IMG/VR virus record: IMGVR_UViG_3300021335_001807 | Location: 1-30,318 of that record | Source of the DNA: a virus | Reading direction: 5' to 3' (one strand) | DNA length: 30,318 nt | Part shown: positions 1-30,318 of the stretch, piece after piece | How the letters are laid out: each line of letters begins with the position of its first letter | Position numbering within the stretch: position 1 is the first letter of the stretch | Program-made: the position numbers and the translations under genes | Notes under the pieces: generated by a model | Database searches by the model: none | What the model saw: the letters and a program-made list of their open reading frames with translations, nothing else | Told to the model about the DNA's origin: nothing

Positions 1-189
1 AAGGATGAATTCAATAAATTAGAGGAGATTTATTCTCAATTTCAAAAGAATTTTGATATTACTAGAGAACAAGTAGAGAAAGAAGCTATAGAATGCCGTG
101 ATGATCTAATAGATCTTTATTATATTGTAGAAGAAAAATATAGAAAAAAACATTATGTCTCCAAAAGGGGGCGTCCAAGAAAAATATGA
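1..189 (+). CDS. C-terminal part of an unidentified phage protein
   Basis: The reading frame is open from the first base and ends in TGA at 187-189, so 62 codons of an unknown upstream gene are visible. The segment is rich in Glu, Lys and Tyr and looks helical. It ends in a short basic tail, KRGRPRK, which resembles an AT-hook core (RGRP) and could touch DNA. That is inference from a seven-residue motif. The stop overlaps the start of the next gene as ATGA, so the two are probably translationally coupled. The start lies outside the window and I do not recognise the family. Confidence 0.7.
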   Translation, partial: KDEFNKLEEIYSQFQKNFDITREQVEKEAIECRDDLIDLYYIVEEKYRKKHYVSKRGRPRKI

Positions 190-992
190 AAGTAAGTCAC
201 GAAGTACCTAGTTGTTTATTAAGCGCATCCCCTGAATTTAATGATTATGATTATTGTCTTCCTCATTTATTAGATCAAGATGAGGATTATTTACAATATT
301 TTAAAAATGCTAAGGAAGCAGGTCGTTATATTATTATGGATAATTCACTTCATGAATTAGGAGAGGCGTATGATTATGATAGATTAAAGTATTGGATTAA
401 AGAACTAGAACCAAATGAATTTATAGTACCTGATGTTTGGATGAATTGTGCTAATACTGCAGCACAAGCCAAGTATTGGCTACAGTTTAAATACCCTAAA
501 AACACTAAAATTACAGCTGTAATCCAAGGTGAAAATAAAAATCAAGCTTATTTATGTGCTAGTTTATTAGCTAATTTAGGTTATACTAAATTATGTGTAT
601 CTTATGGTGCTACCTGGTATAACGATTTCTTTCCACATACTAACCCAGATATGGGAAAAGCATTAGGTAGAGTACGATTTGTACAGGGATTATTAAAACT
701 AAAACAAATGAAAGATATTAAATTTCATTTATTAGGATGTTCTATTCCTCAAGAATTTGGTTGGTATGATAACGATCCTAGAATTGAGTCAATTGATACT
801 TCCAACCCAGTGATGGCTGGTTTAGAAAATATATTGTATAATGAAAGAGGTTTAAATTCAAAACCAAAGGCAAATATGAATGATTATTTTAATATGGCTT
901 GGGAAGATGTTAATTACTTAAGTGTAATACATAATACAAATAAATTTAGAGAAATTAATAATATTAAAAAAGTAAATATATGGCAAAATTAA
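186..992 (+). CDS. dpdA: TGT-like DNA base-exchange enzyme (phage DpdA type)
   Basis: Likely a tRNA-guanine-transglycosylase homologue that swaps guanine in DNA for a 7-deazaguanine base. Motifs, in the order I associate with phage DpdA proteins: MDNSLHELGE at residues 51-60 (cf. DNGAFELG), VPDVW at 81-85, VIQG at 112-115, HLLG at 181-184 and IDTSNPV at 203-209. D83 and D204 are candidate catalytic Asp residues by analogy with TGT. The length, 268 aa, is shorter than tRNA TGTs, and the C-terminal zinc cysteines of those enzymes are not visible. The strongest support is context: queC, queD, queE and folE follow within 4 kb on the same strand. The start is ATG, overlapping the previous stop as ATGA. 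An alternative is a TGT-like protein acting on RNA. The family match is from memory, not a search. Confidence 0.75.
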   Translation: MKVSHEVPSCLLSASPEFNDYDYCLPHLLDQDEDYLQYFKNAKEAGRYIIMDNSLHELGEAYDYDRLKYWIKELEPNEFIVPDVWMNCANTAAQAKYWLQFKYPKNTKITAVIQGENKNQAYLCASLLANLGYTKLCVSYGATWYNDFFPHTNPDMGKALGRVRFVQGLLKLKQMKDIKFHLLGCSIPQEFGWYDNDPRIESIDTSNPVMAGLENILYNERGLNSKPKANMNDYFNMAWEDVNYLSVIHNTNKFREINNIKKVNIWQN

Positions 993-1180
993 GAAGAAGA
1001 GTAATTTATACTACTGTTAGGTGGGAAGAAACAGAACTACTAACAGAAGAACAAATTAAAAAATGGAAATCAGAAGATGAAGATCTTCAAGATGAAGTTA
1101 TGGATGAAGTTGAATTTGACTTATCTCATGATAAAGCTTTAGAAGATAGTGATTGGCCTGAATTGATAGAAGACGAATAA
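980..1180 (+). CDS. Small acidic protein of unknown function
   Basis: 66 aa. The N-terminus is basic (MAKLRRRVIY) and the rest is strongly acidic, with runs of Glu and Asp to the C-terminus and no Cys. I do not recognise it. Its start overlaps the end of the dpdA-like gene by 13 bases, and the next gene begins 1 base after its stop, so it is part of the same transcript. Small acidic phage proteins are often DNA mimics or inhibitors, but nothing in this sequence identifies such a role. Confidence 0.65.
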   Translation: MAKLRRRVIYTTVRWEETELLTEEQIKKWKSEDEDLQDEVMDEVEFDLSHDKALEDSDWPELIEDE

Positions 1181-1181
1181 T

Positions 1182-1403
1182 ATGGCAGAATTAATAAAAC
1201 ATGCATTAGGATTTTGTGGAGAGCATTGGCATCCAAACTTTTGGACTCTTCTCACAGGAGGATTTGGATTAGTGGGTATTTATCATTATACTATATCTTA
1301 TCTTAAATGCAGATATAAAAAATTTAAAACAGCGTTTGCCTATACGCTTTATAATACCTGGCAAAATTTAATTAATTATTTATCATGGCGAAAAATGTCG
1401 TAG
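1182..1403 (+). CDS. Small single-pass membrane protein, unknown function
   Basis: 73 aa. A hydrophobic stretch at about residues 20-41 (FWTLLTGGFGLVGIYHYTIS) is long enough to span the membrane. It is followed by a basic Lys/Arg/Tyr-rich segment, which by the positive-inside rule would lie in the cytoplasm. The C-terminus overlaps the queC start by 19 bases, so it is co-transcribed and probably translationally coupled with queC. No family recognised. Confidence 0.6.
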   Translation: MAELIKHALGFCGEHWHPNFWTLLTGGFGLVGIYHYTISYLKCRYKKFKTAFAYTLYNTWQNLINYLSWRKMS

Positions 1404-2215
1404 TGTCCTTATCTGGAGGGATGGACTCCTCTACTTTATTACTTAGATGTTTATCTGAGTATGACAGTGTAACAGCTTTATCTTTTGATTATGGTCAAAA
1501 ACATAGAGTAGAACTTGAAAGAGCTCAATCATTAGTAGATTATATTAATGGGCTTGAAAACAAAGCAGCAGAAGATGGACAAAAAGCTCCATATAATCCT
1601 GTCAAATACCAAGTTATTAAATTAGATGGTTTAGTTAACTTGTTAGATTCTAACCTTGTAGAAGGTGGAGAAGATGTACCAGAAGGTCATTATGAAGAAG
1701 AAAATATGATAGCAACTGTTGTACCTAACAGAAATAAAATTTTCTCTTCATTGACTCAAGCAGTAGCATTATCTGTATCTAAAAGAACAGGAGAAGAATG
1801 TGATATTGCTTTAGGTATTCATGCTGGTGATCATGCAATTTATCCTGATTGTAGACAAGAATTTAGAGATGCTGATTACGAAGCTTTCAAAATTGGTAAT
1901 TGGGATGCTGATAAAGTAGGATTTTTTATACCTTATATTGATACTGATAAATTAGGAATTTTAAAAGATGGAGAAGTACTTGTTGATAAATTGGGTATTG
2001 AATTTGATGAAGTTTATAAAAGAACAAATACTTCTTATAAGCCATATCCTTCAGGAAATAGTGATTATAAGTCTGCTTCTAGTGTTGAGAGGATTGAGGC
2101 TTTTATTGCTCTGGGGAGAAAAGATCCTGTACAGTATGAGGATGAAACTGGAGAAGTTGATTACGAAGTAGCAAAATCTCATGTAGAAAAGCTACTAGCT
2201 GAATACTCAGCTTAA
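1385..2215 (+). CDS. queC: 7-cyano-7-deazaguanine (preQ0) synthase QueC, zinc cysteines lost
   Basis: QueC converts 7-carboxy-7-deazaguanine, ammonia and ATP to preQ0 in the cytoplasm. The PP-loop ATP site SGGMDSS is at residues 10-16. Further QueC-type blocks are VVPNRNKIF and IYPDCRQEF. The protein is 276 aa, longer than the usual 220-240, with extra sequence around residues 50-60 and 180-200. The C-terminal region aligns by eye with the family's zinc-binding loop and the RLEAF helix (here VERIEAF), but all four expected cysteines are replaced (Tyr, Asp and Ser present instead). Either the phage enzyme folds without structural zinc or this is a diverged PP-loop enzyme. Queuosine-pathway neighbours favour QueC. 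The ATG start overlaps the membrane-protein gene. Confidence 0.85.
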   Translation: MAKNVVVSLSGGMDSSTLLLRCLSEYDSVTALSFDYGQKHRVELERAQSLVDYINGLENKAAEDGQKAPYNPVKYQVIKLDGLVNLLDSNLVEGGEDVPEGHYEEENMIATVVPNRNKIFSSLTQAVALSVSKRTGEECDIALGIHAGDHAIYPDCRQEFRDADYEAFKIGNWDADKVGFFIPYIDTDKLGILKDGEVLVDKLGIEFDEVYKRTNTSYKPYPSGNSDYKSASSVERIEAFIALGRKDPVQYEDETGEVDYEVAKSHVEKLLAEYSA

Positions 2216-2223
2216 AAAACGTA

Positions 2224-2296
2224 TGGCTCGTGGTGTAACTGGCAACACGTCTGGTTTTGGTCCAGAAGAGTCTAGGTTCGATCCCTAGCGAGCCAA
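2224..2296 (+). tRNA. tRNA-Gln (anticodon UUG)
   Basis: A complete cloverleaf can be folded by hand: acceptor stem TGGCTCG/CGAGCCA (2224-2230 with 2289-2295, including the U1-A72 pair typical of tRNA-Gln), D arm around GTGT..ACAC, anticodon stem TCTGG/CCAGA with loop TTTTGGT (anticodon TTG) and T arm CTAGG-TTCGATC-CCTAG. The discriminator is A at 2296 and CCA is not encoded. It lies 8 bases after queC and 14 bases before the next coding start, so it must be excised from an mRNA-type transcript. Gln-UUG is not a queuosine-modified tRNA (those have GUN anticodons), so its place in the block is unlikely to reflect Q modification. It would read CAA, the usual Gln codon in this AT-rich genome. Confidence 0.95.
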
Positions 2297-2310
2297 CTAA
2301 ATTTAATTAT

Positions 2311-2508
2311 ATGAAAGATTTTAATAATATTGAAAAAGATAGAAAAAATTTAGAACATATGCCTGATCAAAAATTACATCAGGTTATTAGTTTTATCAAA
2401 TCAGGAATTAGAATAGTTGGATATGGACTTTTACTATATAACGTGCCAATTGCAGTAGGAGTTCTTATATTAAGTGAAGCAATTGGTATAATTGAAGAAT
2501 TAGTGTAA
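2311..2508 (+). CDS. Small membrane protein, unknown function
   Basis: 65 aa. The frame can be extended upstream into the tRNA gene, but that is not plausible, so the ATG at 2311 (MKDFNN) is chosen. The N-terminal half is charged; residues about 35-58 are hydrophobic (IVGYGLLLYNVPIAVGVLIL) and could form one or two membrane segments. The stop overlaps the thioredoxin start by one base (TAATG). Family not recognised. Confidence 0.65.
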   Translation: MKDFNNIEKDRKNLEHMPDQKLHQVISFIKSGIRIVGYGLLLYNVPIAVGVLILSEAIGIIEELV

Positions 2509-2756
2509 TGAAGAAAATCTTATATTTTAGTGCAGCATGGTGTGGTCCATGTCAAACATTAGGTCCTATTATGGAGTCTTTAAAAGGAGATATTAATTAT
2601 CAAAAAATTGATGTAGATAATAATCAAGATTTATCTATGCAATATGGGGTAAGAAATATTCCTACTTTAATTTTATTAGATGAAACTGGTGAAGTTAAAG
2701 GAAGAAAAGTAGGGTTACAAACAAAACAAGACATTTTAAATTTTTATAATGGGTAA
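2508..2756 (+). CDS. Thioredoxin
   Basis: 82 aa, a compact thioredoxin fold. The redox motif WCGPC is at residues 11-15 and the cis-proline region is NIPTL near residues 51-55. It starts directly at the first beta strand (MKKILYF), so the usual N-terminal helix and strand are missing and it is shorter than cellular thioredoxins (about 105 aa), as often seen in phage versions. It would reduce disulfides in the cytoplasm, for instance as an electron donor for ribonucleotide reductase or another phage enzyme. No reductase gene is in the window. Overlaps queD by 8 bases. Confidence 0.9.
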   Translation: MKKILYFSAAWCGPCQTLGPIMESLKGDINYQKIDVDNNQDLSMQYGVRNIPTLILLDETGEVKGRKVGLQTKQDILNFYNG

Positions 2757-3213
2757 ATTTCAATCTAGCAAAGTATTTGATGGTTTTTCTACAGTATTTC
2801 GTCAATGGAGAGCTACAACAACACACTGTAGATTTGTACATGGTTATGGTATTTCATTTAAAGTATATTTTGAGGGAGATTTAGATGATAGAAATTGGGT
2901 TTGGGATTTTGGTGGTATGAAAAGAGCAAAAACTAAAATCGATGGTAAATCTCCTAAGGAATGGATGGATTATATGTTTGATCATACTTTAGTAGTGGCG
3001 GAAGATGATCCAGAATTAAAAGCATTTCAACAAATGGATACAGCAGGAGTAGCTCAGGTAAGAGTAATCCCAGCTACGGGTGCAGAAAAATTTGCAGAAT
3101 TTATATTTAATAAAATTAATGAATTTGTTCAAACTGAAACTGAAAACAGAGTAAAAGTTGTTAAAGTTAAGTTTATGGAACATGGTAAAAACGCAGCTTA
3201 TTATGTCGCTTAA
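2749..3213 (+). CDS. queD: 6-carboxy-5,6,7,8-tetrahydropterin synthase (QueD family), variant active site
   Basis: QueD turns dihydroneopterin triphosphate into 6-carboxytetrahydropterin, the second step to preQ0. Family landmarks: the Cys and His of HCRFVHGY (residues 26-33), WVWDFGGMK (50-58), FDHTLVVAEDDP (77-88) with the catalytic His region, and GAEKFAEFI in place of the usual PTAENLA helix. In canonical QueD the metal is held by three His including an HGH pair. Here the second of the pair is Tyr (HGY) and no clear upstream His is seen. I recall HGYxxSF as a recurring variant in some bacterial and phage homologues, so activity is still plausible. 154 aa, slightly longer than the usual 120-140. 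Confidence 0.85.
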   Translation: MGKFQSSKVFDGFSTVFRQWRATTTHCRFVHGYGISFKVYFEGDLDDRNWVWDFGGMKRAKTKIDGKSPKEWMDYMFDHTLVVAEDDPELKAFQQMDTAGVAQVRVIPATGAEKFAEFIFNKINEFVQTETENRVKVVKVKFMEHGKNAAYYVA

Positions 3214-3979
3214 AAGAATTGAAGATTATAACAAAGTATTGCCTGTATTAGAACTTTATACAGCAGTACAATCAGAGGGTAGTAGGCAAGGCTACCCTAC
3301 TATTGTAGTTAGAACAACAGGTTGTACCCATAGATGTTATTTTGGAGAAGGGGGTTGGTGTGATTCTTGGTATACAAGTATCCACCCAGAAAAAGGTACT
3401 TTTTGTTTCCAAGATATAATTAATATGTACGATGCAAATCCTCATATTAAAGAAATGATGTTAACAGGAGGTTCTCCTACTATGCATCCTAAGTTAGTTA
3501 ACGAATTAACACATTTAGCTCATGAAAGGGATATTTTCATTACTATTGAAACTGAAGGATCTCATTTCCTTCCCACTGATTATCCTATCAATCTTCTTAG
3601 TATTTCTCCTAAATTTAGTAATAGCATCCCCGTTATTGGTGCTACTACTCCTCAGGGAGCGATTGTTGACGAAAGGATGGTTAAAAAACACAACTCAAAA
3701 AGAGTAAATATTGAAGCAATAAAACAATCTATTGATTATCATTCTGATTATCATATTAAACCTGTATTAGATAAAGAATTATCTATGGTAGGTGAAGTAG
3801 AAGATTTCCTTAAAGAATGTAACATACCAGATAGTAAAGTTTGGGCAATGCCTGCTGGGGATGATAGAGAATCATTAATGGAATCATATCCAACCGTTAT
3901 GAATTTTGTTAGAGATAGAGGATGGCGTTTTACAGGCCGTTCACATATCATGGCATTTAATACAGAAAGGTGTGTCTAG
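3203..3979 (+). CDS. queE: 7-carboxy-7-deazaguanine synthase QueE (radical SAM), atypical cluster loop
   Basis: QueE is the radical SAM enzyme that contracts 6-carboxytetrahydropterin to 7-carboxy-7-deazaguanine. Family signs: ELYTAVQSEGSRQGYPTIVVR near the N-terminus (cf. E.F.S.QGEG..G.p..FvR) and the cluster cysteines in TTGCTHRC at residues 38-45 with GWCDSW at 51-56. Spacing is C-x3-C-x7-C rather than C-x3-C-x2-C. TGGSP replaces the usual TGGEP, and SPKFS follows. The frame extends upstream inside queD, but ATG 3203 (MSLKRI) gives a 258-aa protein and a short overlap with queD, so it is preferred. It ends inside the next small gene. Confidence 0.87.
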   Translation: MSLKRIEDYNKVLPVLELYTAVQSEGSRQGYPTIVVRTTGCTHRCYFGEGGWCDSWYTSIHPEKGTFCFQDIINMYDANPHIKEMMLTGGSPTMHPKLVNELTHLAHERDIFITIETEGSHFLPTDYPINLLSISPKFSNSIPVIGATTPQGAIVDERMVKKHNSKRVNIEAIKQSIDYHSDYHIKPVLDKELSMVGEVEDFLKECNIPDSKVWAMPAGDDRESLMESYPTVMNFVRDRGWRFTGRSHIMAFNTERCV

Positions 3980-4106
3980 GGAAGAAGCTCTTAGTATATT
4001 AGAAGAAATAGAGGAAAATGTAACTACATGCTGTGCCATTACTATGGAGCCAGATGAAGTACTAGTATTAATAGATAAATTAAAAGAATATTTAAATGGA
4101 GAATAA
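3906..4106 (+). CDS. Small helical protein, unknown function (start uncertain)
   Basis: 66 aa if read from TTG 3906, which lies 74 bases inside queE; 44 aa if read from GTG 3972, which overlaps the queE stop by only 8 bases. The sequence HLIQKGVSREEALSILEEI looks like two amphipathic helices, and the part before GTG 3972 appears to belong to the same helix, slightly favouring the longer form. The end overlaps the folE start by 11 bases. The overlaps on both sides and the continuous frame support a real gene, but I do not recognise a family. Confidence 0.5.
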   Translation: MLEIEDGVLQAVHISWHLIQKGVSREEALSILEEIEENVTTCCAITMEPDEVLVLIDKLKEYLNGE

Positions 4107-4791
4107 ACGTAGAAAAAAACATGAGAATTTAGAGGTTGTACCAATTGGTTTTGCAAATGGAGTTGCACCTGGATTTCCATTCACCGATAAAGAAAAAGAA
4201 AAAATGATTAATAGAGCAGAAAAAGCTTATGGTAAGTTTTTAGATGCTCTAGAATGTGACTGGAGAAATGATCCTAATTCAATGGAAACCCCTAGACGAG
4301 TAGCTAAAGCTTATGTTAATGATTTATGGGCCGGCAGATATACAGCTATGTCTCCTATTACATCATTCCCATCAGATGGTTATGATGGTGTAATTATAGA
4401 ACGTAATATACCGTTAACTTCAATGTGTTCTCATCATCACCAAACAATAGGTGGAGTTGTACATATTGGTTACATTGCAGGAGAAGATGGTCAAGTAATT
4501 GGTTTATCTAAATTAAATAGAATTGTAGAATTATTTGGTCGTAGAGGAGCAATCCAAGAACAATTAACATCAGCTATCCATAATGCAGTAGATAAAATTA
4601 CCGAAGGTAATAAAGGTGTTATTGTAACTATTGTAGGTACTCATAACTGTGTATCTTGTAGAGGTGTAAAACATCAAGGAGCAGCAATGGTTACTACAAA
4701 AGCATCAGGAAAATTTAGAGATGATAATAATTTAGCTCGTAAAGAATTTTTTGATAGCTTAAAAATTAATAACGGAGGACACAATATTTAA
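4096..4791 (+). CDS. folE: GTP cyclohydrolase I
   Basis: FolE opens GTP to dihydroneopterin triphosphate, the entry step to the 7-deazaguanine pathway and also to folate. Signature blocks: TPRRVAKAY (65-73), TSMCSHHHQTIGG (108-120), IGLSKLNRIV (135-144), FGRRGAIQEQLT (147-158) and GTHNCVSCRGVKHQG (181-195). Zinc ligands Cys111, His114 and Cys185 are recognisable. 231 aa, close to the 190-225 aa usual for the family plus a basic N-terminal tail. In phages this gene commonly accompanies queC/D/E and feeds DNA modification. It completes the GTP-to-preQ0 set here. Confidence 0.95.
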   Translation: MENKRRKKHENLEVVPIGFANGVAPGFPFTDKEKEKMINRAEKAYGKFLDALECDWRNDPNSMETPRRVAKAYVNDLWAGRYTAMSPITSFPSDGYDGVIIERNIPLTSMCSHHHQTIGGVVHIGYIAGEDGQVIGLSKLNRIVELFGRRGAIQEQLTSAIHNAVDKITEGNKGVIVTIVGTHNCVSCRGVKHQGAAMVTTKASGKFRDDNNLARKEFFDSLKINNGGHNI

Positions 4792-4794
4792 GTT

Positions 4795-5340
4795 ATGTTA
4801 AAATTAGATAATAAAAAAATGTCAGTTAGTTGGTGGGATATGACTGATATTATAAAAGATTTAACTAAAAAAATTCCATTTGAAGTACCATTAGCTGATT
4901 CAATTTATGGAATACCTAGAGGTGGTTTAATTCCTGCAGTCATGTTATCACATTCAACAGGTTTACCTTTAGTACAAACAATAGGTAAAAATACCTTAGT
5001 AGTAGATGATATGACAGATAGTGGAGTTACTATGGATAAAATGCCTGGACAGTGGACAGCAGTTTTATTTCATAAACCTCATACTTCAATTTTTACCCCA
5101 AATGTATATTCTAAATTACATGAAGGAGATGAATGGTTAGTATTTCCTTGGGAAGATTTTAAGGCACCTGCTAAACAAGATTATTTACAATCAGATGAAT
5201 TTTTAGAATTTGCAGAAAGAGAAGATAATTCTGTGGTGTGGTCAGAAGAAGATAGTAAATTACATACTATAGGAGGTTTATCTAATGATAAAGATAAATC
5301 GTTTATAAAATTCATAAATAAATTAGATAAAAATGGGTAA
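4795..5340 (+). CDS. Purine-type phosphoribosyltransferase
   Basis: 181 aa with a type I PRTase fold. YGIPRGGLIPAVMLSH (38-53) matches the PPi-binding loop region of xanthine/hypoxanthine-guanine PRTases, and LVVDDMTDSGVTM (68-80) is the PRPP-binding motif (two acidic residues followed by TDSG). It would join a purine base and PRPP to give a nucleotide. The C-terminal third (about 120-181) is charged and not typical. Its position directly after folE suggests either guanine salvage into the GTP pool or handling of a 7-deazaguanine base. That link is inference only. Overlaps the next gene by 8 bases. Confidence 0.8.
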   Translation: MLKLDNKKMSVSWWDMTDIIKDLTKKIPFEVPLADSIYGIPRGGLIPAVMLSHSTGLPLVQTIGKNTLVVDDMTDSGVTMDKMPGQWTAVLFHKPHTSIFTPNVYSKLHEGDEWLVFPWEDFKAPAKQDYLQSDEFLEFAEREDNSVVWSEEDSKLHTIGGLSNDKDKSFIKFINKLDKNG

Positions 5341-5884
5341 ACAATTAGAATTTGCATACCAATGGGAAAAATTAAGAGACGTCCCATTTGTAAATGAAGT
5401 AGAAGAATTTAATGCCACATTTGGCAAACCAAACAATTATGAACCGACAATACCAGAAAAAAAAGAATGGCAATTCGTATACGACTTTGTACTTGAAGAA
5501 TTGGAAGAATATAGACAGGCTTGCGAAAACGGAAACATCGTGGAAGTTTTGGATGCTTTGTGCGACATTGCTTATGTTTCCCTCGGGAACGGTACTATGC
5601 TACATGGCCTTAAGGATAAGATATGGCCAGCGTATAAAGAGGTACAAGCCAGTAATATGTCGAAGTCTTGTAGCACTGAGAAAGAAGCCATGGAAACTGT
5701 CACCATCCGCTCTAAAGAACAAAATGAGCCATGTCACTATGAGAAAGTGGAGGAGAGATTTGTAGTATATAGAACTCGAGATAGAAAAGTAATGAAATCA
5801 ATTAATTATTTTAGACCTGATCTAACTCAGTTTTTTACAGGAGATGAATTACAAAGGTTTCACAATACAAGTGCAGGAATATAA
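5333..5884 (+). CDS. MazG-like NTP pyrophosphohydrolase with extra C-terminal domain
   Basis: 183 aa. Residues 45-80 carry the MazG/all-alpha NTP-PPase pattern: EELEEYRQA (55-63) and VLDALCDIAYV (72-82), giving the E-x-x-E...E/D-x-x-D metal site. It probably hydrolyses (d)NTPs to monophosphates plus PPi, for example to shape the nucleotide pool. Residues from about 115 on are an unassigned domain. Bases about 5405-5765 have a composition unlike the surroundings: hand counts give about 42-43 % G+C in two 60-base rows, against 17 % in the row just upstream. Codons such as TGC, CTC, GGG, CGC and AAC are common there. This suggests recent exchange with a relative of different codon use. Confidence 0.75.
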   Translation: MGKQLEFAYQWEKLRDVPFVNEVEEFNATFGKPNNYEPTIPEKKEWQFVYDFVLEELEEYRQACENGNIVEVLDALCDIAYVSLGNGTMLHGLKDKIWPAYKEVQASNMSKSCSTEKEAMETVTIRSKEQNEPCHYEKVEERFVVYRTRDRKVMKSINYFRPDLTQFFTGDELQRFHNTSAGI

Positions 5885-7587
5885 TGTATAAAAAGTGTTA
5901 TGCTACCAGATTAGGAAATAATAAGTATAAGATTCATTTATGGGACGAAGGTGGCTATGATGAAATCGAGTGGCATAATCCTGCTTATCAAGAATGTTCT
6001 AAAGAAGAGGCAACTTTTACTGGTTTAAGTGGAGAGCCTCTTCGAAAAATTTATAAATGGGATAAAAACACCCCCAACTTACATTTCCATGATATAACTC
6101 CGTATCAAAAATATCTTATTGAAAAATATGGTGTTGATGATAAACCTTCTACAGGTCATAAAGAATTATTTTTTGATATTGAGTGTGAAATTGGAGGAGC
6201 TTTAACTGAAGAATATATTGAAAGAGCCCCTATGCCTATTACTACAATAGCATACTGGGATAAATCAGAAGATCATTGGGTTATTTTAGTTCGTGATGAT
6301 AAAGGTGAATTAAAGCGTACTAAAGCTAAAAATAAAGAAATTGTACCTTGTAGAACAGAACAAGAAATATTAGCTAAATTTTTAGAACGTTTTAGAGAAA
6401 TTGATCCCGATATTTTAATTGGTTATAACAGTGATTTCTTTGATATACCTTATCTATATTATAGAATGTGTAATGTATTAGGTCAAGAATGGGCTGATCA
6501 ATTGTCTCCAATTGGTAAAGTAAATGCTAAAAAGAATAATCAATATTTTTTTAAACAAAACCAATTTGTAGATATTATTGGAGTTGAATCTTTAGACTAT
6601 ATGAGATTACATAAAAAATATAGTTGGAAAGACGAACCAAGTTGGAAATTAGATGCTATTGGAGAAAAATATACTGGAATAGGTAAAGTTGATTATGAAG
6701 GTAATCTTGATCAATTATTTGAAACAGACCTACAAAAATATATTCAGTATAACTTTCGTGATGTTGAAATATTAAAATTATTAGATGAAAAACTTCAATA
6801 TATTGCTTTAACTAAAAATCTATCTCATAAAGGAAAACATAACTATAGTGAGGTTTATGCAAATAGTAAAACTCAAGATGGTGCAATCTCAGCTTATTTA
6901 TTGTCCCAAAATATAATCCCACCAGGTAAGGATCCTAACCCTAGAAGTAAAAAAGGATACGCTGGTGGTTACCTTTTTTGCCCTAAAGCTGGATTGTACA
7001 AATATATGTTTGATGAAGATTTAACATCACTGTATCCATCTATAATTATGTCTTTAAACATAGGACGAGAAACATTCAAGGGACGTATCATTGATGCTGA
7101 TGATCGCAATAATAGATTGGGTCTTAATGATTTAAAAGAACGTGATCAAGATGAAGAATTATTAGTTGAAAATGCTAAAGGACAACAAACTAGAGTTAAT
7201 GTTGGAAGATTAATTTCTATGGTTGAACAAAATAATTTAACATTATCAGCTAATGGTTGTATGTTTACTACTGATAGGCAATCAACATTATCTACAGTAT
7301 TAGCTAAGTGGTTTGATGAACGTAAATTATATAAAGGCAAAATGAAGGATGCCTATAAATCAGGTAATAAAGAAAAGGGTGCTTATTACCATTTAATGCA
7401 ATATACAATGAAGATTTTGCTTAATAGTTTATATGGTGCTACAGCATTACCTTCGTTTAGATATGGGATGAGTTTATCTATACTAAGCGAAGCCATTACT
7501 CTATCAGGCCACAGAATTATTCAAGAATCAGCTTTATGTGCTAATAGACATATGAATAAAGTTTTAAGAGGAGAATTAACATTATGA
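5884..7587 (+). CDS. 43A: DNA polymerase PolB, N-terminal subunit of a split gp43
   Basis: 567 aa holding the 3'-5' exonuclease and most of the polymerase domain of a T4-type PolB enzyme. Exo I is FDIECE (97-102), Exo II GYNSDFFDIPY (180-190) and Exo III YNFRDVEIL (289-297). Polymerase motif A is DLTSLYPSIIMS (379-390) and motif B is the KILLNSLYG region (510-518). Motif C (YxDTDS) is absent and the frame stops at 7587, shortly after the fingers helix region. The missing part is encoded at 8586-9542. No catalytic residue is lost from the pair, so the two chains probably assemble into one enzyme, as reported for gp43A/gp43B of Aeromonas phage 44RR. The start overlaps MazG by one base. Confidence 0.93.
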   Translation: MYKKCYATRLGNNKYKIHLWDEGGYDEIEWHNPAYQECSKEEATFTGLSGEPLRKIYKWDKNTPNLHFHDITPYQKYLIEKYGVDDKPSTGHKELFFDIECEIGGALTEEYIERAPMPITTIAYWDKSEDHWVILVRDDKGELKRTKAKNKEIVPCRTEQEILAKFLERFREIDPDILIGYNSDFFDIPYLYYRMCNVLGQEWADQLSPIGKVNAKKNNQYFFKQNQFVDIIGVESLDYMRLHKKYSWKDEPSWKLDAIGEKYTGIGKVDYEGNLDQLFETDLQKYIQYNFRDVEILKLLDEKLQYIALTKNLSHKGKHNYSEVYANSKTQDGAISAYLLSQNIIPPGKDPNPRSKKGYAGGYLFCPKAGLYKYMFDEDLTSLYPSIIMSLNIGRETFKGRIIDADDRNNRLGLNDLKERDQDEELLVENAKGQQTRVNVGRLISMVEQNNLTLSANGCMFTTDRQSTLSTVLAKWFDERKLYKGKMKDAYKSGNKEKGAYYHLMQYTMKILLNSLYGATALPSFRYGMSLSILSEAITLSGHRIIQESALCANRHMNKVLRGELTL

Positions 7588-7931
7588 AATACGAAGTAGA
7601 AAGTAGACCTTGGGGTATGTACGAAGTATTATTAGACTCCCCTGAATGTAAAGTAAAAAGAATATCAGTAGCCCCTGAATCTAGATTATCATACCAGTAC
7701 CATACTAAAAGAAAAGAAACCTGGACTGTAATTAAAGGTAATTTAACTATTATTTTAGATGGAGAAAAATTATTTAGAGGTCCTGGACAGTCAATTAAAA
7801 TTCCTTTAGGAGCTAAACATAGAGCTTGGAATGAAACAGATGAATTAGTTCAATTTATTGAAGTTCAAACTGGAGATTATTTTGGTGAAGACGATATAAT
7901 AAGAATAGAAGACGATTATAAAAGAAATTAA
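7584..7931 (+). CDS. Cupin, mannose-6-phosphate isomerase type II-like
   Basis: 115 aa single cupin matching the C-terminal domain of type II phosphomannose isomerase / mannose-1-phosphate guanylyltransferase: RPWGMYEVL (8-16), VKRISVAPESRLSYQYH (24-40), ETWTVIKGNLTI (45-56), IKIPLGAKHR (71-80) and ending EDDIIRIEDDY. Metal ligands are likely Gln38, His40, Glu45 and His79. The reaction would be mannose-6-phosphate to fructose-6-phosphate, supplying sugar nucleotides to the glycan cluster 10 kb downstream (inference). Its ATG overlaps the stop of the polymerase N-terminal cistron as ATGA. It is the first of three genes lying between the polymerase halves. Confidence 0.82.
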   Translation: MKYEVESRPWGMYEVLLDSPECKVKRISVAPESRLSYQYHTKRKETWTVIKGNLTIILDGEKLFRGPGQSIKIPLGAKHRAWNETDELVQFIEVQTGDYFGEDDIIRIEDDYKRN

Positions 7932-7932
7932 T

Positions 7933-8199
7933 ATGGCTTTAAGTAAACAATCAATCAGAAAAGGAATGCACATCACAGTAAATGGTGATGAAGTAAGTAA
8001 GGATGAACTAATATTAATTAGTGAAGAGTGGAGTGAAATTCAAGAAAACTTTTTTAGAAAAATGTTAAAGCAGGGAGGACATTTTAGACTAAAAGGAGTT
8101 AAGTATATAATTGAACTCCAAAAATCAGATAATTTAAGATCTGATGGAAATAAAGATAGCGGAGTAATACAAATTCCAGGAGAAGATAGTAGATTTTAG
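7933..8199 (+). CDS. Unknown small protein between the polymerase halves
   Basis: 88 aa, lysine- and glutamate-rich, with a predicted short beta N-terminus (GMHITVNGDEV) and a helix around residues 28-47. No motif I can assign. It begins 1 base after the cupin stop and ends 3 bases before the DUF6165-like gene, so it is part of the inserted three-gene unit. The ATG is preceded by an A/T-rich stretch without a Shine-Dalgarno sequence. Confidence 0.65.
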   Translation: MALSKQSIRKGMHITVNGDEVSKDELILISEEWSEIQENFFRKMLKQGGHFRLKGVKYIIELQKSDNLRSDGNKDSGVIQIPGEDSRF

Positions 8200-8202
8200 A
8201 TT

Positions 8203-8589
8203 ATGAAAATAGAAGTATCAAACGGAGAGTTATTAGACAAAATTTCAATTTTAGAATTAAAATTACTTAAAATTGAAGATGAAGATAAATTAGTTAATAT
8301 TAGGAAAGAATTTGAAACATTAAATCCTTTAGCTAAAAAATTATTTGAAACATTTGGAGGTAATTTACAAAATCATTATCTTGAACTAGCTCGTATAAAT
8401 GGGTTATTATGGGATATTGAAGATTGGATTAGAGATTGTGAGCGTGAAAAAAGGTTTGATGAAGAATTTATTCAATTAGCAAGATCTGTTTATGTTACTA
8501 ATGATCAAAGAAGTGAAGTTAAAAAACTTATTAATAAAACAACTGGATCAGATTTGGTAGAAGAAAAATCATATAAAGATTACAAGTGA
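8203..8589 (+). CDS. DUF6165-like protein
   Basis: 128 aa, almost entirely helical. The N-terminus MKIEVSNGELLDKISILELK resembles, from memory, the DUF6165 family, found near glycosyltransferase genes in bacteria and marine phages, whose function is not known to me. The rest (LFETFGGNLQNHYLELARIN, WDIEDWIRDCERE) fits the same family shape. Together with the neighbouring mannose-type cupin it hints that the insert between the polymerase halves is glycan-related cargo. The end overlaps the second polymerase cistron as GTGA. Confidence 0.6.
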   Translation: MKIEVSNGELLDKISILELKLLKIEDEDKLVNIRKEFETLNPLAKKLFETFGGNLQNHYLELARINGLLWDIEDWIRDCEREKRFDEEFIQLARSVYVTNDQRSEVKKLINKTTGSDLVEEKSYKDYK

Positions 8590-9542
8590 AACATTTAGAA
8601 GAAACACCTTGGTTTATTTGCGATAAAGAAGATGAGAATTATTGTGCTTATGTAGACACTGATTCTAATTATTTTAATGCTGAACCCATATTAAAATATT
8701 TGTACCCTGATTTTGAATCATTCTCAGATGAAGAAAAAGATGAAAAATTAGAAGGTGTGGCTTTAGCATATCAAGATATTATTACTGAACATTATGATAA
8801 TTTAGCTACTGATTGTTTTAATGTTAAACAGTTTGAATGGTTTGATAAACCACATTGGCTTGAAATGAAGACTGAATGTGTAATAAGATCAGCCTATTTT
8901 AGAGCAACAAGGCGATATGCACAATGGATTACTAAACAAGAGGGCATTGCTAAAGAAACTTTAGATATTAAAGGTTTAGAGTTTATGAAAGCAAATTTTC
9001 CCCCAATATTAGGGGATTTCTTTAATGATATTCTTCAACAGGTTCTAAAAGGAGAACAACATAAAAGCATTATAGAACAAATTAAAATATTTAAAACACA
9101 AATTTTAGATGGCACTATTCCTTTAGCTAAATTAGGTAATCCTACTGCTGTTAAAAAACTAGATAAATATAGTGGTAAAAGTGCCCGTGCAGGTGAAATG
9201 TTTACTGAAATTTTAAAAGGTGCTCCTGCACCTGTAAGAGCAGCTATTCGTTATAATGATTTACTTAGGTTATGGCAATTAGATAGAAAATATAATCTAA
9301 TTACAATGGCAGATAAAGTAAAATGGATTTATTTAAAAGATAATCCTTATAAAATAGAAGCATTAGCATTTTTTGATTATGAAATGCCAGAAAAAATAGT
9401 TGATTTTTTAGATACTTATGCTGATAGACAGAAAGTATTTGATTCAATATTATTAAATAAATTAGAAGGGTTTTTTAGTGACTTAGGTTGGTCTCTTAAT
9501 TTAAATCCCTATGTAAATGCTTTAAAAAGTTTTGAAATATGA
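8586..9542 (+). CDS. 43B: DNA polymerase PolB, C-terminal subunit of a split gp43
   Basis: 318 aa. Motif C AYVDTDSNYF is at residues 21-30, with the two catalytic aspartates at 24 and 26. The palm end and thumb follow (KTECVIRSAYFRATRRYAQW, and KLDKYSGKSARAGEMF). It contains none of motifs A or B, so it cannot polymerise alone and must pair with the product of 5884-7587. The junction corresponds to the loop before GDTDS in T4 gp43, so the whole protein is accounted for. The start is GTG at 8586, inside the overlap GTGA with the preceding gene; a start in the coupled position fits the dense layout. The sliding clamp gene follows after one tiny gene. Confidence 0.93.
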   Translation: MKHLEETPWFICDKEDENYCAYVDTDSNYFNAEPILKYLYPDFESFSDEEKDEKLEGVALAYQDIITEHYDNLATDCFNVKQFEWFDKPHWLEMKTECVIRSAYFRATRRYAQWITKQEGIAKETLDIKGLEFMKANFPPILGDFFNDILQQVLKGEQHKSIIEQIKIFKTQILDGTIPLAKLGNPTAVKKLDKYSGKSARAGEMFTEILKGAPAPVRAAIRYNDLLRLWQLDRKYNLITMADKVKWIYLKDNPYKIEALAFFDYEMPEKIVDFLDTYADRQKVFDSILLNKLEGFFSDLGWSLNLNPYVNALKSFEI

Positions 9543-9691
9543 AAATAACAGTAGAACATTACGACCAAAAGATTAGTATTGAAACTGATCATGATGATTT
9601 AACGTATGAGGACTTTATGGAACTTATAGAGAAGATATCTTATTCGTTAGGATATCCTGTTGATACAATTAAAGAATGGTTTGAAGAGTAA
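9539..9691 (+). CDS. Small acidic protein, unknown function
   Basis: 50 aa (MKITVEHYDQKISIETDHDD...). Short beta-rich start, then a helix with LTYEDFMELIEKIS and an ending in GYPVDTIKEWFEE. The start overlaps the polymerase stop as ATGA. It resembles in outline small proteins encoded near gp43/gp45 in marine T4-like phages, but I cannot name it. The five-base gap to the conserved TTTCGTATATT motif suggests that it is the last gene of the polymerase transcript. Confidence 0.6.
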   Translation: MKITVEHYDQKISIETDHDDLTYEDFMELIEKISYSLGYPVDTIKEWFEE

Positions 9692-9697
9692 AATAAA

Positions 9698-9708
9698 TTT
9701 CGTATATT
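9698..9708 (+). promoter_or_regulatory. TTTCGTATATT motif before the sliding clamp gene
   Basis: One of five near-identical copies of T(n)TCGTATATT in the window. It is followed by CCCGTTATG, and the clamp ATG begins 6 bases after the motif. If TATATT acts as a -10 box, transcription would start at or very close to the A of the ATG, giving a leaderless or near-leaderless mRNA. The extended sequence TTTCGTATATTCMCGTTA is shared with the copy at 11363. The promoter function is inference. Confidence 0.55.
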
Positions 9709-9714
9709 CCCGTT

Positions 9715-10440
9715 ATGATAAGTAAAAGTCAATTAAGCAGTGTTATATCAAAATATTACCTAAATGGTCTGAATAATCAGGTTAAATGGAGAATTAAAGA
9801 TAATACACTTACAATTTATGCTGGTGAAGCAGGTAGAGTATGTAAAGTAGTAGCTGAAAACTTCCCATTAGAAGATGCTGAATTAGGAGTATTTGATACT
9901 AATAAATTAAATAAATTATTATCTATTACTAATGGTGATTTAATGATATCATTAGAAAAAATGAAAGCAATTTATACTAAAATGCATATTCAGGATTCTA
10001 ATTATAATTTAACTTACTCATTAGCTGATACCTTAATTTTAGGGAAAAATGTTTGGTATGAAGATCCTGAAGAATTAGATATTGATATAGTATTAGAATC
10101 AGAAGATATAGATGCTTTAATTAAAGCTAAAAATGCATTAGGTGATATAGATAATATGTTAATTACTACAACTAATGATTTTGATGGTAATAATATTTGC
10201 GAGTTTATATTTGGGGATAATACAGGATTTTCTAATAAAATTACTTATCAAGTAAATGGAGGTAAAATTAAGGATAACACCCTAAGTGTTCCATTTAATT
10301 CTGATATTTTCAAAGATATATTAAATAATAATAAAGACATGGATTTTTGTACTTTAAAATTATCTAATACTGGAATACTAAAAATAGAATTTGAATCAGA
10401 GGATATTAAAAGTGAATATTTTGTCGCAAGAAACGAATAA
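9715..10440 (+). CDS. 45: Sliding clamp (T4 gp45-like)
   Basis: 241 aa, close to T4 gp45 (228 aa), and placed directly after the polymerase and before the clamp-loader unit, as expected for the phage replisome. Family-type features are weak at sequence level but consistent: GVFDTNKLNKLLSI (98-111) resembles the first-domain helix region of phage clamps. Two similar halves rich in beta strands are visible, ending in LKIEFESEDIKSEYFVARNE. It would encircle DNA and tether the split polymerase, and in T4 it also activates late transcription. The assignment rests on context plus this motif. It opens immediately downstream of a TTTCGTATATT element. Confidence 0.8.
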   Translation: MISKSQLSSVISKYYLNGLNNQVKWRIKDNTLTIYAGEAGRVCKVVAENFPLEDAELGVFDTNKLNKLLSITNGDLMISLEKMKAIYTKMHIQDSNYNLTYSLADTLILGKNVWYEDPEELDIDIVLESEDIDALIKAKNALGDIDNMLITTTNDFDGNNICEFIFGDNTGFSNKITYQVNGGKIKDNTLSVPFNSDIFKDILNNNKDMDFCTLKLSNTGILKIEFESEDIKSEYFVARNE

Positions 10441-10813
10441 AAAACCTGATATGTATGCTGAAGATAAGGCAATTATGCCTTATGGTGATAGTGTAGCTGC
10501 TCCTAAAATAGAAGTAGAAAATATTGCGTTATGGAAATCTGAAAAAGTAGGCAAAACTAATAATTATTTTAAAAGTAGATTTGATGAAATTAAATCTGAA
10601 TATTTAAAATTAATAGAAGAGTTTAAATGGAATGATTTAGTATATAAAGCTGAAATTCGATTTACACCCTCAAAAGGAAATATTTATTATCTTTATCAAA
10701 GAGAAAATGAAGAATTATTTTTATCTCTTATAGAACCTGAATATTGGGATCAAATTTATATTGGTTCTTTTAGACTAGATTCTAACGATAAATGGGAAAA
10801 AGTAGAAAGTTAA
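10421..10813 (+). CDS. DUF2452-like protein
   Basis: From the TTG at 10421 the product is about 130 aa; from ATG 10451 it is 120 aa. I recognise the DUF2452 pattern from memory: KKPD near the start, IMPYGDSVAAPKI, WKSEKVGKTNNYFKSRFDEI, EEFKWNDLVYKAEIRF, YYLYQRENEELFLSLIEP and IGSFRLDSNDKWEKVE at the end. The KKPD part lies upstream of ATG 10451, which supports the earlier TTG start and a 20-base overlap with the clamp gene. DUF2452 is known to me mainly from Bacteroidetes, which hints at the host. The function is unknown. Confidence 0.7.
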   Translation: MSQETNKKPDMYAEDKAIMPYGDSVAAPKIEVENIALWKSEKVGKTNNYFKSRFDEIKSEYLKLIEEFKWNDLVYKAEIRFTPSKGNIYYLYQRENEELFLSLIEPEYWDQIYIGSFRLDSNDKWEKVES

Positions 10814-10870
10814 TATATGTATAATAAACAAACATTTGTAGCTAGGGCACATTGTTATGTTTTTGTTTAA
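10812..10870 (+). promoter_or_regulatory. AT-rich leader before hsp20 with AATATATGTATA element
   Basis: The gap 10814-10905 holds no convincing gene. Its start AATATATGTATA (10812-10823) recurs at 17150-17161 before the glycan block. From 10827 on, AAACAAACAT can pair imperfectly with ATGTTTTTGTTT (10857-10868), with GCTAGGGCACATTGTT in the loop. CACATTGTT also occurs in the gap downstream of hsp20. These features suggest a promoter or leader structure for hsp20. No -35/-10 pair can be assigned with confidence. Confidence 0.35.
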
Positions 10871-10905
10871 CCGAGTTAGCTTAGGCGCTCACAAAATTTA
10901 ATGAT

Positions 10906-11328
10906 ATGAGTACATTAGAAATCTTTGAAAGGCAGATTAGTCCTTTCGACATTTTATTTAGAAATCTTTTTAACGCTGAGTCGCAATTCGCACCAGCATT
11001 ACAATCAAAACAACCACATCCCGTTAATATCTTTTATGATGATAAAGGACTTCATTTTGAAGTTGCCTGTACAGGACTAACTAAAAAAGAAGTTGATATC
11101 AACATTGAAGGGGATATTTTGAAAATCTCTTATAAAAAACCCGAAGCTGAAGAATTTCATGAGGGTACAATTTATAATGGGTTATCAAAAAAATCATTTA
11201 ATTTAGGATATAAGATAGCTCCTAAATTTGATTTAAGTGAAGCAACTGCTGAATTGGCAAATGGGCTTTTAGTCATTTTTATTCCAATTGCTGAAGAAGC
11301 TAAACCAAAGTCTATCAAAATTAAGTAA
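10906..11328 (+). CDS. Small heat-shock protein (Hsp20/alpha-crystallin)
   Basis: 140 aa. The alpha-crystallin domain spans about residues 38-130: VNIFYDDKGLHFEVACTGL, VDINIEGDILKISYK and the late strand NGLLVIFIPIAEEAKPKSIK. The C-terminal IKIK gives an IxI-like motif used by sHsps for oligomer assembly. It would bind unfolding proteins and hand them on. Standing in the same region as phage groES and groEL it suggests a phage-encoded folding kit for virion or replisome proteins. It lies between two non-coding gaps, so it may be a single-gene transcript. The first 100 or so bases are richer in C than the surrounding genes. Confidence 0.9.
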   Translation: MSTLEIFERQISPFDILFRNLFNAESQFAPALQSKQPHPVNIFYDDKGLHFEVACTGLTKKEVDINIEGDILKISYKKPEAEEFHEGTIYNGLSKKSFNLGYKIAPKFDLSEATAELANGLLVIFIPIAEEAKPKSIKIK

Positions 11329-11344
11329 TAAGTTTTATTAAAAT

Positions 11345-11367
11345 ATGTGTCCTAGCACATTGTTTTT
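11345..11367 (+). terminator. Weak hairpin plus T-run after hsp20
   Basis: ATGTG (11345-11349) pairs with CACAT (11356-11360) around the loop TCCTAG, followed by TGTTTTT. It lies 16 bases after the hsp20 stop. The stem is only 5 bp and AT-rich, so this is a weak terminator candidate. The T-run is also the beginning of the TTTTTCGTATATT motif at 11363. Confidence 0.35.
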
Positions 11368-11375
11368 CGTATATT
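11363..11375 (+). promoter_or_regulatory. TTTTTCGTATATT motif before the groES/groEL unit
   Basis: Second copy of the recurring motif, 23 bases upstream of the ATG at 11399. This spacing would allow a normal leader if TATATT is a -10 box. It probably drives the 107-aa gene, groES and groEL. The downstream context CACGTTA matches the copy at 9698. Confidence 0.55.
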
Positions 11376-11398
11376 CACGTTACAAATAAATAAGTTAT

Positions 11399-11722
11399 AT
11401 GTCAGATACTAAGCGTAGAAAATCAATACAAATTATTACAGATCCATTATTAGAACCTTTCTTTATTACTAAAGATGAATATAGCTATACTGTTAAACAA
11501 AATGTTAAATCAGATAGTTCCCATTTTAGAAGTAAAGGAAAATCTAAAACCTATGAAAAATCATTATACTATTACCCCCAATTTGATCAAGCTATAAATA
11601 AAATAGCAGAATTAAAATCACAGTTTGGTGACTATAATAGTATAAAAAATTATTTAGAAGATTATAAAAAAATTAGTAACCAAATAAAAAAATACACAAA
11701 TGGAATTAGAAGCGTTATTTGA
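11399..11722 (+). CDS. Phage protein of unknown function upstream of groES
   Basis: 107 aa, basic and Tyr/Lys-rich. The stretches LEPFFITKDEYSYTV, HFRSKGKSKTYEKSLYYYPQ and a C-terminal helix (INKIAELK...IKNYLEDYKKIS) recall small hypothetical proteins of marine T4-like phages, but I cannot name a function. The start ATG is at the end of AATAAATAAGTTATATG. The last 23 bases overlap groES, so it is translationally coupled to the chaperonin genes. Confidence 0.7.
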   Translation: MSDTKRRKSIQIITDPLLEPFFITKDEYSYTVKQNVKSDSSHFRSKGKSKTYEKSLYYYPQFDQAINKIAELKSQFGDYNSIKNYLEDYKKISNQIKKYTNGIRSVI

Positions 11723-12068
11723 TGCTGTTATAGTTAAACCTAAAGAAACAGAAGAAACTACTTATGGTAACATTATTGTTCCTGATATAGGTAAGGAAAA
11801 AAATGAAATAGGTAAGGTTATAGCAGTAGGTCCGGGAAAACCAACAATTACAGGAGAATTTATCCCAACACAATTAAAAATAGGAGATGAAGTAGTTTTA
11901 CCTACTATGGGATTTACCAGATTACCTTATAACGGAGAAGAATATTACGTGGGTCCCGAAAATCAAATTCTTGCTAAAATTAGTCAAAAAGTTGACGTAG
12001 CAGAAATATTAGAAGAAACTAAAGAGTCATTAACTGAAGAAGAAATTAAAGATTTATCAAATGAGTAA
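11700..12068 (+). CDS. groS: Co-chaperonin GroES
   Basis: 122 aa. GroES-type features: LFDAVIVKPKETEETTYGNI, whose second half is the mobile loop that contacts GroEL; GKVIAVGPGK; LKIGDEVVLP; and YYVGPENQILAKI, close to the family C-terminal pattern. The usual length is about 97 aa; here an acidic C-terminal tail of roughly 20 residues (LEETKESLTEEEIKDLSNE) is added. It caps the GroEL chamber. T4 carries only a GroES substitute (gp31); here the partner groEL follows with an 8-base overlap. Confidence 0.9.
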   Translation: MELEALFDAVIVKPKETEETTYGNIIVPDIGKEKNEIGKVIAVGPGKPTITGEFIPTQLKIGDEVVLPTMGFTRLPYNGEEYYVGPENQILAKISQKVDVAEILEETKESLTEEEIKDLSNE

Positions 12069-13680
12069 ACAAGTTATATTAGGTTCAGAAGCAAGAACCA
12101 ATTTAGTAGAGGGAATTGATATATTAGCAGATGCTGTTGTATCAACATTAGGACCTAATGGTAGAAATGTAGTAATTGCTAATAATGGATTTCCACAATC
12201 TACAAAAGATGGAGTTACTGTTGCCAAATCCATAACTCTAAAAGACCCTAATCAAGAATTAGGAGTTCAATTAGTAAAACAAGCTGCGATTAAGACAGCT
12301 GAAAAAGCAGGTGATGGTACTACTACATCTACTTTATTAGCTAGAGAAATGATTAAAGCAGGATTAACAGCCTTAAATAATAACGAAAACGCAGTTCAAA
12401 TTAAAAGGGATATTGATTCTACAGTTAAAGAAATAGTCAATAATCTTAAAAATAACATATCAGAAGATATTTCTGGAGAAGAACAACTAGAACAGATTGC
12501 ATCAATATCAGCAAATAATGACCCAGAAACTGGAAAATTAATTGCTACAGCAATTGAAAAAGTTGGAATGGAAGGGGTTGTCCATATTGAAGAATCTCGC
12601 ACAGGTGAAACTTACCTTGAAACTGTTGAAGGGTTACAGTTTGGTAGAGGGTATAAATCACCATATTTTGTTACAAATAATAGTAATATGACTGCCACAT
12701 TGGACAACCCCTTAATTCTAATTGCGGATCAAAAAATAACTCAAGTAAAAGAATTATTACCAATTTTAGAAGCAGTTGGGGCACAAGCAAAATCACTTTT
12801 AATTATTGCTGAGGATATTGATAATGAAGCATTAGCTACCCTTATTGTTAATAAAATGAGAGGCACAATGAAAGTATGTGCTGTAAAAGCTCCTGACTTT
12901 GGTGATAGGAGAAAATTAGTATTAGAGGATATAGCTATTACAACTGGAGGAGTAGTATTTGACAAACAAAAAGGTATGAAACTTGATAAATTTAGTTGGG
13001 AATGGTTTGGAGAAGCGAGAACAGTAACAGTAGAAAAAGAACAAACAACAATAGTAGATGGAAAAGGATCAGTTGAATCAATTGAAACACGTGTTGAAGA
13101 ACTACAGCAACAAATCGACAAGGCAACAACGCCGTTCGAAGTCGAAAAACTCCAAGAAAGGTTGGCGAAATTCGTCGGAGGAGTAGCTATTATTCATGTA
13201 GGAGGAAACACTGAAACTGAAATGAAGGAGAAAAAAGACAGAGTTGATGATGCTTTACATGCAACAAAAGCAGCTATAGAAGAGGGTATTGTCCCAGGAG
13301 GGGGAACAGCATTATTATATGCCTCTAATGGTTTAAAAGCTAATACAACAGGAGCTCAAATTGTAGTAGAAGCATGTGCTAAACCTTTTAATCAAATTTT
13401 AGTTAATGCTGGATATGATAAAGTAAAAGGACAAATATTAGCTGATCAATTATGTAATTCTGGTAATGATGCTTGGGCAGGTTATAATATTAAAACTGAT
13501 GAAATAGTTAATATGAAAGAATCTGGAATTATTGATCCTACTAAGGTGGCTAGGACAGCCCTTGAAAATGCTGCTTCTGTAGCGGGCACTGTTTTACTAA
13601 CTGAATGTACAGTAGTTGATGACCCAGAAGAAGAATCTCAACAACCACAAATTGATCCATCAATGATGGGGATGATGTAA
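12061..13680 (+). CDS. groL: Chaperonin GroEL
   Basis: 539 aa, full length (E. coli 548). TLGPNGRNV (29-37), TKDGVTVAK (48-56) and the ATP-site AGDGTTTST (83-91) are intact. VEEGIVPGGG-type and VAGTVLLTE blocks are present near the C-terminus. The C-terminal tail is short (DPSMMGMM) instead of repeated GGM. With GroES it would form a complete phage chaperonin, perhaps to fold viral proteins the host machine handles poorly. Bases about 13085-13190 have unusually high G+C for this genome (about 43 % by hand count in one row), with TCG, GCG, ACG and CTC codons. Confidence 0.97.
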   Translation: MSKQVILGSEARTNLVEGIDILADAVVSTLGPNGRNVVIANNGFPQSTKDGVTVAKSITLKDPNQELGVQLVKQAAIKTAEKAGDGTTTSTLLAREMIKAGLTALNNNENAVQIKRDIDSTVKEIVNNLKNNISEDISGEEQLEQIASISANNDPETGKLIATAIEKVGMEGVVHIEESRTGETYLETVEGLQFGRGYKSPYFVTNNSNMTATLDNPLILIADQKITQVKELLPILEAVGAQAKSLLIIAEDIDNEALATLIVNKMRGTMKVCAVKAPDFGDRRKLVLEDIAITTGGVVFDKQKGMKLDKFSWEWFGEARTVTVEKEQTTIVDGKGSVESIETRVEELQQQIDKATTPFEVEKLQERLAKFVGGVAIIHVGGNTETEMKEKKDRVDDALHATKAAIEEGIVPGGGTALLYASNGLKANTTGAQIVVEACAKPFNQILVNAGYDKVKGQILADQLCNSGNDAWAGYNIKTDEIVNMKESGIIDPTKVARTALENAASVAGTVLLTECTVVDDPEEESQQPQIDPSMMGMM

Positions 13681-13683
13681 ATA

Positions 13684-13696
13684 TTTTTCGTATATT
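13684..13696 (+). promoter_or_regulatory. TTTTTCGTATATT motif abutting the next ATG
   Basis: Third copy. It ends at 13696 and the next ATG begins at 13697. If TATATT is a -10 box, transcription would start inside codon 2-4 of that gene, so the transcript would skip its start codon and mainly serve the clamp-loader genes downstream. It is 3 bases after the groEL stop. Confidence 0.5.
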
Positions 13697-13966
13697 ATGG
13701 CTATAAAAATTGAAGAAAAAAATATATTAATTGCTAGAAGAGTACCACCAGGTGATAAATGGAGATTAGTTGCTAATGAACCAGATGGTCCAGTACATAA
13801 ATCACTTACTGATACTTTAGAAGCATATATGGTAAAAACTGGGTTTAAAGGGCATTATAGATTAGAACCATTGAAAAGTAATTTATATGCAATTGATTCC
13901 CAAGAAACAGAAGTAACACCAGAACCAGAAAAGAAATATTCCATATATGGAGAATACGGAGAATAG
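13697..13966 (+). CDS. Small phage protein before the clamp loader
   Basis: 89 aa (MAIKIEEKNILIARRVPPGD...). Basic N-terminal half, acidic Pro/Glu-rich C-terminal tail. FKGHYRLEPLKSNLYAID looks like an ordered C-terminal beta region. I do not recognise a family. Its end overlaps the gp44 start by 20 bases. The only later Met start is at residue 45, so if the upstream motif is a promoter this protein would need read-through from groEL. Confidence 0.65.
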   Translation: MAIKIEEKNILIARRVPPGDKWRLVANEPDGPVHKSLTDTLEAYMVKTGFKGHYRLEPLKSNLYAIDSQETEVTPEPEKKYSIYGEYGE

Positions 13967-14873
13967 TTTATTAGTAGAAAAATATCGTCCTACTAAATTA
14001 GAAAATTATGTAGGTAATGAGAATATTAAGAAGTCTATATCTAAATATTTAGAACAGAATGATATTCAAAACCTAATATTTTATGGACCTGCTGGAACCG
14101 GAAAAACAACTCTTGCTAAACTCATTGTACAAAATCTTGATTGTGACAGCATTTATATTAATGCTTCGGATGAACGAGGTATTGAAACAATTAGAGATAA
14201 AGTACAAAGCTTTGCTAGTGTGGCTTCGTTCAAGCCACTTAAGATTGTTATTTTGGATGAGTCTGATTTTCTTACTATTCAAGCGCAAGCTTCGCTCCGT
14301 AATATCATTGAAACGTTTTCGCGAACTACTAGGTTTATCTTAACTTGTAATTATGTAGAACGTATTATTGATCCTTTACAATCTAGGTGCCAAGTACTTA
14401 AAATTGTACCTCCAACTAAAAAAGATGTTGCTAAACATTTAAATTGGATTTGTAATGAAGAATCAATTTCACATGATATAAATGATTTAGTACCTTTAGT
14501 TAATCAATATTATCCTGATTTACGTAAATGTATTAATACTATACAATTATCAACTGTAGATGGTGGAGCAAATGATTTATATCTTAACTTAGACCAATCA
14601 GTATTAGTATCATCTAATTATATAGACAAAGTTATTACTGAATTAAAGGGTAAGGCTGATTTTAAAACTATTCGTCAAATTATAGCTGATGCTAATGTAG
14701 ATGATTTTGATGAATTATTTAAGGCATTATATGAAAGAGTAACCGAATACCTACCAGGTAAAGAGGGAACAGTAGCTATTTTAATAAATGATCATCAATA
14801 TAAAGCAAATTTCCGAATCGACAAGGAAATAAATACAATGTCGTTAATTTCAAATTTAATAAATAATAAATAA
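13947..14873 (+). CDS. 44: Clamp-loader ATPase subunit (T4 gp44-like)
   Basis: 308 aa (T4 gp44 is 319). EKYRPTKLENYVG (11-23), Walker A GPAGTGKT (47-54), Walker B VILDESD (101-107; DESD where many relatives have DEAD), sensor region ILTCNY and the SRC motif LQSRCQV (144-150). It loads the gp45 clamp onto primer-template junctions using ATP. Bases about 14150-14335 show higher G+C and C/G-ending codons than flanking parts of the same gene (25 of 60 in one row). The product would work with gp62 encoded just downstream. Confidence 0.93.
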   Translation: MENTENSLLVEKYRPTKLENYVGNENIKKSISKYLEQNDIQNLIFYGPAGTGKTTLAKLIVQNLDCDSIYINASDERGIETIRDKVQSFASVASFKPLKIVILDESDFLTIQAQASLRNIIETFSRTTRFILTCNYVERIIDPLQSRCQVLKIVPPTKKDVAKHLNWICNEESISHDINDLVPLVNQYYPDLRKCINTIQLSTVDGGANDLYLNLDQSVLVSSNYIDKVITELKGKADFKTIRQIIADANVDDFDELFKALYERVTEYLPGKEGTVAILINDHQYKANFRIDKEINTMSLISNLINNK

Positions 14874-14875
14874 TT

Positions 14876-15121
14876 ATGCAACAACAACAATCAGGACCCC
14901 CTATTGATTTAAAAAATACATCAGAAGTTAAAAATTCTGAAGGTGAGGTTTTATTCCAGCAGGGAGTAGTATTAAGAACAGTATCTAAATTTGTTATGGG
15001 AACAGATGAAGACGCATTATTACCCATTCCAGTTTTTTATGATCCAACAACTAAAAAAATTCTTAAGGCATCAGTACCTAAAGATCTTAGAGAGGATTTA
15101 AAAGATTACTTAATGGATTAG
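14876..15121 (+). CDS. Small protein between gp44 and gp62
   Basis: 81 aa, starting with a Gln-rich tip (MQQQQSGPP). The middle (VLFQQGVVLRTVSKFVMGTD) and PIPVFYDPTTKKILKASVPKD look like beta strands, followed by a C-terminal helix. Family not recognised. Its position inside the clamp-loader operon, 2 bases after gp44 and 3 bases before gp62, argues for a real gene. Confidence 0.7.
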   Translation: MQQQQSGPPIDLKNTSEVKNSEGEVLFQQGVVLRTVSKFVMGTDEDALLPIPVFYDPTTKKILKASVPKDLREDLKDYLMD

Positions 15122-15124
15122 GTT

Positions 15125-15538
15125 TTGAAAAATATCTTTGATTGGTTAAAAGCTATTAATTCCACTAAACCACCAGTTGAGTCATTTTCTGATAAAGACT
15201 GGGAAGTTTGGAATAGTTATATGATTCATAGGTTTATTAGTATGAATCCTGATTATATAGAGATAGTAAATTATGTTCAAGAATTTCCTCCACAGGAAAA
15301 AAGAATGATTTATAACATTTACAAAGAATTTATTCCTAAAAATAATAAATGGAATAAATACATTAAATCCAAAAACAAAGAACCAAACAAAGATCTAGTT
15401 ATTAATATTAAAAATTACTTTAAATGTTCAGCAAAAGAGGCCAAAGAATATATAAATATCTTGGATACTATAGACGTAGATCGTATATTATCTAGTATAG
15501 GATTAGAAAAAAAAGAAATCAAACAATTATTGAAATGA
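15125..15538 (+). CDS. 62: Clamp-loader small subunit (T4 gp62-like)
   Basis: 137 aa (T4 gp62 is 187). The N-terminal pattern IFDWLKAINSTKPPVESFSD and YMIHRFISMNPDYIEIVNYV is what I expect of phage gp62 proteins, followed by PPQEKRMIYNIYKEFIPK. It has no ATPase motifs, as normal for gp62, which bridges the gp44 ring. The start is TTG at 15125 (MKNIFDW); no ATG is available upstream. The C-terminus overlaps the next gene by 4 bases. Confidence 0.8.
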   Translation: MKNIFDWLKAINSTKPPVESFSDKDWEVWNSYMIHRFISMNPDYIEIVNYVQEFPPQEKRMIYNIYKEFIPKNNKWNKYIKSKNKEPNKDLVINIKNYFKCSAKEAKEYINILDTIDVDRILSSIGLEKKEIKQLLK

Positions 15539-15762
15539 CAAAAGAATTATATAATATGTTAAAAAAGTCTGCTGAGGCAGACAAGGCAAAAGCATTATTA
15601 TCACTTGAATTACTAGGCAATAAAGCTGTAGGTATTGGTGATCATTCAACTGAAGACTTTTATAAAAATGCTGAAGAAGCACTTACAACTTTAGTTGATG
15701 CTGATGATAGATTAGAAACTTTAGAGAAATATTTTCAAATTAAAAACCAAGTCAATGGGTGA
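15535..15762 (+). CDS. Small helical phage protein, unknown function
   Basis: 75 aa, nearly all helix (YNMLKKSAEADKAKALLSLE) with a conserved-looking loop GIGDHSTEDFYKN and a second helix (ALTTLVDADDRLETLEKYF). It recalls small uncharacterised proteins of marine T4-like phages next to gp62. No function can be given. Overlaps both neighbours by 4 to 8 bases. Confidence 0.7.
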   Translation: MTKELYNMLKKSAEADKAKALLSLELLGNKAVGIGDHSTEDFYKNAEEALTTLVDADDRLETLEKYFQIKNQVNG

Positions 15763-16171
15763 TACAATATCCAAATGGCACGAAATGCAAGAAGAAATGA
15801 GCGATAGAGAAATAATGGACGCTAAAAACCCAGATGTGGCTGCAGTTAGAAAATTTGAAAAGGATTATCCTGAATTATCTAAAGAGTTTAGAGAAATACA
15901 AAGTGAGATGTATGAAATGTTTGCTCGTAAACATCTTGATTACGGTTTAAATAATATTGCTCTTGGGGGTGATTTAACTAATAGTGATGATAAAAAATTT
16001 TCACTTACTGGTTTAACTATTAGACTTACTGATAAAATTTCTAGATTAAAAAATCTTATAGTACATGGTAGAAACTATGTAAAAGGTGAAGGAATGGAAG
16101 ACACGTTTATTGACATAGCTAATTATGGAATAATTGGGATGTTAGTAGGACGTGATAAATGGAAAAAATAA
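15755..16171 (+). CDS. DUF1599-type protein (possible nucleotide-modification associated domain)
   Basis: 138 aa. The second half carries ARKHLDYGLNNIALGG (57-72), GLTIRLTDKISRLKNLIV (84-101) and EDTFIDIANYGIIGMLV (117-133). From memory this matches DUF1599, which I recall being annotated as a nucleotide-modification-associated domain. The pattern DIANYG resembles all-alpha NTP-PPase helices, so a nucleotide-binding or hydrolysing role is possible. In a genome with a 7-deazaguanine block such a protein could act on modified nucleotides (inference). Overlaps the upstream gene by 8 bases. Confidence 0.65.
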   Translation: MGDTISKWHEMQEEMSDREIMDAKNPDVAAVRKFEKDYPELSKEFREIQSEMYEMFARKHLDYGLNNIALGGDLTNSDDKKFSLTGLTIRLTDKISRLKNLIVHGRNYVKGEGMEDTFIDIANYGIIGMLVGRDKWKK

Positions 16172-16174
16172 ATT

Positions 16175-17143
16175 TTGGCTAGAAAAATACCTAGAATAGT
16201 AAGGGAGATTAGAAATAATCCTCCCCAAGAGATTAATTTTGCTTATCAAAAAAATGTCTCTTATTCGCAAATGTCTATATTTCGCGGTTGTCCACATCGT
16301 TGGAAACTGCAATATAAAGACAAGATAAAGGTATTTACATCATCTATCCATACTGTATTTGGTACTGCAATACATGAAGTATTACAACATTATTTAGATG
16401 TAATGTTTGAAACTAGTGCTGCAAATGCAGATAGAATTGATTTAGAAGAATTATTTCAAGAAAAATTTATTGGTGAATATCAAAATCAATACAAACGAAA
16501 TAATAACCAACATTTTTCATCAGCTGAGGAAATGAGAGAATTTTTTGAAGATGGGGTTGGAATTTTAAATTGGTTTAAAAAGAAACGAGCTAGGTATTTT
16601 TCAAGAAGAGGTTACCATTTAGTTGGTTGTGAATTACCCATAGTTATTTCACCAAATAAAATGTATAACAACATAAAATACACAGGATTTTTAGATGTTG
16701 TACTATACCATGAACCAAGCCAGACATTTAAGATAATCGACATTAAAACCAGTACTAAGGGATGGAATGCTAGAGATAAGAAAAATGAAGATAAACAATA
16801 CCAATTACTTTTATATAAGCAATTTTTTAGTGAGCAATATGGGATCCCATTAAGTAATATTGATATTGAATTTTTTATTGTTAAAAGAAAAGTAATGGAT
16901 TGGAATGATGAGAATATTATGTCACCTCATCAAGCGTATAGAGTACAAACATTTACCCCACCTAGTGGAAAAATTAAATTAGGACGAGCTAAAAAAGCTA
17001 TAAATAATTTTATAAATGAATGTTTTAATTCAAATGGAGATATTAAGGATATAGAATATCCAAAATCTGTTTCAAAATGGAATTGTATGTTTTGTCCCTT
17101 TAAAGAAGATAAAGAAACTTGTGGAGAAGGTATAATTTACTAA
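16175..17143 (+). CDS. PD-(D/E)XK exonuclease, RecB/Cas4-like with 4-Cys cluster
   Basis: 322 aa. SYSQMSIFRGCPHRWKLQY (29-47), GTAIHEVLQHY (63-73), YTGFLDVV (169-176), IIDIKTSTKGW (187-197) and QYQLLLYK (208-215) are the RecB-family nuclease motifs; likely metal and catalytic residues are His67, Asp174, Asp189 and Lys191. Cys39 and Cys304, Cys307 and Cys316 form the arrangement used for a 4Fe-4S cluster in Cas4 and AddB. It probably degrades or processes DNA ends during recombination or replication, or host DNA. The start is TTG at 16175; no upstream ATG exists. No CRISPR array or other Cas gene is in the window. Confidence 0.82.
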   Translation: MARKIPRIVREIRNNPPQEINFAYQKNVSYSQMSIFRGCPHRWKLQYKDKIKVFTSSIHTVFGTAIHEVLQHYLDVMFETSAANADRIDLEELFQEKFIGEYQNQYKRNNNQHFSSAEEMREFFEDGVGILNWFKKKRARYFSRRGYHLVGCELPIVISPNKMYNNIKYTGFLDVVLYHEPSQTFKIIDIKTSTKGWNARDKKNEDKQYQLLLYKQFFSEQYGIPLSNIDIEFFIVKRKVMDWNDENIMSPHQAYRVQTFTPPSGKIKLGRAKKAINNFINECFNSNGDIKDIEYPKSVSKWNCMFCPFKEDKETCGEGIIY

Positions 17144-17149
17144 ACTCCC

Positions 17150-17170
17150 AATATATGTATATAAAAATAA
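17150..17170 (+). promoter_or_regulatory. AATATATGTATA element before the RHH/glycan block
   Basis: AATATATGTATATAAAAATAA lies in the 46-base gap before the RHH-like gene, 20 bases upstream of its ATG. AATATATGTATA is shared exactly with 10812-10823 before hsp20. TATATAAAA is a plausible -10-like or T4-late-like box, but the assignment is tentative. Confidence 0.4.
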
Positions 17171-17189
17171 TGTTATTAAAATAAAGATT

Positions 17190-17378
17190 ATGAACGCAAA
17201 AAAAGATATGACACTAACAAGTGTAAAAATCAAAAGCGATTTATTTGAGAATTTTAAGATTGAATGTGTAAGAAGAAAATTTTCTTTTCAAAAACTTGCC
17301 GATCGTGCTATTTATTTGTATCTTACAGATGAAGATTTTCGTAAGGCAATTACCAATCAAACTAATCTTGAATTATAA
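17190..17378 (+). CDS. Ribbon-helix-helix-like protein, putative regulator
   Basis: 62 aa. MTLTSVKIKSDLFENFKIEC is a beta-strand followed by a helix, and RRKFSFQKLADRAIYLYLTD gives the second helix, the order of an Arc/MetJ-type ribbon-helix-helix fold. Such proteins bind DNA as dimers through the paired strands. It opens the block that contains the glycan genes, 11 bases before the first glycosyltransferase, so autoregulation or control of that block is possible. It resembles small RHH-like proteins of marine T4-like phages. Confidence 0.6.
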   Translation: MNAKKDMTLTSVKIKSDLFENFKIECVRRKFSFQKLADRAIYLYLTDEDFRKAITNQTNLEL

Positions 17379-17389
17379 ATCGTAATAGA

Positions 17390-18829
17390 ATGAATAAAAG
17401 TTTTAAATACCTTCCTCAAGATAAGAGGAAAAAAATACTATTAATCTGTGATGATATTAGAGTACACTCAGGTGTTGCCACAATAGCAAAAGAAATAGTA
17501 ACCCATACAGCTCACCATTTTAATTGGGTACAAATGGCGGGGGCAATAAACCACCCAGATAAAGGAAAAAAATTAGATTTATCTTCAGATACTAATAAAG
17601 TAGCTGATATAGAGGATTCTTTTGTAAGACTTTATCCCGTTGATGGTTATGGTAATCCAACAATTTTAAGGCAAGTCATATCATTTGAAAAACCAGATGC
17701 TATAATGCTTTTTACTGATCCAAGATACTTTACATGGGTATTTAATATGGAGCATGAAATAAGAAAACAAATCCCTATTGCCTATTTAAATATTTGGGAT
17801 GATTATCCTGCTCCAATGTATAATAAACCCTATTATGAAGCTTGTGATTTGTTAATGGGTATATCAAAACAAACAGTTAATATAAATAAACTAGTACTTA
17901 ATGATAAAAAAGATAGTAAAATTTTTAAGTATATTCCTCATGGAAAAAACCCAAAAATATATTATCCAATTGTAGAGGAAAATAAAGATTACTTAGAATT
18001 TAGAAATAAAGTATTTGGTAATGCAAAACCAGAATTTGTTGTATACTTTAATTCTAGAAATATACGAAGAAAACAAATACCAGATACAATGTTAGCTTTT
18101 AGGGCATTTTTAGATTCTTTACCTAAGGAAAAATCAAAAAATTGTTTTCTTTTATTAAAAACAGAACTAGTTACGGATGCAGGAACTGATTTACCAAGAG
18201 TAAAAGAATATTTCTTTGGAGAAGAGTATGATAATAATGTTAAATTTATAGAGTCTAAATTAGAGGAAAAACATTTAAATTATCTATATAATATAGCAGA
18301 TGTTCAAATTTTACTAACCTCAAATGAAGGTTGGGGATTAACAATTACTGAAGCAATACTATCAGGTACTCCTATTATAGCAAATACTACAGGTGGTATG
18401 CAAGATCAAATGAGGTTTGTTGATGAGAATGGAGAATGGTTTACTCCTAGTGCTGATATACCTTCTAATCATAGAGGAACATATAAAGAACATGGAGAAT
18501 GGGCTTTCCCAGTTTATCCAACTAGTAGATCAATTCAAGGTTCTCCCCCAACTCCATATATTTACGATGATAGATGTAAATGGGAAGATGCTTTAGAACG
18601 AATTAAAGAAGTCTATAATTTAAGTTCTGAAGAACGTAGAACTAAAGGGTTAAAAGGAAGAGAATGGGCCCTAAGTGAGGAAGCAGGTTTTACATCTGAA
18701 CATCAAGGAAAAAGAGTTATAGAAGCATTTGATGAATTATTTGATACTTGGAAACCAAGAGAAAAGTATGAAATAGTAAGTGCTAATGAATATAAAGGAA
18801 AAAATTTAAATCATAAATTATTTTATTAA
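17390..18829 (+). CDS. Glycosyltransferase, GT4-like
   Basis: 479 aa, two Rossmann halves (GT-B). The N-terminal part has KKILLICDDIRVHSGVATIA (14-33), with the SG(V) loop near the first strand. In the C-terminal half, EEKHLNYLYNIADVQILLTS leads to NEGWGLTITEAILSGTPIIA, which is the GT4 donor-binding E-x7-E signature. It would move a sugar from a nucleotide-sugar donor to a glycan or protein acceptor in the cytoplasm. It is the first enzyme of the glycan block and overlaps the next glycosyltransferase by one base (TAATG). The donor sugar cannot be inferred. Confidence 0.85.
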   Translation: MNKSFKYLPQDKRKKILLICDDIRVHSGVATIAKEIVTHTAHHFNWVQMAGAINHPDKGKKLDLSSDTNKVADIEDSFVRLYPVDGYGNPTILRQVISFEKPDAIMLFTDPRYFTWVFNMEHEIRKQIPIAYLNIWDDYPAPMYNKPYYEACDLLMGISKQTVNINKLVLNDKKDSKIFKYIPHGKNPKIYYPIVEENKDYLEFRNKVFGNAKPEFVVYFNSRNIRRKQIPDTMLAFRAFLDSLPKEKSKNCFLLLKTELVTDAGTDLPRVKEYFFGEEYDNNVKFIESKLEEKHLNYLYNIADVQILLTSNEGWGLTITEAILSGTPIIANTTGGMQDQMRFVDENGEWFTPSADIPSNHRGTYKEHGEWAFPVYPTSRSIQGSPPTPYIYDDRCKWEDALERIKEVYNLSSEERRTKGLKGREWALSEEAGFTSEHQGKRVIEAFDELFDTWKPREKYEIVSANEYKGKNLNHKLFY

Positions 18830-20124
18830 TGAGTAAGCCAAGATTTGTAATAAGTTGCCCTTTTGACACATATTCAGGATATGGAGGACGTAGTCGTGAT
18901 ATAGTTAAGGCAATAATAGAATTAGATAAATATGAAGTACAACTTTTACCTCAAAAATGGGGGGAAACTTCCTGGGGATTCTGCAATGATCACCCTGAAT
19001 GGAAATTTCTAAATAAATATGTAGCCCCACAAAACTGGCAACAAACTAAACCAGATTTATGGATGCAAATAACTATACCAAATGAATTCCAACCTATAGG
19101 AAAATATAATATAGGATTAACTGCTGGTATTGAAGCAACAGGATGCAAACCTGAATGGATTGAAGGATTAAATAGAATGGATATAAATTGGGTATCTTCT
19201 AATTTTGCAAAACAAACTTTTGAATCTATGTCTTTTGAAAAAAAAGATCAAAGAACTAACCAAACAGTGAGTATACTTAAATTAGAAAAGCCTATTGAAG
19301 TTATATTTGAAGGAGCAGATTTGACTACTTATAAACCCATATCTCCCAAAGAAATTAAAACTATTAAACTTGATGAAGTTAAAGAAAGTTTTGCTTTTCT
19401 ATTTGTAGGACATTGGATGCAAGGTGAATTTGGTCATGATAGAAAAAATGTAGGTGTATTAATTAAATCTTTTTATGAAGCATTCAAAAACAAATCAGGC
19501 CAAAAACCAGCACTAATATTAAAATGTTCTACAGGTGTAGCTTCTTATATGAGTAGGGATTCTATTTTAGATAGAATAAAACAAATTAGAACGTTAGTTA
19601 ATTCTTCAAATCTACCTAATATCTATATTTTAAATGGAGAATTTAATGATTCAGAAATGAATGAATTATATAACCACCCAAAAGTAAAAGCAATGGTTAG
19701 TGCTACTAAAGGAGAGGGATTTGGTAGACCTTTACTAGAATTTAGTTTAACAGGAAAACCTATTATAGCTTCGGGGTGGTCAGGACATACAGACTTTCTT
19801 AATCCTGAATATGTAGCTTTAGTCCCTGGTTCTTTAGAAAAAGTACATAAAAGTGCTGCAAATAATTGGTTAATAGAACAGGCACAATGGTTTAAAATTA
19901 ATGAATCTGACTTAAGGAAATCTTTTAAATCTTGTTTTAAAAAATATAAACAATTCCACCAAAAATCTAAAAGGCAAAAATATTATGCTAAAGAAAATTT
20001 TAGTTGGGAAGAAATGAAAAAATTGGTAGGAAAGATTTTATCATCTAATGTCCCAGATTTCCCAAAACAAGTAGAATTAAATTTACCTAAATTAAATTTA
20101 CCTAAATTACAAAAACTAAAATAA
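18829..20124 (+). CDS. Glycosyltransferase, GT4-like (second)
   Basis: 431 aa. An N-terminal segment, FVISCPFDTYSGYGGRSRDI (5-24), contains a glycine-rich acceptor-side loop. The C-terminal KGEGFGRPLLEFSLTGKPII is the donor-binding signature; a WSGHTDFL motif follows. The protein resembles its upstream neighbour in fold order but not in detail, so it is not an evident tandem duplicate. The C-terminus ends in two copies of the pentapeptide LNLPK from a 15-base tandem repeat (see 20077-20106). It shares one base with the neighbour on each side. Confidence 0.8.
   Translation: MSKPRFVISCPFDTYSGYGGRSRDIVKAIIELDKYEVQLLPQKWGETSWGFCNDHPEWKFLNKYVAPQNWQQTKPDLWMQITIPNEFQPIGKYNIGLTAGIEATGCKPEWIEGLNRMDINWVSSNFAKQTFESMSFEKKDQRTNQTVSILKLEKPIEVIFEGADLTTYKPISPKEIKTIKLDEVKESFAFLFVGHWMQGEFGHDRKNVGVLIKSFYEAFKNKSGQKPALILKCSTGVASYMSRDSILDRIKQIRTLVNSSNLPNIYILNGEFNDSEMNELYNHPKVKAMVSATKGEGFGRPLLEFSLTGKPIIASGWSGHTDFLNPEYVALVPGSLEKVHKSAANNWLIEQAQWFKINESDLRKSFKSCFKKYKQFHQKSKRQKYYAKENFSWEEMKKLVGKILSSNVPDFPKQVELNLPKLNLPKLQKLK
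20077..20106 (+). repeat. Two tandem copies of a 15-base unit
   Basis: TTAAATTTACCTAAA occurs twice in direct succession (20077-20091 and 20092-20106) near the 3' end of the second GT4 gene and keeps the frame, adding a second LNLPK to the protein tail. It probably arose by slippage and would be a length-variable site. Confidence 0.8.
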
Positions 20125-20564
20125 TGAATTTTGATGAATTAAAAATATGCAGCAGATGTGGTTCTGATGCATGCTACAGCCAGGAAGTTACTAAAGATAT
20201 TACAATTGAAATGTGCTATGGATGTGGCTTCCAATCCAATTCCCTGATGGAAAAAGGATCAGAATTTTTTAATGAACAATGGGAGACATTACCTGAAATT
20301 TATAAAGTTTTAATGGATGAAGAAGAAGAAACTGGTAAAATTTGGATGCCTTCTACTATTAATATTAAAGATAAGGGAATGGTGTTTGCAACAGGAAAAG
20401 ATAGAGATAATTGGGCATGGGGAGCTGTAAAAGTAACTAAAGTCAAAAAGAAAGATAGAGATAAATATAATAAAGAAAAATATAGAGCAGATATGACAAC
20501 CATCAAATATTTTAAAGAACGGGATTATATGGACGCTTTATCATATATTAATGTAATACCTTAA
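20124..20564 (+). CDS. Zinc-ribbon phage protein, unknown function
   Basis: 146 aa. CSRC at 9-12 and CYGC at 31-34 form a four-cysteine zinc ribbon near the N-terminus. The rest contains WMPSTINIKDKGMVFATGKD and DNWAWGAVKVTKV, a beta-rich part, then a lysine-rich helix. It starts one base inside the previous stop. Not an obvious enzyme. It may be a conserved phage protein unrelated to glycans that happens to lie within the block. Confidence 0.65.
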   Translation: MNFDELKICSRCGSDACYSQEVTKDITIEMCYGCGFQSNSLMEKGSEFFNEQWETLPEIYKVLMDEEEETGKIWMPSTINIKDKGMVFATGKDRDNWAWGAVKVTKVKKKDRDKYNKEKYRADMTTIKYFKERDYMDALSYINVIP

Positions 20565-20567
20565 AAA

Positions 20568-21446
20568 ATGAAAATACTAGTAACAGGAGGTGCGGGTTTT
20601 ATAGGCACCAATTTAATTAAAAGATTATTATCAGAAAACCATGAAGTTACATCACTTGATGATTATTCTATTGGTGTAAAAGAAAATCATATAGAAGGAT
20701 GTAATTATATAGAAGGTGATATAAATAAAATACTAGATCTTTTTGTATTAGAAACTTATGTTGAAGAATATAATTTTGATCTTATATATCATCTTGCTGC
20801 ACTTTCAAGAATACAACCTTCATTTGATGAACCTACTACAACATTTGATGCTAATGTTATGGGTACTCAAAATGTTATTGAATTTGCTAGAAAATCTAAT
20901 GTTAAAGTAGTGTATGCAGGTTCATCTTCAAGATGGTGTGATCCTCACTCTTCACCATATGCTGCTTATAAACATTTAGGAGAAGAAGTTTGTAAATTAT
21001 ATAGAAAGACTTACAAAATGGATATAGAAATAGCTAGATTTTATAATGTTTATGGTCCTAAGGAAGTATTAGAAGGTGATTGGGCTGCAGTTGTTGGAAA
21101 ATGGAGACGTCAAGTTAGAGATGGTGAGTTAATTACTATTGTTGGTGATGGTGAACAAAGAAGAGACTTTACTCATGTAGATGATATTTGTGATGCATTA
21201 TGGAGAATAGGAATAAATAATGTTAAACATGAAGACGCTTGGGAATTAGGAACAGGGATGAATTATTCTATAAATGAAGTTTACCAAATGTTTAAAGAAA
21301 GATTTGGTGCAGGATTTACTCATATCCCTGATCAACCTGGTAATTATAGAAAAACACTAAGAAAAAATAATGATACCTTAGAAAAATTAGGATGGGCTCC
21401 TAGTGATAAATTAAGAGATTATATTTTTAGTCTAGATAAAGGTTAA
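20568..21446 (+). CDS. NAD-dependent sugar-nucleotide epimerase/dehydratase (extended SDR)
   Basis: 292 aa. NAD-binding GGAGFIG (7-13) is preceded by MKILVT. YHLAALSRIQPSF (74-86) is the second family block. YAGSSSRW (116-123) supplies the catalytic Ser/Thr region and YAAYK (131-135) is the YxxxK motif. RFYNVYGP and RDFTHVDDI-type blocks complete the extended SDR fold. It interconverts an NDP-sugar (epimerase or 4,6-dehydratase-type), giving donor sugars to the surrounding glycosyltransferases. The exact substrate is not determinable by eye. 3 bases separate it from each neighbour. Confidence 0.88.
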   Translation: MKILVTGGAGFIGTNLIKRLLSENHEVTSLDDYSIGVKENHIEGCNYIEGDINKILDLFVLETYVEEYNFDLIYHLAALSRIQPSFDEPTTTFDANVMGTQNVIEFARKSNVKVVYAGSSSRWCDPHSSPYAAYKHLGEEVCKLYRKTYKMDIEIARFYNVYGPKEVLEGDWAAVVGKWRRQVRDGELITIVGDGEQRRDFTHVDDICDALWRIGINNVKHEDAWELGTGMNYSINEVYQMFKERFGAGFTHIPDQPGNYRKTLRKNNDTLEKLGWAPSDKLRDYIFSLDKG

Positions 21447-21448
21447 AT

Positions 21449-22072
21449 ATGAAAATAAGTTATGCAATTACTGTTTGTAATGAAAAATTAGAAGTAAAAC
21501 GTTTAATTGATTTTTTATTAGCTAATAAACGCAAACAGGATGAAATTATTGTACTTTTTGACCAAAAAAATGGTGAGGAAAAAGTAATTAATATGCTTAC
21601 TAAACTAAATAAGTTACCAAATTTTCAAGTATGGAGAGGTAATTTTGAAAATCATTTTGCTAATTGGAAAAATAAATTAACTGAATATTGTAATGGGGAT
21701 TATATATTTCAAATTGATGCTGATGAAATCCCTAATAAAACATTAATTCAACATCTACCAGAAATTATAAATTCAAATGAAAAAGTAGATGTAATGTTAG
21801 TTCCACGGGTTAACACAGTAGAAGGTTTGACTCAAGAGCATATTCAAAAATGGGGTTGGAATGTAGATGATAAAGGTTGGGTAAATTGGCCTGATTACCA
21901 ATGGAGAATTTGGAAAAACATCCCAGAAATTAAATGGAAAAATAAAGTACATGAAGTACTAAAAGGATTTAGCCATTACTCAGTTTTACCTTCATCAGAA
22001 CAATATTGTTTATATCACCCAAAACAAATAGAGAGACAAGAAAAACAAAATGCTTATTACGATACGTTATAA
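21449..22072 (+). CDS. Glycosyltransferase, GT2-like
   Basis: 207 aa. It begins with SYAITVCNE, typical of the GT-A fold, and has the DxD-type metal site IDADEIP (residues about 91-97). The C-terminal stretch WPDYQWRIWKNIPEIKWKNK and HEVLKGF is what many GT2 family members show (reading W-R-I-x-K and VHE). Its substrate is unknown. The stop overlaps the next start by one base (TAATG). It is shorter than many GT2 proteins (about 250-300 aa) but no frame break is visible. Confidence 0.78.
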   Translation: MKISYAITVCNEKLEVKRLIDFLLANKRKQDEIIVLFDQKNGEEKVINMLTKLNKLPNFQVWRGNFENHFANWKNKLTEYCNGDYIFQIDADEIPNKTLIQHLPEIINSNEKVDVMLVPRVNTVEGLTQEHIQKWGWNVDDKGWVNWPDYQWRIWKNIPEIKWKNKVHEVLKGFSHYSVLPSSEQYCLYHPKQIERQEKQNAYYDTL

Positions 22073-22656
22073 TGGGACAACATAATTTTTCAGAAAAAGT
22101 TATAGTAGAATTATTTAGAAGAGAACCAATTGATATTTGGATAAACTCATTTGGGGGGTGTAGGTCAAATTTCGTTAGAGATTGTATAAAAAATAAGTAT
22201 ACTACTTACAATTCTTCTTATGAAATGAAAGCTTGTCATTATATAAGACCTTTAGATGTAAAAGTAGGTAGTGGTATTTTTTGCTATACTGAAGATGTTG
22301 GGATTGCTTTATCATCCCAAATAAAAAGAGATATGTATCATAATTTTCAAAAATTAATGAAAGGAAGTAAAGAGGTCCCCTTTAGTATTGAAACATGGTT
22401 AAATAATATTAGTATACAAATTGATAATTGGACGACTCCATCATATTTTCCAATAGTAGTAATCAATACAGATAAACTAGAAGAAAACTCAGATTTATTT
22501 GAAGAAGTATATGGGGTAAAATTTGGGGAATTTAAACAAAGAAGTACAGTTGAATATGATCCTAGTTTGACTCCTTATTTATCCTTAGTAAAAGAAATTA
22601 ATCAAAAATTAAAAAAACTACCAAATTTTTCAGTAGTTAATAATATACTAAAATGA
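22072..22656 (+). CDS. Sulfotransferase-like protein, P-loop variant
   Basis: 194 aa from the ATG at 22072; the frame extends upstream, but the earlier Met lies inside the previous gene and is unlikely. IDIWINSFGGCRSNFVRD (20-37) resembles the 5'-phosphosulfate binding loop of PAPS-dependent sulfotransferases (strand, then G-x-x-x-S-x-x-F). VVINTDKLEENSDLFEEVYG near the end is also consistent. I would rate the sulfotransferase reading as plausible only; a nucleotide-binding protein of another kind is possible. The next gene, another sulfotransferase-like, overlaps by 4 bases. Confidence 0.5.
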   Translation: MGQHNFSEKVIVELFRREPIDIWINSFGGCRSNFVRDCIKNKYTTYNSSYEMKACHYIRPLDVKVGSGIFCYTEDVGIALSSQIKRDMYHNFQKLMKGSKEVPFSIETWLNNISIQIDNWTTPSYFPIVVINTDKLEENSDLFEEVYGVKFGEFKQRSTVEYDPSLTPYLSLVKEINQKLKKLPNFSVVNNILK

Positions 22657-23168
22657 AAGAATTTAATAAAATATTTGTATGTGGGTTATCTAGAACTGGT
22701 ACTAAAAGTGTAGGTGATTATCTTCAACAATTAGGCTTAAAAATTAAACATAATGGTGGACAGATATTTAATCCACATGAAATACAAAACATTGATGTAT
22801 TATTAGATGATAAACAAACTCAGTTTTGTTATGAGAGGTTACATTCATATTTTCCAAATTCTTTATTTATATACACAAATAGAAATGATGAAAGTTGGGT
22901 TAATAAAATTATAAATTGGAAACCAGATTATAGCTATATATTTCACCAAATGTTTAGTGTGGTTTTTCCATCTCCTGATTCTGAAGATGCTCTTTATAAA
23001 TTTAAAAGAGAACATTTAAAAAGATTTAAAGCATTTACCTCAAATTTAAATTCAGATAGAATTTTATATTTGGATTTAGAAGATAGTGAAAAAGGTAAAA
23101 AAGTTTGTAAGTTTTTAAATGTAAAATATAATTCTAACATAGAATATCCAAGTGTAAAATATAGGTAA
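22653..23168 (+). CDS. Sulfotransferase-family protein
   Basis: 171 aa. IFVCGLSRTGTKSVGDYL (7-24) is a P-loop-like PAPS-binding region of the sulfotransferase family, and LFIYTNRNDESWVNKI (about 71-86) matches the 3'-phosphate binding strand-helix with the RD-type turn. A carrier such as PAPS would be needed from the host. It likely adds sulfate to a sugar of the phage-directed glycan or to another small molecule; this is inference. Short compared with cellular sulfotransferases (about 250 aa). Its stop overlaps the next gene by one base. Confidence 0.7.
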   Translation: MKEFNKIFVCGLSRTGTKSVGDYLQQLGLKIKHNGGQIFNPHEIQNIDVLLDDKQTQFCYERLHSYFPNSLFIYTNRNDESWVNKIINWKPDYSYIFHQMFSVVFPSPDSEDALYKFKREHLKRFKAFTSNLNSDRILYLDLEDSEKGKKVCKFLNVKYNSNIEYPSVKYR

Positions 23169-23941
23169 TGGAAAATATTATATTATTTTGTAAAAGTTTT
23201 AGAGGAGATTTAGCTCGTTGTGTTGAGTTATCAAAAAGTATTCAACAACACAACAAAGATAATATCCCATATTACATCTCAGTTCCACCTGAAGATGTAA
23301 AATTATTTAAATCCCAAATCCCTCACGTTACTGAAATAATTTCAGATGATACAATCTACCCAAATTATAAAGGTTGGGTAGGACAACAATTTGTAAAATC
23401 ATTAGTTTATAAATTAAACTTATGTAAATTTTATGTATGTATTGATTCAGATGCATATTTTATTAGAGACTTCTACAAAACTGATTTTTTATATTCAGAT
23501 GATATCCCATATATGGTAATGCATGAAAGAGAACATTTTTATGAATTTATAGATAGATTCCCAGAGTTAATGACCTGTGATGTAAGAGCTGGGCATGAAG
23601 CCGAATATAAGTCTATCATGTCTCACTTTGGTAGAGAAGGCAAAATTTACCATTATGGTATTTCTCCATATATTTGGGATACGAAGGTGTGGAAATGGTT
23701 AGATACTGAATGGGGATTAGAAACTTTATTTAAAAAACACCCAAACGAGTTAAAATGGTATGGGGAAGGAGCATTAGCAATGGATACACCAATAATGCCA
23801 ACTTCACCTTTATTTAAAGAGTTTCATTTTGCTGGGCAATATCAATTTTACAAACAGTTAGATTGGAAAGAAGAGCATTTTCAAAAACAATACTTAGGGA
23901 TTGTGTTACAATCCAATTGGGGTGCCCCTTTAAAATATTAA
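23168..23941 (+). CDS. DUF6492-like glycosyltransferase-type protein
   Basis: 257 aa. IILFCKSFRGDLARCVELSK (4-23) then YYISVPPEDVKLF, and KFYVCIDSDAYFIRDFY (about 89-105), which contains the D-S-D metal-binding motif of GT-A-type enzymes. HYGISPYIWDTKVW and YGEGALAM further down also fit. From memory this resembles DUF6492 proteins found in polysaccharide clusters. Probably transfers a sugar, but acceptor and donor are unknown. One base overlap with the upstream gene. Confidence 0.68.
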   Translation: MENIILFCKSFRGDLARCVELSKSIQQHNKDNIPYYISVPPEDVKLFKSQIPHVTEIISDDTIYPNYKGWVGQQFVKSLVYKLNLCKFYVCIDSDAYFIRDFYKTDFLYSDDIPYMVMHEREHFYEFIDRFPELMTCDVRAGHEAEYKSIMSHFGREGKIYHYGISPYIWDTKVWKWLDTEWGLETLFKKHPNELKWYGEGALAMDTPIMPTSPLFKEFHFAGQYQFYKQLDWKEEHFQKQYLGIVLQSNWGAPLKY

Positions 23942-23942
23942 T

Positions 23943-24791
23943 ATGGTTACTTTTTGTATTAGTACATATAGAAATTTAAATTATCTAAAACTAGCTGTTG
24001 AATCAGTTAGAAAGTATTCTTACTACAAAGATGCCCCATTTATTATTCATTCAGATAAATCTAATAATGATGGTACTAACGAATGGTTAATAGAAAATAA
24101 GGATAAATTTAATATTACACCTATTATAAAAGACCTTAATCCATCTGGTATAGGTCCTGGGATGAATATATGTGCCGAAAATGTAGAGACAGAATATATT
24201 ATGTTTCTCCACTCAGACTTTTACGTTACACCTAATTGGGATTTAGAGTTAATGAAAGTTCATCAAAAATATCCTAACAAAAAACTATGGGTTAATTCAT
24301 TTAGAATAGAACCTAACATGTTTGGAGATCAAGATAGGCCTGGTACTCATTTTGTACCTAAAGATGCTTTTGGGGCTTATTATAATGACTTTACTCCTAA
24401 GCATATGTTAGAATACGCCCAACAGCTATCAGAATTAAATAATTTTGAAATACCTAAAGGAGAAGGGGTGTCTGGTTTAGTTAAAAAAGAAGTTTGGGAT
24501 GAAACAGGGGGTAATGATGATAGATTTGCTCCTACTAGTTGGGATGATATGGACTTATTTTGGAGAATGATCCAAAATGGGGTTGAATTTATACTACCTT
24601 CAAAATCAGTAGTATGGCATTTTGGTGCTAGAGGGAGCCATAGATTAGAGGAAAATAATAATCAAACCTCTGAAAGACAATCTAAACACGAAAGAATAAA
24701 TGCTCAAAAATTTTTTGATAAGTGGGGCGGTATGCCTGAGTTTAATCAATATGGAATGATAAATGGAATTAAAAGGTACAAAAATAGTTGA
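23943..24791 (+). CDS. Glycosyltransferase, GT2-like (second)
   Basis: 282 aa. FCISTYRNLNYLKLAVESVR (4-23) and IIHSDKSNNDGTNEWL are the GT2 N-terminal features; the metal site is the LHSDFYV stretch near residue 90, followed later by SWDDMDLFWRMIQNGVEFIL, the GT2 acceptor-side signature (here WDDMDLFWR). GARGSHR near the C-terminus also fits. It is similar in order to the GT2 at 25477 (both have an H-x-D/H-A-D metal site and a C-terminal W-H-F-G-A-R or Y-H-L-T-C-R turn). Overlaps the next gene by 29 bases. Confidence 0.82.
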   Translation: MVTFCISTYRNLNYLKLAVESVRKYSYYKDAPFIIHSDKSNNDGTNEWLIENKDKFNITPIIKDLNPSGIGPGMNICAENVETEYIMFLHSDFYVTPNWDLELMKVHQKYPNKKLWVNSFRIEPNMFGDQDRPGTHFVPKDAFGAYYNDFTPKHMLEYAQQLSELNNFEIPKGEGVSGLVKKEVWDETGGNDDRFAPTSWDDMDLFWRMIQNGVEFILPSKSVVWHFGARGSHRLEENNNQTSERQSKHERINAQKFFDKWGGMPEFNQYGMINGIKRYKNS

Positions 24792-25452
24792 AGTTCCTTA
24801 TTTTGAATCTCAAATTGAGGATATAACAAAAGATATTCTTATTATAGGAGAAAAAAAGGGAGGTGTTGAAGGAGTAAGTGAAACCATACATAAAATGGGG
24901 TGTACAAACGTATCTACCACAGATATATTAGAAAGCCCACCTAACAGTTGGTTAAGACTTAATACCACATGGAAACATATTCAATGTGATTTTATCAAAT
25001 TTGATGAAAAATACAAATTTAATTATATAATATCTATTTCTGTGTTTGAACATTTTGGTTTTTGGTTTGCGGGAGATCGTATGGCTGATGGATTAGTAAA
25101 TGATGATAATTGCAAATGGAACCATGACATTAGGGGTATAAATAAAGCTTGTAACCTTTTAAAGGATCAAAATTCTAAATTAATAATCACATTACCTGCA
25201 GGGCCCTATATGAATTATGAAGAGACAGGTGAACCTTTTTTAAGGGCGTATGATTGGAGAAGGAGGGAAATAATAATAAATTCCTTAAAAATTAATGGGT
25301 ATTATATATCTGATGAATCTTTTTATCATTCTAGTGATTATGAAAATTGGAATGAAGTATCATCTGATATACTTAAACCTAAATATTATCATTATTATAA
25401 TTCTACTTCCCCAAATGTTATTTGGGCATTTACCGTACAAAAAATTAAATAA
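24763..25452 (+). CDS. Class I SAM methyltransferase-like protein
   Basis: 229 aa. ILIIGEKKGGVEGVSETIHK (26-45) is a candidate motif I region and CTNVSTTDIL a motif II-like strand. YNIISISVFEHFG-type sequence (about 90-100: YIISISVFEHFGFW) is the motif seen in small glycan-associated methyltransferases such as DUF268. GGIxxACNLLK and LIITLPAGP give motif VI/VII-like strands. It might methylate a sugar or amino-sugar. The first 29 bases overlap the upstream GT2. The reading is from pattern alone. Confidence 0.6.
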   Translation: MELKGTKIVEVPYFESQIEDITKDILIIGEKKGGVEGVSETIHKMGCTNVSTTDILESPPNSWLRLNTTWKHIQCDFIKFDEKYKFNYIISISVFEHFGFWFAGDRMADGLVNDDNCKWNHDIRGINKACNLLKDQNSKLIITLPAGPYMNYEETGEPFLRAYDWRRREIIINSLKINGYYISDESFYHSSDYENWNEVSSDILKPKYYHYYNSTSPNVIWAFTVQKIK

Positions 25453-25476
25453 TGTTTTATTAAAAAATATAAAAAT

Positions 25477-26517
25477 ATGAAAGTAAGTTTAGTAATACCT
25501 AGTTATAATAACTTAAGACATTTAAAAAATGCCTATAATAGTGTTAGAAAGTATTATACTAATGAAGTAGAATTAATTTTAATAGATGATGGTTCTAATG
25601 ATGGAACTATTGAGTGGTTAAAATCTTTAAAAGATGATAATTTAATTTATTGGAGAGAACAAAGTAGAATAGGCCATACTATTTTATATGATAAGGGAAT
25701 AGATAAAGCTACTAATGACATTGTAGGAATTTTACATGCAGATATGTATATTGCGCCTGGCTATATAGAAAATTTAATAAAACATTTAAAACCAGGAAAA
25801 GTTATATGTGGTACAAGAGTTGAACCTCCTCTACATCCCCCAGGAAATGAAAAAATTATTAAAGATTTTGGGTTAGATTTTGATACACTTAAAATTGATG
25901 AATTTTATAAATTTTCTAAAATTGAAATAAAAAAATCTAAAGATTTAACTTCTAAAGGAATGTTTGCTCCTTGGATTTTATATAAAAAAGATTTCCAATC
26001 AATGGGGGGTCATGATTGGGATTTTGCCCCCTTTCCATATGAAGACTCAGATATTTTCCAAAGGTGGCTTATTGCTGGTTATGAGTTAGTGCAAAGTAGA
26101 GATGCTCTAGTTTATCATTTAACTTGTAGAGGGCATAGATGGAATAAGGAAGTAGGTAAAAATGATGATGAATTTAAATTATTTGAAGAAAAAGCAAGAA
26201 AACATTACCTTAAAAAATGGGGGAGTTGGATCCAAAATGATAACTTTAGCCACCCTATACTGATACCAGTGTATAAGAAAAAACTTATTATAAACAATCC
26301 TAATACTCAAATAGAACAATTGTATGATTGGTTTAATGATGGAGAAGATATAATTGTAACTATTGATGGGAATAATTTCAATCAAAATGATATGGAATAT
26401 ATTGTTAAATTGAATCAAATAATAGAAGATAGTGGGGAAATTGGGGAATTCCAACTTGGAAATATCCATATAAAAATAAATAAAATAAAAGATATTTCAA
26501 AAACTTTTATTGAATAA
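25477..26517 (+). CDS. Glycosyltransferase, GT2-like (third)
   Basis: 346 aa. VSLVIPSYNNLRHLKNAYNS (3-22) is the classical GT2 start, followed by LILIDDGSNDGTIEWL (34-49) with the DDGS nucleotide-sugar motif and GILHADMYI (88-96) with the HAD metal site. PFPYEDSDIFQRWLIAGYEL is the acceptor-side ED motif region. The C-terminal 80 residues (from about LIPVYKKKLIINNPNTQIEQ) are extra and unassigned. It is the last gene of the glycan block; a 61-base gap follows, with a copy of the conserved motif. Confidence 0.87.
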   Translation: MKVSLVIPSYNNLRHLKNAYNSVRKYYTNEVELILIDDGSNDGTIEWLKSLKDDNLIYWREQSRIGHTILYDKGIDKATNDIVGILHADMYIAPGYIENLIKHLKPGKVICGTRVEPPLHPPGNEKIIKDFGLDFDTLKIDEFYKFSKIEIKKSKDLTSKGMFAPWILYKKDFQSMGGHDWDFAPFPYEDSDIFQRWLIAGYELVQSRDALVYHLTCRGHRWNKEVGKNDDEFKLFEEKARKHYLKKWGSWIQNDNFSHPILIPVYKKKLIINNPNTQIEQLYDWFNDGEDIIVTIDGNNFNQNDMEYIVKLNQIIEDSGEIGEFQLGNIHIKINKIKDISKTFIE

Positions 26518-26539
26518 TATTTGGAATCCTAAGTAATTC

Positions 26540-26549
26540 TTCGTATATT
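26540..26549 (+). promoter_or_regulatory. CTTCGTATATT-type motif after the glycan block
   Basis: Fourth copy (TTCGTATATT with C instead of T before it), 29 bases before the ATG at 26579. A weak inverted repeat (GAAT/ATTC with loop CCTAAGTA, 26524-26539) stands directly in front. It probably starts the transcript for the zinc-ribbon/HNH unit. Confidence 0.5.
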
Positions 26550-26578
26550 TCGTCAAATTTTTAAAAGGTTATATATTT

Positions 26579-26941
26579 ATGGCATTGACAATTCAAAATA
26601 CAACTCAAGTGGAAATGATTCCTTGCTCACATTGTAGCACATCTATGCCCAAGCTAAGACTTACTAAGTTTGGATATGATTTTTGTGTTACATGCTCAGA
26701 AGAACACAATTTAGTCGGTAAAAAACGTGCTTTACCCGTACAAATGGGAGAAGGCGACCACTCATGGACTGAAACAATTATTATGGAAGAAAGCGATTAT
26801 CTTCAGTATGAAATGATGGAAGCTATTAATTCTAAAGATAAAAAAAGAAATAAAGCTGAGTTTTTAAACCTAGATGATGATGATAAAAACCTCCAGGGTC
26901 CTTATAGAATCATTAATAATACAGATAAAGATAGAACTTAG
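26579..26941 (+). CDS. Zinc-ribbon phage protein, unknown function
   Basis: 120 aa. CSHC at 16-19 and CVTC at 36-39 form a four-Cys zinc ribbon around KLRLTKFGYDF. The C-terminal half is acidic (NLDDDDKNLQG). It recalls TraR/DksA-like or general phage zinc-finger proteins, but I cannot name it. The ATG follows AAAAGGTTATATATTT, with an AAAAGG stretch that could act as a weak ribosome site. It begins the unit that includes the HNH gene. Confidence 0.65.
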   Translation: MALTIQNTTQVEMIPCSHCSTSMPKLRLTKFGYDFCVTCSEEHNLVGKKRALPVQMGEGDHSWTETIIMEESDYLQYEMMEAINSKDKKRNKAEFLNLDDDDKNLQGPYRIINNTDKDRT

Positions 26942-26943
26942 TT

Positions 26944-27558
26944 ATGCCTAAACCAAAACCACTATCTAAAGAAATGATAGTGGCGGCTCAAGCAAATACA
27001 AAATCAAATATGGCCGCCGCCAGATATCTTCATGTTTCTTATCAACATTATAAGAGATATGCTAAGATGTATAAATTATTTGATTCCCATAAAAATCAAA
27101 GTGGAAAAGGTATACCTAAATTTTTAAAAGGCCAAGGTAAAGAACCAGCACTTTTAGATATTATTGAAGGTAGGGTATCGGCTGCACATTTTTCTCCCGC
27201 TAAAATAAAGTACCGTTTAATAGAAGAGGGATATTTATTAGAGCAATGTTCAATGTGTGGTTTCCAAGAACGTAGGGTATTAGATTATAAAATGCCCTTA
27301 TTGTTACACTTCAAGGATAATAATAAATCTAATTATAGTAAAGATAATATAGAATTATTATGTTATAACCATTATTTCCTTACAGTAGGAGATATTTTTA
27401 CAGATAAAGACGTTAAACAAATCGAATCCCATCAGGAACACAATAGTACAACTGATAAAGTAGAATGGGAAGTAGATGATTACCACCTTCAACGTTTAAA
27501 AGAACTAGGTTTAGATGATGATGAAGATGATGTAAACCAATATATTTCAAGAATATGA
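26944..27558 (+). CDS. HNH-type nuclease-like protein with N-terminal HTH
   Basis: 204 aa. Residues 20-45 (KSNMAAARYLHVSYQHYKRY) look like a helix-turn-helix. Residues 102-143 carry a zinc/HNH pattern: CSMC (102-105), LLLHFKDNNKSN (119-130) with His122, DNIELLC (134-140) with Asn135, and YNHYF with His143. The usual HNH has an additional Cys near the end, which is not obvious here. It could be a homing endonuclease-like or structure-recognising nuclease, or an HNH-fold DNA-binding protein. The C-terminus is acidic. Ends over the start of the next small gene. Confidence 0.7.
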   Translation: MPKPKPLSKEMIVAAQANTKSNMAAARYLHVSYQHYKRYAKMYKLFDSHKNQSGKGIPKFLKGQGKEPALLDIIEGRVSAAHFSPAKIKYRLIEEGYLLEQCSMCGFQERRVLDYKMPLLLHFKDNNKSNYSKDNIELLCYNHYFLTVGDIFTDKDVKQIESHQEHNSTTDKVEWEVDDYHLQRLKELGLDDDEDDVNQYISRI

Positions 27559-27698
27559 AAATAAGAACAGGTAGCATATATCAACATTTAGCATTTGGGA
27601 TTACTATAACAAACTATCATGGAGAATACAGGGCATTGATAATTGACTTTGCCTTTTGGTATATAGAATTTATATTTAAAGATTATGAAAAAAGCTAG
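27555..27698 (+). CDS. Very small hydrophobic protein
   Basis: 47 aa (MKIRTGSIYQHLAFGITITN...). Aromatic-rich (Phe, Tyr, Trp), with a hydrophobic stretch around RALIIDFAFWYIEFIF, suggesting membrane association or a compact beta fold. It overlaps the HNH gene by 4 bases and the next small gene by 14 bases. No family identified. Confidence 0.5.
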   Translation: MKIRTGSIYQHLAFGITITNYHGEYRALIIDFAFWYIEFIFKDYEKS

Positions 27699-27864
27699 AC
27701 GAGCAAGATCACTAAATAAAAAGCATCATAAAATAACTCAAGATTATGATAAGCAAAAAAGTAAGCATTTAGAAAAATTAACTGATAAAATGCTTAAAAA
27801 CGATGAAAAAGCCCAACAATTAAAATCTAAAACAATGAAGGGTGATTTTCTAAAAAACTTTTAA
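27685..27864 (+). CDS. Small basic helical protein
   Basis: 59 aa, strongly basic (MKKARRARSLNKKHHKITQD), otherwise a long Lys/Gln-rich helix and an aromatic end DFLKNF. Could bind nucleic acid by charge, but there is no motif. It overlaps the previous gene by 14 bases and is followed 2 bases later by the lysin candidate. Confidence 0.5.
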   Translation: MKKARRARSLNKKHHKITQDYDKQKSKHLEKLTDKMLKNDEKAQQLKSKTMKGDFLKNF

Positions 27865-27866
27865 TT

Positions 27867-28388
27867 ATGAGAACTTTTATATTATTATTTATATTATTTA
27901 TTCCTTCACCTAAAACAACTCCAATTGTAGAAGAAAAAATTATTGTAGTTAAAGAGGAAGTTGAGGAAATTAAGGGTATGAATGAATTTTTATACGCTAT
28001 AGGACACCAAGAATCAGGTAACAGATATTTTGTTGTTAATAGATTTGGTTATATGGGTAAATACCAATTTGGTAAATCAACTTTAAGGACATTAAAAATT
28101 AAAGTAACTAAAGAAGCATTTTTAAATAGTCCTGATTTGCAAGAATATGCTATGCAACAAAATTTATTATATAATAAAAAGAAATTACAAAAATATATAG
28201 ACAGGTTTGATGGTTGCCTAATAGATGGTATATTAGTAACCGAATCAGGTATTTTGGCAGCTGCCCATTTAGGAGGACCTGGGAGTGTTAAAAAATATTT
28301 TAGATCAGGTAAGATAGCTAAGGATGGAAATGGTGTAAAAATAACTAATTATATGCAGCGTTTTTCGGGTTATGAATTATATTTATAA
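27867..28388 (+). CDS. Secreted lysozyme/transglycosylase-like protein
   Basis: 173 aa. N-terminal MRTFILLFILFIPSP is a hydrophobic export or anchor segment. AIGHQESGNRYFVVNRFGYM (residues 44-63) holds a candidate catalytic Glu49 in an ES-G context. GKYQFGKSTL (64-73) and AAAHLGGPGSVKKYF near the C-terminus match the order of soluble lytic transglycosylase (SLT) domains (ES..., G.GL.Q, AY(N)AG.G.V). It would cleave peptidoglycan between N-acetylmuramic acid and N-acetylglucosamine. It could be the phage endolysin or a host-wall active protein. No holin next to it was recognised; the small hydrophobic proteins nearby are candidates. Confidence 0.72.
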   Translation: MRTFILLFILFIPSPKTTPIVEEKIIVVKEEVEEIKGMNEFLYAIGHQESGNRYFVVNRFGYMGKYQFGKSTLRTLKIKVTKEAFLNSPDLQEYAMQQNLLYNKKKLQKYIDRFDGCLIDGILVTESGILAAAHLGGPGSVKKYFRSGKIAKDGNGVKITNYMQRFSGYELYL

Positions 28389-28397
28389 TCAAAAATT

Positions 28398-28532
28398 ATG
28401 GCAAGAATAGTTGTAGGAAATTATAAACCCAACCAAAGAAAAAAACGACCTGGAATACATGCTAAAAGCAAATCTAGTAAATTAAAAAAAAGTAAAAATT
28501 ATGTTAAATCTTATAGAGGCCAAGGAAAGTAA
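28398..28532 (+). CDS. Small very basic phage protein
   Basis: 44 aa, MARIVVGNYKPNQRKKRPGI then many Lys/Ser and the C-terminal YVKSYRGQGK. I recall very similar small proteins in marine T4-like phages (RPGIHxKxKxSKxKxSKNY pattern), uncharacterised. The pI is very high, so RNA or DNA contact is likely but unproven. It ends 1 base before the next small gene. Confidence 0.55.
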   Translation: MARIVVGNYKPNQRKKRPGIHAKSKSSKLKKSKNYVKSYRGQGK

Positions 28533-28533
28533 A

Positions 28534-28689
28534 ATGAATGAAATAAGAGTTTCAAGTTTATTTAACCACATGACAGACGCAGATTTTATGGCATTACATA
28601 ATGCAGGAGCATTAAAAGAATTTTGTGATGCCCTATCTCTAGATTTACAACCAAAAGACCATGAAAAAGATCATACTTACACAGCATGA
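28534..28689 (+). CDS. Small acidic protein, unknown function
   Basis: 51 aa from ATG 28534; the frame reaches back to 28501, but that would overlap the basic gene by 32 bases and lacks support. NEIRVSSLFNHMTDADFMAL and KEFCDALSLDLQPKDHEKDH. No motif. Overlaps the next small gene by 29 bases. Confidence 0.5.
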   Translation: MNEIRVSSLFNHMTDADFMALHNAGALKEFCDALSLDLQPKDHEKDHTYTA

Positions 28690-28822
28690 ATGGTATGATG
28701 CCATGAAACTTCCTACACCTCATAGGAATAAGAAAAAATACTATAGAAAAGAAAAACATAAGAAACGTGGGAGCCAATTTGGTTCCCACAATTATTTTTC
28801 GTATATTTACAGAGTAAAATAA
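28661..28822 (+). CDS. Small basic protein whose 3' end overlaps a terminator and promoter motif
   Basis: 53 aa (MKKIILTQHEWYDAMKLPTP, then RNKKKYYRKEKHKKRGSQFG). The last 17 codons or so are written over a strong hairpin (28767-28789) and the TTTTTCGTATATT motif (28795-28807). The protein would end HNYFSYIYRVK. Either the gene has absorbed the regulatory sequence or the last codons are non-essential read-out. I recognise no family. Confidence 0.5.
   Translation: MKKIILTQHEWYDAMKLPTPHRNKKKYYRKEKHKKRGSQFGSHNYFSYIYRVK
28767..28799 (+). terminator. Strong hairpin with T-tract (terminator-like)
   Basis: GTGGGAGCCA pairs with TGGTTCCCAC around a loop of ATT (10 bp, one G-T), followed by AATTATTTTT. 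This is the best intrinsic-terminator shape in the window. The T-tract is also the start of the adjacent TTTTTCGTATATT motif, so end and start of two transcripts appear fused. Confidence 0.75.
28795..28807 (+). promoter_or_regulatory. TTTTTCGTATATT motif after the terminator
   Basis: Fifth copy, directly behind the hairpin and 20 bases before the ATG at 28828. It is suitably placed to start a transcript for the small 55-aa gene, the SWIM-type gene and DNA ligase. Confidence 0.55.
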
Positions 28823-28827
28823 AGGTT

Positions 28828-28995
28828 ATGCAAGTATTAAGATTTTTTACTGATGAGTTAAGTGGTGATGAATGTGCTATTGTATGGAATGGTACAGAAG
28901 AAATTTGTGTTACAGCTGATAAAGCTTGGGACATAGAGGCTAAAGCGCAGGCCAAACAAGATGCGTATGAATTAAGATGTGAAATGGGTTATTAA
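28828..28995 (+). CDS. Small acidic protein, unknown function
   Basis: 55 aa (MQVLRFFTDELSGDECAIVW...). Predicted beta start, then a helix AWDIEAKAQAKQDAYELRCE. The ATG follows AATAAAGGTTATG, a leader seen also before DNA ligase. Overlaps the SWIM-type gene by one base (TAATG). Not recognised. Confidence 0.6.
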   Translation: MQVLRFFTDELSGDECAIVWNGTEEICVTADKAWDIEAKAQAKQDAYELRCEMGY

Positions 28996-29432
28996 TGGCA
29001 CTCTGGGAATTTAAAAATTTAAATAAATACGGAAATTATAGGACTAGAATAATACACACTAATGGGGCTTTAAGCATACCAGGTAGTGGTTTTGGTCATT
29101 CTGTGTTCGCGCGAAGATTTAAATATAAGTACGAACATCCAGTTATGCCTCCTACTATATTTAAAAATAATGGTAAAACATATTTAATGCCATTATGGAA
29201 GGAAGTTATTGAGGGTACTACTGTTGAAGATATTGAATGGATCAAACCCAAACCTAAAAGATTAGATCCAATAATTGAGATGAATGCTAGCGGTAGCAAT
29301 CCAGATATTAAATATAAAACATCATATTATCCTGGCTCAAATAATTACTATTGTAATTGTCCTGGTAAATGGATGGCTAAGGATGGTAAGTGTAAACATA
29401 TAAAAGCATTAGAAGCAAAAATAAATAAATAA
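28995..29432 (+). CDS. SWIM-type zinc-finger protein
   Basis: 145 aa. The C-terminal motif YYCNCPGKWMAKDGKCKHI (118-136) has the CxC...CxH pattern of SWIM zinc fingers: Cys120, Cys122, Cys133 and His135. The N-terminal 110 residues (MALWEFKNLNKYGNYRTRII ... PGSGFGHSVFARRFK) are basic and unassigned. SWIM domains bind DNA or proteins. Similar proteins precede DNA ligase in marine T4-like phages as far as I recall. Stop 5 bases before the ligase start. Confidence 0.7.
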   Translation: MALWEFKNLNKYGNYRTRIIHTNGALSIPGSGFGHSVFARRFKYKYEHPVMPPTIFKNNGKTYLMPLWKEVIEGTTVEDIEWIKPKPKRLDPIIEMNASGSNPDIKYKTSYYPGSNNYYCNCPGKWMAKDGKCKHIKALEAKINK

Positions 29433-29437
29433 AGGTT

Positions 29438-30318
29438 ATGTCATTAAGAATAGAAAATTTTATTGAAGAAATGAGAGCTACAAGTAGTAGCACTGATAAA
29501 GTACAAATAATTAAAGATGCAAGTCCATTTGTACATAAAGCACTAGAATATACTTATAATCCATTTAAGCAATTCTATGTTACAAGTAAAACTTGTATTA
29601 AAAACTCACATTTAAAAGAACGTCACAGTTTAGATTTATTTGAAGTATTAGATAAATTAATGAATAGGGAAGTGACTGGTCACGATGCTATTAAATTAGT
29701 AAATGGTTTAGAAGATGAATCTATTTATAAAATTATAGATAAAAACTTAGATATTAGAGCTGGAGATAAGGTAATTAATAAAGCAATCCCAGGTTTAATC
29801 CCAACATTTTCAGTTGCATTAGCTAAAGAATATGATGGCAAATGTGACTGGCAAAATGATAATTGGTGGGCATCACGAAAATTAGATGGTGTTAGATGTT
29901 TAGCAGTAGTTAATTATGAAGGTGAATGTACACTTTATTCTAGAATGGGTAAAGAATTAACTACATTAAATAAAGTAAAAGAAGCTATTGAAGCAACAGG
30001 TATTATTAATACTGTATTTGATGGTGAGATTTGTTTAATTGATGAGAATGGAAATGAAGATTTTCAGGGTGTAATGAAACAATTAAGACGTAAAGACCAT
30101 CAAATTGAAAATCCTGCTTATATGATTTTTGATATGCTTCATAAACCTAATTTTGATAATCAAGAAGGTGGTCCTATCTTAAGTGAAAGGTTGGGGGCAT
30201 TAAGAGGATTCCTAACAGGTAGATTTATTAATAGCGACATTTTACGCTATACAGACCAATTTTTAATTACAGATGGTAGACACTTTGATAAATGGGGTCA
30301 AATAGCAACTGATAATAA
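29438..30318 (+). CDS. 30: ATP-dependent DNA ligase (T4 gp30-like), 3' end missing
   Basis: 293 codons visible to the window edge without a stop. The adenylation motif I is ASRKLDGVRC (nucleophile Lys, KxDG), followed by motif III-like TVFDGEICLI and AYMIFDML (motif IIIa-like). The N-terminal domain before the KxDG motif is about 140 residues, as in T4-type ligases. It seals nicks during replication and recombination. The ATG at 29438 follows AATAAAGGTT. The C-terminal motif V and OB domain lie beyond the window. Confidence 0.88.
   Translation, partial: MSLRIENFIEEMRATSSSTDKVQIIKDASPFVHKALEYTYNPFKQFYVTSKTCIKNSHLKERHSLDLFEVLDKLMNREVTGHDAIKLVNGLEDESIYKIIDKNLDIRAGDKVINKAIPGLIPTFSVALAKEYDGKCDWQNDNWWASRKLDGVRCLAVVNYEGECTLYSRMGKELTTLNKVKEAIEATGIINTVFDGEICLIDENGNEDFQGVMKQLRRKDHQIENPAYMIFDMLHKPNFDNQEGGPILSERLGALRGFLTGRFINSDILRYTDQFLITDGRHFDKWGQIATDN

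Follow-up and report, generated by a model that had tools for sequence, protein, structure and literature searches.

Which modified base would a phage place in its DNA when it carries the genes for preQ0 synthesis beside a putative DNA transglycosylase, and can one of these enzymes work without the metal site by which its family is recognized? This question is raised by a virus record of 30,318 bases (hereafter the window, meaning the whole stretch analysed), which is a fragment of a genome, so that for this genome gene absences hold within the window only.

We consider it likely that the gene block at the start of the window is a phage 7-deazaguanine DNA-modification operon working as follows. 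FolE, QueD, QueE and QueC would convert GTP into preQ0. Once the DNA of the phage has been replicated, a compact DpdA would put this preQ0 in the place of guanine in it, and the resulting dPreQ0 would block restriction enzymes. Modification of phage DNA through preQ0 and DpdA is already established, and the block itself is no surprise. What is new is a widespread variant of it, with a QueC lacking the zinc site thought to define QueC; the pathway is common in uncultured phages, and the zinc-less enzyme is a clean experiment of nature on whether QueC needs the site by which it is defined. The block also raises a little-asked question, namely the fate of the guanine expelled by DpdA.

Layout and conservation of the gene block

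All five genes of the original prediction (DpdA/TGT-like, QueC, QueD, QueE and FolE) were present on one strand, four of them recognized by profile and the DpdA-like one by fold and homology. Between 186 and 4791 on the plus strand, the order is DpdA-like ORF, two small ORFs, QueC, tRNA-Gln (TTG), a small hydrophobic ORF, thioredoxin, QueD, QueE, another small ORF and FolE. The end of the block had been placed too early, at 4791: a phosphoribosyltransferase gene (4795–5340) and a MazG/PRA-PH-like gene (5333–5884), conserved but missed at the time, follow FolE and belong to the same block, and DNA polymerase B comes next. Since the gene order is repeated in many tens of contigs, a chance grouping is excluded.

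Related loci with a DpdA-like gene have QueD, QueE and FolE near DpdA and QueC. Some 200 of them fall into two chemotypes, one ending at preQ0 and the other equipped with QueF and a further gene which we take to be a formyltransferase. In the first, the window-type loci, sister to the immuto-type ones, QueC follows DpdA at no more than 4.5 kb in 91/91 loci, and none of 77 carried QueF or the formyltransferase. In the immuto-type loci, QueF follows DpdA in 55/55, the formyltransferase-like gene is found in 52/55 and thymidylate kinase in 55/55.

Three of the preQ0 genes are of familiar kinds. FolE (GTP cyclohydrolase I, 4096–4791; PF01227, E 1.5e-42) has the metal motif CSHH...CVSCRG, which is kept in 146 of 153 relatives. 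QueE (CDG synthase, a radical SAM enzyme; phrog_2076, E 4e-48) spans about 3203–3979, with ATG 3203 the likely start rather than a longer TTG start at 3158, and its CX3CX7C cluster motif recurs in 158/164 relatives. QueD (6-carboxytetrahydropterin synthase, 2749–3213; phrog_2389, E 2e-41) is of a subtype with the motif FRQW..HC..xHGYG, conserved among its relatives. The departures of this motif (FRQW, and HGYG for HGH) were considered as a possible defect and rejected as such, as relatives of QueD occur widely among other phages and the phiSM motif is alike. Among the interleaved genes, thioredoxin (2508–2756; PF00085, E 4e-16) lies less than 3 kb from QueC in 73 of 89 loci and is a conserved neighbour, its part in the preQ0 pathway being unproven. 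The tRNA-Gln gene (TTG, 2224–2297, found by ARAGORN) occupies the same place in many relatives.

A predicted compact DpdA, placed by fold and homology

The ORF at 186–992 (268 aa) had been predicted to be TGT/DpdA-like, with a profile search proposed as the check. By sequence no TGT model matched it, nor did any other Pfam or NCBIfam profile, and the only profiles to match were PHROGs without an assigned function, phrog_19058 scoring best (E 8e-40). The tRNA TGT family PF01702 gave no match to the ORF itself and was found in just one of 50 homologues, at E 0.32. Nor can the PDB be used for a sequence-only assignment, its sequence matches being weak and mostly unrelated (7ui4 at E 0.63). It is by fold that the ORF was placed: an AlphaFold2 model built from 50 viral homologues (pLDDT 94.4), compared with the PDB by Foldseek, had the DNA preQ0 insertase DpdA (7ui4) as its top match (E 2e-6), followed by bacterial TGTs, and among viral models the nearest named protein from an isolated phage was that of phiST (TM 0.83). 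No family other than TGT matched at a high score, the sole competing sequence family being DUF6610, weakly matched in 24 of the 50 homologues (best E 8e-4). The prediction thus held on fold, and we assign the product to the compact DpdA proteins of the phiST/CP220/immuto type, as a predicted DNA-guanine transglycosylase.

Homology points the same way. In tblastn searches the ORF matched a protein of immuto annotated as DpdA (37% identical), gp056 of the Campylobacter CP220 group (36% identical over 97%) and, weakly, a protein of Cellulophaga phiST. A CP220/phiST-like group has reportedly been named DpdA3 by Cui and colleagues in 2023 and is said to replace guanine completely; it is with this group that the homology to the CP220 and phiST proteins is to be compared. 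Five residues (D52, D83, Q114, G184 and D204) are unchanged across the 50 homologues, and their order appears to be that of the catalytic and pocket residues of TGTs, a match by motif order and not by superposition. TGTs have a C-terminal zinc site made of cysteines; the ORF has no cysteine after D204, and this site is therefore missing from it. The homologue in CP220 would fit with a DpdA in those Campylobacter phages that carry dADG, which were classed in 2019 among phages without DpdA (PMC6884629).

The same gene set could conceivably serve to raise queuosine in host tRNA during infection, leaving DNA unmodified, as preQ0 is a precursor shared by both pathways, a tRNA gene lies within the block and such a role has been proposed for phages without DpdA (PMC6884629). 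We regard this as highly improbable: an enzyme with the DpdA fold accompanies the pathway throughout, PF01702 is absent from the window and its relatives, the tRNA-Gln of the block is not a queuosine tRNA and, judged by sequence, the DpdA-like protein lacks the zinc site just described.

QueC without its zinc site

QueC (preQ0 synthase) is described as a zinc enzyme marked by the motifs C(x)8CxxCxxC and SGGxDS, with Y35, R99, Y131 and Y189 essential in Escherichia coli (PMC13329287). In the window QueC (1385–2215; PF06508, E 4e-35) the canonical motifs of PF06508 cluster 1 (SGGxDS, YxQxHxxE, VPxRN, YPDC and the TxxSY tyrosine) are all present, as SGGMDS, YGQKHRVE, VPNRN, YPDC and TNTSY; the residues essential in E. 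coli are thus kept, and the nearest folds to its model in the PDB are those of QueC (2pg3 and 3bl5). The C(x)8CxxCxxC motif is absent from this protein, a loss missed in the earlier description of the block: the four zinc cysteines are substituted within the conserved stretch TNTSYKP...SDYKSASSVERIEAF. The resulting serine pattern is exact in 99 of 105 sequences of this QueC family, the other six being truncated or close variants.

A QueC without a site that has been called a requirement might be altered in its activity or inactive. Six immuto-type loci with a nearby QueC show the identical serine pattern, and most of these loci also have QueF. As QueF needs preQ0, the co-occurrence argues that a zinc-less QueC can make it. 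The cysteines are also gone from the QueC proteins of Iggy, RHEph04 and Achromobacter ART, which are placed elsewhere on the QueC tree. A single origin of all zinc-less QueC proteins was rejected in favour of two changes (AU p 0.004, to be read with caution as regards long branches), suggesting that Iggy-type phages lost the site separately. Iggy has been reported with dPreQ0, as worded in the title of Olsen et al. 2023 cited in PMC11008142. By analogy, a zinc-less QueC would be compatible with preQ0 production; since hosts may carry their own QueC or supply preQ0, the case of Iggy is suggestive only. MiCath, considered as a second zinc-less case, was rejected, its QueC having TWSCY and a CGKCGPC cluster.

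An enzyme without its zinc might instead halt at the amide intermediate, and the final base would then be dADG (7-amido). ADG is an intermediate of QueC (PMC13329287), and the CP220 group, with its related DpdA, carries dADG in place of guanine (PMC6884629, its ref. 36). However, the QueC of CP20, a Campylobacter phage of that group, retains the cysteines, so that their loss is not the cause of dADG in Campylobacter phages, and we rejected it as such. Both the pairing of zinc-less QueC with QueF in immuto-type loci and the dPreQ0 reported for Iggy speak further against dADG, which we judge to be unlikely. We favour a QueC that would perform its usual reaction without a zinc site.

Predicted final base

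The original prediction had preQ0 as the expected base, noting neither QueF nor a fusion of QueC with an amidotransferase. Neither was found in the window or in window-type genomes of up to 164 kb (fragments, or of unclear completeness), and these genomes also lacked the formyltransferase, GATase_6 and a tRNA TGT. The lack of any such later-step enzyme (QueF, formyltransferase or GATase_6) makes dPreQ0 the predicted final base, and on gene content we hold this to be rather more probable than any other product. An unrecognized later enzyme elsewhere in the genome could turn dPreQ0 into dG+, a dPreQ1 derivative or a new 7-deazaguanine. The window is a fragment, a "nucleotide modification associated" domain (PF07659) is found at 15755–16171, and in immuto-type relatives the gene set is indeed extended by QueF and a formyltransferase. 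Against this stand the window-type genomes just mentioned, in which the three enzymes are absent (new enzyme families could escape such a search), and a later step seems improbable to us. dPreQ0 is the simplest product.

A purine phosphoribosyltransferase beside FolE

The gene at 4795–5340 is predicted to encode a 6-oxopurine (xanthine/guanine-type) phosphoribosyltransferase, or PRT (purine PRT 1vdm, E 1e-10, with matches also to GpT-2 and E. coli XGPRT), with an intact PRPP loop, VVDDMTDSGVT. It lies near FolE or DpdA in 17 of 22 window-type and 51 of 60 immuto-type loci. Its neighbour at 5333–5884, a MazG/PRA-PH-like nucleotide pyrophosphohydrolase (PF01503, E 7e-10; phrog_671, E 1.5e-28), is found in all 22 window-type loci, at no more than 2.5 kb from FolE, and in 57/60 of the immuto-type. 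A search for the PRT in CP220 and in Chryseobacterium phage MA9V-3 found none.

Because a transglycosylase frees one guanine for each base inserted, an enzyme converting guanine to GMP in the same operon suggests recycling. The co-conserved PRT may salvage the guanine released by DpdA, probably returning it as GMP to the GTP pool that feeds FolE; its alternative role would be ordinary nucleotide supply. A broader scenario, in which a large group of marine phages combines a zinc-independent QueC, a compact DpdA replacing much of the genomic guanine and salvage by the PRT towards FolE, the zinc site of phage QueC having been lost at least twice with function kept, we put forward as possible but somewhat doubtful as a whole.

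Comparison with known phages and hosts

The closest counterpart is Flavobacterium phage vB_FspM_immuto_2-6A (Immutovirus), whose QueC, QueE and QueD are 67%, 72% and 70% identical to those of the window, whereas its DpdA is less similar, at the 37% given above. It shares the zinc-less QueC and the PRT and MazG-like genes, and differs in that its DpdA is immediately followed by the formyltransferase-like gene, thymidylate kinase and QueF, that its QueC lies about 15 kb away and that its DNA polymerase is annotated as family A. In Cellulophaga phage phiST, QueE (67%) and QueD (61%) are similar, a MazG-like gene sits beside FolE and the compact DpdA has the same fold, yet this protein is just 22% identical, and no QueC was seen near the block. 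The CP220 group (Firehammervirus) shares the DpdA-like gp056, but its genes are scattered, and its dADG is not predicted for the window; CP20 retains its QueC cysteines and CP220 has yielded no PRT, as noted above. Pseudomonas phage Iggy has QueD and QueE adjoining a QueC with the catalytic motifs and without the zinc cysteines, but belongs to another phage group, with its own loss of the site. The bacterial DpdA of 7ui4, a chain of 413 residues compared with 268 here, is 15% identical to the window protein.

The phage with the block is a marine one. In a search for its host, matches to MAGs were spread across Flavobacteriales and unrelated bins, and these are probably misbinned virus contigs.

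QueE motif and the tRNA-Gln region

The iron-sulfur motif of QueE (3203-3979) is spaced CX3CX7C rather than CX3CX2C, a spacing found in 158 of 164 relatives and likewise in QueE of Flavobacterium phage vB_FspM_immuto_2-6A (immuto) and Cellulophaga phage phiST. A tRNA-Gln(TTG) gene (2224-2297) lies between QueC and thioredoxin, and is flanked by the same two genes in many relatives. It overlaps the 5' end of a small hydrophobic ORF called from a TTG start (2257-2508), the true start of which is probably the ATG at 2311.

DpdA surroundings in related phages

A thymidylate kinase gene is located close to DpdA in both Campylobacter phage CP220 (locus L082:12001-13361) and immuto (locus L081:9998-12924). 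In immuto, a formyltransferase-like gene and QueF are added, and from this gene content we predict that its modified base would be formylated preQ1.

Other features of the genome

Family B DNA polymerase is made up of two ORFs in the window (5884-7587 and 8586-9542), with the break point between the NSLYG and YVDTDS motifs and three unrelated genes in between, coding for a mannose-6-phosphate isomerase-like cupin, a small ORF and a DUF6165 protein. The split was present in all nine window-type genomes checked (the window included), with variable spacing between the halves.

Judging from ORF translations, Hsp20-like, GroES-like and GroEL-like genes are clustered at 10906-13680. GroES/GroEL genes occur in immuto too, where they lie close to its operon. 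Besides the modification operon, the window encodes a protein that matches PF07659 ("Nucleotide modification associated domain 1"; 15755-16171, E 2e-8) and may be linked to the operon. A long series of ORFs at 17390-26517 appears, from their translations, to be glycosyltransferase-like and sugar epimerase-like.

Follow-up and report, generated by a model that had tools for sequence, protein, structure and literature searches.

The newest survey of the QueC family (PMC13329287) counts a four-cysteine (Cys4) zinc site among the two motifs that serve as its hallmarks. Can a member that lacks this site still do the work of QueC? The question is raised by a viral stretch of DNA of 30,318 nucleotides (IMG/VR record IMGVR_UViG_3300021335_001807; hereafter, the window), in which a queC-like gene was originally predicted to have lost all four zinc-ligand cysteines and, consequently, either to have a metal-free fold or to do something other than preQ0 synthesis. 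We consider it likely that the encoded protein is a QueC-family enzyme from a naturally zinc-site-less lineage, with a metal-free fold and unchanged chemistry, making preQ0.

The protein and the register of its former zinc loop

The features on which the discussion draws are the following, with positions given in the window.

186–992, + strand: DpdA-type DNA guanine transglycosylase (37% identity to an immuto protein annotated DpdA; model matches DpdA 7ui4)
1385–2215, + strand: queC gene, zinc-site-less variant, 276 aa (PF06508; phrog_1550; AF2 model; 3bl5)
1412–1429, + strand: SGGMDS, ATP pyrophosphatase loop, residues 10–15 (matches SGGxDS of PMC13329287)
1490–1513, + strand: YGQKHRVE, the YxQxHxxE motif, residues 36–43 (motif defined in PMC13329287)
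1721–1735, + strand: VPNRN, the VPxRN motif, residues 113–117 (alignment; motif from PMC13329287)
1841–1852, + strand: YPDC substrate motif, residues 153–156, holding the only conserved Cys (alignment)
2024–2104, + strand: remodelled former zinc loop TNTSYKPYPSGNSDYKSASSVERIEAF, residues 214–240 (register from Cys-bearing relatives; most conserved 27-codon segment)
2033–2035, + strand: former ligand S217 (register from Cys-bearing relatives)
2036–2038, + strand: catalytic-type Tyr Y218 (same register)
2063–2065, + strand: former ligand D227 (same register)
2072–2074, + strand: former ligand S230 (same register)
2081–2083, + strand: former ligand S233 (same register)
2749–3213, + strand: queD (PF01242, phrog_2389)
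3203–3979, + strand: queE, radical SAM (phrog_2076, E 3e-48)
4096–4791, + strand: folE, GTP cyclohydrolase I (PF01227, 145 bits)

The frame at 1385–2215 is open throughout, without a frameshift, as had been claimed. Its product of 276 residues belongs to PF06508 (121.5 bits versus a Pfam gathering cut-off of 22, the whole domain being covered) and to the phage family phrog_1550. The QueC equivalog of NCBIfam, TIGR00364, gives 113.1 bits and thus stays below the curated cut-off of 150.3, as do zinc-less cellular relatives (120–137 bits) and even a related Bacteroidales QueC that has kept its cysteines (L282, 141 bits). With queD, queE, and folE at 2749–4791, the gene linkage of canonical QueC is present, and the protein, a PF06508 superfamily member, very probably works like QueC.

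Aligned with E. coli QueC and with L282, whose loop TNTCYSPTQTGAACGKCGSCQERLEAF sets the register, the window protein has S217, D227, S230, and S233 where the zinc ligands would be. All four ligands are indeed missing, replaced by three Ser and one Asp and not by the “Ser, Asp and Tyr” first read. The region proposed for the change (2017–2090) was the right one, albeit with an end that falls slightly short of that of the loop. Lacking the zinc-binding motif C(x)8CxxCxxC of canonical QueC, the protein is classed as a zinc-site-less variant. Nor have the cysteines moved elsewhere: only C156 in the YPDC motif is conserved among the three Cys of the window protein, and in one relative (L076) it is the sole Cys, which rules displacement out.

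The catalytic motifs, on the other hand, are retained. All four by which canonical QueC (Cluster 1) is recognized (SGGxDS, YxQxHxxE, VPxRN, and YPDC) are found in the window protein; the first of them, the PP-loop that was described as intact, is invariant except for M13 across 63 aligned relatives. The Tyr following the first zinc Cys is also present as Y218, the counterpart of E. coli Y189, and is invariant in 63 relatives. This residue is essential, its loss having abolished the activity of E. coli QueC (PMC13329287, a 2026 survey).

Several other genes accompany queC. A tRNA-Gln gene (anticodon TTG) lies directly downstream at 2224–2297, and the preQ0 operon includes a phosphoribosyltransferase-like gene (4795–5340) whose immuto counterpart sits between QueE and FolE. 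Farther on, a family B DNA polymerase is apparently split into an ORF with the exonuclease and the N-terminal part of the polymerase domain (5884–7587) and one with the YVDTDS motif and the C-terminal part (8586–9542), about 1 kb apart with three small ORFs between them. The window also encodes Hsp20, GroES (Cpn10), and a full-length GroEL (10906–13680), the latter two being present in immuto as well, and a run of ORFs at 17390–26517 that by eye resemble glycosyltransferases, an epimerase, and a methyltransferase.

Conservation and predicted fold of the loop

A scan of viral contigs returned at least 599 related stretches, the best 80 of which were examined and 78 could be scored. The zinc motif is missing in all 78, nearly all of them sharing the loop TNTSYKP(Y/F)PSGNSDYKSASSVER(I/V)EAF. 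The uniqueness that had been implied for this phage enzyme is therefore mistaken, as the loop is zinc-less in many viral and cellular relatives. Across 69 distinct viral genes, residues 214–240 form the most conserved 27-codon segment of the gene (the lowest of 249), with a nonsynonymous fraction of codon differences of 0.019 versus 0.382 for the gene as a whole. At five Ser positions, both TCN and AGY codons are used while the residue stays Ser. One could still suspect that the gene has decayed and is inactive, or that the change is an artefact of sequencing; the missing motif itself is all that speaks for this. With an open frame and the gene’s highest conservation in precisely this loop, we give that idea virtually no chance; the near identity of the loop among viral relatives and the codon conservation refute decay, frameshift, and artefact alike.

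The AF2 model of the protein has a mean pLDDT of 92.5, the loop itself reaching 92–93. Its nearest solved folds are those of QueC (3bl5) and Cap9 (9nto), both at Z 18.9, and it matches 2pg3 as well. Since Cap9 is as close as QueC, a role comparable to Cap9 or QatC of anti-phage systems, in which CDG is attached to a protein, deserves mention. We regard it as very improbable: both proteins keep their Cys motifs (PMC13329287), and the neighbors here are FolE, QueD, QueE, and DpdA. The loop, being free of Cys, carries neither the CE(x)6CxxCxxCxD motif of Cap9 (type IV CBASS) nor the C(x)19CGxCxxRR zinc motif that defines QatC together with the lack of VPxRN and YPDC (PMC13329287), both of which the window protein has. 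A PADLOC scan matched its generic QueC model only, and a Cap9 or QatC role, unsupported by it, was rejected.

Of the two outcomes originally foreseen, a metal-free fold is well supported and favored, the loop being confidently modelled, extremely conserved, and left without any Cys to bind zinc. Instead of a Cys4-zinc knot, the fixed Ser and Asp side chains would hold the loop, most likely through a hydrogen-bond network, and so keep the essential Y218 in place. Alternatively, the Ser/Asp cluster could bind a different metal (e.g., Mg) at the old zinc site, in line with the fact that most zinc-less sequences keep at least one Asp or Asn where the ligands used to be. A site made of three hydroxyls and a single carboxylate would be weak, however, and the Asp position varies by lineage, some sequences carrying Thr, His, Asn, or Ala there; another metal is thus distinctly unlikely. 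Zinc sparing of the whole pathway is an unlikely cause of the loss too, as FolE of the same operon keeps its CSHHH...CVSC segments, which bear the zinc ligands in the known family.

Zinc-less QueC in archaea, bacteria, and phages

Zinc-less QueC is not confined to viruses. Among the best 80 genome matches, 79 were scored and 78 proved zinc-less. They come from Poseidoniales (MGII), Pirellulaceae, Cysteiniphilum, Facilibium, and a bacterium of the Thiotrichales, along with a few short MAG contigs that carry phage-type sequences; three gammaproteobacteria are among the organisms with a zinc-less loop. Many cellular QueC proteins with this type of Ser/Asp loop thus exist, and their normal activity, which would speak against an altered function, is suggested by what their genomes encode. 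We searched 18 genomes in full (17 zinc-less and the Cys-bearing Bacteroidales), mostly incomplete assemblies in which absences are soft. Each holds exactly one full-length QueC match, the remainder being fragments around the ATP loop, and in 17 of them the only full-length QueC is the zinc-less protein. QueF (over the cut-off) and QueA are encoded by all nine bacteria in this set, TGT by eight of the nine, and arcTGT by six of the eight archaea (14 of 17 for the two together), whereas QueD is found in all 17, no more than 1.3 kb from queC in 11.

Sampling within two groups gave a consistent picture. In Poseidoniales, 28 of 30 genomes have a full-length QueC, which is zinc-less in all 28. In Pirellulaceae, 24 of the 29 genomes scored have a Cys-bearing QueC and five a zinc-less one, and in none of the zinc-less genomes sampled, mostly incomplete assemblies, was a second, Cys-bearing copy found. 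The two forms appear mutually exclusive in this family, which, together with the retention of QueF, TGT, and QueA, is the pattern of an isofunctional replacement. Annotation rules that demand the zinc motif or the NCBI cut-off would overlook what is apparently the QueC of an entire order of archaea from the sea. Two observations stand beside these counts. Zinc-less QueC is fused in one frame to a domain of methionine sulfoxide reductase, MsrB (SelR), at L227:7971–9083, L225:8001–9131, and about 40 further Poseidoniales loci, and a Pirellulaceae genome (L425) has the loop TLTCYEPDERGRSTGRTGSDVERILAF, in which a single zinc Cys, the first, is kept, possibly an intermediate.

What would the phage use the enzyme for? 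We propose that the neighboring FolE, QueD, and QueE make 7-carboxy-7-deazaguanine, which the zinc-less QueC, with its ATP and substrate motifs intact, would convert to preQ0 in two ATP-dependent steps. The neighboring DpdA would then swap guanine in the phage DNA for the base made, so that the phage probably produces preQ0 for its own DNA. The model of the ORF at 186–992 has DpdA 7ui4 as its best Foldseek match (E 2.8e-5), followed by TGT, and its TGT-like fold and relation to an annotated phage DpdA place it with DpdA; PF01702 was not matched in a sequence profile search. DpdA is present in all 20 longer viral contigs with zinc-less QueC, and many further loci have DpdA, a formyltransferase-like gene, and QueF immediately upstream of QueC. 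In nine of the 20 contigs QueF exceeds the cut-off; its motif there, SNCRVTNQPDWG, has the Cys/Asp spacing of the nitrile reductase catalytic pair. Three loci that pair with QueF (L008, L029, and L068) have this loop letter for letter. Since QueF reduces the nitrile product of QueC, its pairing with an identical loop points to the nitrile being made.

QueF follows the subtype of DpdA, however. It is over the cut-off in nine of 11 contigs with a more distant DpdA (<205 bits) and in none of the nine, among the same 20, with a window-like DpdA; for the window’s own subtype we therefore infer nitrile production from relatives only. This leaves room for another reading, in which the remodelled loop of window-type phages lets the reaction go no further than the amide, ADG, or yields another 7-substituted 7-deazaguanine that DpdA inserts into DNA. 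Besides the missing QueF, it draws on the 36% identity between the window’s DpdA and that of the Campylobacter phages CP220 and CPt10, in which all dG is reported to be present as dADG (PMC8306585). The QueC of a Campylobacter phage from that same group keeps its zinc Cys, though, so that ADG is not tied to Cys loss, and zinc loss was rejected as a marker of dADG. Moreover, the identical loop is found in phages with QueF, and a zinc-less protein is the sole QueC of cells that have QueF. Altogether, we find the ADG reading unlikely. Were it true, the zinc-free loop would alter the output of QueC, the DNA of the window’s subgroup would carry ADG or an undescribed 7-deazaguanine, and guanine might be fully replaced, as reported for the Campylobacter phages.

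The preferred reading remains that of preQ0 synthesis. A different function, as the original prediction allowed, is unsupported, considering that the zinc-less protein is the sole full-length QueC in bacteria with QueF and QueA and that QueF-encoding phages have the same loop; it is unlikely for the window’s subgroup as well. Critically speaking, hosts that have a QueC of their own could be an alternative source of preQ0 for the phages, which counts against this reading. As far as the sequences tell, the proteins of this large and strongly conserved zinc-less branch, which occurs in marine phages, archaea, and bacteria, very probably yield the usual product of QueC, and zinc, although treated as a hallmark of the family, seems dispensable.

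A second lineage and comparison with known systems

With the columns of the loop left out of the alignment, the tree, which by itself gives no direction, separates two zinc-less sets. Type A comprises the viral, gammaproteobacterial, Planctomycetes, and MGII proteins, with the Cys-bearing L282 at its unresolved base; type B consists of phage proteins and has the Cys-bearing L125 inside it. Cys-bearing proteins part the two sets, and four state changes are needed on the tree. With a surrounding state that is Cys-bearing, the second phage branch appears to have lost its cysteines separately, while the place of L125 calls for a regained site, for recombination, or for repeated loss within type B. 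The type B loci (L097–L132) are relatives of the QueC of Rhizobium phage RHEph04. Zinc-less QueC did not turn up in the literature that we searched, an absence that is no proof, and the variant may have been described before. A 2023 study by Cui et al. in NAR reportedly names DpdL, DpdN, DpdM, dDG, dCDG, and fdPreQ1.

Canonical QueC (Cluster 1; E. coli and B. subtilis 3bl5) resembles the window protein in fold, ATP loop, YxQxHxxE, VPxRN, YPDC, essential Tyr, and gene context (queD, queE, and folE). The window protein differs by the missing C(x)8CxxCxxC motif, a longer C-terminal tail (276 versus 231 aa), and a score below the NCBI cut-off. One close counterpart is the QueC of the Flavobacterium phages immuto (MW353175–MW353177), which is of the same zinc-less lineage, with 67% identity and a shared SDYKSASSVER core. 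The immuto genome holds the same pathway set as the window (QueD, QueE, FolE, and DpdA, located elsewhere in it), but its QueC has a longer loop before the core, and QueF and a formyltransferase are encoded as well; its record is annotated plainly as QueC and leaves the missing zinc site unmentioned. In Poseidoniales and some Pirellulaceae, the zinc-less QueC has the same Cys-free loop type, TSYxP...SDVERIxAF, but the Asp occupies ligand position four (S,S,S,D), whereas in the window protein it occupies position two (S,D,S,S). Type B proteins (Rhizobium, Achromobacter, and Pseudomonas phages RHEph04, ART, and Iggy) also lack the four Cys and keep the Tyr after the first, but theirs is a different loop, T(A/S)YDGxYPPTGxDHAxxLRA, on a separate branch. 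Their four ligand positions are mostly filled, in order, by Ala or Ser, Thr, Asp/Asn, and Ser/Asn. Together, the lineage found in phages, archaea, and bacteria and the second phage lineage offer natural proteins for probing the role of zinc in nitrile synthesis.

A similar loss is found in the Cys-less (C-) paralogues of zinc-ribbon ribosomal proteins, which have lost a Cys4 zinc knot and kept their role. A genome with a C- paralogue often has the zinc form as well, whereas the zinc-less and Cys-bearing forms of QueC appear to be mutually exclusive.

Follow-up and report, generated by a model that had tools for sequence, protein, structure and literature searches.

The T4-like phage lineage to which the DNA analysed here belongs encodes its family B DNA polymerase (PolB) in two separate genes, and with a probability of roughly 0.86 we read this arrangement as an obligate two-chain polymerase that was split long ago in a Far-T4-like lineage and whose break has since become an operon-internal cargo site. 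What is seen across the lineage is a fission of PolB within the palm, with no detectable intein, and a break that serves time and again as a site for cargo. The window, that is, the whole stretch under analysis, is an entire virus record of 30,318 bases and is a metagenome fragment.

The first gene, 43A (5884..7587, plus strand), encodes the N-terminal part of a T4-type PolB (567 aa), comprising the 3'-5' exonuclease, the first part of the palm with motif A, and the fingers with motif B. The second, 43B (8586..9542, plus strand), encodes the C-terminal part (318 aa), with motif C, the remaining palm, and the thumb. Exo I (DIECE, 6175-6189), Exo II (GYNSDFFDIP, 6421-6450), Exo III (YNFRD, 6748-6762), motif A (DLTSLYPS, 7018-7041), and motif B (KILLNSLYG, 7411-7437) follow one another on the plus strand in 43A, where motif B is the final catalytic motif and is invariant in the 43A alignment; motif C (YVDTDS, 8649-8666, plus strand) lies in 43B, and its residues D24, T25, D26, and S27 are invariant in the 43B alignment. 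The full ordered set of motifs across the two genes is that of a T4-type family B DNA polymerase (gp43). The match of 43A to Pfam DNA_pol_B_exo1 (3.2e-20), Pfam DNA_pol_B (8.5e-22), PHROG 262 (6.2e-111), and the RB69 profile, and of 43B to PHROG 262 (2.4e-40, covering profile positions 565-842) and the RB69 profile (2.5e-7), places the exonuclease and the opening portion of the polymerase domain in 43A and the remainder in 43B. By sequence, 43A and 43B are jointly one T4-type PolB, with predicted polymerase activity.

The initial annotation had described a PolB split between motifs B and C with three genes in the gap and nothing missing from the sum, and the open reading frames are as it claimed. 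In profiles of the two halves, each built from 27 divergent relatives, 43A ends at residue ~609 of RB69 gp43 and 43B begins at ~607, so that the halves meet with no part missing. Relative to RB69 gp43, the split falls in the loop between the helix after motif B and the motif C strand, with 43A stopping a few residues past the last palm helix and 43B opening ~20 residues before motif C. The three genes between them are a mannose-6-phosphate-isomerase-type cupin (7584..7931, plus strand, 115 aa; Pfam MannoseP_isomer, 6.6e-27), an 88-aa protein without a family match, here called c0 (7933..8199, plus strand), and a DUF6165 protein (8203..8589, plus strand, 128 aa; Pfam DUF6165, 7.4e-14), in keeping with the composition first proposed. 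Translational coupling was likewise correctly placed at both junctions, as the cupin start overlaps the 43A stop in an ATGA (7584-7587, plus strand) and the 43B start overlaps the DUF6165 stop in a GTGA (8586-8589, plus strand). Nothing visible in the window points to the event that first broke the gene.

When 43A, 43B, and c0 were used as queries, several hundred loci were recovered, which, after the removal of copies, gave 172 distinct junctions from other viral contigs and many metagenome records. In every one of these, 43A and 43B lie in separate frames at this site, and an in-frame fusion of the two was found in none, a regularity that chance would not produce; MAG contigs from a second, independent collection have the same arrangement. 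Both halves are under strong purifying selection (among the pairs tested, dN/dS is 0.02-0.155 in 43A and 0.03-0.084 in 43B), and eight large contigs of the clade (95-173 kb) contain no PolB match besides 43A and 43B. Taken together, the lineage-wide split, the purifying selection, and the lack of any other PolB in these contigs show that the locus is neither an assembly join nor a decayed gene. An assembly join or an intact gene, which the initial annotation had named as contrary evidence, did not turn up in the near relatives of the window, none of which is intact. Distances in 43A and 43B correlate across the gap (0.74 for near pairs) as strongly as those between two parts of 43A (0.74), and such divergence in step is expected of partner chains. 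Reassortment of the halves at the gap was rejected on the same values, which leave no extra exchange visible.

That the window is a metagenome fragment gives some ground for regarding the gap as an assembly or binning artefact joining two loci, but the 172 distinct junctions share the split with different gap contents, coupling overlaps stand at both gap edges, and the independent contigs reject this reading for practical purposes, leaving it a negligible chance. It is somewhat less far-fetched, though still improbable, that the halves are relics and that another polymerase replicates the genome. The Flavobacterium phage Immuto, a cultured relative by its structural genes, has PolA and no PolB, which indicates that polymerases are replaceable in the wider group; against this stand the retention of every motif, the low dN/dS of both halves, and the lack of a second PolB in the large contigs of the clade, in a search for PolB only. 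A programmed frameshift joining the halves is impossible where the gap is filled, and inspection of the empty junctions by eye revealed no slippery heptamer.

The gap itself ranges in size from -4 to 5938 bases, with a median of 635, and its contents vary greatly: c0 is present in 148 of the 172 junctions, 8 contain other genes instead, and in the remaining 16 nothing separates 43A from 43B, which overlap by the 4 nt of an ATGA. With an ORF picker that favoured the plus strand, 362 of 363 gap ORFs were predicted on the coding strand, and the first gap gene overlaps the end of 43A in 128 of 156 cases. The initial annotation had spoken of an unusual insertion of apparent metabolic cargo in a replication gene. 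Metabolic-type genes are indeed present, but the 16 empty junctions are still split, which shows that cargo is not what splits the gene, and the cupin (a cluster of 39 gap ORFs among the 172 junctions) and DUF6165 are variable cargo that comes and goes between gaps, c0 alone of the three gap genes in the window being near-constant. The gaps of relatives carry a DegT-type aminotransferase, GNAT, a PLP enzyme, members of the DAHP-synthase and transaldolase families, FkbM and other methyltransferases, formyltransferase, NAD epimerase, tryptophan halogenase, an RmlC-type epimerase, glycosyltransferase, phosphomannomutase, PIG-L deacetylase, and 2OG oxygenase. Judged from these family names, most of the cargo would suit sugar or surface chemistry, and it is presumably useful. 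No nuclease gene lies in the gap of the window, which holds only the cupin, c0, and DUF6165, and to this extent the earlier statement stands, but it does not extend to relatives. The survey of the split site turned up both varied other cargo and endonuclease-like genes, the latter in two subclades: one (L427-429) has a GIY-YIG match at the cut-off, and the other (L381, L382, and L397) encodes a zinc-finger protein whose HNH match stays below the threshold. On the large tree, empty gaps sit within groups of filled ones and 5 changes are counted, so that 43A and 43B remained separate genes where cargo was lacking; such tree counts by themselves cannot separate gain from loss of cargo.

The near-constancy of c0 raises the question of whether it belongs to the enzyme. 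It has no match in Pfam, PHROG, PDB sequence, or Foldseek searches, and its predicted model has a pLDDT of 69.5. Its occurrence as a single copy in 148 of 172 gaps and in both main branches, under selection (dN/dS of 0.07-0.26 in the pairs tested), and the failure to find it in phage Mel-JY01 or in the intact outgroup contigs searched, would suit a working third part of the polymerase, a bridge, stabiliser, or clamp contact placed between the halves for that reason. We consider such a role unlikely, however, as c0 is missing from 24 gaps, evolves faster than 43A and 43B, and did not turn up at any other position in those empty-gap contigs that were searched, of which five measure 84-113 kb. 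In those lineages the enzyme thus seems able to do without c0, which could be a helper or a passenger acquired early. Similarly doubtful is the idea that the split has been kept as useful, with 43A, 43B, and usually c0 forming a constitutive assembly and the gap providing a protected landing site at which surface- and sugar-related genes would be exchanged between phages while the polymerase halves stay together.

Trees of the joined halves set the lineage apart, as a single group, from intact outgroups that are distant. In the two intact relatives L460 and L463, the helix end and motif C are 33 residues apart, a length identical to the sum in the split relative L464 (12 + 21, counted by hand), and farther intact polymerases have ~13. 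Both intact relatives group with a split subclade, which would imply one re-fusion; the AU test does not reject an alternative tree in which they stand apart from every split sequence (p 0.064). The loop would thus either have grown first and then been cut, or have been cut and once rejoined, and as a counterpoint to the two-chain explanation, this placement means that the break was reversed once unless the tree is wrong. The same loop may also have been cut more than once, because the uncultured 484-kb phage LR756508 is cut in the same loop while Mel-JY01, its group-mate in the tree, is intact.

The break itself probably goes back to an endonuclease or intein event, because such elements interrupt this region in relatives. 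At locus L360, an intein N-terminal domain ends the first PolB piece and is followed by a 322-aa ORF and by a second piece with an intein-like start, and in LR756508, intein or Hint domains interrupt motifs B and C; these two cases show that mobile elements have interrupted this gene region in other related phages. A freestanding homing endonuclease gene may have entered the loop, caused the cut, and later been lost or replaced by cargo, a course of events that we rate at somewhat below even odds. The GIY-YIG- and HNH-like genes lie between 43A and c0 in their two subclades, and precedent is offered by the discussion of phage 25 and by the split nrdA of Aeh1 (PMC2988022), but such genes are rare and nested, and may have entered a gap already made, and the window is devoid of them. 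By comparison, post-translational joining of the two pieces through a split intein, as in a fractured gene, is very improbable. That arrangement does exist in related PolBs (L360, and phage MIJ3, PMC6892783), but a Pfam scan detects no intein domain in 43A or 43B, and the termini in 27 divergent pairs are short, conserved, and free of intein blocks, the last palm helix being followed by just a few residues in 43A and motif C being preceded by ~20 in 43B. Neither intein halves at the broken ends nor a homing endonuclease between the pieces, as expected of a fractured gene, was found in the window.

In the two-chain reading that we prefer, the replicative PolB would be made as 43A, carrying the exonuclease, the fingers, and the palm segment with motifs A and B, and 43B, carrying motif C, the remaining palm, and the thumb. 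Both chains would be translated from one operon and message through stop-start coupling, and would have to pair for the strands bearing motifs A and C to complete the palm sheet. The cut lies in a surface loop immediately ahead of the strand with motif C, a loop lengthened in this lineage. The break, shared by the whole lineage in a Far-T4-like phage group, would be ancient, and the stretch separating the cistrons would only later have become a cargo site within the operon, which nearly always holds c0 and, besides it, a rapidly changing set of coding-strand genes, most of them related to sugars or surfaces. From the conservation of the halves and the selection on them, we infer that 43A and 43B pair into an active enzyme. 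A model of 43B alone, built from a shallow alignment of 27 sequences, matches RB69/T4 gp43 over ~195 columns (Foldseek E 1.8e-7), with the palm and thumb fold. The thumb is predicted with confidence, and motif C and stretches of the palm (residues 1-27 and 92-135) have a pLDDT below 50. An unsure palm in isolated 43B fits a chain that would need 43A to complete the catalytic sheet, but the low confidence at motif C could also reflect the 27-row alignment.

The gene content of the window points to the phage group. Queuosine-pathway (Que) genes, GTP cyclohydrolase, phosphoribosyltransferase (PRT), the DNA polymerase, and heat-shock genes, of which the Hsp20-like and GroES-like assignments were made by eye, are the set described for clade 1 of the Far-T4 phages (Roux et al. 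2015, PMC4360716), and the likeness is one of gene content; gp23, gp20, and gp17 were not found in the window. A term search of the main text of PMC4360716 returned no mention of a split polymerase. For the terminase and portal of relatives, Immuto is the first match, followed by Mel-JY01, LR756508, and RM378, and Immuto (MW353175) is the cultured phage nearest to a 166-kb contig of the split clade (terminase 61%, portal 58%). Immuto itself has PolA and no match to PolB or c0. RM378 was tried as a model for the polymerase of the window and set aside, as its 49-kb stretch, only part of the RM378 genome, gave no match. Several MAG contigs with the split gene were binned as Flavobacteriaceae, a weak hint of a Flavobacteriaceae host.

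Split polymerases are usually regarded as rare accidents of homing elements. Here, a large and widespread family of T4-like phages, uncultured and water-borne, seems to get by with a two-piece replicase, cut inside the palm merely ~20 residues ahead of the catalytic motif C and without an intein domain. The junctions amount to a natural set of nearly 200 two-chain polymerases, with empty gaps, cargo gaps, and two intact relatives, in which one could test directly how a split enzyme assembles, whether gene fission is irreversible, and how an essential operon is used as a site for cargo, and the two-part PolB scaffold may find use in conditional polymerases. No report of the split in this lineage was found in the literature searched, and one in subscription journals is possible.

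Among known systems, phage MIJ3, whose PolB is broken by a split intein and an HNH endonuclease gene (PMC6892783), and locus L360, whose break lies at or near motif C, resemble the window in having a PolB gene in two pieces with another gene between, but their pieces carry intein halves able to rejoin them, and none was detected in the window. LR756508 shares with the window a PolB cut in the same loop, with ~3 kb of other genes between the pieces (one a cytidine deaminase), and a clamp-like gene just downstream, but it is distant (33%), contains intein or Hint domains, and lacks c0 in its gap; a scan of viral contigs yielded no relatives of it. The closest precedent is the split gp43 of the Aeromonas phages 44RR and 25, likewise a T4-type PolB in two chains, which in phage 25 co-purify with polymerase activity (Petrov, Ratnayaka and Karam 2010, cited in PMC2988022). 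The likeness drawn by the initial annotation holds in principle, but the site differs: 44RR is cut in the fingers, ~50 alignment columns upstream of motif B (split at column 637, motif B at 687), whereas the window is cut after motif B and just before motif C (split at column 766, motif C at 794), and these columns reject the Aeromonas site for the window. The halves in 44RR and 25 are separated by an untranslated spacer or a seg endonuclease, and phage 25 has an intron in 43B as well (PMC2988022). In contrast, the gap of the window has neither spacer nor homing endonuclease, endonuclease-like genes being found in relatives only, and consists of three co-directional coding genes. Two-piece PolBs were known before in a few phages; new are this cut point, its extension over a whole lineage, and this cargo.

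PolB genes are also interrupted in loci from other contigs. In one of these (L360 3001-7084), the break lies at or near motif C, the first piece ends with an intein N-terminal domain, and the second, which is separated from it by a 322-aa ORF, starts with an intein-like end. One PolB of LR756508, an uncultured phage of 484 kb (L162 8001-15925), is interrupted several times: motifs B and C are interrupted by Hint or intein domains, and an additional cut is located in the loop that is also cut in the window. Two of the genes in its break (270 and 251 aa) appear to be paralogues of each other.

The intact polymerase of the relative L460 (L460 3261-5927) carries an unusual motif B, NSLCM rather than NSLYG, as read in L460 alone, together with the motif C YEDTDS; the intact polymerase of a second relative, L463, is 92% identical to it. 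Another PolB locus, L101, has an in-frame stop within its 43A/43B halves, reflecting either error or decay, and was excluded from the trees.

In the window, a clamp-like gene (9715-10440) occupies the place expected for the sliding clamp; its product, which was not recognized by Pfam or PHROGs, was named solely from this position and its likeness to the neighbouring gene of L460. Directly downstream lie Hsp20-like, GroES-like, and GroEL genes (10906-13680), the first two assigned by eye and GroEL by Pfam Cpn60, forming a chaperonin set carried by the phage. Three glycosyltransferase genes identified by Pfam farther along, in the window's latter half (17390-20124 and 25477-26517), indicate that sugar chemistry extends beyond the polymerase gap.

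Consecutive genes at 1385-4791 encode QueC, a QueD-type PTPS, a radical SAM protein that is likely QueE, and GTP cyclohydrolase I, constituting a 7-deazaguanine pathway; a tRNA-Gln (ttg) gene resides inside this cluster (2224-2297). The pathway possibly serves in DNA modification, and its genes are shared with Far-T4 clade 1 (Roux et al. 2015, PMC4360716).
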